This document shows positions 1 through 64,000 of a stretch of 64,000 bases of DNA, piece by piece. Source of the stretch: Paracyclopina nana (Eukaryota > Arthropoda > Copepoda > Cyclopoida > Cyclopettidae); the NCBI GenBank assembly GCA_019096065.1, contig JAGUCH010000003.1, positions 10,540,001 to 10,604,000 on the forward strand, read 5' to 3'. The first letter of the stretch is position 1. Each line of letters starts with the position of its first letter. The translations under genes and the position numbers were made by a program. A model generated the notes under the pieces. It was not told where the DNA came from, searched no databases, and was given only the letters and a program-made list of their open reading frames with translations.

Positions 1-3000
1 CAATTACAAGCCAAACTTTTTCCTTCCTCTTTTCTTTTTTGGCCCTCTACGCAAAAAGGAAGAGCTGCAACTGCCTCCTTCCTTTTTGAGGTAACGCCTT
101 CGAGAAATCAGAGTTATCAGTCTGCAGTGAAAAATTGCCAGCTTTGAAGCTTGAATAATGCAAAGATGCTTTTTTGATGTTGGCCACATTCCAGTCAGCA
201 AATTGCCCATTGTTGAAAATGACCACACATTGTTGCATAAGGTCGTTTTTGGGCTGTTTTCACTCAACTACTAGGACTTTGGAATAGGCAAAAAACTTAA
301 CTGGGTGCAACCCCAACAGAATTTGATATTTACAGCTCTAGAAAGATAACAAAAATGAACCTTTTGTGTGGCTCTTGAATTGATTTTGGTCAGGCAATCA
401 ATTTGCATGATTGAGATCATCACCTGACATCATTTAATGGACCATCAAAATCATGATGGACTTCTTCCACGAACCATCACACACACCCTTTGACAACACA
501 AAGGCATTTGGAGTTTTCCCCCAATTTTCGACCTGACTAATTATTATTGTGGGCTCTCAACGTGAAGTCAATTAATATTTGGTGTTGTGAAGAAGCATCG
601 AAAGTGCTCAAGCTTTAGCAGCTCACCTCGTTAAATTCCACCTTTTGGAATTTGTATTCAATTTGGTGCTATATACATGCATGGAATGGCCCCTAAGGCG
701 TCGAATTTTCCTCTTCCAGACACTTGATTATATTCACACTCTCAAATGTGAATTTAAGCATGACATGGGTCATCTTTTACAGGTTTCTTCTGTGGGATAG
801 AAAACCGGGCCCAGGTCATCTGAATGAGCATCAAAAAATGTAAAAAAGGCATTTTTTGCTGTGCATGGGCTGTAATTTTGGAATTATGATGAATGGGGCC
901 TAATTCGTCTTATTACGCAATCATCTGGGCCTGAATACACAATCAGTTGTAAAAAGCAGTCCCAGCTACTGAATTCGCTTCTCACGACCTAACCCTGACA
1001 CATTTGGTTAACTTTTATGACCAGAGTGAAGAAACTCGATCCACAAATCCCAATTAGCTCCAAGAAACATAGCAACAACAAAAACAACGGTTCCTTTTCC
1101 CCCTTCCACTTTTTATTCATGCAAATCATTTTGGTAAGGGAGCTATTGTCTGCACATGGAGGGAAACTGCCTTAAAAACCACTTTTTTAAACCCTCTTTA
1201 ATTAACTAATTTTTTTGTAAATGATTCTTTGCTGGAATGTGGCTGTAATTTCATTTATTTCTCAGGGCTTTGATTTTTGCCTGAAAACATTTTTTTAATG
1301 GGAAATAGTTTCTGAGTGACTAAAGAGAAACCTTAGAGCTGTTTGCTCCATATTTACACTTCAAACATCCTTGCGGGGTTTTGAAGTCATTAATGTTATA
1401 TTCTTATATGAGTCCAATCTTGTTTGGCTTCAGCTTTAGAAGCTGCTCCCCACCAACAATCTGCTGCTAATTTTCAATGGAGAAAAAATGATGGATTCGT
1501 TATTTTATGCGCCTTTCAAGCTCTTTGAACAAGATTTGGTGGGGAGTAGGCCTAATTAATTGGATAAATCTCAGGCTAATTTTGGCCAATAAACTGGAAA
1601 TGGAAGCCTGCTAAGTGTGAGGCAAGTTTGGAAATGCTACCAAACCAATTCACTTCCGAAATTCTTGCCTGAAAATGAAGCTTTAAAATTGGGCCAGATG
1701 GCGCTGGTGTCGTCCAACAGTAACTCTGCTTTGTTGGCTTCTGTTAGGTATGAATTGGTGAGCAACTGCAACTGTTATTGTAATATTATAAGATTTTTTG
1801 CTTTTTTCGCGCTCCTAATTTGAATTTTGAATGTGTGAAAGTAGCGCCCTCTGTGAGCGAGTGCAGCGCCATCTAGTTTTGTTTTGGCATTAAACTAAGC
1901 AGTTCAGGGCAAAGTGTTGGAAATAATGTGCTGTTGGAAATCCTTTTGTCATGGTGAGCCAATTTTGAGTAAAATTGGTGCTCGAGCTCATTGAGTATGC
2001 TGACACAACTTGGCTGAGGGATTAGAGCCAGCTACATTGTTGACTTGAACAACTCCATTTTCTCGGATTAAACCTCATCCTACATGGTAGATGACTAAGG
2101 CTTTTTAGCTGGAAATGGTAATTATGCTTTACTTCACTACTCAATTTGTCTGACTTTGCCTGCTATCTTTGTCTCCTCGAGGGTTAATTGTGCACTGACC
2201 GAGCACAATTGAGGACAGCAGAGGCTATCAAGAGTTAATGGGTGTTTTTCAGCCATGTTGGCTTTCCAGCTGGGAAATCCCAAATGTTGGTCTTCAACTT
2301 GAATTGGGGTCAATGTGAAGCATCACTAGCAAAATAAAGGAGTTTTCCTCTGAGGAAAATTAAAGTCTGCTTTTATTTTGGAGTAATTGACTGGCTTTCT
2401 AAATCGCATATGTATACAGTCTTTTTTCGTCTTTTGCAACTTTGCATGAAGGCTGGGGATTTAAACGGCTTGTGCCATAAAAAATGGCTATTAAGGCACC
2501 ATCATCATCTGCAGCATCACGACATCATTCTCGTATGAGGACACTGTTTATTATGAAAGGTTACACTTTAAGCATACACCATCGGTCATCACGCACGAGT
2601 ACGACATTGAGCAATTTTGCGCACTTCTATTTCGATCCCTAGCCTTAAATAATGGCTGTAAATTATTTGCATCTCATCTGTATTTATGAGTTTTTTGGAT
2701 GGCTTTTTATTCCAATTTTGGGAGCTTATAGCAGATCGATTATTTATTTTTGAGGCTCTTTTAATTTATTTTAAGCTTGGAAATGTACTTTATTTTTAGG
2801 AAATGAAGTCAGTTTTTTGTGTTGTTTTTTTCAAAATGACAATTTTTTGTATAAGTATGAAATGCAAGTCTCTTATAATTGTGATAGTATTTGTAAGCAA
2901 AATGTTTTTGTCCAGAACTGTATTTAAATTTGAGGGCTTTTGATGTCAACTCAAAAATGTGAAAATAATGAATATGCTCACTGATTTCAAGATCATTTTA

Positions 3001-6000
3001 TGGTGCAATATGTTTTATAGATACTAACTATAGCGCAATATCATTTTTATGGACTATTGCTCAATTGGCGGAATGTCAAACGGTCACGAGGGTGGGCGTG
3101 TAATTCTCGTTTGCATTGATGTTCCGGATAAAATCGAGAGTTTACACAGTGAGCCATAAATAATAGTGCTTGGAGCTGAATTCCCATTAGCTATAAGGAA
3201 CAGCTTCAAATGAAAGGAGACATCTCTTAAAGAAAAAGTGCACAACCGCGCAAGGTCGAGTGTGAAACGACGATCTAAGAACGACATTCTACTCGCGCAT
3301 CCAGCTAAATAGTGTACAACCAGCCCAGCCAAAAATGAGCCTTCTGCATTAGAAGTGCTGATAAAATTCCTCGGACTGACTGTACATAAAAAGGGATGAC
3401 GATTAGCCTTGAACCTTAGACCAGAAATCTTATGTAGTACATCAAGAAGCCACGCTTGAATTTCACACATGAAGGCATTAAGGGTTGTAATTTGAACTTG
3501 ACCCCCCTTTTTTATCATTCTGATTTTTAAAAGGGGAAAAACTTGAATTGCTAATTAAAAGTCATGTCAAAAGTTCTTTTCCTTTTTTGCAAGGAAATGA
3601 GGGCAAAAAGAGTCTCTCCAAAATTAAGCAATTAGCAGCTGAAGCAAAAAAGAGAAGAACTAGTGCTTGATTAATTAAAGATGGAAAAAGTTACGCAAAC
3701 TCAGTTCAGGCGTTTTCCATCATTTTTGGCTCTTTTCAGGCAGTTGCATCTTGCGCGGCTGAACATGTCAACAAAACAAACGGATAATGATGAATCATGA
3801 CAGGAGTCTGAACTAGGGTGAAAATCCAGCCTAGACTGAGTGAAAAAAATGCGTCTACCTCCCGACAGCCTCTTAAAATCGAGCTTTAGGCGCCAAAACT
3901 AGACCGAAAATGCCAGATTATGTGGTCATCTGCCAACTCCAGAATGAATCACAGTAAACACGTAATTTTGCATAGCATTACAAATTGTGCTGAGGTTGCC
4001 AGATGGTTTTATGAATTGTGGCCAAAATCAGGCCAAAAAAGCCAAATGGCTCATTTTTATCCTCAATTTTGTACACAAAGAAGGCGTTTTGAGGTCATGT
4101 TCCGCCATTTTTCAGAGTGGGTAAACCGCAACCTTTTTGTAATGTGAGAAAAGCGACGGTGGCAACCGAGACAAAAAGTGAAATTTTTTTTCTTACTGTT
4201 GTTTCCTCAAATGTTCCACTTTGCACTCGCGTGAGGAATCAATTCTTGGGCCGGAATTCAATAATATTTCACGCATCCATTTTGGAATTCTTCCTTCAAT
4301 ATAAATTCAATTTCATGATTGCCTTTTTTTGCGCTGGATCACACACGCGCGTTGTTATATAACCTCACATGCAGCCAATTACTGGAAAAGGGGAGGTCTA
4401 ATGGGATTTTTTAATGGTCAGGCCCTAACGATCTCATAACCGTTTTAAATGGCATTTTTTGCAGAATATCAAGGCTTATCTTCGTGAGGGGAAAAAGCAG
4501 CAGTTGGAGAATGCAAATAGATTCCCACCCACTGCTGACTTGATTGCTATGAGAAAATTATTCCTCAGAAAGAAAATGGAATGACCCTATATACTTGGCA
4601 TGCCCTTATTATTATGCATGGAACAATTATCACTCAGTGGGGATTTCAGCACCTGCTCAGCCCAAAAAAGTGAGCTATTTCTAATTTTCCAAATGCAAAA
4701 AAAACCCACATTTTTAAATGTTTTTTTTTTTGGTCTCCTCAATAATTCACTGATTAGGGTAAATCTGGAGTATAAAAGTTAATATATGGAGACAAATGGG
4801 ACTTGTGATGTGGACGAGGATCCGGAAGGTTTAATTTAGGCCTTTTTGGCTTGAATTATGGGACTTGCTCCTGCAAGAGGTGCTATTATAATTTAGGGCC
4901 CAATTATTGATGTGTTTGTGACCACCAGAGTGGCGTTATTCAAGGGTTGCAAGGCCATCTTTGCCATTTCTCATAATGGGGTTTAATCTGCATTTGAAAA
5001 ATGGCTTTGCAGCCATTTGTAAAGCCCGACCTGATTGTGATTGTGATGGGAAGAAAAAAGATCATTAAAAGCACATTTCCCTTACTAATATATAATGGCA
5101 TGAATTCGTGATCTACTTTGGGTGACTCTTTAGTTTCTCTCTCTTTAGAGCCGAATACAAAGGCACTGAAAACATCGTTCCCCACCAGCCCAAAAATCCT
5201 GCAATTCCAAAAATCATGTTTTGGCCGGTGGGGTAATGATATGGATTTTATTGCTGTGTAGGTTAGAAAAAATGGGAAGCCACAAAATTTTAAATTAGCT
5301 TTTATTTGGTTGGTCGGGCACTACTATATAGATATTGCTGTATCTCTTAGTAGCACGAAATGAGACTGCAAAAAAGTCTCTTTGCTCAGTAGACCCCTCT
5401 TTTTTATCCCTTTTTCCTTCCTTTTGCTCAATGCAGTCTCACTTTGCTGTAATAATCATCTGATGCTTATCTCTTATACTCTTTTCTGCGCAAATCCCGA
5501 CCAAAAATAATGGCAATTTGTCTGAGCTTCCCGGCTCTAAATCCTAAATTCCAAGCCCATTTCTCAATCATATTATAACAGGCTGCAAAGCCAAAATTAC
5601 CCAAAAAATACATTCCCTCATGCTTTCTTTTTCGATAATTTATGAGGCCTGCCAAGTTGGCATCGAGCCTTATGCCCTGTTCATGTATTAAGAATGCCTC
5701 AAGGTATGGAAAAAATTGTCATAAGGAAAAGTGAATCTGTTGCTGACTGCCGCTCTACAAGTTCAGCTTGGGGCCGAGCAGCGTTTTTAATGGCAATTTT
5801 TGCTATTTTATCTCATGGTTTTCAGCACATTTCAACACAAACTATCTTTCATCATGTTTCTTTCATAAAAGATGAAATTTAACTTTTGATTTTGCTCAAA
5901 AGGGCTAAGATGTGGAGCACTTATTAGCCAAAATTAGATTTGTTTACTTTCAAGTTGGCTTAAAGTCGATCTGATTTTTTTAGTATCAGCTGGCGCTTGT

Positions 6001-9000
6001 CATAAGACAATTTTTCTCCTTTCCTTGAGGTGTTTTTCGTGCATTTTCCTAAGGAGTTTGGGGCGTACATGAACAGGACATTAGAACTAGAAGATGAAAT
6101 ATTACAGCTGAGTTTTGTCTTTGGGAGAAAAATGCTACGTAGCAATGCTGACCATTAGGTGGGATTTGCCATCCAAATCCAGACGATGTTTCCTTGATCC
6201 TCCCCCTTTTTGTTGAACATGCACTTTAGTATGTTATATAGAGTACATACATCGTTTACGAGCATATGGCACGAAAATGAGGCCGCCAGTTGTATATATC
6301 TCTTGATTAGGTGTCAATATTTCATTCATAAGACTGCATTGCTGCTGTACAAAAAGATTCTGCTATGTCGAAAAACAAGGCAAAAAGATGAGGCCTTTTT
6401 TGGAAAAAAAATTATTCCTCGGGAAATATCAAGGTTGATTTTGTTTTGGCAACAATTATTTTGCCAAAGGTAAACAATCATTCATTGCCACACTTCTTCT
6501 AATGCTTTGACTCTTTTTACACCTTTCTCCTCTCCATTCCATTTGTCAAAAAAGGACAGCCTTTTTTCGTAGTCTCAGCTTGACTGCTGCGCAAAGAGAT
6601 CCGTACGTCCGCAGAACTCAGCACAACGTGCTGGTGAACGGTGTGACCTTTCATCAGTATTCAGCATGCTGAAAGCTCATTTTCGTTTTAAGTGTAATTT
6701 TCTAAAATAAGAATGCCAAACGTGCAAAGAATTTCAGCTCTGTATTCTTAAGAAGCCTAGGTCTCTCTCAGCAAACTGTGATCTGTCTTTGGTATTAGAT
6801 TTCCACTCAAGTCTTCGAGAAGGTTTGCGTTTTCGTGGCTCTTTTTGGCTTGCTAAAAGAAGCCTTTTTGTTCTTATTTTAGAGCTTTCTGCTCCATTTT
6901 TGAGAAGTTTTATTAATGATCCAAGTTTGCTTCTGATATAATGAGAGCATTTTGCAATTTTGTAATTGAGTTGGAAAGCAAGTTTTCTGCCGCCAAATCG
7001 TCATTTCGTTATCCAGGTCAGAGTATTTATCCATGAATGGCTGATCAAAGAAAATCCGGGAAAAGCACACAAATGCTCGTTGAGCTTTTTTGAGCAAAAC
7101 CAAGCAAATACAAAGGGAGTTGCCATGCATAAATGCAGGCTAAAACTCGACTAAGAAAGTTCCCCAATAAAAGATCCAATATAAGGATGCTTTCAGAAGT
7201 TGTAACAGAGGAAAAAGTTGTGAAATATGATTGCACTCTAGTTTCAGACTTTTTCCCTCAAAAAGAGTCCCCCGTTAGATTAATGAAGCGAGACGAGAGA
7301 CAAAAAGTGTGACACTTTGTGTGGCCCCAATGCCAAATAAGTGGTTATATATACCATACTTTCACGGATCAATCCTTTTCCATTTATCTATAGAGCAAGT
7401 ATAGATAACTTGAAGCTTAAAATACTGAGGAATTGCTTTGTTTACTTATAGCGCGCGCCGGGAAGGAGAGCGCTCTATATGATGCGCACGCCGGGAAAGA
7501 GAGCGCTCTATTTAATGCGTGCTGGGAAAGAGCGCGTTCATTTAGGAGCGCGCTTGTTTTCACTGGGAAAAAGGGACTTCTTGATTTTTTCCATTTAACT
7601 GTTCAATGATGGGAAAAGCTGGAAGCTTAAAAGCACACGCCGGGAAAGAGAGCGCTCAGTATGAAACGCACGCCGGCAATAGGCACGCTTTTCTTTATTG
7701 TTGTTGTCACTTCCCGGAAAAAAGAGGGTAGGTAGCTGATGTAATTTCTAAGAGAAACATGAGCCTTTGAGGTTAAAAGAGGGGAGACTGAAAAGGAAAA
7801 TCATTTGTCCTCCATTTTTTGCTATGAAGATGGCAGTGTGCGTTCTGCCAAAAAAGGAAATGCAATAAGTATACTAATGTAGCAATATCATTACTTTTCC
7901 CAAAAATATCTTTTTCTTTGTGAAAATGCTGCAATAATCAAATGTCCTCTTCTTGGCCAAAAAACGAGGTTAACCATGGAAGCAAAAGCTGGGAGGAAAT
8001 TACCACGATTAATGGTGTGTCTCTTTCAGTTTTCCGACTTCCTGACTGGTATATAAACCCAATATAACCGCGGTATATGTATAGCTCTGGTTTTAATCAT
8101 GGTGTAAAGTATAGGATTTTTTATCCATTCAGGATCGGGAGGAAAAGTGGGTATTTATTCAATTGTGGTAACAATGCAAAAAATATGGTCAAGCCAAAAT
8201 CGAGCATGGAATCCGAGTCTAACCAAGCTGAATGGTATACCATTTTAGCTTGCTCATTCTCCTTTTAAAGATATACCCGTAGATAATGACAATGCACACG
8301 TAGGTATACAAATGAGATTATAGATATTGATGAATTACCATGCTTCATTTCTCACTGTACTGAATACAATCAATTTGCGAAATGCATTTTGAAGGCTGAA
8401 AATGAGCTCTTTTTCTGTATGTGGTATAAGGATAATAATTATTATGGTAAACAGATGAGCGGAAGGTGCATTAGTAATCAGCAATGCATTGTTTTCCCGA
8501 TTTTATCACATCCTTTTTTGGCAAATATCTTCACACGATGCTGTATCATCATCATCCGCCTCTTTGGCACATTTAGATTCCAATGTGGAATTTATACCTT
8601 GGAAAACTTCTTCATTTTGGCGAGATGAAATTGAATGGTAGCTTCATCTTGCATTTCTCCCACTTTTCGGCTTAATGTGGGAAAAAGGGTGAATGGTGGA
8701 AGAAGGTGTGAGATTTTGTTCTCCACGTCGACGTCTTATCGATCTGGTGACTTTTTTTGCGCAGGATTGATGGCCATGTCATTCGCACACCTTTATACTA
8801 ATATTCCAGGTGCTGCTGCTAAACTGATAAATTCGTTATTCCAAGTGGCAGAATGCAAATGAAGCTGGTTTTCCTATCGCACTTCGAAATCAGAGGCTCG
8901 TTCTTTTATTCAATTTTAACAGTTTTCTCTTGTTTAATATGGGAAAAATAATTTTTAGTGCATGATATAAATAAAAGTGATTGGTAAAAGTTACTTAAAA

Positions 9001-11535
9001 AACAACTTATTAAAAAACCTTTTTTAAAGCGAACCCTGGTAACTATGAAAAAGTTGGGCAAAGAACAAGCCCAGCTTATAAAATTACCAGAGCAGCTGGG
9101 GATTTTTGAAAAAGCTGACAAATTATGCTGATTGATTAATTTCGTACTTTCACTGGTTATGGTAAGTATACCAGTATATAACAGTGGAATGTCGCAATGC
9201 CTCGTGATTTATTGCCAAAGCTAAAGCTTCTGCGATCTTTGCCAAAATCTTGCAAGAATCTTGCAATAAATTATGATGTCAAAAAAAGGGGGCAGAAAAA
9301 ATTACCAGCAACTTGATGTCACTGTGGCATGCACTTATGAAGATTTATCAGATGAATTTCTGCGTGGTAAAAAATAAGCTGCTTTGACTTTTTGGCTATA
9401 ATTCTTCTTGAGACTTTCGAATCAGAGGCTCATTTGCTATACAGCAATAGCATAACTGGGACAAAAGGGCTTCTTCTTTGCCTGCCCTAGCTGTATTATA
9501 TACAAAATGGAAGCTTTCCCCAACTTTTCTTTAAGCGAAAAGTTAGGGTAGCATCTGGCTCCATTATGCAATGATTTCCCATTTCTTGGGGCTTCCACTT
9601 TGCTAGGGCAAAAAATGACTAATTTTATGGCAAATTCCACCCAATTTTGGTCACACATTTTGTGCTTGAAAAAGCTGCTGTTATAGGAAGTTGAACTAGA
9701 AAGGATCTACTACTATTTCATGGCCCTGAGGAAGTTTTTTTTTCCTCTCAGATTTGAGATGAAAGAAAAGGGGAAAAAACCACTAAAAGGGGGGTGAGGC
9801 TACTGGGAAAAAAGCATTGCTTGCACAAAGATTCCCCAGGATTCATCACTCAAAGCTACTTGATAGCATGTAGCCATGTACAGTGGTAAAAAAGACACTT
9901 TTCATTACAAATGTGCAAGGAGGGGCTTTCATTTGATTTAGGGGCAAATATTTGGGGATGATTAAATAACTGGCAAATGCAGGCAAGCATGAAATAGTAA
10001 TGCTTTTCATCTTTTCCCCCTTTTCAAGTCATCATCTCATTTTTTAGGAAATCTACCCTCAATTTCTTCATCTTTTTCACCAATCAAAGTTGAATGGGAA
10101 AAACTGATGAAAAATAAAGGGCCGAATTTTCTCCCCTAGCTTCTTTTGTGCTCTATTTCAACTCGAGTGGCTTCTGTGGATTATTGGCCATATTTTTGCC
10201 ATAGTCATGCAGTTTATCATGTTATGCATAAAGTGTCCATAAATGCCTTCACTTTCATGCCTTTGGAGCTCCCTTTTATTGTAATTTCCATTGATTTTTT
10301 TGGATGACTTTTGGGTGGTGTAAGCTATGAAAAGTATGATGGTTACACCATAAATAAACTGTGTCCACTTTTTACTGTCTTTTTGATGCCCTGTTTGGCT
10401 GGATGGGAAAGAGTATCAATTCGATCCACCACCACATCATCATAATAAAGCTGAGCCAGGAAGTGCCAAAAAAATGTAGCCAAAGTAAAAAAAGAAATGA
10501 TTTCATGCTGAGTTTCTTCAATTTATTTTGCTGCGTTATGCAACTGTCATGATTGATGCTCAGCTTCCTACCTACTTTCATCAAATCTTGCATTTTTACC
10601 TTACCTTTTGTGGGCTTGAGGAAAATGGCAAATCCTGGTTACTGAAGGGATAAGGCCGGCCTTTTTTACAACCGAGGCCATGATTCGTTGGTTTTATGTG
10701 AAGACATGAGAAGCTGGCATTAAAAGTTTCATCTCGTGGTGGCTTCATTGTCTTCTTGGTAGCTGGACGCAACGATATTGCTGCTATCTAGGTCCCTCTA
10801 TAGCAATTCCAGTGTATAGTTCTAAGTAGGGCACTCTATGATCGTTTCAGTGTCCTTTTTTCGCCCTTCTTCTCGGCAAAAATTATGGCCTTTTTTCCTT
10901 CTCAGCTGGAGGCTGCAAATCACTCTTATTGTCATTAGCAGCAGGGCTGTAAATATAGCCCTGCTTCCTGCCCCTCTTGGACCTTTTTCCAGCTTCCAGG
11001 GCTCTCAATATATAGGGTATAAAGTGGGTTTTATTATAAGAGAGGTTGCGAGGATTTGTGTTTTCACTGCTGCATGCAGTGTAATTTTAAATTGGATTGT
11101 TTGGGCTGCAAATTTCTCAGCACATGCTTCGTGAGTGTGCAGAACTGGCCCTTTTTCTTCCTCAAGGCTGACCATGAGCAAGTAAAGGCCACTACACCAT
11201 GATGTTAGCTGTTGTTGGGAGCCATCAACCATACATAGTGCTACAGTGACTCTGTCAAAAAATGTTTTATGCTTTCATTTTTGTTTTGTTTTTTGGCCAA
11301 TCAGAGCCCCGCTCGAGAAACAGCTGACTTTGTTTACTTGCGTTGCCAAGTGGCGCCATCTGGTGCAACTTTAATAGTGTATGATAAAAAACAGTGGGCA
11401 GAGCAACTTCATTGTATTTTTTGCTGCTGCTGCTGCTGCAAAGGGCATTAAAATTCCGATGGGGTAGCTTTTGCTTGCTCAGATGCAAGAAAAAGTCCGT
11501 GTTCTTGGCCTTTTTCGGATAAGAAGAAGAAGAAG
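1..11535. other. Non-coding AT-rich stretch, no supported gene
   Basis: No open frame here shows a recognisable domain, and none can be chained through splice sites into a plausible protein. The longest is a 144-codon minus-strand frame at 3084-3518 that matches nothing I know. The DNA contains A/T homopolymer runs, a short GC-rich tandem repeat near 7.45-7.7 kb (listed separately) and a CTG run at about 11,422-11,439. It could hold introns, UTRs or regulatory DNA of genes outside the window. Confidence 0.5.
7452..7682. repeat. Short GC-rich tandem repeat, about 32-bp unit
   Basis: Units built on GCACGCCGGGAAAGAGAGCG followed by CTCTAT or a close variant occur three times in a row (about 7452-7550) and twice more near 7632-7682. 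The units contain the palindrome GAGCGCTC and stand out as a CpG-rich island in AT-rich DNA. No coding role is visible. Confidence 0.6.
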
Positions 11536-11814
11536 ATGCAAAAAGGCCACTTAAAGGCTGGCCTGTCTCCTGTAAATCCCCCGATTGGTTTGCCTGATCG
11601 TTGGTGGAAGTATTATAAGGAAACTTTGAGGGGATATCACAGGCAATTAGTCTCCAGCCAGTTTCAAGACCCTAAGTGGGTCCTATATGTCCTTTTGGCC
11701 TTAGAAAATCTAGTTAGTGGCTACACTCCCATTCTCAGTACAGCATTTTCATCCTCAAAAATTACCCCAGAGGACTTTCTGCTCCACTCACTGAGCTTCC
11801 AAGGGGACCAATGA
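11536..11814 (+). CDS. Small hypothetical ORF, 92 codons
   Basis: A single open frame begins with an ATG after a run of AAG triplets and ends at TGA. The predicted peptide has a basic, tryptophan- and tyrosine-rich first half (DRWWKYYKETLRGYHRQL near residues 21-38) and one moderately hydrophobic segment (YVLLALENLV). I do not recognise a family. No obvious polyadenylation signal follows it. It could be an exon of a longer gene or chance; it is listed because its composition is more protein-like than the frames around it. Confidence 0.15.
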   Translation: MQKGHLKAGLSPVNPPIGLPDRWWKYYKETLRGYHRQLVSSQFQDPKWVLYVLLALENLVSGYTPILSTAFSSSKITPEDFLLHSLSFQGDQ

Positions 11815-12126
11815 GATACATTACATTTAAAAAGGCCAGTCTTGGCCTTTTTTATCTTCAACTTACATATGGTCTGCCAGATCATTTTTTGTGGCATTTT
11901 TAGGCCCAATTTGGCCCTTTTTTCAAAGAGGTTCTGGAGTGGAATTACTGGGGGATCAGGTGCAGTGTAAACACCAAACCGCCTTCAGCAAATGGCACCA
12001 TAAATCTAACCTTCAATACACTTTACAAAAACAACAATGCTACATAACAGAGTACAACTTCCTACTTTCTGCACTACTGAGAAGCAAACAAGCATTTTGC
12101 AAGGAAATCAATCAAAGTGCTGGTCT

Positions 12127-12132
12127 TTTATT
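12127..12132 (-). terminator. Polyadenylation signal AATAAA of the P450 gene
   Basis: On the minus strand AATAAA lies 26 nt after the TGA stop of the P450 frame, a compact but normal position for 3'-end formation. Confidence 0.5.
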
Positions 12133-12844
12133 TGGCAAAGGTGAAAAAGTTGAGCTGTCAGAATCTTTTGGTCACTTTCAGAGAGAATTTGGGAGTTCCA
12201 TGAGTGAATCCCCATTCAGGCTCAGTTCCCAAGTGAACAGCTTCAAAGTTGAACTTTTGGCTGAGATTGGCAAAAAATAGGAAGAAAATGTTCCTTGCAA
12301 ATGTTTCACCCAGACATCTTCTTTTGCCTAGGCCGAAGGGAATCAAATGAGAACTGGGCTGGAATTGCCCTGAGGAATTCAAATGTCTTTCTGGCATAAA
12401 TGCTTCAGGATTGGGGAATTCCCTCTCATTCCTCAATATCATCATCAGATGGGATGAAACCAGAGTTTGAGGCGGGAGCTTGAATCCCTCAAAGTCAGCT
12501 GTTGAGTCTGTTGTCGTGGCATGAAAGACAGCCATTGGAAACACTGAGGACAATCTGAAAATTTCGCTAATAGTCGATTTTGTGTAGGGCAATTTGTCTC
12601 CATCTGCCAATCGGACAGATTTATTGCCTACCACTGCGTCCAGTTCTTCCTGCAGCTTTCTTTGCATTTCTGGGTGTTTGGCCAAAAAGTAGACAGACCT
12701 GTAAAAAAACTGGTCTTTTAACATTTTTGTCCAAAAATATGCAAAGTACTGGTTTTTAAGTTGACTTTTCACAGTCATAATTTGAGCATAACAAGTAAAA
12801 GTTTGAATTAGAACTAGATTACAAATAAAAAACAGCTCTTATTT

Positions 12845-13010
12845 CAACTATTTTAGGCAAGTGTACCTTTGTTAAGCCAGGTAAAAGCTCTTTCTTTCAA
12901 GCAATTTGTTTACATTTAAAAAAAACTCACTTACTTAAACTATTTTAGGTAAGTGTACCATTATTAAGCCAGATAAAAGCTCTTACTTTCTAGCTGTTTG
13001 TTTACATTTT
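12845..13010. repeat. Tandem duplication, about 92-bp period, in the last P450 intron
   Basis: The block starting CTATTTTAGG at 12848 recurs at 12940 with scattered substitutions and runs through AGCTC and TTTGTTTACAT in each copy. Both copies lie inside the last P450 intron (12699-13148). No function is evident. Confidence 0.7.
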
Positions 13011-13616
13011 TTTGATGCCCAAAAGTGCATTTGAATTAAGCCAGGTGGCGCCACTAGACACTTGTAAAAACAAAACATTAATGTCAGCTGTTGCCATCAT
13101 GGCGAAACATTTTTATCTAGCTTTTACCAAGTCGCAGAATAGAATTACCAAGTGAGAGAAGTGCCAGTGGTCTCAATGCCTCCAATGAAGAGATCCAATA
13201 AGACATTTCTGATGCTCAGTCTGCTCTCAGCTTCCAGCTCTGGACTTTGATCATCATAAAATTGCAGTAGAAAGCAGTCGAGGAAATCTCTGGGGCTATC
13301 TGGGTCCAATGTCTCCCTGTGGTGATCCACAATGAGATTGAACTTCTCAAACAGAATGTCAAACAAGGTTTTCGACTTGATCATGCCCATGGCACTGAAT
13401 AGTCTGAGCAAGGCCAAATTGTCCAAGGAGAGCAGCATGATGGGCTTTCCAAATTCTTGAAACATGCAATTGATGAGTTGAATGATGTGAGCATTTTCCC
13501 GGCTGTCACAGTCAAACTTTTCACTGGTCAGGATTGTCCACAGAGAGCTCACCACATAGGCATTAAAAAAGTTCTTGGGTGAGAATGCTGAGCCATTCTG
13601 TTCCAACGCTTTCAGG

Positions 13617-14193
13617 GGGTGTACTGGTAAAAGGCACTTTTTGGGAAAGGCACCTACATAAATTGGCACTAACATAAAAGGCACCATACAATATAAGCAC
13701 TTAAATAAAAGGCGCTATGTAATATTATTGGCACCCCTTGAATAAGGCACCCATCTGAAAATTATTTGATCGCTTTGGATAAAAAAAATCAGTGTTCGCA
13801 ACTTTGGACAACTTTTGAAAGTGCAAGTATGAAACCTCATTTTTGCACATTCATTGCAGCTAAAAATAGCTTGCCATATACTTTTTTGCATCCGTTTTCA
13901 TTTTGACATTTTGCCAAAATGAAACGATTAAAGCAAACTGATGCTCAAGAAACAGAAAATGCCCCTTTTTCGGGCTAAAAATCATGTGATATGGTCACTT
14001 ACCTTGACATCGAGCGAACACCTCAGCAAGCTATTTGCCCTCCTCCTAAAATACCATGTCACCACCTTGCGAAAATTTGAGTCTCTAATAAAGCTCATTT
14101 GTCTTGCTTGCTATTAGTTGTTGCAGTGCCTTTTATTGCAGTGCCAATTTATATAGGTGCCTTTCCCAAAAAGTGCCTTTTACCAGCAGAGCC
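13617..14193. mobile_element. 577-bp non-autonomous hAT-like element inside a P450 exon
   Basis: The ends are inverted repeats: left GGGTGTACTGGTAAAAGGCA, right (reverse complement) GGCTCTGCTGGTAAAAGGCA, continuing as near-identical arms of roughly 70-80 bp with repeated GTGCC/GGCAC motifs. The element is flanked by a perfect direct repeat CTTTCAGG at 13609-13616 and 14194-14201. An 8-bp target duplication with short inverted repeats is typical of hAT-superfamily MITEs; that family name is inference, since no transposase is present. Removing the element and one target copy restores the P450 reading frame exactly. In the gene's orientation the inverted-repeat ends carry CTG|GTAAAA and TTTTACCAG|, which resemble donor and acceptor splice sites. 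Confidence 0.88.
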
Positions 14194-14971
14194 CTTTCAG
14201 GCAAGATTCCACATCATTAAGTATGACATCCTCCCCTTTCACGGAGCCAAATCCGAAATCTCTCAAGGTTCTGCACGAAAAAAGGATCCATTTAGGGAAA
14301 ACGGGGGCAAATCGGTGCCGTATTATGTTTACTTTTAAAAAGCCAAGAAGCGCCACTCACCAGCAGTTTTGCAGATTTGCACCAAAAATTGGTATTCTTA
14401 TCTCTAAGGGTGTAATTTTTGAAGAAAGTACAATGAACAAGAATTGCTGGTATTTTTTATTGTTATTATTATAGTATGATTGTTTTTTGTGTTTTTTTTT
14501 TATTTTTTTGCTGGCACAAAAGTGTCAATTGTTTACTTTTGCAGATTGTGCCAAAACCCATTTTTGCTTGCCTTAAACTGAAATTTCTGATGGCTTTTGA
14601 CTGCTCGCCATCAGAGAACACCAGACCTGGTATATTTCCTCCATAAACTGATCCTCCACGCAAATGAGCCTGGCCAACCGAGTCCGGTCTGCCAGCAAAC
14701 TCATTTCGGCTGAAATACTTGGCCACGAGGTGGAAGTCACTGATGCTCACACACAATTTGGGCCCCATGCAAAAGCCCACCACTGTTTTTTGTGCATCTC
14801 TTCAATCAGCAAAAAGGGAGAAGGAAAACTCTTCTGCCAGCTCCAAAGATCACCCACAATTGGCAGTGGAAATCGAGGCCCAGGTGGGAAATGAGCTGGA
14901 TAAATCCACACTTTTTTCCAATAGTAGACACTCAACACTCCTATGAAAACACCCACTAAAAGGCCCAACAT

Positions 14972-17358
14972 CTTGGCTTGAACTGACAGCTTAGGTCAAT
15001 TATTGTGTGCTCCAAAAACCTGTTTTAAAGCTACAGTTTTCCTTCAGGGCATTGAGCACAAATAAGTGGAAGAATAGGGAAAAATGACCTTTATGCTGAG
15101 ACAAATTAGAAGCTAGGCCATCTGTCAAAGTGATTAATCTCACTTTCGTGCCTCTGATCATTGATGATCAAGACGAAAATCATCATTGCAGCACATTGCT
15201 AATGCAGCATTTAGACCGCCCTAGGTCACGTGATCTTCACTTTGGCTTGATGGCGATGTAATGGCGCAAGATAGAAATCAATTTTCCAACTCTGACCGTT
15301 TCCAGCTTCCTGAACTTGACCTTGATCACCACTTTGCTTTGGAAACTCTGGATTTTTTTGTTTATACACCATAGGAAACTGGGAAATGAGAATTACTTGG
15401 ATTTTGAACTTTACTAAGCTAAGATGATTTATATATACATATATAGTATATTAATCTCTTTTCACTAACACCTTTCGTTATGCATGATCATTGCATGACT
15501 AATATTCACTTTCTTTTGTGTTTTTATAAGTGAATGACAAAACTTCCTTATTACTTAAATTTTTTGTTAGATGAAAAATTATATGGATCATAATCAAATT
15601 CTTAAATATAACTTGATTTGTGGAGAAACCTTTGCGATTCAGTGATTAAATTCATTATTAATGAAACTTCTTCAAAATGCATCATTAGCCCTGCAATATT
15701 TTCTTTATTATCTCTAAAAAAATAGAGATGAGCTATTTGATCTCGGAATTTGACTTTTCTCTGAAACACTTGCATTTTTGCGATCTTGGATTTCACAAGT
15801 TTTCGCAGCGCCATCTCTTAACATGACTAAACAAAAACATCCTCAAAAGTCAAAACAAAGCTCGAAATACGACTTGTTAGAGATATTTGACCAGAGTTGC
15901 CACTTGGAGATCGACAATAAAGTAGAATACTTTTCGTTGAATTACATTTTGTTTGTCTTCTAGCGCATTATTATGTCTTGAATATCCACTTTGGCAAACA
16001 TAATAGTTCTACAGTGAATTAGTATAAATGGTACAACAATTATTTGTCTATGTTTCACATAATTGATATAGCTATAAGATACGATAAAATAATTGAATAA
16101 TTACTTTTAAGAGAGAAACATTGCATAAGTAACGGATTTAATTCAACATGAATTATTGACTCAAATCATCGTTAGCTTGGCGTGAAAGTAAGTATAAACT
16201 CAAAATAGGCACAAGTTCATCCATGCCGTTAAATAGCGATAAATATATCTTAATTTTAACTTTTGCGACTTTTTGATTTCTCTAGTTGCTCACAGCGCCA
16301 TCTACGAACAATTAAAGAAAGCATTTAAAAACAGGCTCACCTCAAAGTTCACTAGAAGAGATTCGAAACATAAGTCACTAGTTTGTGTTACAAAAGACCG
16401 GTTTTCTCCTCACCAGAAAACAAACTCTACTGACGACAACTCTCGCCATTTAAAACTAAATCTTGAATAAAGGGATTGATTCGAAGCGTAAAAATAGTTT
16501 CAATGCCAAGGCATGAAAAAAATCGATTTATAACGATGCTATCGGTAGCATTTTGATTACTGGAATGGATTCAGTGAGGCCACTGCTTGGCAGATAACTA
16601 AGGATTCCTCATCTATTGCATCTGTCAAAATAGGTGATAAATGAAGCCTTATCAGGGTAAGTGTGAGGAAAACAATTGGCAGGATCTTCCGTGAAATTAG
16701 AGATGACTCGGGCGAAATCTTGACCACCCATGAACTTGACCTCATCAAGCTTCCAACAATAATCATTCCTGACTTCATATGGAGGCCAAGGCCAGCCCAA
16801 ATGCTTCCCTTAATTCTGCATCAAAGCGTCCCAAAAGAAATCAATAAATGGATATCATAGCACTCGAGTATGAAGAGCTAGGCATTTGCATTTCATGCTC
16901 CATATCTGCTTTTAAGCAAAAATGCTATAACATAATAATTCAATATTAGGCCTATATTGGGCCTAAGGCAGATGACCTCAATTTCAGAGTTAATCCAAGG
17001 TTATCAGTAAATTTTTAGAAGAAAAGTTAATGGAATTTTTAAGGAAATAACGAGTTGTAAAGTTGCGTGATTTTAGCGACATTTCTACCGTAAAAACTCA
17101 ATTTTAGGCGGGGAAAAGTTGAAGCTAAAATTCAAAAGATGGCGCTGCAGTTTAAGTAAAATAATGAAAATGAAACTGATTTTTGATTTTGATATCTTTC
17201 ATTCAAATAAGTCAGCTGATGTTTTCAGCAGCCAAAATCAGGCCTTATGACTATTTTGCTGCATTAATCTTTGTTATCTTGCTGGTAAGCTGCAATCTTT
17301 GATAGGTTATTACGTAAAACAGCAGTAATGTAAAACAGTGACTAACATTGAGTGAAAA
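14972..17358. other. Intergenic DNA, no supported gene
   Basis: AT-rich sequence upstream of the P450 start and of the small membrane-protein ORF. It contains two copies of AGCGCCATCT (near 15,807 and 16,293) and one in reverse orientation (near 17,138), listed as a motif finding. The open frames are short and have no recognisable domains. Confidence 0.5.
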
Positions 17359-17679
17359 ATGGAGTGGCTCATCATATCTGGATTGGTGCTGCTCCTCAAA
17401 TTGATTCTCCTCATAATTTGGCTGTTCATTCGAGCCATGAAAAAACGCCAAATTGAGACTGAAAGCGCGCGTGAAAACCTCCAAATTCAAAGAAGTGGCG
17501 AAGCATCTCTTAACACAGTTTATTATGTACGTGAAACAAATCCACCCGAGCAAGAGCAAGAATTAAATGTGCAAGAATTTGAGCCACCTCCAAATTATTG
17601 GTCAGTTGTGGGCGAAGAAAATTCCGTGGCAAAAAAGCCGAAATTTTTTGAAACGACTCGAATTGGACAAGTGAATTAA
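17359..17679 (+). CDS. Putative small single-pass membrane protein with a PPxY motif, 106 aa
   Basis: Single-exon frame with a favourable ATG context (GAAAAATGG). A strongly hydrophobic helix spans about residues 3-25 and is followed by a basic stop-transfer cluster (MKKR). The hydrophilic tail contains EPPPNYW, so PPNY at residues 77-80 is a PPxY ligand for WW-domain proteins such as Nedd4-type ubiquitin ligases. This suggests a type III (N-out) membrane adaptor with a cytoplasmic tail. An AATAAA at 17884-17889 lies about 205 nt downstream. I do not recognise a named family, and the opposite strand is also partly open. Membrane helix, motif and polyadenylation signal are seen; the role is inference. 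Confidence 0.45.
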   Translation: MEWLIISGLVLLLKLILLIIWLFIRAMKKRQIETESARENLQIQRSGEASLNTVYYVRETNPPEQEQELNVQEFEPPPNYWSVVGEENSVAKKPKFFETTRIGQVN

Positions 17680-17883
17680 AAGTGTTAGTGATTTCTTCGC
17701 TGGATTTTCAACCCTGATTTCTACCAAGCTTGCAAAAAAATTCTGCGTCAAAAAAGCCGTAATGTTTTTGTGCAACTCGTACAGGGAAAAAGCATTAGAA
17801 AGCTCTAAAAAAGTTTTTAATGTAATTATTATTTTCCTGTGATGAAAAGAACCAATATGAAAAGTATTTTTGCGAATGCATGC

Positions 17884-17889
17884 AATAAA
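17884..17889 (+). terminator. Possible polyadenylation signal AATAAA
   Basis: AATAAA about 205 nt after the stop of the small PPxY membrane-protein frame, in a position suited to its 3' end. Confidence 0.35.
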
Positions 17890-18323
17890 ATGAAACGTTA
17901 GAATCTAGTTTTAAAAATGTGCCGAAATGTAAAGAGTACTTTGGGATTTGCGTAAAGGTTTCGTGATTATGTGATTACTTTCTTCCGCTGGATTTTCAAC
18001 AATTTCCTCTCATTTCAACCAAGATTGAAGAGACGTACGTTTTACTCCTTTTAAAATGTATGATTCCTGAAAATGCTGCATAACTTCTAAAACAGTTTTC
18101 CTTTTCTTAGCAAGAATTATGATATATTTTAAAAAATCTAACTATCAAAAACACGAGCTAGATAATTTATTGTTGCGACAAACTAACTCTAAAAAAACTG
18201 ACCTCTGCTACGAAAAAATTATTATTTGCTTGGCGGCAACATACATTCAAAAGATAGCAATTTTGTGTCAAATCTTGGATGGGAAAACTCTGGCAAATAG
18301 TTATGTCAATTCGTGGCAATTAT
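17890..18323. other. Intergenic DNA left of the outer foldback element
   Basis: AT-rich, with no supported gene. It ends in AATTAT at 18318-18323, which is matched by AATTAT at 31313-31318 on the far side of the outer element and is the candidate target duplication. Confidence 0.5.
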
Positions 18324-18429
18324 GGGTAACACTCTCATGTTCAGCGCACAAAAATGCTCAAATTGACATAGATATCAAATAAAAAAACACAAAAAGTCTG
18401 AGCAGGGCACATACAATCAAAATTTTTCT

Positions 18430-20160
18430 TTCCCAATCACCACCCAAATTTGATTTTGGATTTGGTCTTTTTTTCTGATCACCACCCATCACCACCCAAA
18501 TATGATTTTGGATTTGGTCTTTTTTTTCTGATCACCACCCATCACCACCCAAATATGAATTTCGTTTTGCCTCTTTTTTCCCAATCACCACCCATCACCA
18601 CCCAAACTGATTTTGTATTTGGTCTTTTTTTTCTAATCACCACCCATCACCACCCAAATATGATTTTGGATTTGGTCTTTTTTTCAGATCACCACCCAAA
18701 TTTGAATTTCATTTTGCCTCTTTTTTCCCAATCACCACCCATCACCACCCAAACTGATTTTGGATTTGGTCTTTTTTTTCTGATCACCACCCATCACCAC
18801 CCAAACTGATTTTGGATTTGGTCTTTTTTTTCTGATCACCACCCATCACCACCCAAATTTGAATTTCTTTTTGCCTCTTTTTTCCCAATCACCACCCATC
18901 ACCACCCAAATATGATTTTGGATTTGGTCTTTTTTTTCTGATCACCACCCATCACCACCCAAACTGATTTTGGATTTGGTCTTTTTTTTCTGATCACCAC
19001 CCATCACCACCCAAACTGATTTTGGATTTGGTCTTTTTTTTCTGATCACCACCCATCACCACCCAAATATGATTTTGGATTTGGTCTTTTTTTTCTGATC
19101 ACCACCCATCACCACCCAAATATGATTTTGGATTTGGTCTTTCTTTCAGATCACCACCCAAATTTGAATTTCATTTTGCCTCTTTTTTCCCAATCACCAC
19201 CCATCACCACCCAAACTGATTTTGGATTTGGTCTTTTTTTTCTGATCACCACCCATCACCACCCAAACTGATTTTGGATTTGGTCTTTTTTTTCTGATCA
19301 CCACCCATCACCACCCAAATTTGAATTTCGTTTTGCCTCTTTTTTCCCAATCACCACCCATCACCACCCAAATATGATTTTGGATTTGGTCTTTTTTTTC
19401 TGATCACCACCCATCACCACCCAAACTGATTTTGGATTTGGTCTTTTTTTTCTGATCACCACCCATCACCACCCAAACTGATTTTGGATTTGGTCTTTTT
19501 TTTCTGATCACCACCCATCACCACCCAAATATGATTTTGGATTTGGTCTTTTTTTTCTGATCACCACCCATCACCACCCAAATATGAATTTCGTTTTTGC
19601 CTCTTTTTTCCCAATCACCACCAATCACCACCCAAATTTGATTTTGGATTTGGTCTTTTTTTCTGATCACCACCCATCACCACCCACACTGATTTTGGAT
19701 TTGGTCTTTTTTTCTGATCACCACCCATCACCACCCAAATATGAATTTCGTTTTGCCTCTTTTTTCCCAATCACCACCCATCACCACCCAAATATGATTT
19801 TGGATTTGGTCTTTTTTTTCTGATCACCACCCATCACCACCCAAATATGATTTTGGATTTGGTCTTTTTTTTTCTGATCACCACCCATCACCACCCAATT
19901 ATGAATTTCGTTTTTGCCTCTTTTTTCTGATCACCACCCATCACCACCCAAATATGATTTTGGATTTGGTCTTTTTTTCTGATCACCACCCATCACCACC
20001 CAAATATGATTTTGGATTTGGTCTTTTTTTCTGATCACCACCCATCACCACCCAAATATGATTTTGGATTTGGTCTTTTTTTCTGATCACCACCCATCAC
20101 CACCCAAATTTGAGTTTCATTTTACCTCTTTTTTCCCAATCACCACCCATCACCACCCAG
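18430..20160 (+). repeat. Left arm of the outer element: tandem repeat, about 50-56 bp unit
   Basis: Two interleaved unit types share the core ATCACCACCCATCACCACCC. One continues with ATTTTGGATTTGGTC and a T run ending TCTGATC; the other continues with GAATTTCGTTTTGCCTC and TTTTTTCCCAATC. The open frames here (for example 18,450-18,809) arise from the repeat and are not genes. Confidence 0.95.
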
Positions 20161-20592
20161 ACTATGCTAAAGTTAGCACTATGACAAATTCAAAATTAGT
20201 CAAAACATGGTGAAAAAATGCAAAACTTTGTAAAACGTTGTCAAAAATACAATTTTGCTCAGGCAAATATGCTCTCTTCATCTACAAACTCCTTAAGGAA
20301 TCGGAACTCAAAATTCCTTTGCGCCAAAGAGTTCTCAGTACATAAATTAGCTGCGTAGAGTTGTATGCATGGATTTGTCACAACCCCACAAAACAAATCC
20401 GCAAACCATACCGATTTGATCCTAATTTAGTACGTATTTTTGATCAGTATTCTTGTTACAAGAATATACCTAAAAGCGTAACACAACTGTTTCATAAAAT
20501 TTTTGCGAAATCCTGATCTCTAAAACTTATCGCTATCAACTTAATTTCATTTTTATTTTATCCTATGGCATGCATGTGTGAAAATAATACAT
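20161..20592. other. Outer-element core, left part, with one diverged 157-bp-type unit
   Basis: Between arm and inner insertion. About 20,196-20,265 (GTCAAAACATGGTGAAAAAA ... TGTCAAAAATACAATTTTGC) aligns with the 157-bp unit of the inner element (GTCAAAACTAGATGAAAAAA ... TGTCAAAAATGCAATTTTGC). The rest is unique and non-coding. Confidence 0.65.
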
Positions 20593-20674
20593 GAATTTTT
20601 GGCCGCGACTGCATAGGCAGGGATCAAATGCAAGCAAAACTTAGATTTATTTTCACAAAAAATATAGATTACGC

Positions 20675-21797
20675 CGTGTGAACCCGTGTTTGGTGTGTTC
20701 GCCGTGTTCGGTGTGTTCAGTGTGTTCGGCTGTTCGCCGTGTTCGGTGTGTTCAGTGTGTTCGCCGTGTTCGGTGTGTTCGCCGTGTTCGCTGTGTTCGC
20801 TCGTGTTCGCTGTGTTCGCTCGTGTTCGCCCGTGTTCGTTGTGTTCGCTGTGTTCGCTCGTGTTCGCCCGTGTTCGGTGTGTTCGCCCGTGTTCGGTGTG
20901 TTCGCCGTGTTCGGTGTGTTCGCCCGTGTTCGGTGTGTTTGCCCGTGTTCAGTGTGTTCGGCCGTGTTCGGTGTGTTTGCCCGTGTTCGTTGTGTTCACC
21001 CGTGTTCGCCCGTGTTCGTTGTGTTCACCCGTGTTCGGTGTGTTCGCCGTGTTCGGTGTGTTCGCCCGTGTTCGGTGTGTTCGCCCGTGTTCGGTGTGTT
21101 CGCCCGTGTTCGCTGTGTTCGCCCGTGTTCGCTGTGTTCGGCCGTGTTCGCTGTGTTCGGCCGTGTTCGCCCGTGTTCGCCCGTGTTCGGTGTGTTCGCC
21201 CGTGTTCGGTGTGTTCGCCCGTGTTCGGTGTGTTCGCCCGTGTTCGGTGTGTTCGCCCGTGTTCGGTTGTTCGCCGTGTTCGGTGTGTTCGGTGTGTTCG
21301 CCGTGTTCGGTGTGTTCGCCCGTGTTCGGTGTGTTCGCCCGTGTTCAGTGTGTTCGGCCGTGTTCGGTGTGTTCGCCCGTGTTCGTTGTGTTCACCCGTG
21401 TTCGCCCGTGTTCGTTGTGTTCACCCGTGTTCGGTGTGTTCGCCGTGTTCGCTGTGTTCGCCTGTGTTCGCTGTGTTCCCCCTTTTTCGCTGTGTTCGCC
21501 CGTGTTCGCCCGTGTTCACTGTGTTCGCCCGTGTTCGCTGTGTTCGCCCGTGTTCGCCCGTGTTCGCCCGTGTTCGCCCGTGTTCGCCCGTGTTCGCTGT
21601 GTTCGCCCGTGTTTGGTGTGTTCGCCCGTGTTCGGTGTGTTCGCCCGTGTTCGGTGTGTTCGCCCGTGTTCGGTGTGTTCGCCCGTGTTCGGTGTGTTCG
21701 CCCGTGTTCGGTGTGTTCGCCCGTGTTCGGTGTGTTCGCCCGTGTTCGCTGTGTTCGGCCGTGTTCGCTGTGTTCGCTGCGTTCGCCCGTATTCGCT
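20675..21797 (+). repeat. Left arm of the inner element: GTGTTCGCC/GTGTTCGGT tandem repeat
   Basis: About 9-10-bp units GTGTTCGCC, GTGTTCGGT, GTGTTCGCT and GTGTTCGTT are repeated for 1.1 kb. All three plus-strand frames stay open only because the unit has no stop codon, so long Cys/Val/Phe-rich frames appear without being genes. A block around 20,945-21,060 is repeated about 400 bp later (near 21,343), a higher-order duplication within the arm. Confidence 0.95.
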
Positions 21798-21818
21798 GCT
21801 AGTTTCAGTTCTAATTTT

Positions 21819-23000
21819 GCACTAGGAGACCAGTCATGTCAAAACTAGATGAAAAAGGCCACAGTTTGGTCTTTGTCAAAAATGCAATTTTGCTCTAGCA
21901 ATTATTCACGTTACGCGTGTTTCGCTCCAAGCTCAAAAAGTTGCAAAAAATATGCTATTTTCAGATCTTATTTTGCACTAGGAGACCAGTCATGTCAAAA
22001 CTAGATGAAAAAAAGGCCACAGTTTGGTCTTTGTCAAAAATGCAATTTTGCTCTAGCAATTATTCACGTTACGCGAGTTTCGCTCCAAGCTCAAAAAGTT
22101 GCAAAAATATGCTATTTTCAGATCTTATTTTGCACTAGGAGACCAGTCATGTCAAAACTAGATGAAAAAAGGCCAAAGTTTGGTCTTTGTCAAAAATGCA
22201 ATTTTGCTCTAGCAATTATTCACGTTACGCGTGTTTCGCTCCAAGCTCAAAAAGTTGCAAAAAAATATGCCAGTTTCAGATCTTATTTTGCACTAGGAGA
22301 CCAGTCATGTCAAAACTAGATGAAAAAAAGGCCAAAGTTTGGTCTTTGTCAAAAAATGCAATTTTGCTCTAGCAATTATTCACGTTACGCGAGTTTCGCT
22401 CCAAGCTCAAAAAGTTGCAAAAATATGCTATTTTCAGATCTTATTTTGCACTAGGAGACCAGTCATGTCAAAACTAGATGAAAAAAAAGGCCAAAGTTTG
22501 GTCTTTGTCAAAAATGCTATTTTGCTCTTGCAATTATTCACGTTACGCGAGTTTCGCTCCAAGCTCAAAAAGTTGCAAAAAATATGCTATTTTCAGATCT
22601 TATTTTGCACTAGGAGACCAGTCATGCCAAAACTAGATGAAAAAAAGGCCAAAGTTAGGTCTTTTGCAAAAAATGCAATTTTGCTCTATCAATTATTCAC
22701 GTTACGCGTGTTTCTCTCAAATCTCAAAAGGTTGCAAAAAAATATGCCAGTTTCAGATCTTATTTTGCACTCGGAGACCAGTCATGTCAAAACTAGATGA
22801 AAAAAAGGCCAAAGTTTGGCCTTTGTCAAAAAATGCAATTTTGCTCTAGCAATTATTCACGTTACGCGTGTTTCGCTCCAAGCTCAAAAAGTTGCAAAAA
22901 AATATGCTATTTTCAGATCTTATTTTGCACTAGGAGACCAGTCTTGTCAAAACTAGATGAAAAAAAGGCCAAAGTTTGGCCTTTGTCAAAAAATGCAATT
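21819..23000 (+). repeat. 157-bp tandem array, eight copies, inner-element core
   Basis: Each unit opens with GCACTAGGAGACCAGTCATG or a one-base variant. Units start at 21,819, 21,975, 22,132, 22,290, 22,448, 22,607, 22,767 and 22,927, so the period is 156-160 bp; the last copy is partial. Short open frames crossing the copies are repeat artefacts. Confidence 0.95.
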
Positions 23001-24060
23001 AAAAAGTAGAAGTACCGCGCGATGCGCAAGTTTTCACCCTTGCGAACTCAAAAAGAGTCAACAGTTTAGTAAAAGCTTAGTAGAAGAGTCTATTTCAGAG
23101 ATAGCAGACAAAATTTGATCTAACACATCTTTTAGCTTCAAAAAGTGCCAAATTCAAAATGCACACATATATTCGTGCGCACTGTAGCACTGATAGGACG
23201 AGTGGTTAAAGGAAGGACGTATGTAGCACTGATGGACAAATTGACCACTCGGCCAGGGGGGTCTCGTAAGCGAGTTCTTGACGCAAGTTTTGCATGCTAA
23301 AATCGCCAAATCTGTTCGTCTTAGCTGCGGTGGCGCTAGTAGTTCTTACTACATAGCGCGTGAGCTCAAATGACGTCAGTGATGGAAGCGAGCGGGCTAA
23401 TCTCTCGCTTTTTAAACAGAGCTCCCAGATAAGTTCAGTTTTTGTCAAAAAGTATGCAATTGTGGCACATTTTGCTAATTTATTGTGGGTTATGGAAATT
23501 TTTGGAAGTGAAATCCACAGAATTCTATTGAAATTTCGTCTTGAAGCCTACCACAGCTCAGTCAGACTGTGCGCTATAGTAAAGCAGCGATAAGAACTCA
23601 CCTTATAAGTATAGATCATCTTGCACTCGGCGATTTCTCAGCTCCTGGTGATCAGAGGGAGCTGGGGTAATTTTTTTCTGAAACTAGACCCTAAAATCTA
23701 TCATTTTGCCAAGTTTCATCAAAATCTGAGACATTCTATTTTTATTGTACACTGATGGGACCTTTTGGTTTTTTTATACACTGATGGGACTCAGTCTGAC
23801 TTTTCCTATCTTATTATACACTGATGGGACATGCAATAAGACCACTCCATAATGAGACATGAATGGCTATGACCACTCCACAGTAAGACCTTTAAAAGCC
23901 TCTTTTAACAGCAAGGTCAAAGGCACATCAAAAGTTTGACTTTGGCTCATTATCTTCCACGATAAGATAATGAGCCTTTGCCTCATAGTTTGAGTCAAGT
24001 TGACCCAAACTATCAAAATTGACTTGGTCAAGAATTTCATGATTTATAAGAAGTAAAGTT
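23001..24060. other. Spacer between the two core arrays of the inner element
   Basis: Mostly unique. It begins and ends with fragments of the 169-bp unit in inverted orientation (GTACCGCGCGATGCGCAAG near 23,011 and GTACCGCGCGATCCGCAAG near 24,066). It also contains three copies of ACACTGATGGGAC (near 23,749, 23,778 and 23,818), two related CACTGATRGGAC copies near 23,184-23,230, a 13-bp-stem hairpin at 23,946-23,977 and a tRNA A-box-like sequence on the minus strand at 23,245-23,255. No protein-coding signal. Confidence 0.7.
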
Positions 24061-25013
24061 AAAGTACCGCGCGATCCGCAAGTTTTCACTCTTCCGAATT
24101 CAAAATAAATCAATAAGTTTCGGCATTTGCGAATTCAAAAAGTGTAGTAAGTTTGAGTTTGCCTCACATTTTGAGTCAAGTTGACTCAAACTTTTGATTC
24201 ATTTTGAATTCGCTAGAGAGAAAACCTGCGCATCGCGCGGTACTTCTACTTTACTGCTAATAAAACACGAAATTCTTGACCAAGTCAAATTTCAGTCAAA
24301 ATGTCAATTGCAGTTGATAGTTTGGGTCAACTTGACTCAAAATATGAGGCAAAGTCAAACTTACTACACTTTTTGAATTCGCAAATGCCGAAACTTGCGC
24401 ATCGCGTTATGCTACTAGGTGACTGCTATGAAAACGCGAAATTCTTGACCAAGTCAAATTTCAGTCAAAATGTCAGTTGCAGCTGAAAGTTTGAGTCAAC
24501 TTGACTCAAAATGTGAGGCAAAGTCAAACTTTTGATTCATTTTGATTTCGCAAATGCCGAAACTTGCGCTTCGCGTTATGCTACTAGGTGACTGCTATGA
24601 AAACGCGAAATTCTTGACCAAGTCAAATTTCAGTCAAAATGTCAGTTGCAGCTGATAGTTTGAGTCAACTTGACTCAAAATATGAGGCAAAGTCAAACTT
24701 ACTACACTTTTTGAATTCGCAAATGCCGAAACTTGCGCATCGCGTTATGCTACTAGGTGACTGCTATGAAAACGCGAAATTCTTGACCAAGTCAAATTTC
24801 AGTCAAAATGTCAGTTGCAGCTGAAAGTTTGAGTCAACTTGACTCAAAATGTGAGGCAAAGTCAAACTTTTGATTCATTTTGATTTCGCAAATGCCGAAA
24901 CTTGCGCTTCGCGTTATGCTACTAGGTGACTGCTATGAAAACGCGAAATTCTTGACTGAGTCAAATTTCAGTCAAAATGTCAGTTGCAGCTGATAGTTTG
25001 AGTCAACTTGACT
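24061..25013 (+). repeat. 169-bp tandem array, inner-element core
   Basis: Units beginning at TGTCARTTGCAGYTGA occur near 24,302, 24,472, 24,640, 24,810 and 24,979 (168-170 bp apart). Each contains GAGTCAACTTGACTCAAAAT and CTTGCGCATCGCG or close variants. The first part (24,061-24,240) has an inverted copy facing the rest. The last unit runs directly into the right arm at GACTCAACAGCGAACGC. Confidence 0.92.
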
Positions 25014-26545
25014 CAACAGCGAACGCGGCCGAACACAGCGAACACGGCCGAACACAGCGAACACGGCCGAACACAGCGAACACGGCCGAACACAGCGAAC
25101 ACGGCCGAACACAGCGAACACGGGCGAACACAGCGAACACCGGCGAACACAGCGAACACAGCGAACACGGCCGAACACAGCGAACACATTCGAACACAGC
25201 GAACGCGGCCGAACACAGCGAACACGGCCGAACACAGCGAACACGGCCGAACACAGCGAACACGGCGGAACACAGCGAACACGGCCGAACACAGCGAACA
25301 CGGCCGAACACAGCGCACACGGCCAAACACAGCGAACACGGGGAAACACCGCGAACACCGGCGAACCCAGCGAACACAGCGAACACGGCCGAACACAGCA
25401 AACACATTCGAACACAGCGAACACGGCCGAACACAGCGAACACGGCCGAACACAGCGAACCCCGCCGAACACAGCGAACACGGCCGAACACAGCAAACAC
25501 GGCCGAACACACCGAACACGGGCGAACACGGGCGAACACGGGCGAACACGGGCGAACACGGGCGAACACAGCGAACACGGGCGAACACAGTGAACACGGG
25601 CGAACACGGGCGAACACAGCGAAAACGGGCGAACACAGCGAACACGGGCGAACACACCGAACACGGCGAACACACCGAACACGGGTGAACACAACGAACA
25701 CGGGCGAACACGGGTGAACACAACGAACACGGGCGAACACACCGAACACGGCCGAACACACTGAACACGGGCGAACACACCGAACACGGGCGAACACACC
25801 GAACACGGCGAACACACCCAACACGGACGAACACACCGAACACGGGCGAACACACCGAACAGGGTGAACACACCGAACACGGGCGAACACACCGAACACG
25901 GGCGAACACACCGAACACGGGCGAACACGGGCGAACACGGCCGAACACAGCGAACACGGCCGAACACAGCGAACACGGGCGAACACACCGAACACGGGCG
26001 AACACACCGAACACGGGCGAACACACCGAACACGGCGAACACACCGAACACGGGTGAACACAACGAACACGGGCGAACACGGGTGAACACAACGAACACG
26101 GGCAAACACACCGAACACGGCCGAACACACTGAACACGGGCAAACACACCGAACACGGGCGAACACACCGAACACGGCGAACACACCGAACACGGGCGAA
26201 CACACCGAACACGGGCGAACACGAGCGAACACAGCGAACACAACGAACACGGGCGAACACGAGCGAACACAGCGAACACGTGCGAACACAGCGAACACGG
26301 CCGAACACAGCGAACACGGCCGAACACAGCGAACACATTCGAACACAGCGAACACGGCCGAACACAGCGAACACGGCCGAACACAGCGAACACGGCCGAA
26401 CACAGCAAACACGGCCGAACACATCGAACACGGCCGAACACAGCGAACACGGCCGAACACAGCGAACACGGCCGAACACAGCGAACACGGCCGAACACAG
26501 CGAACACGGCCGAACACAGCGAACATGGGTGAACTCGGGCATACA
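25014..26545 (-). repeat. Right arm of the inner element: inverted GTGTTCG-type tandem repeat
   Basis: Reverse complement of the left-arm repeat (GGGCGAACACACCGAACAC and variants) for 1.5 kb. The order of variant units in one stretch matches that in the left arm over several hundred bases, so the arms are homologous copies. All three minus-strand frames, and several plus-strand ones, are open for up to 524 codons because the unit lacks stops. Confidence 0.95.
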
Positions 26546-26710
26546 CAGCGAAACAATTCTAAGTTTTGCTTGCATTTGATCCCTGCCTATGCAGTCGCGG
26601 CCGAATTTTTTTGTTTCATAAATTATTATAGATAGTATTAATAATTTAATTTATAAATTAACAGTATTGAATCTGTTTTAAAAGTGTTTTCATCTAATAA
26701 AAGACTTATT

Positions 26711-27094
26711 AGCTTGTTCTCATAAACATTTCTATAAGGCAAGCAAGGCACTTTGTGCGCTTATATCTCAGCATCTACTCGTCCGATTGGAACCAAATTT
26801 GGAGGAATTCATAAGGACATATTGAAGAATCTTCATGCCAATTTTCATCCGGATCGGAGGACGCTAAGGCCGCCTTACTGAAAGTGAGGCAAATCAGCTA
26901 AGCAAGGGAGAAAAATCAGCCACCTCCTTAGAGTTCTCCGATCCTGATGAAATTTTGCATGAACATTCTTCAATATGCTCTAATGAATACCTCCAAATTT
27001 GGTTCCAATCGGCTCAGTACTTACTGAGTTATGAGCTTCCAAAGTGCCTTGCTTTGCTTACTGCCTGCCTTACTGAGTTTTATGAGAACAAGCT
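26711..27094. mobile_element. 384-bp palindromic MITE, copy 1
   Basis: Near-complete palindrome with termini AGCTTGTTCTCATAAA and its reverse complement, and arms of about 190 bp. Flanked by ATT on both sides (26,708-26,710 and 27,095-27,097). A second copy of exactly the same length lies at 53,378-53,761 in opposite orientation. It sits in the core of the outer foldback element. Confidence 0.9.
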
Positions 27095-27290
27095 ATTAAT
27101 TAATCATTTACGCTACGCTAGTTTTGCTCCTTGACCGAAAAGTTGTTGCTAAAAATATTCTAGTTTATGTCAGATTTTGCACTGGGAGACTGATGGACCT
27201 GGACTTCCCAAGATCCTAACAACTATAACCAGAATGAGCACAACTTGCTAGCTCAAAGTCAGTTTTATTTAAGAACTCTTGAATTTTAAG
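27095..27290 (+). repeat. Diverged 157-bp-type unit in the outer-element core
   Basis: The stretch ATCATTTACGCTACGCTAGT then TTTGCTCC ... TTTTGCACTGGGAGACTGAT (to about 27,205) aligns with the inner element's 157-bp unit (ATTATTCACGTTACGCGAGT ... TTTTGCACTAGGAGACCAGT). It immediately precedes the 169-bp array, the same order as in the inner element. Confidence 0.75.
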
Positions 27291-29635
27291 TCAAAATGTC
27301 AGTTGCAGCTGTTAGTGTGAGTCAACTTGACTCAAAATTTGAGGCAAAGTCAACCTTTTTTTGATTTTGAGCTAGCAAGAGCTAAAACTTGGGCATCACA
27401 TTATACTACCAATTAATTGCTGAAAAAAATTGAATTTCTTGACAAAAGTCAATTTTGAGTCAAAGTGTTGGTTGCCACTGATAGTGTGAGTCAACTTGAC
27501 TAAAAACTTGAGGAGAAGTGAAACTTCTGACTCATTTTGAGTTCGCAAGAGTGAAAACTTGCGCATCGCTAGATGCTATGTATTTATCTCATAGTGCTGC
27601 TAGTAAACTTCTAAGAAAATACGAAATTATGGATAAGGTCAATTTTGAGTCAAAATGTCTATAATGGCTGATAATTTGAGGCATTTGGACCCTAAATGTG
27701 AGGCAAAGTCAAGCTTTGACTCATTTTTGACTATGCTAGAAATAAAAACTATTGAGAAAATGCAAAATTCTGGACTTGTCAATTTTGAGTCAAAATGATA
27801 ATTTGAGGCATTTGGACTCTAAATGTGAGGCAAAGTCACGCTTTGACTTATTTTTGACTATGAGAGAAATAAAAACTTACGCATCCCGTAACGCTAGTAA
27901 TAAACTATTGAGAAAATGCAAAATTCTGGACTAGTCAATTTTGAGTCAAAATGTCAGTAGTGGCTGATAATTTGAGGCATTTGGACCCTAAATGTGAGGC
28001 AAAGTCAAGCTTTGACTTATTTTTGACTATGAGAGAAATAAAAACTTACGCATCGCGTAACGCTGCTAATAAACTACTAAGAAAATGCAAAATTCTGGAC
28101 TAGTCAATTTTGAGTCAAAATGTCAGTAGTGGCTGATAATTTGAGGCATCTGGACTCTAAATGTGAGGCAAAGTCAAGCTTTGACTTATTTTTGACTATG
28201 AGAGAAATAAAAACTTACGCATCCCGTAACGCTAGTAATAAACTATTGAGAAAATGCAAAATTCTGGACTAGTCAATTTTGAGTCAAAATGTCAGTAGTG
28301 GCTGATAATTTGAGGCATTTGGACCCTAAATGTGAGGCAAAGTCAAGCTTTGACTTATTTTTGACTATGAGAGAAATAAAAACTTACGCATCGCGTAACG
28401 CTGCTAATAAACTACTAAGAAAATGCAAAATTCTGGACTAGTCAATTTTGAGTCAAAATGTCAGTAGTGGCTGATAATTTGAGGCATCTGGACTCTAAAT
28501 GTGAGGCAAAGTCAAGCTTTGACTTATTTTTGACTATGAGAGAAATAAAAACTTACGCATCCCGTAACGCTAGTAATAAACTATTGAGAAAATGCAAAAT
28601 TCTGGACTAGTCAATTTTGAGTCAAAATGTCAGTAGTGGCTGATAATTTGAGGCATTTGGACCCTAAATGTGAGGCAAAGTCAAGCTTTGACTTATTTTT
28701 GACTATGAGAGAGCCAAAACTTGCGCATCGCGTAATGCTGCTAATAAACTACTAAGAAAATGCAAAATTCTGGACTAGTCAATTTTGAGTCAAAATGTCA
28801 GTAGTGGCTGATAATTTGAGGCATTTGGACCCTAAATGTGAGGCAAAGTCAAGCTTTGACTTATTTTTGACTATGAGAGAGCCAAAACTTGCGCATCGCG
28901 TAATGCTGCTAATAAACTACTAAGAAAATGCAAAATTCTGGACTAGTCAATTTTGAGTCAAAATGTCAGTAGTGGCTGATAATTTGAGGCATTTGGACCC
29001 TAAATGTGAGGCAAAGTCAAGCTTTGACTTATTTTTGACTATGAGAGAGCCAAAACTTGCGCATCGCGTAATGCTGCTAATAAACTACTAAGAAAATGCA
29101 AAATTCTGGACTAGTCAATTTTGAGTCAAAATGTCAGTAGTGGCTGATAATTTGAGGCATCTGGACCCTAAATGTGAGGCAAAGTCAAGCTTTGACTTAT
29201 TTTTGACTATGAGAGAGCCAAAACTTGCGCATCGCGTAATGCTGCTAATAAACTACTAAGAAAATGCAAAATTCTGGACTAGTCAATTTTGAGTCAAAAT
29301 GTCAGTAGTGGCTGATAATTTGAGGCATCTGGACCCTAAATGTGAGGCAAAGTCATGCTTTGACTTATTTTTGACTATGAGATAAATAAAAACTTGCGCA
29401 TCGCGTAATGCTGCTAATAAACTATTGAGAAAATGCAAAATTCTGGACTAGTCAATTTTGAGTCGAAATGTCAGTAGTGGCTGATAATTTGAGGCATCTG
29501 GACCCTAAATGTGAAGCAAAGTCAAACTTTGACTCATTTTTGACTATGCGAGAGCCAAATTTTGCGCATCGCGAAATGCTTTACTTTTGCAAACTTTCAA
29601 ACTCAAAATGAGTCAAAAATCTCATATTTTGAGTC
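27291..29635 (+). repeat. 168/169-bp tandem array of the outer element, with a dimeric section
   Basis: At least 13 units, homologous to but diverged from the inner element's 169-bp repeat. The TGTCAGTAGTGGCTGATAAT start recurs at 27,952, 28,121, 28,290, 28,459, 28,628, 28,796, 28,964, 29,132, 29,300 and 29,469. From 27,952 to 28,628 two variants alternate (CCCGTAACGCTAGTAATAAA against GCGTAACGCTGCTAATAAAC), giving a 338-bp dimer; from 28,628 the units are uniform (GAGAGCCAAAACTTGCGCAT). Confidence 0.95.
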
Positions 29636-29640
29636 ATATT

Positions 29641-31195
29641 TTGGGTGGTGATCAGACAAAAAAGACCAAATCCAAAATCAGTTTGGGTGGTGATGGGTGG
29701 TGATTGGGAAAAAAGAGGCAAAATGAAATTCAAATTTGGGTGGTGATGGGTGGTGATCAGAAAAAAAAGACCAAATCCAAAATCAGTTTGGGTGGTGATG
29801 GGTGGTGATCAGAAAAAAAGACCAAATCCAAAATCAGTTTGGGTGGTGATGGGTGGTGATTGGGAAAAAAGAGGCAAAACGAAATTCAAATTTGGGTGGT
29901 GATGGGTGGTGATCAGAAAAAAAAGACCAAATCCAAAATCATATTTGGGTGGTGATGGGTGGTGATCAGAAAAAAAGACCAAATCCAAAATCAGTTTGGG
30001 TGGTGATGGGTGGTGATTGGGAAAAAAGAGGCAAAATGAAATTCAAATTTGGGTGGTGATGGGTGGTGATCAGAAAAAAAAGACCAAATCCAAAATCAGT
30101 TTGGGTGGTGATGGGTGGTGATCAGAAAAAAAGACCAAATCCAAAATCAGTTTGGGTGGTGATGGGTGGTGATTGGGAAAAAAGAGGCAAAACGAAATTC
30201 AAATTTGGGTGGTGATGGGTGGTGATCAGAAAAAAAAGACCAAATCCAAAATCAGTTTGGGTGGTGATGGGTGGTGATCAGAAAAAAAGACCAAATCCAA
30301 AATCAGTTTGGGTGGTGATGGGTGGTGATTGGGAAAAAAGAGGCAAAACGAAATTCAAATTTGGGTGGTGATGGGTGGTGATTGGGAAAAAAGAGGCAAA
30401 ACGAAATTCAAATTTGGGTGGTGATGGGTGGTGATCAGAAAAAAAGACCAAATCCAAAATCAGTTTGGGTGGTGATGGGTGGTGATTGGGAAAAAAGAGG
30501 CAAAATGAAATTCAAATTTGGGTGGTGATCTGAAAAAAAGACCAAATCCAAAATCAGTTTGGGTGGTGATGGGTGGTGATTGGGAAAAAAGAGGCAAAAC
30601 GAAATTCAAATTTGGGTGGTGATCTGAAAAAAAGACCAAATCCAAAATCATATTTGGGTGGTGATGGGTGGTGATCAGAAAAAAAGACCAAATCCAAAAT
30701 CAAATTTGGGTGGTGATTGGTGGTGATTGGGAAAAAAGAGGCAAAAACGAAATTCATATTTGGGTGGTGATGGGTGGTGATCAGAAAAAAAAGACCAAAT
30801 CCAAAATCATATTTGGGTGGTGATGGGTGGTGATCAGAAAAAAAGACCAAATCCAAAATCAGTTTGGGTGGTGATGGGTGGTGATTGGGAAAAAAGAGGC
30901 AAAACGAAATTCAAATTTGGGTGGTGATGGGTGGTGATCAGAAAAAAAAGACCAAATCCAAAATCAGTTTGGGTGGTGATGGGTGGTGATCAGAAAAAAA
31001 AGACCAAATCCAAAATCATATTTGGGTGGTGATGGGTGGTGATTGGGAAAAAAGAGGCAAAAAGAAATTCAAATTTGGGTGGTGATGGGTGGTGATCAGA
31101 AAAAAAAGACCAAATCCAAAATCATATTTGGGTGGTGATGGGTGGTGATCAGAAAAAAAGACACAATCCAAAATCATTTTGGGTGGTGATGGGTG
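29641..31195 (-). repeat. Right arm of the outer element: inverted ACCACCC-rich tandem repeat
   Basis: Reverse complement of the left-arm repeat (GGGTGGTGATGGGTGGTGAT followed by CAGAAAAAAAGACC or TGGGAAAAAAGAGGC). Minus-strand open frames such as 30,554-30,856 come from the repeat. Confidence 0.95.
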
Positions 31196-31312
31196 GTGGT
31201 TGGGAAAGAATAATTGTGATTTTATGTGCCCTGCTCAGACTTTTTGTGTTTTTTTATGTGATATCTATGTCAATTTGAGCATTTTTGTGCGCTGAACATG
31301 GGAGTGTTACCC

Positions 31313-32471
31313 AATTATGAATCAGTCAAAATTTTTTTTGCAACTTGCTAATATGAATCACGAGGCTTCCTCGTTTATTTATAGAAGAGCTTTCCAATTT
31401 CAACTGTCTTCCTATGCTCGTTTCCTTCGCATTTTTCCCTACTCCTGACTTTTGCAATTAATTCTCAAAGTGCAGGATCGAGCCACTAAATGGGCCTAAA
31501 TGTCAGAGCCAGAGATCTCCTCAGGTGAAATACTAGTAGTAGTCTATGGAAGCACCTTCTCCCAGAATATTCAGGGCACTATTGATCTCAACTTTTTAGC
31601 TTAGCAAAGAGTCTGGGAAAAAAGCCATCCATCATTATTATAAATGCATAGTAAATGAAACCCCTTTGGTTGTCTACTGTTTTATAGTATAATAGCACAA
31701 TATGGAAAGATCGAAGAGCATGTTTTTGACACTGCCAAGAAACATAAAATGGCTCCTAGATCGAGGTTGGCCACGCCCCCTGACGATTAAGGGCGCCATC
31801 AAGCATCTGAGGAGAAATTGAAAGAAATAGATAGGAACCTCTCCATAAATAGCACAAATGGAGCCTAGCAAAAATTCGAGGTTTTTTAATATGCAAAATT
31901 ATTTCAACGGATGATGTTCCACTTGCAAATATGCATTTTCCCCTTGTTAGCACTAATCCACAGTGGCCGATCGGGGGTGGTATTATGCATCATAAATCAC
32001 ACTGTTTTTGGTGCGATGAGTCATGAAATCTGTTTTAACTTTGGATACGGCGAGAGCTCTCCAATTCGCAGCTGAGTGTGAAATTTTCCAATGAAGCGAA
32101 ATTCGAGGTTGGCGTTATCATTATAATAGGAGCGTCTTGGCACAGTGAGGTCACCTGGCCAAAAAGCCCCCATAAAAATAAAGCCCATAAAATGTGGGCA
32201 AATCGGGCAATTAGTAAGCGCAAGAAAAAGGGGTGGAAAGGTTGTAGCTCATATTGGGAGTTTTTAGGGGACATTTGCCCCAGTGTGAGCCGATAGTAGT
32301 AAAGTGAAGTGTAGTGCTGTTGCATTTGGAGTCTTCATTACAGCAGCAACAGCAACAGAGGAGTTGAAATTCAATCATTGTGCACAAACCTGAAGTCATC
32401 CAAGTTGAAATTAGAAAGGCTGTCACCACAAATTGCAAAAGTTGGCTCATACATCTTGAAATAATACCATC
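31313..32471. other. Intergenic DNA upstream of the tetraspan gene
   Basis: No supported gene. It begins with the candidate target duplication of the outer element (AATTAT). Near 32,340 there is a CAGCAGCAACAGCAACAG run just upstream of the coding start, probably 5' UTR or promoter. No TATA box is clear. Confidence 0.45.
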
Positions 32472-33642
32472 ATGTGTTCACTTTCTGGACAGCAGCAGCA
32501 GCAGGCTGAAGCCCATTTTTGCTGCTGCTGTTTCCCACTGAAAACCAGTGTCAAGGCCTGGCTGGCCTTTGATGGCCTTATCAACATTGCCATCTTTGCT
32601 TTGTCAGTCCATTACAGCTTTTTTCCAACCATTGGAGGCTGGTTCTTCTTCGTTGGAGTTGCGAATTTGTTCCTCTGCCATGCCTTGCTGAATGCTGGCA
32701 AAAAGATGAGGTTGTCTGAGGTGCAGAAAATCATCGAAGGCTGGATGGGCATCTATGGCCTTCACTGCCTGTTCTTCTTTGCCCTGTGGATCCTCATCCC
32801 TACCGGCCTGTACATGAGCATCGAAAAGTAAGTTAATTTATACGTAAGGACGGTTTTTCTTTTTGAGAATCAATTTCAGTCTTCAAAACTGAACGTTGGT
32901 CTGAAGGAAAATAATCGAGTCTCATTAATTTACCATTTGTCATGAAAAAGCAACCGAGCCGAAAAATGTCTACGTCTAACAAAACTTTAATGTCGGCAAT
33001 TTTTCATTTGATGTAGTCAGCTACTTTCTCATCTAAAACAGTCGGCCTTTAATTCAAAGTTTTGAAGTCTAGTTACTTGTTCATTACACTGCATGTCAAC
33101 AGAAAAAATGACGACTGCAAAGTTTTGTTTGAGAAAGCGATTTTTTGAGTCGGTATCTTTTTCATTTCAAATGGCAATTTAATGAGACTTGATTTTCATC
33201 CTTCAACTCGACTTTCAGTTTCGAAGACTGACATTGCTTCAAAACTCGGATAAACATACATGTTAAGCAAATGTCGATCACTTGATGTGTCGAATGATCA
33301 AAAATAGCCAACTTCAGTAACATGAATAGATGAACACCACTTCAAGTTAAAACCCTAAAACATGTTTTATTAATTAGGCAAGTGGAGATGAAATGTGGCA
33401 ATTTCCTGTTCGAGATCACCAGGCAAAGGTGTGGTAAGGAAGTGATTGACCAAATCATCCAGAATCATGGCCAGGAGATTGTGACAGTTTTCGGTGTCAT
33501 CGTTGGAGTCAGCCTCATCAACCTCTATTTTGCCATTTGTGTCGGTGCTTACAAACGGCAGTATGTGCTGGGAAATCAAAGGCGTCCTCCACAAATAATT
33601 CCACTGAGAATTGTGCACCTCCAAGAAGCTGAAGAAGCTTGA
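32472..33642 (+). CDS. Four-helix (tetraspan) membrane protein with an N-terminal cysteine cluster, 206 aa
   Basis: Two exons, 32472-32827 and 33378-33642, joined across a 550-bp GT-AG intron (AA|GTAAGT ... AATTAG|G) with matching phase 2, giving 206 residues. A glutamine run (residues 7-11, encoded by CAG repeats) and CCCC (17-20, likely palmitoylated) precede four hydrophobic helices at about 29-51, 55-75, 92-115 and 153-176. A loop before helix 4 carries cysteines in CGNFLFE and RQRCG. The tail ends RPPQIIPLR...EAEEA. It lacks the CCG motif and large loop of classical tetraspanins; the layout is nearer to small arthropod LAPTM-type four-helix proteins, but I cannot name the family. The gene itself is well supported by the splice match and a downstream AATAAA. 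Confidence 0.82.
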
Positions 33643-33839
33643 TTTGGAGTTTGGCGCGTCGACATGAAATGTTCGTAGCAGTGAATAACCGATATTGTGG
33701 AGAAACTCTCACTTTAGCAGTAAATACTATATACTATAAAGTCCCAAGAAGAAATGGCCGAGAAGGAGCGAGCAAAGCTCCTTTTAATGGCTTTCACACC
33801 AATTTATTATTGCCATCATCAAAAGTTATTTATCACTAG

Positions 33840-33845
33840 AATAAA
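33840..33845 (+). terminator. Polyadenylation signal AATAAA of the tetraspan gene
   Basis: AATAAA about 200 nt after the TGA stop of the tetraspan membrane-protein gene. Confidence 0.55.
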
Positions 33846-36800
33846 ATGTAATGTCTCCTGATCATGAAAAATATGCTCTTTTGCTCATCCCGTGGATTTG
33901 CTCCAGCTTAGAAGGCTCATAATTAAACCATGTGCAATACAGGCATGGATACATAAAGAGCCCTGGGGGCAAATACTACCAATTCGTTTACTACATAAAT
34001 CATGCATAAAGAAAAGCATTCAATGAACGGGAAAGGTCGATTTCAGCAGATTCCACCAGTGGCTTTCAATAGCCGAACATACGTAAGAAAATCCACGTAA
34101 AAATTGTAAGATACATTTCTTCTAAAGAAGGAGAGGACTTTCCATGCTCTAATTAAGCTACCATAGTTTTTCTGCCTTGTCAAAAGACATTATTTTTTGG
34201 GTGAACCAGATGCGCTCAATTTTGCTTCTGCAGTCGTCTGGCCTTTCGCGCGGCCTCGGCAACCTCAAGCGGCCTCGAGAGAGTCGGTACTCGAGCAAAA
34301 TGTAGTTGCTCTCGTGGCCCTCAGTTGATCAGATTCTAGCCCTGCAAAAAAACCTGTGCATTTCTATACAGAGTGAAAAATTATGGGCCAACAATGATGA
34401 CGCATAATAGCTCATTTCTGCTCGATTTTGCTCGCCAATTTTTCATCCTTTGGATGGTAACTCGAGGTAAGCAACTTCGTCCCAACTTTTCCACTTACTG
34501 ATAAATCACCCCATGATGTTCAAGTTGAGAAATTCCATCTGCTTACAGCAGTTTTCTCACATTATAATGAGCTGTGGAAGCTTCCACCATCTTGGAGCTT
34601 TCTCTTTTTCGTTTTGACGGAATTTTGCGATATACTAGATGCATTTTCGTCCTCGTCATCTCTCGTTAGTGTGTGGTTGCTTGCATACAGTGCGATACAT
34701 TTATTCGCAGTTTTGACCCTGAAATATTCATGCGAGTAGCCGAGGCTGAAAGCTTAAGGCTATAATATTCAGTTTGCAAGGCCATAAAGACAAAATATGC
34801 AAATGAGATGATGGTGGCGCTGGAAAAGGTGAAATAACAGCATTTCTACATGTATTCAATTGTGTATTTACGTGAAATTCGCTTACAACGATACATACTA
34901 CAAAGAAAATTTAAGGTTTTGTTCCGGGGTTCACTAGTACATTCTATACACACACACAATCGATGTTGGCTCCAGATTGCCAACTTGAGCGATGATGGTC
35001 AAGAAAAAGTCCAAACATAAGATGTACGATTTTCTTTACATTTCTCCACACTGAGGGAAACTGGCTCAAAAAAGCCACTTTTAATAAGTGAGCCAAAAAG
35101 TGTACCAATGCTCTAATATGGAATTATTTGGTATTTGAAGATACTACAAGCTTTTAATGTTTCTTGGAATATAATATAGAGTGTGTGTGCATAAAAAAGG
35201 GCTATATACTTTGCAATACGAGCAAAGGTTCATTTCTCTTCTTAACCATTAAAATAGCGCTTAAAGGTGCATTTTCCACCAAAATACCAGAAATAAGCCT
35301 TTTTTGCTGTTTTCACTTATTGGAACCAATTTGAATCAGTTTTGAAGGGCTCTCAAAGCTGGATTTTCCATCAATTAGAGGCTATTTTTAATGGGGTGGT
35401 CTCCCACTTGAAAAGAAAACCAAATGTATCATACATCATCAGCCAAAGGATGCTACTAGATTGCCAACATATGACTCACACACACACACAAAAGGACAGA
35501 TCCCATATTTAGGGTAGGAGACATCTCGATGCTCTCTTTTTGCAACTTTTTGTAGAAGAGCAAAGATGCATCGGAATCTCCTTGCTCTGCTGCTGATGCC
35601 ACCCCAACAATCATTATCGCAATTCCTGCTCTTTTGCCAACAACAACAGCCCTTTTCCTTGCTTTTGTACATATGATAAAAGACGTGAGGACGAAGGAAG
35701 AACACATCAAACAATCAGCCAACCGAAGAGAGATGCGCAACTAAATATTAACAGATCCTGCATATCATATGAAAGCTGATGCAGAAAAAACGAGACTACT
35801 TGATATTTAATTATAGTAGTATTCTGCTAACTTTAGCTTTGTACCTAACATAATACGTAAATTGCTTTAAACTAGCTTTCAAGCCTCATTTTTTCTGCAT
35901 CACTCTCCACTTTTGTAGTGACTCAAAATGTGCTTTCACTTTTCAATATTTTTTCATTGAGATTAATTATGCGAAGACTTTGCTGAATTGGCCAATTACA
36001 ATTTTCTTACGGATTCTTGTAGTGGAGTAAAACAGCTTTTGTGCTATATACAGCACTCAGGAAGAATGAAAGCCCATACTTTCACATTTCCTCAGTGCAG
36101 TGGTCATATCAGAAAGCACTTTGGGTGTTTCTTTTTCCGCAAGGAAGATATAGGTGAACCACTTAATCCACATCCTTGTGAAGCGAGTCGTTGAAGCGCA
36201 AGCAACTATAGGCAACTATTCAGCATGAATCCCAGCTTTTTAGGGGTGGTAAAAGCCAACTTGGCTTTTACCCCTCTTTGACCACCGAAGCTATACTACA
36301 TCGGACTACCACAGCAGTTTCCTCTTCCTAAGTACTCCTTGATGGAAGAAACGAGCTCCAAGAAAGCTTTGCTTCCACTGCAATCCAAAAAAGGAGAAGA
36401 AGGAGATTTATCCTACATTATTATTTGATCAGAATCATGTTTGTAGTCCATATATGAGCATAGATATGTTGTACAAAACATGCGCGTTCCTGTAATATAC
36501 CAGTGAGGAAATTGCCTTATTTTTGATACGAAAAAGTACTATACATTTGCATATCTCGGTCAAGTGTCCTTGATGAAGAAGCTCATGACGATCAATATTG
36601 TTTGCGTCTTTTACACGAATCCCCACTGAGCAAACTGTGCAAACTTCCGCTCCTGAGTTGGCAATATGAGCTGTATTCACACTCATCATTGTACTACTAC
36701 TGCAAAAGCATGCTACTACTTACTTATGCATCGGAAAAAGGCTGGATTTTTATGTTTGTCAAGTCTGCCTGAATATGGCAACAACTTTAGATACTAGAGG

Positions 36801-39800
36801 AGCTTGATCTAATTTTTCCATGGATAACTTTTTTGGCTGCTGCTGCTTTTGGAACCCTCAACACAATAAGGATCATCAAAAAAAGTGGAAGCAATGAGGG
36901 AAACGAAAACTTTCCACTTTTTTCAGTTTGGATCAACTTTCTTCCATGATCTCAGCTCCTTTTCATCCCGAAGAAGATATAGCAGACTAGTAAGAAAAAG
37001 GCTGGCCTTTTTCATGTAGAATAATTTTCCCTGTAAAAGTTCAGCCTGCTTTTGACGAGTTATATGTGTGAGGAAAACACCTGTTGTTATATTGGCTCGC
37101 GCATCTACAAGAAGGCCAAAAGAAAGGCTCAGTAGGCAAAGCAGGCATGGATAAAAGTTTGGAGGCCACTCTGGTGGCTTTGAGTGTCTTGATTGTTGCC
37201 TTGGCAGCCATAATAATCTTCAACAAAGTTGCTCAGCTCCACTCAAAACTGCAACCTCACCATAAAGGTAGATAGAATATGAATTGGCCTCTTTGGAGCC
37301 TCAGCTTATTTTCTGCTGTAGCAAAAAAGCATGGAGGTCAATTGCCCAGAGCAATTGCTGCTACCAAAGAAAAGCAGCCATTTTACAGCAGCAGCTTACC
37401 CAATTTGCTGAGGCTCCTCCAATAATGTGGTCATCATCTAATGCACTGATCATGAAAGAGGACAAATAATGTGTTATTTTGCTGCCTTATTTTTGTCATG
37501 GCTAAAAAATCATCATAACAATGATTATTTTCTTGGCTGTGCAGATGATGACCACATTGGGGCTAAAATTGCTCCAGCTTTTCCCCTTTGAAGCCACGAG
37601 ACCATTCCTTTTTTAGAAGCTGGCAAACAACAACAATTACTATCAGATCTGGAAGAGGAGGAGGCTTACTTCTACTACTACTCATCATCTTCCTACTCCA
37701 CCAAGGAATGAGGAAGATGAAGCCAGCAACTAGAAGAGAGTGAAAATTGACATTAAGTGCAGCTGACTTTTAGCAGTACGCTTTGCTGGTTGCGAAAAAC
37801 TTCCTTAGACTTGTCAGCAGAGATGCTTTCACCTTGTATAGCTTCTAGTAGCAGACCAAGTGAAAAGTTGAACCTTTCCTCTCAGTACAGGAGAAGTGTG
37901 ACAAATGTTCCTAAGGGGACCTGGATCTTACCCACAAATAATGCTGCTACAATAGCAGTTGCCAAGTTTGGCTCCTTCCAAATGAAGGTTGTCTCCTTTT
38001 CTTCCTCATCTACAGTATCATATACCTGCTACTGTTATTTAGTAGCACAAATGAAGCCTAGGTCGCCAGCTGAGTCATTTCTGATCTTGGCCTCCATTGC
38101 CTCTTTTTGTTTTCCCCCACAATGCCATATATAGCCACACACACACACACTGCAATCCTTTCCTTTTTGAGCTGAGATGGATTTCCATCAAAGCTTCTTT
38201 GATCAGAAGGAGATAAAACACAATATATGTAAGGCTACTGAAAGCCACTCTCAAACTGCAATGTATTTTCTAGTAGGTTGGATGTAAAATATAAGCATGT
38301 ACTATTGATGCAAATAGCTAATAAATCACTCTTTTTTTGTGCCCTGACAAAAATGAAAAATGGCCCTTTTTTAGCAACTTGTTCCGCCCTCAAAAAAGCC
38401 AGCAGCAACAACAACAGCAATTCAGCTAGAACTCTATTTAACTTGAGAACATACTATTTCATGGAGAAAAGTTTCTAGCTTTGACATGTGGTAATTTCAA
38501 ACTGGCCTAGTTGAGCTAATTTGCCTTTGTTTTGACTCTTGTCAACACAGAGTTGCCAGAGGCGACTTTTCTTTTTGTTTACATTTAAATGAGGCAATTT
38601 TGCTGATGATGATTGGTGAGAAAGATGGAAGCACATCTCAATCGAATCATGAAGATATTTCAAAGCATTGAAAGATGTTTTTCCAAAGAACCTAAACACC
38701 AAGAATCATGGCAACAATAACAAGTGCAAATTAGGTGCCTTTTAAGGAAGCCACTAGCTGTAAAAACAAATGCCAGCTTATTTTGGCTGTTGTCTGTTTA
38801 CAAGATAGACAAATAACCAAATCAGGCTTGCTGTCAAGTCAAGCTAGGAGAAAACTTTGCTGCCATTTTCAAGGCAAATAGATGAAGCAATTTTTTCTCT
38901 GGCCTAATTTTGAGCTGCAAACTCATAGTAGTACTACAGTGAGGATTGAGCAAGGAAGGAAACTGAGAGAGTTGCTGGAATTTGTGTAGCTGCTTTGTCA
39001 TTTAATTGTTTTGCAAGTGGGTCCCAGGCAGCCAATAAAGGCTGAAAGTGGGGGGTTCCTTCTGCTGCAGCTGCTGCTAGAATTTGACGTTCCTTCTAAG
39101 ATCTTGAAAGGGGCCTTCTTTTCCCAAGGCTCACTGCTGGTAAATTGTTCCTCCTCTCAGCAGTAACAACAACAACAACAATAACAACTGCAACACCAAA
39201 GGAGAAGAAGAAAAAACCCTCGATACCAAGACTTGGCCATTTCCAATAAATGCAATTTATTTCTAATTGTCACTGGTCGTCGTCGCAGCAGCACACAAAA
39301 AGGATTAATTTTTTGTTGGCTTTCTCCAGCTTTGTATGTGATTGAGCAAGGTCACATCAAGTAAATGTCTATACAAGATAAACATCCAATCAAGATGAGA
39401 TGGTGCCAACAAGACACCAGCAGCAGTGGAAGATCTAGACAAAAAGATATCCTCAAAGCAACCAAAAAAAGAGACACAGCTAGAAAGCTAGTACTATATT
39501 AAGGCCATTGAAGGGGAATTAACGAATACAAGGTTCTGAACTGGGAGAAAAACCGTATATACACTCCTCTCAACTGGTGCATAAATGTAAGCTTTGCAAA
39601 ATATAGCATTGCAGAAAGGCGATTCCCATGGGCTATACCTTTTGATATTTTTGGCTTTGATCTTTTGCCTATTTCTCCCAGGTAGTAGCATAATTGGCAT
39701 TAGGTAAATGCTTTCATGAATTTCACGGCTTGTCGATGATTTGGTGTGGTCAGCATCTCCTCCTCCCTTTGTTGGTGAAAGCAGCTTTGATTTATGGCTT

Positions 39801-42287
39801 TCCACCGCGGCCATATACTACACATCTACAAAAGGAAGGAGTGCATTTGCGAAAAATATTAGCTGACCAGACGACGCGCAGTGGAAGTGATAAGAGCAGT
39901 GTTTATCTCTGCGAAGAAAGGTGTATCGAATCGTAATTATGGTTCATGTAGCATGAATGAGAAACGATTCTGATCCTTTGGCTTCCATTACTCTGTGTAA
40001 GTAGCAGGGCTTTCACTTTCTTCTACAACTACTGGGGGAATGTAATCGGATGCTCTTTTAGGTTCAATAAAAAGCCGTCTTTCGCGGGGGGTTTGTCTAA
40101 GAAAGACTCATTTCCATTTCCGGATGAGTCGTAGCAGAACACACTGGCCCCCTTTTTGCTACACGGGAATAAGAAAAATGTCCCTCGGGACTTGCGCGCC
40201 GAATCTGTTGTATAGTAAAGCTGACAAAATGAGGAACTTTTAAAACTATACCGAAAGCAACGAGGAAGGCAGCAGACCGTTGGATGATAGCTTCTGCAAT
40301 GATATGGACCACACTGGGCTTTCTCCCCCTCAAAGCCCCCATATGAGCAGTTTTAGAAAGCTTCCATGCCAGCCTAAAAGGCCACAATTTTGGGGGCTCT
40401 TTTTCCGCCTCCCTTGGGCCTCACCGTGGAGATAGGTTTTAGTTCCACGCCATTTCCATCGACTAGCAAGCAGTTCTATATATCTTTGTACTATATAGTA
40501 AACATGCATGCGTATGCATGCTGTAGCAAAGTAGCTGCTATGTATCGGCTGACGACGTGAGAAAAGTGAGGCTGAGCCACACTTTTGTATCAGGATTCCT
40601 GATGCCTTTTATTGACGGAAATGTATAAAGGAGCATGGGATTGGACAGAAATTGCATTTACCACGTTCTCCAATGTCGGCCTTTGACAGCTGGGCCAGAT
40701 GTACTACCAATTCATATTACGTTGAATATAATCAGGGGAAAATGTGACCTTTTCCCCCTTGGAATATTAGCTAGCTGCTGAATGTAGTAAATCCTATATG
40801 TGTACATATAGTTAGAAAAGCAAACATCATTTATTCTACTACCATATGTAATCCCTGCAAATTGCTTAATTGACTGCAGCAGAGGCCCAATTGGTAATAT
40901 GTAGTAGAAGCAAGGTCATGGCGTTGAAATACTGAGCAAGTTTGGCCTTTGCTCTATTTGCTGAGATTATTGGGGAAAATCCGCTTTTTCCTGCTTTCTT
41001 GTCGCCATTAAAGGCAAAGTGGGGGCTATTTTCCCCCTAGCTAGCTAGAGATTGCTGCAGCTCGTGCTGGATAAAATGGGCGTGAAAAAAATGAACACCA
41101 TACGTTGGCTCTGATGCCAAAAGGCAAATGCCAAAAACCCACCAAAAAATGGCACAACATGAAAAGGTTCACGGCCTCCCGCAGACAACAATCTTAAAGT
41201 CCAGATTGGCCTTTATGCTTGAGTGTATCCCACTGTATACTAAGGCCATTTGCAGCTCTACTTTATACATATGGTGCAAAAGAAGAGGAAAAGAAAAGCA
41301 AACTTGCCTACTATATACTGGGTCAGATTTCCACACTCACATTTGTAATTTTAGCTAGAGTGCTGCAAATGAATGGCCTTTTCCAAGGTCCTACCTAATA
41401 ATACATTTGTGGATTTTGAGCCTTTTTTCTGAGAATGATTCAGGACTTTTAAAAGCAAAGAAGCTAGGTGGAAAGCCTTTGGACCTTTCGGACATGTCGA
41501 GCAATTAGGCAAGTTTGAGTTGAGTGGCAAAAAGTGCCAAAGCTCAGTTTTGGCATGCTGAGAAGACTGATTATGGCAGATCAGCTGGTGAAAAGGGGGA
41601 GGCTTTTCAAGCCATCGAGCTGATGGATCTGCATGCTTGTTTGCCCTTCTCCGAGCTATATAGAAGAACCTAGAGCAAATTAGACAAAAGGCTTTTGTTG
41701 ATCAAGGCCTCTGGCGGCCTCTGGTGGCCTCCTACGGATGGTAGCCAGCAAAAAAAGTGAGCTGCTTCCTTCCCTGTCGGCAACTATTTGTTACCGATCT
41801 TGCCAACTGACCTTTTTAGCAATTGACTGCAAAAAAGCCACCAGGGGAAGAAAACAGTTAGCTCGATAAACTTGCTCCTTTCTGTTGTATAACCATATAC
41901 TTTGTGGAGGCCAATTTGGTCAACTTGTGTCCGATATTTCGCAAAACTGACTACTGATGCTTTAGAGCTGCAAACAACTCGATTGGAGTGCAATCAAGTG
42001 CAAAAGCCAAGATAGGAAGTGAGGAAGTAGCAGGAGTCTTCTTTTGTACTATAGTAGAGCAGATTGTTGAAACTTCTTCTTTGTGGTCGTTAGAGTGACA
42101 TATCTGAACATTTGGTCGTGATTACCGCAATCCTTCACAGCCACACGGCTGCTTCGTCTGTGGTGTGGTACGTCGTATAATGTCCAATTTAACTAAGCTT
42201 CGCCCTCCCCTTTTGGTGCCACTGATGTGTGCCCTGCTTTCTTCGCCTAATGAGACGTCATCAAGTTTCGCAAAGGCCAAGCAGCGT
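33846..42287. other. Long non-coding stretch, no supported gene apart from a weak ORF at 37.15 kb
   Basis: AT-rich with microsatellites: (CA)n near 35,476-35,490 and 38,138-38,150, and CAA/CAG runs near 38,403 and 39,165-39,190. There is a perfect 12-bp-stem hairpin at 36,248-36,272. Several 90-125-codon frames (35,439-35,740 minus, 37,757-38,134 plus) have no domains or convincing splice context. It could contain the long first intron or promoter of the Ig gene downstream. Confidence 0.5.
37147..37267 (+). CDS. Candidate first exon or micropeptide with one transmembrane helix, 40 codons plus 1 nt
   Basis: ATG in a good context (GCAGGCATGG) opens a frame of short polar start (MDKSLEA), a strong hydrophobic helix (TLVALSVLIVALAAIIIF) and a basic end (QLHSKLQPHHK), then a plausible donor AAAG|GTAGAT. 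If unspliced it terminates three codons later as a 42-residue micropeptide. If spliced it leaves one base, which is phase-compatible with the first visible exon of the Ig gene at 45,644, but the distance of 8.4 kb makes that link speculative. No homology recognised. Confidence 0.22.
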
Positions 42288-42460
42288 CGTTATTGTCGGC
42301 CTTTTGGGAAAACAAATGACGACTGATTTCGCATTTTAATGAGATGACATCATTCCAATTTCGCAGAGGACAAACATGAGTTGTTGAGCCATTCCGCTCT
42401 CACATGCTTTCTCATTGGAAGTTACAGAAAGTTTTCAATATGTCGAATCATGCTACAAAT
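42288..42460 (+). repeat. Left arm of a 1.3-kb inverted duplication
   Basis: The segment with CATGAGTTGTTGAGCCATTC, CTCTCACATGCTTTCTCATT and GTTTTCAATATGTCGAATCA is repeated in reverse orientation at about 43,445-43,618 with roughly 80 percent identity by eye. The loop between the arms holds the 381-bp palindromic element. Confidence 0.75.
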
Positions 42461-43003
42461 TGTAAAGTTTGCCTGGTTGTTCTGAATTTCATCTATCTTT
42501 GCTGATCACGCGAAATCCGATATCTGGCTGCTTTTTGGCTAGAATTACAAACAGCGCACAATTTCAATGCATTAATTTGAGCCCGTTGTAAAAATGACTG
42601 CATGAGCATTGTTATTCTGTCGCATTTATATGCTCTTGTACAAGTAGCATGGCGATAGCGTTATTGTGTCGAAAAATAGTACTAGTATGAGGAGCACAAC
42701 AGCCTTCCTCGTATGGAGATGCAATTTCCAAAGCTGTCTTCTTCCCTTTCTTATACTACACTATGGAAGAAGATATGTCGAGTTTGGAATTCTGGTCACA
42801 GAATTCATAGACGCTTTATGACGAAGTCGACCGACTCTCTGGCGCAATTGACGACTTCCATAGTGAGCTGGCAACAACTCTATTTTCCGCAAGGATGGAT
42901 TTTACATTGGAAATGCAATTTTCAACACCATCAAGCTGTTGTACTACAATGAAAAACTGCTTTGCCAATTTCAAAGGGCAGCTAGCATGCTACTATACAT
43001 ATA

Positions 43004-43384
43004 AGGGCGGTCTCATATTCGTCAATTGGGCAAGGTAGGTGGACTCACCTTCCCACCTACCTAGGGTAGGTAGGTGAGGGTAGGCAGGTGAGGGTAGGCA
43101 GGTGGGTAGGTGGGTAACCTGGTAGCTTAGTGAACCAGTTAGTGCAGGCAATTTAAGTCAATTTTTTAAGCATAACAAAAAGCTGCTTCTACACAAAATG
43201 TCCTCTCGTGATTTCTGAGTCAAATTGACTTAACTTGCCTGCATACTAACTGGTTCACTAAGCTACTAGGTTACCCACCTACCCACCTGCCTACCCTCAC
43301 CTGCCTACCCTCACCTACCTACCCTAGGTAGGTGGGAAGGTGAGTCCACCTACCTTGCCCAATTGACGAATATGAGACCGCCCT
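43004..43384. mobile_element. 381-bp palindromic MITE with AGGGCGGTCTCAT ends
   Basis: Left end AGGGCGGTCTCATATTCGTC, right end its exact reverse complement; the arms run about 140 bp and contain several GGTAGGTGGG/AGGGTAGGCAGG repeats. Flanked by ATA on both sides (43,001-43,003 and 43,385-43,387), a possible 3-bp target duplication. No coding capacity. Confidence 0.85.
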
Positions 43385-43444
43385 ATATGCTTGTGGTATA
43401 GTACATATTTCCCAAAATTGTGGAGAGCTTTCTGCTTCTCATTC

Positions 43445-43618
43445 GTACAAAATACAGCATGATTCGACATATTGAAAACTTTGTGTTGCTTTCGATGAGA
43501 AAGCATGCGAGAGCGAAATGGCTCAACTACTCATGTTTGCCATTTGCAAAACTGGAATGATGACGTCTCATCCAAGTGCGAAATCAGTCCTGATTAATTT
43601 TCGCAAAAAGCCGACAAT
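43445..43618 (-). repeat. Right arm of a 1.3-kb inverted duplication
   Basis: Reverse-orientation partner of 42,288-42,460, carrying AGCATGATTCGACATATTGA and GAGAAAGCATGCGAGAGCG. Confidence 0.75.
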
Positions 43619-45643
43619 TTCAATTCTTAAATACAGAAGAAGGGTAAAAATACCGGTGACTACATATGCTACATTTATTGCTACTTTTGTACTTTATCCC
43701 TCCCCCTCTTTCACATGCCAAAAACTTGGTTTGTCGTAATTAAGGTGCGGACTCACCCTTTTCTCGTTTTTTCTCCATTCTGGTAGACGATGGTATAAAA
43801 GACGTTTGCATGTGAAATTACTCAGATCTATCGCGCATTGGGCTGTAATTTTCTGCTTGCTTGTCCTCTGATTTGGCCTCAATGACGATCGCATAAAACG
43901 CGCGGCCAAAGTGGCGAAAACAGCTGCCAAAGTCATCTGGGTATGCGAAAAGTTGTAGATGGGTATATAAAGCAGGGCATTACTTATCAAGGGCGGAGAT
44001 CCGAGTCAGCAAAAGCTGAGTAACTATGTATATTTTCAAAGTGGATTTTTTTCAAGCCTTTCGTATGGTAAAAATTCCTTGACATCTGTCGCGGCTAAGA
44101 GTAGTTTTGTGGCTCATGCATAAGTCATTCCATTTCTGCGACAGCAGAATTATATGCATGGTATGCTATAATGCGCTACAACTGGAGTAAAGTGAAGAAA
44201 GTTTCGCGTTCGTTTGCAGAAAAAATCCAGGAGGTTGCCAGTGACTGAATAAACTGACCAAACTTTCCAAAGTGCATTTATGGCAGCTGAAAAAGCACAC
44301 TGGGCCACCACCATATATCGTATTTTGTGCCCGCTACAGGGAAAAAGCGTTGAGCACCCTCATTATTGTTGTCGCTATATACTATATACCACTGTGCAAA
44401 AATGTGTTTGCTTTTAGAATTTGGTGGATGCATTCCGAGCAAAAAAGGGAGGAAAACCAGGCTCTTTTCGTTCTTTTTTTTTCATAAAAAATATCCCACA
44501 TTATTTCTAGGGAAAAATCCAATTCAACTATAGCCAAGTTTTAAACACATGAAATTATGGAGGAAAATCTTTTAATCTGATTTTGGACATTCGATGATTT
44601 GCAATATTTTCTGGCCAGTGTGCTTACTAAGATCGTGCGTAGGCTTGACAAGCGCAACTTTTTTTCCCATTTAATTAAAAGCTATATACAGCCCGTTCCG
44701 CATTAGCATACATAGCTTTCAGCATTCTACTTTACCTACGTAGTTGTACTAGGTATTATGTATAAAGTAGAAGTTGCTATATAGCGTAGAAAAGTCGTCT
44801 CAATATGAAGGATCACTTAGGTGCATAAGATGAATTGCGGTAGCCTGGCTACGCCTACAGCAGCAGCAGCCATTTTCCATCGGGAGTTCAACCACACGTG
44901 AAAAAGTCGGGCTTTTTAAGTGAAATTATACCCTACTATACCGCTGCTTTATATGTGACCCGTGATAATTGGAGTGGAACAATTTTGCGCATCCCAAGTG
45001 GATGGCCATAAATTCTGGCTCTTTGAGCACGTGAATTCATGACTTTTGGGCTTCTTCTCCGACTGCGAAGAAAAACCTGATCTCAGGCTAAATTAGAATA
45101 ATGGCTGTCCTCGCGAGCTACATGAACTTTCAAGATTTATTCATCAAACTGCTGCGAGCTTCCCATATCTCTCTGGTTGTATCCCCATTAAATTGTGGCA
45201 TGTGTTGTTTTGGCCCACAGCTCCGCAACAGCATTAGGCCATTTTGGGACAGCAGCCCCAACCGAAAAAAATGCTCTCTTGAGTGTAATACCACTATAGT
45301 GCACACTGTGGAGAGGAAACTTTTTGGTCTAATAATTTCTTCTCTGACATCTGTGTTGAGTTCATCTGCCATGGAAAAGCTATATAGGGTTTTTTCCTGC
45401 CGTCACACCATATATCAATAATCCTGGCTTTCACTTTCCACTTTTTCTTGGAGAATTCTTGAAAAAGGCTCATTTTTGGGTGGTTGAACTTCACTTTTTG
45501 ACCAAATGCTACGAAACGCGAGTTATTTGCATATATCGGAATTCCCATAGAATTTTTTCAGATATGTCCCATAACTTGCAGGTGCGAGTGTGCCCCGCCA
45601 GGATTTATGAGCATAGCATAAAAAGATCCTCTTTTTCATACAG
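43619..45643. other. Non-coding stretch before the Ig gene
   Basis: No supported gene. The missing signal-peptide exon of the Ig gene could lie here, but no frame combines an ATG, a hydrophobic leader and a donor in the required phase convincingly. Frames at 45,101-45,421 and its antisense lack domains. Confidence 0.45.
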
Positions 45644-47071
45644 GGACAACCTCGGTGGTGTTGAACGAGGTCAAGGTGCCCACCATGGTGCAGAACGGGA
45701 CGTTGTCCTACGTCATCCTCGATTGCATCTACAGCCTCAACCACTCGGAGAAAGATGGCATGATCCTCAAGTGGTACTTCAACGGCAAGACCATCTTCCA
45801 GTGGATCCCCCCTTCCAAGCCCCAGGTGAGCTCCAATGCTAAAGAGAGGTCCAAATGATCCGAATACTTTTTCCTTACTGAAGGGCGTGGGCATGATGAA
45901 AGGCCGCATTAATCTCGATTACGAGCACAGCCCGGATCCGTACGATCGTCACCGCGCTCTGTATCTGTATTTGCCCACCACGGAGATGACAGGCGACTAC
46001 ACATGCAAAGTATCCACCCTTCAGAATGACGTGACAGGCACAAAAAGGATGACCGTTTTCGGTGAGATTTCCCACATTGACACATGCGCTGTATTCGCGC
46101 CAAGGGAATACATCACAAATACATTGTTATGCTGCATGCTGTATTTTGGGCGCTCAAGTGCCATTTCGCTCGTATTATTGGCTGTATTCTGCCATTTTTC
46201 TGCGCTTCTTGGCTCACTGATCATTGCATCATGGTCCATTGAGCCTGCGAGGGCAAGACAAGGCGAGGAAATGATTTAGGCCAAACGACTACAGCTGTAG
46301 TAAGTGCAGTGGTACTTGTAGTATCCGAGGATGTGTCATTTAGCTTACAGCAGCTGCCCAATTTGTCAGATTGTCACGCACGATGCATACCAAATATACC
46401 AAGGACTGCTTGACCAATTGCTGCTATCATTACTTACCATTTTATACAATGCATTCCCCACTGAGCTAAATACATTCAATTTCCAATTTTTATTTAACTT
46501 TTTTGCAGTTCCTCCGAGACTCGTTCAAATCAATCAGAGCAAAGGTCACGACATAGTTGAGAGTGTCAATGTGTCCTGCATTGCGGACTTTGTTTTCCCG
46601 GAGCCAACTATCGACTTGTTCCATGGCCAAGGAGCAAATAGGTAAGCTGGCCTCTTTAGCATTCGCAGAAACCTGCCATTTTTATGTATTTATAGGATTC
46701 GGCTGAAGGGTGCGATGGAAAAGGCTGCCCAATATCATGGAGGTGCTTGGCAAAAAATTGCATTTGCTGTCCTACCAGACAAGTCCCTTCGGGTTGAGAA
46801 TGTCTTTGAGTGTGTCGTCCAGCTCCCTGATACTCCCTATGTCACCCGACGAACCATGCTGTATTCACCCAGTAAAAATGCTGTATTCACAGTCCAATAC
46901 TGCATTATTACAATTTATCTTAATTTCTTAGGTAATCCGATGGTGATGGCCAGTGCGAGCAGTGCTTCACCAGCTCACTCTCTGTGTTGGCTCAAAATAC
47001 TCCTGTGGTTCTCTAGCTTGCTCGTCAAATCCAGCCTTTTAAAGGTCACCCATCATCGTAGCTCGAGCTGA
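45644..47071 (+). CDS. Beaten-path-like immunoglobulin-domain surface protein, 5' end missing
   Basis: Five visible coding exons: 45644-45825, 45884-46061, 46509-46641, 46696-46871, 46932-47071. All junctions are GT-AG and phase-consistent, giving 268 residues to the stop. The first Ig-like domain contains LDCIYSL, the invariant tryptophan in LKWYFNG, QWIPPSKPQ and the closing GDYTCKVST; a second Ig-like domain starts at PPRLVQINQ with VSCIADFVFPEP and ends near FECVVQLP. Layout and the KWYxxG...IPPS pattern resemble the Beat family, neuronal adhesion and axon-guidance proteins that bind Sidestep receptors. The C-terminus has a hydrophobic stretch (LCWLKILLWFSSLLV) followed by a short basic tail, fitting a GPI signal or a terminal membrane helix. 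The exon starts in phase with two bases of a codon, so an upstream signal-peptide exon must exist. Convergent with the kinesin gene, 479 bp between stops. Family assignment is from memory of the pattern. Confidence 0.82.
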
Positions 47072-47133
47072 CCTTAGCCGTTATCGATCCATTATATTCT
47101 ATGAAATACATATTAAGCATAGTTGAATTGGTT

Positions 47134-47139
47134 TTTATT
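47134..47139 (-). terminator. Polyadenylation signal AATAAA of the KIF21 gene
   Basis: Minus-strand AATAAA about 410 nt beyond the kinesin stop codon. It lies between the two convergent genes, so the 3' ends are close together. Confidence 0.4.
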
Positions 47140-47550
47140 CTGGAATGTCATGACAGGGTTATATATAGCATCTAAATTTTGGTCCGTTAGCTGTTAAGTG
47201 TGATTGCTGTTTTTTCTTATATCGCAAAAATATTATCATGTATGCTAATTATAGAGTGGTCATAAGGGATCATATAGTAATTAGAAGCCGAATTACGCAA
47301 AGCTCGGATTTTTGAAAAAGTGGCTTCTTCTAAAAAGAACTAATTATAGGAATGTCGTATCACATGGATTTTAAATTCTGCTGAGGCTCCTGGACATGAG
47401 CCTCGACAACGAGGCCGACTGAGGCCGCACAGCTGGCTGAGGTCGGTGATGCACAGGGGACGAGAATTGAACGGGAGGCGTCAAAAATCCACAACCATTG
47501 TTGTAGCAGTAATTGGCCCCTGGACCTCCAATGGGGGCAATGGACATGTG

Positions 47551-50500
47551 TCAAGAGGACTCCGAGTCCGGACTCTTGTCAAAGTTGTTCCGGACTCGCC
47601 AAATGCCAATGCTCCCGTCGTTCGAGCCAGTGAACACGTGGCTGTTGTTGGTGGTGATGGTGTTAATGGTCGAGTTGTGGGCCTTCATTTCGCCCACAAG
47701 GGCGCAGGTTTCAACAGACCACAATTTAATGTAGCCAGCTCGGCAGCCTGGATCGAAAAAGGGCCATAAAAAATAATTTTATGCTTAAAATGGGCCAATT
47801 TGTACCTGACACCACCGTGTGGCCACCTGGTAGGAAGCAAAGGCCACAAATCCAGTCTTTGTGCGCGTTGTTGAGCGACCTCACCACCTCGTTGGTCTTG
47901 AGGTTCCACTTTTTGATGCAGGTGTCCCTGGAGGCGCTGAACAAAATGTCGTTCTGCAGCGCCAAACTTTCAATGCCGTCGTAGTGTGGAGGCTCCAAAT
48001 TGGCAGAGGGCGACACCACTCCACCTTTGCCATCGAGCACGTTGAAAACCTTGATGGTGTGGTCCTTGGACCCAGTGATCACATAGTCACCACCTATACA
48101 TAAATCAAGTTGATTTTTGCAAAATCATGCAATTGGATTCCATACCTGTGGCCAAGCACATGACCGCGGCCTGGTGGCCTCCGGACAACTTTCCAATGCT
48201 GTGGAACTTTCTGAGATCCCAGACGCGAACTTTGTCCGCAGAGGCTGAAAAAAGGCTGAGGCCACTTGGGGACAAGGCAATGTCTTGCACAGCCGTTTCT
48301 CCGGTGGGCATGGCCAAGGTACGATTGGCTGAGACCAGCTGGATTGGACCGTTGGTGGTCAATCCGGAGGAGGAGAGCGTTTTGATGCAGGTCGAATTGC
48401 TCATTCGCAGATCCCACACCTTGATGAAAGCTGACGACACGGTGAAAGCCATCCGCGTGGCCTCGGAGTATTTGACGCACACCACATTGTTGGGGTGGCC
48501 TCCGAGGCTGTCGACCTCTTCCTTGCGGCACAAATCCCACACCTTCACCGTCCTGTCTTTGGAAGCACTGAACAGGAGCTCGTCGGTGGCAAAGACGCTG
48601 AGCACGGCCTTGGTGTGGCCTTCAGCGACGTTGGAGCAAATCAACGGAGCCCTCGGAGCAATCCGGCCCTGGTAGGGATGAATGACTCCTTTGGCAGGAG
48701 CTTGGGTCTCTCCAATGGTCGTTCCAGCGACCAACCTACGATTTAACAATTAATTACATATAATATTTGTAAAGCATCCTGAATATCCTGAATTTTGTAC
48801 CTGTGAAAGACATTTTTGCCGGTTTCGTCTCGGCTTCCGGATCTTCGAAAGGCTGGAGGAGATCCTGGAGGAGTGACGTTTTCAGCCTCGTTCAACTTGA
48901 CAGCAGAGTTGAACTTGCGCAGGGTCGACCTCGGGGAAGTGGACCTACCCGAAGAATTGCGAGCCTCGAGGCTCCGCCGACTCATGATTGGCGAGGGCTG
49001 GTACACCGGAGCCAGCCTTGAAATGATGGACTGATCCGCACTCTGGCTCATAATGTCCACATGGTCGTTGTTGTTCTGGAGCCTCCGGAGGCTGTTCCTG
49101 AAGTTGTTCTGGTTGTTGGCCGAGCCGAGCCGAACAAAGCTCCGCGACCTGGTCATCAGGTCCGCTCCGGATGGCTTGACAAAGCTCAGGCTTCGTTGCT
49201 GAGGTATCCTTGAGCTTGGCAGGGTTGGAGGCAAGCTGATCTCGGCCACTTCAGTGTCGTTGAACAGGAGATCCTCTTTGGTGGTCATTTTGCGCCTGGC
49301 CTTCTCCCTGCGGCCAAAGCTGGAATCCGACCCGCCACCAGCCTCAGACAGCTCATTGATCTCAATGATGGCATGGGAAAAGTCCTCAATGCTGTCAGAG
49401 TCACTCTCTTCGTTGCCCTCTTCGTTGGCAAGCATGAGGTCGTAGATCTCGAGATCTTGCTGCTCAATCATATGCTGGAGCAGCTGTTGGTGCAGCGTGT
49501 TCTGCTTGGTGGCCTGGTTCATCCGGTTCTCCATTTCCCTGATGGCTCCGTCCTTTTGCATGGCCAGGCAGCTTTGGGTGACTGCCATGGCAAGGAGCTT
49601 TTCCAAGAGGTATTTGGCTTCCGGAAGTTCAACGTCCGCCACGTTGATCATCTTGGACAGCATTTGCTGCTCATCGTCCCCACCGCCAATGCCATCCTCG
49701 TTTTCCTCCACATCCACAGTTTGCTCCATTTGCATGATATTCTGCTGGCACTCCATGATATTTTCCTGAATATTAATAAAAGGAAAGTAACAAAAAAGGA
49801 AGGAGAACACAATTTAAAATGTACATGCCTGGAGGTAGTTGACGTTGGAGTTGAGGTTCTCGATCTGGTCGTCCAGATCCTCAACCAATTTCCGGCTGGC
49901 CTGGCCTTTCTCTGCCAGCAGCCTCCTCCGCTTGACCCTCATCCGCTCCAATTTATGTGACAGCTTCTCCCTCTCCTTGAGCCATCGATCCATGTCGTTC
50001 TCCATCTGGCCGACAGCCTGCTTTTGCAGCGCAACCTTCGTGATTTTGGCCTCGATCGTTTGCCATTTCGTCTTGGCAGCCCTCACGTTCAGCTTATTTT
50101 GGCCACCAGCTCCCTTTTTCGCGTGGTGAGGCTGGCTGAGTCGTCTCTGGGCTCTTCGCAGAATGGACACTTCCTCGTTCTTCCTCTTGAGTGCCAGCTC
50201 CTTCATCCGCTTCTCAGCCTCGAGGCTCTTGATTTTCGACTCGTTCTTGCGAGTCTGCTTCTTGAGCGTGGAGACCTCGCGGTTGCGCTGATTCTCCATG
50301 TTGCGATGCCTCACGCTCTCCTCCTTCATCTTCTGCACCAGCCTCACTTTGTTCCGCTTCATCTCGAGCACGTCCGACTTGAGCTTCTCCACTTGCCGCT
50401 CATACTGGGCCTGGTTGCGCAGGAGCTTGGCGTGCTCCTTCTGCGCGGTCTTCAGCTTCTTCACCTCGCCCTGGAGCTTGGACAACTTGTCCTGGTAGTC

Positions 50501-53500
50501 CTGCTTGATCTTCTGCATCTTCTCAGCGCCTCCGGGCTTGGCCGAGTCATTGGTCAGGCTCTTGAGCACCTTGTCACGCTCCTCCTGAGTGCTCACGATG
50601 CGCTGCTCCAAGGCCAGCAGCTTGGTCTCGTACTGCTGCTTCATGATGTGCAGGCGTTTCTGAGAAGTCTCCAGCTCCTCAATCAGCTTCTGCTTCAGGC
50701 TGATCTCAGAGGTGAGCTCCACAAGCTCCTCGTTCATGGTGTCGTGGAGATCTTCCTCCTCCTCCTCCTCGCTGCTCTCCTCCTCCTGGTCTTCTTCGTC
50801 AGAGACCTCGTCACTCTCCTCGTCGTCAGCACTGTTGTCATCCTTGTCCTCATCTTTGCCGGTGCCAGCCTTGTTGGCAGAAGAAGAGGATTTCCGCTTC
50901 TTCTCCTCCTTGTTCTTCTCCAGATCCTTCTTGGCCAAGTCGATGAGCTCCTGCACTGAGCTGGACACTCCGGAGTCCTCGTCGAACGTCCAGTTGTTGG
51001 CCAGCACCAGTGGCGACGAGGAGAAGGAGCTCTTTGATGGCATTGGCGAGGCTCCTCCGATTTGGCTCAGCCTCTTCATCCTCGCGGCCTCTTTCCGCAG
51101 CTGCTCACAGAGGTTTTCAGACTCGAGCAATTTGGAGCGGAGCTCCTCGATTTCCGTGATGTATTTCTGCACCATGGCACTGATGTCATTGTCACCGGTG
51201 GCATTGTCCCTGATCCACCCACCGATCTCCTTGTCAGCCAGCAGCTGGCTGTTCTTCGCGGTGAGGATCTCGATGGTCTCCTGCATGGCCTTGATCCTGG
51301 TGCGCAGGTTGGAGTTCTCCTTGGACAGCATCGTGTTTTCGTGGTACATGTCATTGGTCGTCTCCACTCCGTCAGCTCCGATCACGCGTTTGCCCTGCTT
51401 GTACTCCATCAGCTCGAACTGGAGGCTGGCAATCTCTTGCCTGAGGATCATGATCGTCCTGGAGGTCTTGTCCTGGTTGGCTGTCACCTTGTTCTTGATG
51501 TTGCGAGCGCGGTTGGCATACTTGAGCGTGTTCAGGGTCTCCATGAAGTCACGGTCCGAGGGGGACACACAGGCAATCATCATGGTCCTGGAGTTGCCTC
51601 CCAACGAATCCTGGAGCAGCCTGGTCAACTTGGAGTCCCTTTAAAAATAGAATAATAAATAATAATAATTAATAATTATAGTTGATCTACCTATAGGGGA
51701 CGTGTGAGACTTTCTTGCTCGTGTCTCCCAATGCGCTGATCACGTTGCCCAAGGCCAAAAGGCCGCAGTTGATGCTGATGCCTTCCTTGGCTCTGTCCCC
51801 TGTGGCACCAGTGCGCTTCAGCCTCTCTGAGCCAGCCAAGTCCACGAAATGGAATTTGGCTGTCAGAGTCTCAAAATCCCCTGGCAGCTGGCTGGTGGCC
51901 TCGGCGGCCTCTTTGGCCTCTTCGTTGAGCTCCAAATGGAATGGGTTGTTGTCAGGCTTGGCCTGCCTTTGCTGCTGGATGTATAGGGTGAAAATGGCAT
52001 GACTTCGTGACGAGGAGTCATTCATATTGGTCGAGGCTGTGGTTCGGTTGAATGCACCTTGCTTCAAGCATTGCATGGTCTCCTCCTCCGAATGGACCGT
52101 CCTCGAGGTCACGCCGACCTGAAAAAATACAGATACTAGTTTGAGAACTAATGAATATAGCAATTAGCCCATTTATCATAAGATTACTTGTCCTCTCGTG
52201 CTAATGACCAGGTTGGCCTTGCACATCACCTCTTGAATAATGTATAATGCTGCAGCAGTCATATTGCTATTAGCCCCCAAAATCGCTTTTCTACATATAC
52301 ATATCCTTGCGTTGTTGTAGTAGCAAAAAGTGAGAATGTCCGGAATGCATGTCGTTGGCCCATAAGGAGCAGCGCGGCATTTGGAAAAGATTGTAGCTCA
52401 AAAATGATGTCAAAAGTCGAGGAAAGTTTCAAATTCCTCATGACCTAGCCGTGCTTAGTTATAATAATTTAGGCTTTTCAACAAACATGCTACTTCTCAT
52501 TTTTCCTCACCCCTTTTCACGGAAGGAGGAAGAAATAAAGAGTTCACGCACTGATTGATCCCCCCTTTGAACTTTAAAAGTCTTGGCATTTTTCTTCCAT
52601 GTACTTAGAAAGTTGAAAGAAACAATGTATCATCAATATTATTTTAAACTATGCTAGGAATGATCATACAATTTTTTTGCACAAAAAACAGTTAACAAGC
52701 AATTTTGAGAAAAATTCAAAATAATGCCAACTGTTAAAATGCGATCTGCTAAAATGCGATCTGTAAAAATGCGATCTGCTAAAATACGATCTATTTAAAT
52801 GCGACCTGCACATAGGCGAATTTCTAGATATGTAGCATTTCATAAAAGATCATTTTGAGCACAATGAAAATAACGAACTGTAGCATTTTTATGAAGTCAG
52901 CTAAAAGTCCCAAAGTTGCCAAAAATGGGCAAATGGCTGGAGAATTAGAATTCCAGATCAAAGCGTGGATTTTATTACATGGCCACAACTAAAATTGCTA
53001 CCAAACACAAAGGCCCTTAAATAAAAAATTGTGTGGTCGGTCATAGCTTTTTTGGCCATGATGATGGTACTATGATAGGAGTAAATACAGTCAACTTGAT
53101 AAAGTATTGTTAGTCTGTGCATTCTAGCACAAAAATGAGTCATCGCCGAGCATACACGTTTGATAATGTCAAAGCAGATTAAATTGATGCACATAATCAA
53201 GTTGTGCATGTTACTACTGGCAAGGTGCTCGTTGATGACGATGATGATTTCTCCCCTCGCATCAGAAGCAAAAAAGAAAGATATGTAGTAAGATGCACAA
53301 TATGGGAAAAGTAGGACACTGTGCTCAGATGACACACAATTAGTTCTTTTCTTGCAGATGCCAAGAAACGAGATTAAAGCTTGTTCTCATAAAACTCAGT
53401 AAGGCAGGCGGTAAGCAAAGCAAGGCACTTTGGAAGCTCATAACTCAGTAAGTACTGAGCCGATTGGAACCAAATTTGGAGGTATTCATTAGAGCATATT

Positions 53501-56500
53501 GAAGAATCTACATGCAAAATTTCATCCGGATCGGAGAACTCTAAGGAGGTGGCTGATTTTTCTCCTTTGCTTAACTGATTTGCCTTACTTTCAGTAAGGC
53601 GGCCTTAGCGTCCTTCGATCTGGATGAAAATTGGCATGAATATTCTTCAATATGACCTTATGAATTCCTCCAATTTTGGTTCCAATCGGACGAGTAGATG
53701 CTGAGATATGAGCGCGCAAAGTGCCTTGCTTACCTTATAGAAATGTTTATGAGAACAAGCTTAAAAGTGGGGTGATTAGGAGGGAAAAGTTTCCTGATTT
53801 ATTTGCCAAGATCATCATCATCATTTTCGTCCATTTCCCGCATTATATTCATACATTATGACTGCGGGGCATTTCCTAATCAATAACCTATATGGCTGCA
53901 TCCACTGATAATACCAACTTTTATGCTACATATTCATTCCACCCTTGCAGTTCAATACGCCCCCGCTTCTTAAGCTTACAGGGTGTTCCGAAATCTAGGT
54001 CAAATTCAGGCTCGGTCAGCCTTAAAATTACCCATGAAATTTAAAAGGCGCACAGCTAGGCAATTAATTATCGTTTCGGAAATTGAAGTCAAGAACAATG
54101 GCAATGCACATTAATTTCCGCCATTTTGAAATTATGTCAGCTTCAGCAGTGAAATATGCTGCAATATTCTACGTAGGGTTTCACGTCGTCAACTTCAGGC
54201 TTTTTTGTCTTCTCAAAGAAGTGAGACGCTTTTGAGACAAGATTTCGCGGTTTTCTGCCTTTTCACTCTCAAGAAGTGGAAGAAGCTTTAAGGGGGAAAA
54301 AGAGCCTTTCTTTTTTATTGCCAACGCCGCGCCGAGGAAAGTAAAATAATACGAGAGACACCCTGTAAAAGTGGGAAATGGAATGAGGAAGAAATCAAGT
54401 AATCTAATAGCAATTCCATGTCACTGAGGGGTGACTTAAAAATGGAATGAAATAGAATATGACATGAAATAAATGGTACAATATAACAAGCATATGCTAT
54501 TTCAAAAGGTGCAAGCTTTAAATTTGTGGCCATGAACTAGTTGTATTTATGCTGATAAGAAGCCCTCATTTTTTGAAAACTTGAATAAATTGCCCGATTT
54601 TCACGAGCCAAACACCCAATAAGATTCTGACATCTTCGCTCGAAAACTTTTTCCATTAGATGACGAAAACCACACAAAGGAAAAGCAGCCACAACAAATA
54701 TTGCTGTTGACTTTTAACAACAACAGCTACATTTTCCTTGGCCAAAGAAAACAAATATTGATTCAGGAAATCTTTATGACTTTGCAGCTGTGTTCGTTCA
54801 TAGCGAAAAAGCCGATAACTTAGTTATGACTTTTTCAAGCTTGAAGCCAAGAAGAAAGTTTCACAATAAGTATTTCCGAAGGCCATGGCAACACTAACCA
54901 ATATAAATTATGCCAAGCACACCATTATTGCTGTGTGGTTTCCTCAATATCGAAATCAATTTCAAGTCACATTTTAGTTCTACTTTTGTCCACCAACTAA
55001 CATGATGGCGCTGTCACACATAAAAGTATAAAAGTTCGACCAGATTAAAAATGTATAATTAAGTTTTTTGGCATTTTGCATGAATTTTAGGCCATAAAAA
55101 AGAATACTATATAAATCAAAACAAATCCACCAAAATTAAGCGTCTTTATGTCTTTTTGCATGAATTTTAGGCCATAAGTAAGTAGCCAAGTCTGGTAGCT
55201 ATGTCAAAATCAGCTGTTAGCTCCATCAAGCGGATTTTCCAGCAACTATTCGCACTATAATAAGAGTTTTCGATTGAAGAAAGGCAATTATTCTTACTGT
55301 GTAAATATTCCCATTGGCGTCCTCGTGTATGCGAATGCCTCCAGTTCCCGAGGACGTGGATCGTTTTCCGAGGCCGCCAATGGGGCCATTAGTGGACTTG
55401 CTCACGCTGCACGTGGCATTGTCAAACAAATCCAGGATGTCCTCGTTGTACAATTCCATGAACTGAGCAGACACTTTGAATTCTGGCAGAGGCTGGCCAG
55501 CCTCTCTGGCCTCCTCCTGCCTCACTTTGATGCCTTGAAACAGCTGTTTCACAGCCCGAGGAACAATGCCCACGTTTTCAGAGTTGGTGGCCGAGACCTC
55601 GAAGCCTGTGCCCATCGTGTACGTTTTCCCACTTCCAGTTTGACCGTAGGCCAGCACAGTGGCATTATACCTGCAAAAAAGGTAATCAGCTTAAGCAGGT
55701 CGAATTGCAAGGTTGACACTCATACAGAATGACACGAGCATTATGTGAAAATACTTAAAAAATTTCCTGCTGAAATTCTGCTACACTTTTCTGTTGTTGG
55801 CATTATTTGGCTGCTAATTAGAATTGGCTAATTGGTGATTAGAGCATTTATGGCAGCCACTCAAAATATTCAAATTCAATTTTCTGTTATGGCCCAAAAT
55901 CACTCATTTTTCAGCCTGTCAAGCCACAGAGTGAGTTAATGAATTATGCACTTTCCGAGCAATTATTTCGCATTCCATGTATAAAATGCTCCACTAGGAA
56001 ATAAAGTGTGCAAAATTGCTTTAATTGCCATTTACTCATGTAGAATTTTTGTGCTCCAGGACAAGAGGAAAAAGTTCCTATTAGTTCTCCCTTTTTGGCT
56101 CTGGCTGATCGAGCAGGCACAAAAGAAAACACATCAAAAGGAGAGAGAGAAAAAGATGAGAAAACTCGTTTCTGCAATTATTTTCACGACTACATAGAGC
56201 AGCATTGTTCAAAGCCTTTAAAGTTCAAGCTTGAGCAGCAGCAGGTGTTTTTCTTCTTCAAGCTCGCCATAAATATTGCAACAAAGCCATGAAGAGTTTC
56301 TCAGACATGCCAAATCGATTTAAGGGTGCATTCTTCTTGGCACCCCCTTTTCAAAGCAGGAGCAAAATCACAAAATCACTTTTACAATCCTCTCTTTCTC
56401 CACTGAACTTAGCCATGTCATTTCAAGCTAAATTAATAATTTTGGCTGCTTTCGAAATTGCTCAAAAATCTCAATATAGCCCGAATTATTTGCCAACATG

Positions 56501-58439
56501 GCTGCAAGAGCTGGAAAATCCCCCACTGTGCTCAGTAGTGAAAAATGTGAAATTGAGTTTGAATTCCAATTTCCTATTGGCTTGGCGAGGAGTGTGCATG
56601 TGTGGGATACATTCTACTACTGTGTCATAATTAGATTCATTGCAATCTGGCAGCAAAATAGGCGCGGATCATGATTACAATCGACAGATGTGGATTTCTT
56701 ATGCTGGAATAAAAGCAGAATTCACACACATTCTTGAGGAGGGGAGAGAGATATTTTTGCCTAGATATCATTGCTCCTTTGGGGGCTGTCGTGAGATTTA
56801 TGCACATTGCCACTAGATTGAGAGGGGGATAATGTAGCCCTATCATCATATTACACCATGTGCATTATATAAACTAGAGTGTTTGTGCATGACATCCACT
56901 GCAATTTCCTGATTAGTACTACTGCTCTTTAATGTCTTCTTCGCCATCTGCAATTTGATGATTTTGATGCATTTTTAAATGCATGTCTACTAATTTTAAG
57001 GGCGAATTTCTTGTAGCTGCCTCTAATTAAAGCTCAATTTCAAGTGGAACTTTTGGGAGAGCATTAATGGCAAATAATCCACTGTGCTCTGGAAGAAGTG
57101 CATTCAATCCTCAATTTCTGTTCAGCAAACTACTGTGCAAAATGTAGGAGTCATTTTAGCATATACATGCATTGCTCAAAACAATGCTACTACAGTTCTA
57201 ATTCAAGGATGCTCAAATGCACTTTAAATTCAAATGTATAATTAGGTACTACTATGTGTTTTCCTCAAGGGGAAAGTTTTTGACCTGGTAGCACAATGTT
57301 AGAAAGCTTTCATCTGACAACATTTTCATTCAGTGCAAATCAGCTGTTTTTTCCTATCTATAGTATAGTCCAAGGTTGTAAACAGATTTTTTCTTTGGTT
57401 GAATACAGCCAATAGCCAATAGCAAAAAAATACAGGCATAAATCAGTAGGATTACTTAAAAAAGTGGCAAGGTCTGTTATATTAAGCTAGGCTCTGTCAA
57501 TATTTGCATGGCAAAAACAACATCACTCAAATGAAGAGGTTGACATGTTTATTTTTGCAGCCAAAATTCTTGATAAACTGCAAAATGGGCAAATGCAATA
57601 AATCCTTCCTTTGTTACACTAGAGCAGTATATTGGAGATGTGTCAATCAACTTGTTTTATGCTCATACACAAAAGAGAGTGAAACACCCACACACAAACA
57701 CAAAATGCAGCCAATTGGAAGTGTAGTGGAACACAATGCACCATTTCGAGTCAGTTTGGCAAATTAACTGTGGTAAGCATTAAAAAACCGCAAAAATACA
57801 TATGCTGAAGGTGCTGCTGCGTTTTGTGGCCATTTCCCTTTTTCCACACATTAAAAGGGTGGCAATTTTGGAAAAATGGCATTTCCACTCAAAATCTACC
57901 AATTGCAAGCAAATTTTGATTGACTATGGGAAAATTCCACCTTGAATGCGAGACACAGATTGAGGAAATGCCAGTCTCGTCATTTCCCTAAAGCTAGATA
58001 TTGTTAGCAAAATGTCAAAGCCTGTCAAAAGCACTGTCTCAAGATTTGGCAAAATAGCAATAAAATGGCAAACAAAAGAGCTAAAAAAACCATTTTTATT
58101 GCCAGAAAACTGGCATAGTACTACATCTTCATTATGAAAATGCAAGTGCCAGAGCTGATTTGGGAAGAATTTTCAAAAGTTGCCTTCTTACCCTTCAAAG
58201 CATCCCTCGATGAGGTCATGCACTGTTTCCTCATACACATCCACCTGTTGAGAATCTTGGTCGTACACGAAATCATAGGTGAAAGCTTTGTTGGAGCCGA
58301 TCCACACTTGGGGCTCTTCTGGAGTCTTGTTCACGCACGTTTTGCAGGCATCGATGATTTCCTTGGACAACTGAGGCCTAATCCTCACTGCCACCCTCAC
58401 ACTGCTGCAGCTGTCGTCAGCCATCTTGTTTTTCCCCAA
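47551..58439 (-). CDS. KIF21: KIF21-type kinesin, complete, 1,632 aa, eight coding exons
   Basis: Plus-end-directed microtubule motor that in animals also limits microtubule growth. Exons: 58439-58192, 55670-55298, 52118-51691, 51638-49829, 49765-48801, 48735-48146, 48093-47806, 47747-47551; phases agree at every junction. N-terminal motor: [11 protein letters not shown]-loop GQTGSGKT (92-99), switch I NDSSSRSH (240-247), switch II DLAGSE (300-305), [18 protein letters not shown] and [11 protein letters not shown]. Next come a KIF21-typical segment ([13 protein letters not shown]), a long acidic run near 610-655, basic coiled coils, a [11 protein letters not shown] segment close to the regulatory coiled coil of KIF21A, a Ser-rich linker and a C-terminal WD40 propeller from about 1,300 ([34 protein letters not shown]). 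Intron 4 uses a GC donor (CAG|GCATGT); the nearby GT would give an immediate stop. Introns 1 and 2 are 2.5 and 3.2 kb, the other five 52-65 bp. The length matches vertebrate KIF21A. Confidence 0.96.
52731..52812. repeat. 15-16-bp tandem repeat, about five copies, in kinesin intron 2
   Basis: AAAATGCGATCTGCT and one-base variants are repeated end to end. Located in the 3.2-kb intron between kinesin coding exons 2 and 3. Confidence 0.85.
53378..53761. mobile_element. 384-bp palindromic MITE, copy 2, in kinesin intron 2
   Basis: Same termini (AGCTTGTTCTCATAAA), same length and the opposite orientation to copy 1 at 26,711-27,094. Flanked by TAA at 53,375-53,377 and 53,762-53,764. TAA/TTA-type 3-bp duplications are characteristic of PIF/Harbinger elements, but copy 1 has ATT, so the superfamily remains open. 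Confidence 0.9.
53979..54365. mobile_element. Possible mariner-type MITE with CAGGGTGT ends
   Basis: Left end TA|CAGGGTGTTCCGAAATC, right end ACACCCTG|TA, 387 bp apart, with TA on both outer sides. CAGGGTGT termini with a TA duplication are common in Tc1/mariner elements. Only 8 bp of the termini are clearly inverted, so this is moderate evidence. Confidence 0.4.
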
Positions 58440-58478
58440 TTTTTACACCTCCATTATTTTGTGCAAATTCCAGTCAAC
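58440..58478 (-). other. KIF21: Probable 5' UTR part of the first coding exon of KIF21
   Basis: On the minus strand a pyrimidine tract and acceptor (CACTTCTTGCAG|G) lie 39 nt before the ATG, suggesting a spliced 5' UTR. The ATG is followed four codons later by a second in-frame ATG ([10 protein letters not shown]), so the start could be either. Confidence 0.45.
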
Positions 58479-59595
58479 CTGCAAGAAGTGCAATTAATTT
58501 TCAAGCTTGGCAAATTGCTTAAGAATTTTTTGCTCATTGCTCAGTTTTGCTGACCTGGGCTCTTTTTGCATATTATAATCCTTTGCCCACAAGCTGTGAT
58601 TGATCACAACATGCATCGAGATATACAGGGTAGCATACTATTATGCAAACATAGAGTGTATTGTGTTTTCGGGTGTATATTATAGTGGTACACACAAATG
58701 AAGAAGTGTTTGTGTTACACTGCGAACTGAGAGCAAAAAAAGGAGTAAAAATTATGCTATGCAACGTCATGTGTCATACATTTATATACATAGTAGAGTA
58801 CTGTGAAAACTGTACTGATAAGTGAACAATATAGTATAGTGTATATTTGCTCTGCAAAAGTAACACTCGACACTGAAGCTACTTTGTTGTTGTTGCTGCT
58901 GCAGATAAATCTCTTTTTTTAAATAAGGCCAGAGGCCAAATGAACATGGTGGTTTGGCGGAAAAAAAATCTGCACCACACTCTTAATTTCCTGGCACTCT
59001 GTAGGCACAGGAAAAAGTGTAACATACTTGGCACTGCTCTAGAAAAATCTGATGATTATATCTCGCTGTCATTGGAGAGTTGTGTGCTTGCAGAGGCTTA
59101 AAACTGGATATCTAGATGTGTACACATTTATATAGCATACCAAAACGCTAGCCACACAAAAATGATATCAGCTGAAGACCAGCAAAAAAAGGCAACGCAA
59201 GTTCTTTGTGTCTTTTATGGCAATATGCAAAGCCACAAATAGCTGAGCTTCTGTGCATTCTCAAATGCTACTTTTACCAGGCAAAGTTCCCAGGTAAGAA
59301 AAAAATTGCTTTGGAAAATTGGGCATATCATGCAACCTAGCATAACTTTCAGAGCTGATGAGAAAAGCCATCAGTCTTTCGCCTAGGAAAGCATTAACGA
59401 AGCAGCAAATTTCTCCACCCTAAATTGCCTCTCGGGTAGCTTAATGATTCATTCAAGTTGTTGCCACTTCCCCCAGCTCTATAGCTTGCTTGTTTTTCAG
59501 GATGATATTTTGCTTCACTACTGCAGCTGCTCTGTAGCCAACACAGGAAACCAGGCAAATAGTCAGCCATTTTCCCTGGATTGAGCAAAACTTAC

Positions 59596-59747
59596 TGGCC
59601 AAGCCTGTGTCGAGTGTCCAGGTGAAGTTTCGGCCTTGCTGGGAAAAAGGCCGCTGTGATTGGCCTTTGGGAACACTCCAAACTACTGAGAGGGGTTCCT
59701 AACAGTGTTGACAGTGTATAGTAAAGCCGCCTTAGACGACTCGCACT
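59596..59747 (-). promoter_or_regulatory. KIF21: Candidate non-coding first exon and initiator of KIF21
   Basis: On the minus strand an arthropod-type initiator TTCAGTG lies near 59,748 and a strong donor GGCCA|GTAAGTTTT ends the segment at 59,596. Joined to the acceptor at 58,479 this would form a spliced 5' leader. A GC-rich stretch with GCGCGC and a CT run lies just beyond (about 59,797-59,832). No TATA box. Entirely inferred from motifs. Confidence 0.3.
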
Positions 59748-59832
59748 GAACTGGCTCGCATCGCTGCAACTAGCTTAGCAGTGTACTATAGAATAGAGTA
59801 GCGCGCTCCCTGCGCGCTCGCTCTCTCTCTCT

Positions 59833-62800
59833 TGCTCACTGAATGTGTACAAGAGCTCCTCTCAATTCCGCTATCTCAAATGCAGCTGTTCGTCTCCACA
59901 GCTGTGGCAACCTGCGACCAAAAGGAGCCAGAATGCGCGAGGAAAACGCCAAATGTCACGCAGCTGTCAAGCAACGCTTCTTCTTCTTGCGTGACCAACT
60001 TTAGGTACGCGGATAAATCCCATAAGTGACCATCATTTGGACATGATGGATGAAGAAGAGGTGGGAGCTGGTGCCAAAGGTTTTTCTGATACCGAAGCAT
60101 TTACTACTGATGTACCTAATTATCCGTATATATCTCGCATTAATGGTGTGTGTTTTGTAGGGGAATTTTTTAAATAGAGGTAGAGGAATTTTTTAAATGG
60201 CGCCATGAGCTCAGAGCATCAAGGCCATGTTCTGAGCAGTTTATTACAGTTGAGCACTGGTATGCAAATTGAATGCCTTTTCCACTTGGCATTCAGGCTA
60301 AGTACGAGTGTGTATAGGGAAATGAACACAATTTCCCAATACGTTCAACTTTTTCGGCCTCAAAAATGTCCACTCGGTTTTGCTTTGTTTTGCTTTGTGT
60401 TAACCTTCTCAGCGCAGCTGATTTTGCCCCTGCTTTCAGCTAATTTAAATTCTGAAGAGCCTCTTCAAGGTTTCAACGTGTGAAGGTCACCAGAGCCCGA
60501 CCCAAATCCCAATGGATCCCGTGGGCGTCGGATTTCTTGGTTGTGTTTGTTTTTGGAAGTGCAAATGCATCTAGAGTGGGGCCAATCACTGCAGCAGTAT
60601 ATATGGTCACGGCAGCTTCCATGGTGCAGCGTGGGGTGGAATAGCAAACACATCCACAACGCGATGACTCATTCCCGTCACCAAGGGATCCTTTGGCTGA
60701 TGATTTTGCTTCCAATAGTGTGTTATAGCTATCATGGCACTTTATCTGCTCCTAATTTTGCCACCAATTTCTTCCTTTTCCCATTTGACTAATTACATCA
60801 GAGCCAAATCCACAATTTTTATTGGAACTGGATTTTTTTCCTAAGAATGAATTTTTGGGGCAGAGCAGAAATTTGGTAAATTGCTACATTTTTGATTAGC
60901 TACCATTTACGTCAAAGCCTGCAAGCTGAGGTTTTTGTGCACTTTTCACTGGGCTTTTGGCAGCCAAAATCAAAGCCTCCATCATTATTTAGCTTTGGTC
61001 GAATAACTCAATCAAGGCTCATTGTTCTTTTCATTTTGTTATCTACCTACATGGAATCTTTTGTTGTGGAGGATTAGTTTAGGATTTTCAGCTCAGCAAC
61101 CTTGATCATTTTTCCCAAATGCCTCCATTTTTTACTCAGCCTTTAAAAATGAGCAATCTCAAGATTTGGTAGTCACACACACACACACAGTGGCTATTCT
61201 TCTCACCAAAACTCCCACCTTCCAAAGCCCACGTTTCCACTGTGGAAAAATGGCTTTGAATTGCATCTCATAAATAAGAGTGAACTCCCATTATGAATGG
61301 ACTTTTTTATGATGGGACAATTTCAAAGGCTCCTTTTTCCCACACAATATAACGTGTTTTTTATCATTTCCTTGAATTTCTAGTCACGTTTTTTCTCTCT
61401 TCTTCTCGTCAGTGTCATTCTCAAAATTGGTTGCCTCTTTTTTCTCCACAATTAAAGAGCACTGGCAAATCACGTAGGTGCAGAAATATGTACCCACCGT
61501 GACAAGAATGGCAGCTATACGAGTTGTTGGTGAAATTTTTGCCAGTGGACACCAATTCAAACCTTTGGCTAGCGCAGAGATGATAAAAAACAACGATGTT
61601 GTACTCCCACTCTTGAAAGTGTGTGTGTACATCGAAATATTCCTCGAGTTCTGCTGACAGCAGCATTTCAAGCCTCAAAATTATGGGCAACACACGTGGC
61701 CACTGTCTACAACAAGTTGGCTTCAAATTCGATCCCTTCTTCGGACGTCGCCACCTGACGTCCCAATTTTCACTTTCCGGCTCCCTACAGCAGACAACAA
61801 ATTGACTATAAAATTAAGGTTTTTTATGTAAAGAATTGGTGAGTCACAGTTTTCACTTTCCTGAAAATATTCGGGAAAATGACTCAGTCATCTTCTTCGT
61901 TTTCCTTCTTGTTGGAAGTGCCTTTTAATCATCATCATCATCCTCCGTCAGTTCCAAAGTTGAGCGCAAAAATCCGGGCCACAATTTGGCATCGTCGTGA
62001 CGTTTCGCATTTTTTCCTCAAGGAAACGAATGGATAGAGAATGGAAATTCCTATAGGAACCCGAAGTCAAGCTGACTGCACTAGATGGCACTGAGTTCAG
62101 ACGGCTTGACGTCATCATTGCGCGAGCGTAGTTGACACGTTCATCAAATGAACAACTAGATGTGAACTGTACAAAATAGTCAAAAAGAGCCAGCTTCCTA
62201 TTATAAAAAAGCCACTTTAATTTAGTGTGTCAATCTGGGAACACTTTTAATTAGTACTCTAGCTTGCCCGTAAGCCAGCCCAAAGGCCAGCCTGTAATTT
62301 GAGGAAAAGATGGAATTTCAGGAAAGATAGCTCTCTAAATATAGTGAGATGTAAATATAATTGGTCATTTTGAATCTTAGACACTACTTAAGCTTGTAAA
62401 AATTATACCTTACGAAAAATAATCAAGAAAATAAGGCATTTTGCTCATTCAGACGGCGCTACGAAGTCAGCAATCAGCCGTCTGAAATCTTATGAGCTCG
62501 CCGGTAGGATAAATATGGTACGATTTACGGTTCCCTATAGTTCAATGCCAAAGTGGTCCAGCTTCGACCGATATTATTAGGAAAAATGGGTGGACCTTCA
62601 AAGAAGTTGAACAGGTTAAATTGGAAGGCGCATGCCATAAATAACGCGTATATTTCACTTAGATAATGCTCGCATTTTGTAGGAGTTTAGATTAATTCAA
62701 TTGTGCTCTGCACTATAAAAATTCAAATTGGCATTTATATACAGCAGTTTTCGATCTTGTTTGCGTGTCCATAAAAGTTTTGTAGACTGAATTCAGTGGT

Positions 62801-64000
62801 GGCCAATGCGATGAAATGAATGAGATAATGTCGATCATTTGACTGCTGCATCCTTCAAAATTATTGCAGGAGCCAAACGAGAGCAAAATGTGGAATTTTG
62901 AAAAATGTCTCACATGCTTGGATTTTTACCGCAACATCGTGCAGTGTAATTTGAGACCAATTATGCTGACATGCTTTTGAGTGACAGTTTTCATGCCGAC
63001 TGCTGTTTGTTCTCTTGCTTTTCGGAGCAAATATTATGAACCAGGAAATTATGCTCATCGAAAAGTTACTATTGAGCATTTTTTGTGTGGAATTATTTTT
63101 CTGGATTTTCAGACTCACTCGGGGGAGAAATGCAGTTTGGGGCATGTTGAGTGCTTATGGAAAAATGCAATATTTCAGCCATTTGTCGGGAAATGAAACA
63201 GGTGTAGAAGCTGAGAATTTGAAAAAATCTCGGAATTTAGGACTGCCAAGATATGAGAAAAATGGATTGATCGTGATCGCGCGTCAAAATCCACATCTGG
63301 ACTTTTCAGCTTTGATGCTGATTAATCTCAAGACCACACTCATTTGGAAGAAAAGAGGCCTTTTATTGCGTCATGAAAAACTCGTTATCATAATAATAAG
63401 ACCACTTTGTAGCCAACTCGTGTTAGCTCGCGTTGCAATAATAGAAAAAGCCGCGAAAATAACGAGCGCTTTTTATGACCCAACCAGAAATTCTAAGTGC
63501 CTTTTTTATATAAAAACCCTAGTGCCACCTTATAGTTTTCCTGGGGTTGATTTGTAGCCATTATGTAACGAAAACCTACATGCCACTGATGTAAAATTTA
63601 GTGACTATCATTTTTTGCAGGTTTCGCCACTTCAATTTCACCCAAGGTTTGACCTAACAAATTCAACAAGGTTTGACCCCAAAGTTTTCCCAGGGTGATT
63701 TTAATGTGTACCTCTAAGTTCCTATGTAATTATCTACCTTGACTTATTAATGAAATATCACCTCTACAACACCTCAGTGCAACTTTATGGTTACATGGCG
63801 ATGACACCTTAGTGTGGCACTGTATGATCACTGTTGTAAATGACAAGGTATAGAAAGAGTGGCACTTTCATTTCTAAGCCAAGTGAAACCTTTATATAAT
63901 AAAGTTTGCAACCTTTGTTTTACCTACTATGTGCCATGTATCAATTACTCTAATAAAATGTTGCATTGTCACTAGGGTGCACCTTACTTATTTTTATTGT
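59833..64000. other. Intergenic DNA to the window edge, no firm gene
   Basis: Contains a (CA)n run near 61,174-61,189 and AT-rich sequence. A 180-codon plus-strand frame at 63,015-63,557 is hydrophobic at its start but matches no family. From about 63,510 the DNA carries recurring GTGCCACCTTA/GTGCAACTTTA/GGCACTTT motifs ending in CACTAGGGTGCACC near 63,971, which may be part of an element cut by the window edge. Confidence 0.4.
61384..61671 (-). CDS. Hypothetical small membrane protein frame, 95 codons
   Basis: Minus-strand frame with a cysteine-rich start (MKCCCQQN), two hydrophobic stretches (TTSLFFIISAL and RIAAILVTVGTYFCTYVI) and a charged C-terminal tail (FENDTDEKKREKT). The shape suits a small two-helix membrane protein, but an overlapping frame is also open, there is no clear polyadenylation signal, and I recognise no family. 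Confidence 0.17.
   Translation of the reverse strand: MKCCCQQNSRNISMYTHTFKSGSTTSLFFIISALAKGLNWCPLAKISPTTRIAAILVTVGTYFCTYVICQCSLIVEKKEATNFENDTDEKKREKT

What the first reader, a model, noticed from the sequence alone, without database searches (positions are those of the whole stretch)
20161..29635. The nested elements share one core plan but have unrelated arm satellites
Inner core: 157-bp array, then 169-bp array. Outer core: diverged 157-type units (20,196-20,265 and 27,098-27,205), then a 168/169-bp array homologous to the inner one. Both cores have the same order and orientation, yet the terminal repeats and arm satellites differ completely. This suggests a modular family in which a conserved satellite core is repackaged between new inverted arms, or arms that turn over while the core persists. 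I know of no described system with this arrangement.
Basis: partly seen in the sequence, partly recalled or inferred. Interest (0 to 1): 0.87.

Follow-up and report, generated by a model that had tools for sequence, protein, structure and literature searches.

The report
Jumping genes sharing one swappable core
In this animal genome several families of mobile DNA with different repetitive arms carry related repetitive cores, and one pair of copies shows how nesting and recombination can fuse cores and leave mismatched arms.

Summary
Window 18325-31311 is a Foldback-like DNA transposon (class I, 52-bp arms) with a second one (class II, 19-bp arms, 20601-26602) nested in its core; each has exact 8-bp target duplications. 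Genome searches found a third class whose members carry 101-105-, 110-, 131- or 27-bp arm satellites around the same 157-bp core, in part of them followed by the 169-bp array. Of 38 clusters of 157-bp repeats, 30 lie inside convergent terminal-repeat pairs covering 0.57% of the genome. Tips of all classes start GG and share AT-N3-CAG at fixed positions, suggesting one transposase lineage. Cores do not strictly follow arms: class II elements hold two 169 types split by a fully supported branch, and one has a 157 unit 98.6% identical to a class III unit. Two copies of one composite show a route: nested insertion, then fusion of the two homologous 157 arrays with loss of one arm. I call it a new variant of Foldback transposons; Galileo chimeras are the nearest precedent. 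No transposase was linked, and 23 of 39 clusters of 169-bp repeats remain unassigned.

The parts
18317..18324 (.). left target-site duplication CAATTATG of outer element
18325..18436 (+). left terminal inverted repeat of outer element (class I, GGTAACACTC...)
   Evidence: 28 other matches in the genome, 77-100% identical
18436..20159 (+). left arm: 52-bp satellite, about 33 copies
20196..20265 (+). remnant of 157-bp core unit in outer element
   Evidence: score 60, 0 of 1000 shuffles as high
20266..20600 (+). outer-element core segment; its first part recurs at about 87-90% inside the 157 arrays of a class III element (L037)
20593..20600 (.). left target-site duplication GAATTTTT of inner element
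20601..20652 (+). left terminal inverted repeat of inner element (class II, GGCCGCGACTGC...)
20683..21777 (+). left arm of inner element: 19-bp satellite
21797..23000 (+). 157-bp core array of inner element (7.6 copies)
23254..23623 (.). dispersed 370-bp repeat inserted in the inner core
   Evidence: genome copies match this stretch alone at 90-100%
24186..25016 (+). 169-bp core array of inner element (4.9 copies)
25016..26525 (-). right arm of inner element: 19-bp satellite, inverted
26551..26602 (-). right terminal inverted repeat of inner element
26603..26610 (.). right target-site duplication GAATTTTT of inner element
26704..27100 (.). palindromic short repeat inserted in the outer core; second copy at 53373-53768
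   Evidence: matches the second copy on both strands
27098..27205 (+). second remnant of 157-bp core unit in outer element
   Evidence: score 58, 0 of 1000 shuffles as high
27282..27513 (+). diverged 169-type units at the start of the outer 169 array
27796..29553 (+). 169-bp core array of outer element (10.4 copies)
29642..31207 (-). right arm of outer element: 52/53-bp satellite, inverted
31200..31311 (-). right terminal inverted repeat of outer element
31312..31319 (.). right target-site duplication CAATTATG of outer element

Best explanation
These are non-autonomous Foldback-like DNA transposons of at least three terminal-repeat classes that descend from one mobilisation system (GG start, AT-N3-CAG motif, 8-bp duplication). 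The termini are the transposition signal, the arms are fast-changing satellites, and the middle is a common satellite core of 157-bp units, often with a 169-bp array beside it. The elements insert into one another more often than chance. Once one element sits in another's core, the two homologous core arrays recombine; this deletes one terminus and arm and leaves a fused core between mismatched ends. Shown: anatomy, duplications, nesting, sharing of units across classes, and one before/after pair of such a fusion. Inferred: that repeating this step, with further transposition, produced the present set of arm and core combinations; that one transposase lineage serves all classes; and that arms grow by unequal exchange.
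For: (1) Of 24 terminus pairs with both ends read and taken as one insertion, 22 have exact 8-bp duplications, 1 (L031) fits with a one-base slip, 1 (L022/L023) matches 7 of 8. (2) 30 of 38 clusters of 157 repeats lie inside convergent terminus pairs covering 0.57% of the genome. (3) Class III has one kind of terminus but four arm satellites (101-105, 110, 131, 27 bp) around 157 arrays. (4) 169 tree: class II units of the window and L030 lie apart from the one unit each of class II elements L020 and L031, which fall in the class I clade (support 100). (5) Class II element L031: its first full 157 unit is 94% like class II; its last five (2138-2776) are 90-99% like class III units held in a composite and 80-85% like other class II units; the best pair aligns at 98.6%. 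(6) Two copies of one composite: in C1:11034598-11057912 a class III element is nested in a 169 unit, both ends intact (TSD CATTTTGA). In C8:1295999-1315887 the outer 157 array (92-100% up to X4750) passes directly into the inner 157 array (94-100% from X4751); the intervening 169 units, inner left terminus and left arm are gone, and the class III ends left there have non-matching 8-bp flanks (ACTCAAAG, GAAATTCT, TCAAAATG), as a fusion predicts. (7) 6 of 56 terminus pairs are nested, 5 if the two composites count once; 0.32 expected, Poisson P 1e-6 or 2e-5. (8) Terminal motif: 9 columns of 30 beyond GG identical in three classes against 2.1 shuffled (fraction 0.0001); offset 0 is the best of 13 for all three class pairs.
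Against: No transposase was linked to these ends. MULE matches lie at 5 places, all at least 167 kb from any of the 137 termini listed. The 157 tree mostly groups units by arm type (8 changes, least possible 3), so exchange between classes is not frequent; the trees rest on 158 and 169 columns with many weak forks. The core is not uniform: five loci of the 101-105-bp type read at 10 kb show no 169 array in the element, and three class II elements (L020, L031, C3:5677-5683 kb) have 169 units inverted relative to 157. 23 of 39 clusters of 169 repeats lie in no identified element. The terminal motif is not significant for classes I and II alone. The fusion in (6) is one event inside one composite, and arrays can be mis-assembled. 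The nesting excess could reflect shared insertion-tolerant regions.
Confidence: 0.72

Rival explanations
1. Plain vertical descent: one ancestral element had the core; the families split, and termini and arms diverged quickly while the core changed slowly. No exchange.
For: Shared terminal motif; 157 units cluster mostly by arm type; three weak arm similarities above all 200 shuffles: 105-110 bp, 110-131 bp, 19-63 bp.
Against: Termini, which a transposase should constrain, agree at 12-16 of 30 positions between classes, while many 157 units agree at 90-93% between classes II and III. Class II elements fall on both sides of a fully supported branch in the 169 tree. A fused array is seen directly.
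Confidence: 0.15
2. The 157 and 169 repeats are independent dispersed satellites that the transposons picked up or landed in by chance.
For: 23 of 39 clusters of 169 repeats lie in no identified element.
Against: 30 of 38 clusters of 157 lie inside terminus pairs covering 0.57% of the genome; 5 of the other 8 are near a single terminus, 2 have the 27-bp arm, 1 has a 63-bp satellite beside it. Where a 169 array adjoins a 157 array outside the window's classes the order and orientation are the same in 6 of 6 loci.
Confidence: 0.07
3. The core persists because it has a function for the element (for example replication, small-RNA evasion or transposase binding), and selection rather than exchange keeps it alike.
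For: Many 157 units agree at 90% or more between classes II and III.
Against: Class I has only remnants of the 157 unit as its own, yet its copies have near-identical termini and exact duplications. Array length varies widely and part of the elements lack the 169 array. No function was tested.
Confidence: 0.06

Closest known systems
Galileo (Drosophila, P superfamily), D. mojavensis chimeric copies; PMC3573991, abstract and passages
   Same: [quoted passage not shown] exchange proposed to create new subfamilies.
   Different: 7-bp flanks; exchange among subfamilies of one transposon. Here diverged terminus classes and several arm satellites share core satellites, and a nested-fusion intermediate is visible.
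Tetris (D. virilis foldback element); PMC4079207, abstract and passages
   Same: Non-autonomous foldback, 8-10-bp duplications, about 220-bp tandem repeats in the terminal repeats, middle of variable composition.
   Different: One family; its satellite is in the arms and seeds longer arrays. Here the core satellite is shared between families and the arms differ.
Tm1 Mutator/Foldback family (Meloidogyne); PMC3169594, abstract and passages
   Same: Composite terminal repeats with variable numbers of short tandem repeats.
   Different: Mostly 9-bp duplications with 7-bp asymmetric tips; a transposase-encoding copy is known; no shared satellite core in the passages seen.
Satellite-carrying Helentrons of Crassostrea gigas; PMC7492417, search listing and start of abstract only
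   Same: Mobile elements disperse satellite-like arrays.
   Different: Here termini are inverted repeats with 8-bp duplications, not Helitron ends.

Membership tests
Foldback-type elements (a structural kind) | long inverted arms built of tandem repeats | tested here: met
   52-bp and 19-bp inverted arrays in the window; other arms
Foldback-type elements (a structural kind) | target-site duplication | tested here: met
   22 of 24 pairs exact at 8 bp; mismatched flanks at the fused class III ends in L024/L025
Foldback-type elements (a structural kind) | variable middle, no transposase gene in most copies | tested here: inconclusive
   no transposase recognised in the frames listed for some middles; Pfam was run on 8 frames only; introns could hide one
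Mutator superfamily | MULE transposase in an autonomous copy with these termini | tested here: inconclusive
   5 MULE matches in the genome, nearest listed terminus 167 kb away; their flanks could not be read
Mutator superfamily | duplication of about 8-11 bp (range recalled; Tetris was placed here on 8-10 bp) | tested here: met
   8 bp; consistent, not specific
P superfamily / Galileo | P-type (THAP) transposase | not tested
Merlin | IS1595-type DDE transposase | tested here: not met
   0 matches to PF12762 in the genome; the family rang in 1 of 14 control genomes
hAT | hAT dimerisation domain in the genome | tested here: inconclusive
   0 matches to PF05699, but no control genome rang
Helitron/Helentron | no target-site duplication and no terminal inverted repeat (definition recalled) | tested here: not met
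   duplications and terminal inverted repeats present

The most novel reading that the evidence does not exclude
A mobile-DNA system with interchangeable parts: one transposase lineage reads a minimal end (GG-N10-AT-N3-CAG), arm satellites are replaceable, and a common satellite core serves as the recombination platform that lets nested elements trade arms and cores and so generate new families.
Probability: 0.45. Interest if true: 0.78.

Novelty: new variant of a known kind. Interest (0 to 1): 0.62.

Why it matters
How new non-autonomous transposon families and dispersed satellites arise is often inferred from end products. Here one genome appears to hold successive states: intact nested insertion, fused core with mismatched ends, and separate families with related cores under different arms. 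That makes the origin of Foldback families, and the traffic between transposons and satellites, testable by comparing related species or strains.

Tried and rejected
Gypsy-type integrase as the transposase of the outer family: the 16-kb class I element (L022/L023) carries a gag-like frame (Pfam hits below cut-off), an integrase and an envelope-like frame, but the integrase part has 109 matches in the genome, many in longer frames, so I read it as a nested retrotransposon. Long class II middles as autonomous copies: L029 holds the same 90-aa frame at 785-1054 and 5808-6077 around frames that I take for a retroelement (no family search was run on them), and C7:1853856-1871450 contains an integrase match. 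I first took the core of L033 as belonging to its 9/18-bp-arm shell; it belongs to a nested class III element with its own duplication. I first counted identical 169 units as shared between class I and class III arms; most of those class I units lie in nested class III elements, so I do not use them. Homology between 157 and 169 units: not above shuffles. Merlin, hAT, MULE: see membership. Rfam at gathering thresholds: 0 matches in the window. Literature: among the titles and abstract starts listed by five searches (11 of 11; 15 of 40; 7 of 7; 0 papers; 12 of 21) I saw none on a satellite core shared by elements with different arms; only open-licence papers are searched. Organism: not identified. 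The named best hits of a KIF21-like protein begin with a tick and insects, the eight best being unnamed; a mite is only a guess.

Rows dropped before counts: one search gave 53 rows; 13 secondary rows starting at query position 11 or later were left out, 40 kept. One search added 2 termini of L033 to the 40, and 2 for the 27-bp type. Searches scored only the best 39 of 112 and 39 of 158 candidates and their rows were clustered by hand, so clusters are a sample. The 24 pairs for duplications leave out the class III ends of L024/L025, whose flanks do not match, and the outer class III end of L028, for which no partner was found.
Full report
What is there. The window is G000:C3:10540001-10604000 of a 92-Mb genome in 10 contigs. 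Bases 18325-31311 are one transposon with terminal inverted repeats GGTAACACTC..., inverted 52-bp satellite arms and the duplication CAATTATG on both sides. Inside its core, at 20601-26602, sits a second one with terminal repeats GGCCGCGACTGC..., inverted 19-bp arms and the duplication GAATTTTT. Remnants were tested against 1000 dinucleotide shuffles each (0 reached the score); the 169 match is 74-76% in its best alignments.

Copies elsewhere. The outer terminus has 29 matches and the inner 40, the window's own included; with two more class II ends from L033 they form 14 convergent pairs each. Reading the further class I copies gave a map in which those with termini over 95% alike have the same 52-bp arms and core parts. 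The three older class I elements, 16-23 kb with termini 77-79% similar, are composites.

A third class. A search with the 157 array (39 of 112 candidates scored) hit many loci without the class I or II ends searched. Six were read at 10 kb and 14 more by flanks of 0.6-1.1 kb. Ten carry the same satellite inverted on both sides, eight carry one on one side, one (L052/L053) carries the 27-bp type on one side and the 101-105-bp type on the other, and one (L044/L045) none; that last one lies in a 30-kb class III terminus pair. The satellites are of 101-105, 110, 131-133 and 27 bp, and one 63-bp type seen on one side only. The first four go with one kind of terminus, GGYAGTGGCCAG.... So one terminus class carries four arm satellites around 157 arrays, which is arm turnover. 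In L033 the 27-bp-arm element is nested in a class II shell with 9/18-bp arms, each with its own duplication.

How constant the core is. Beside the 157 array, a 169 array was seen in 6 of those 20 loci (131-, 110- and 27-bp types and L044/L045), in all 6 in the order and orientation of the window. It was not seen within the five 101-105-bp elements read at 10 kb, nor in some of the 131- and 27-bp ones; L035 and L047 have only short 169 pieces in both orientations. In class II, the window, L030 and the places C5:2037473-2047880 and C3:3165541-3171912 have the window's order and orientation, whereas L020, L031 and C3:5677-5683 kb have 169 inverted. The 157 unit is thus the common part, the 169 array a frequent companion.

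Tie between core and arms. Of 38 clusters of 157 repeats, 30 lie inside convergent terminus pairs, 5 within 25 kb of a single end, and 3 in neither. Of those 3, C9:3966653 has the 27-bp arm on both sides, C5:6711166 on one side, and C9:446512 the 63-bp satellite on one side. Pairs, the two longest being 30 and 53 kb, cover 0.57% of the genome. For 169 repeats the result is weaker: 14 of 39 inside, 2 near a single end, 23 unassigned; one of the 23 (C5:6708710-6710635) adjoins the 157 array at C5:6711166.

Termini. Between classes the ends show little local similarity (class I against three of the four class III types slightly above 200 shuffles, others not). Aligned without gaps from base 1, all seven end types share GG at 1-2, AT at 13-14 and CAG at 18-20. 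For one example of each class, 9 of 30 columns beyond GG agree in all three against 2.1 shuffled (fraction 0.0001 with the 131-bp type; 7 columns and 0.0031 with the 101-105-bp type). Class I against II alone is at 0.051. Offset 0 is the best of 13 offsets for all three class pairs. I infer one transposase lineage. Its superfamily is open: 5 MULE matches, none within 167 kb of a listed terminus; no Merlin; hAT uninformative.

Core history. The 157 tree (78 rows) mostly follows arms but needs 8 changes where 3 is the minimum; many forks are weak. Unit by unit, class II L031 starts with a unit 94% like class II, and its last five full units are 90-99% like class III units held in a composite and 80-85% like other class II units; the best pair aligns at 98.6%. 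In the 169 tree (97 rows) class II units of the window and L030 lie apart from the single units of class II elements L020 and L031, which fall in the class I clade behind a branch with support 100. No further termini were detected inside these two class II elements, so they do not look like simple nestings.

A route in two steps. C1:11034598-11057912 (Y) and C8:1295999-1315887 (X) are copies of one composite: class I shell, class III material in its core, and in Y a class III element inserted in a 169 unit with duplication CATTTTGA on both sides. X is 92-100% identical to Y's outer part from X3401 up to X4750, then from X4751 94-100% identical to Y's inner 157 array and 80-87% to the outer one. 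The outer 169 units, the inner left terminus and the inner left arm are missing. X also has a right end and arm of the 110-bp type without its left end, followed by sequence 100% identical to Y's inner 169 array in the two windows compared. The three class III ends in X have different 8-bp flanks, like the chimeric Galileo copies with non-matching flanks. The simplest reading is recombination between homologous arrays of nested elements, leaving mismatched ends around a fused core. Nesting itself is enriched: 6 of 56 pairs, 5 if X and Y count once, against 0.32 expected.

Place among known systems. Structurally these are Foldback elements; Tetris, Tm1 and Galileo are the nearest (passages read). 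Galileo shows exchange of termini and middles between subfamilies. A satellite core shared under several arm satellites and diverged termini was not seen in the listings of five literature searches. Main limits: a sample of candidates, no autonomous copy, short units for phylogeny, reliance on one assembly, organism unknown.

Noticed in passing
L022:5482-9900 and L023:2-1864: Retroelement nested in an old class I element: gag-like (weak), integrase and envelope-like frames; the envelope pieces match the Pfam family Monjiviricetes_fusion (E 2e-21 and 2e-50). The integrase part has 109 matches in the genome.
   Followed up: partly
window 26704-27100 and 53373-53768: Two copies (95%) of a palindromic element of about 395 bp, one inside the outer transposon core.
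   Followed up: no
window 23254-23623: Dispersed 370-bp repeat inserted in the inner core; the search with the 1180-base query that holds it had 731 first-look candidates.
   Followed up: no
L011:3071-7095: A class I element inserted in the 52-bp arm of another class I element (duplication CTTTTTTT).
   Followed up: yes
L052 and L053 (C1:15386400-15391850): 27-bp arm on the left and 101-105-bp arm on the right of one 157 region, with a class III end inside it: possibly one element nested in the 157 array of another.
   Followed up: no
L029:785-6077: Retroelement-like insertion with the same 90-aa frame near both ends, filling a class II element.
   Followed up: partly
L023:5183-6200: Short tandem repeat with open frames in several phases between two stretches of 52-bp arm.
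   Followed up: no
window 43063-43104 and 43284-43325: A 14-bp minisatellite and its inverted copy about 180 bp apart.
   Followed up: no
L014:2769-6956, L010:3247-5925, L035:3574-4284: Extra core segments with 171-bp repeats shared by two class I copies; part is 83-90% identical to the core region of a class III element.
   Followed up: partly
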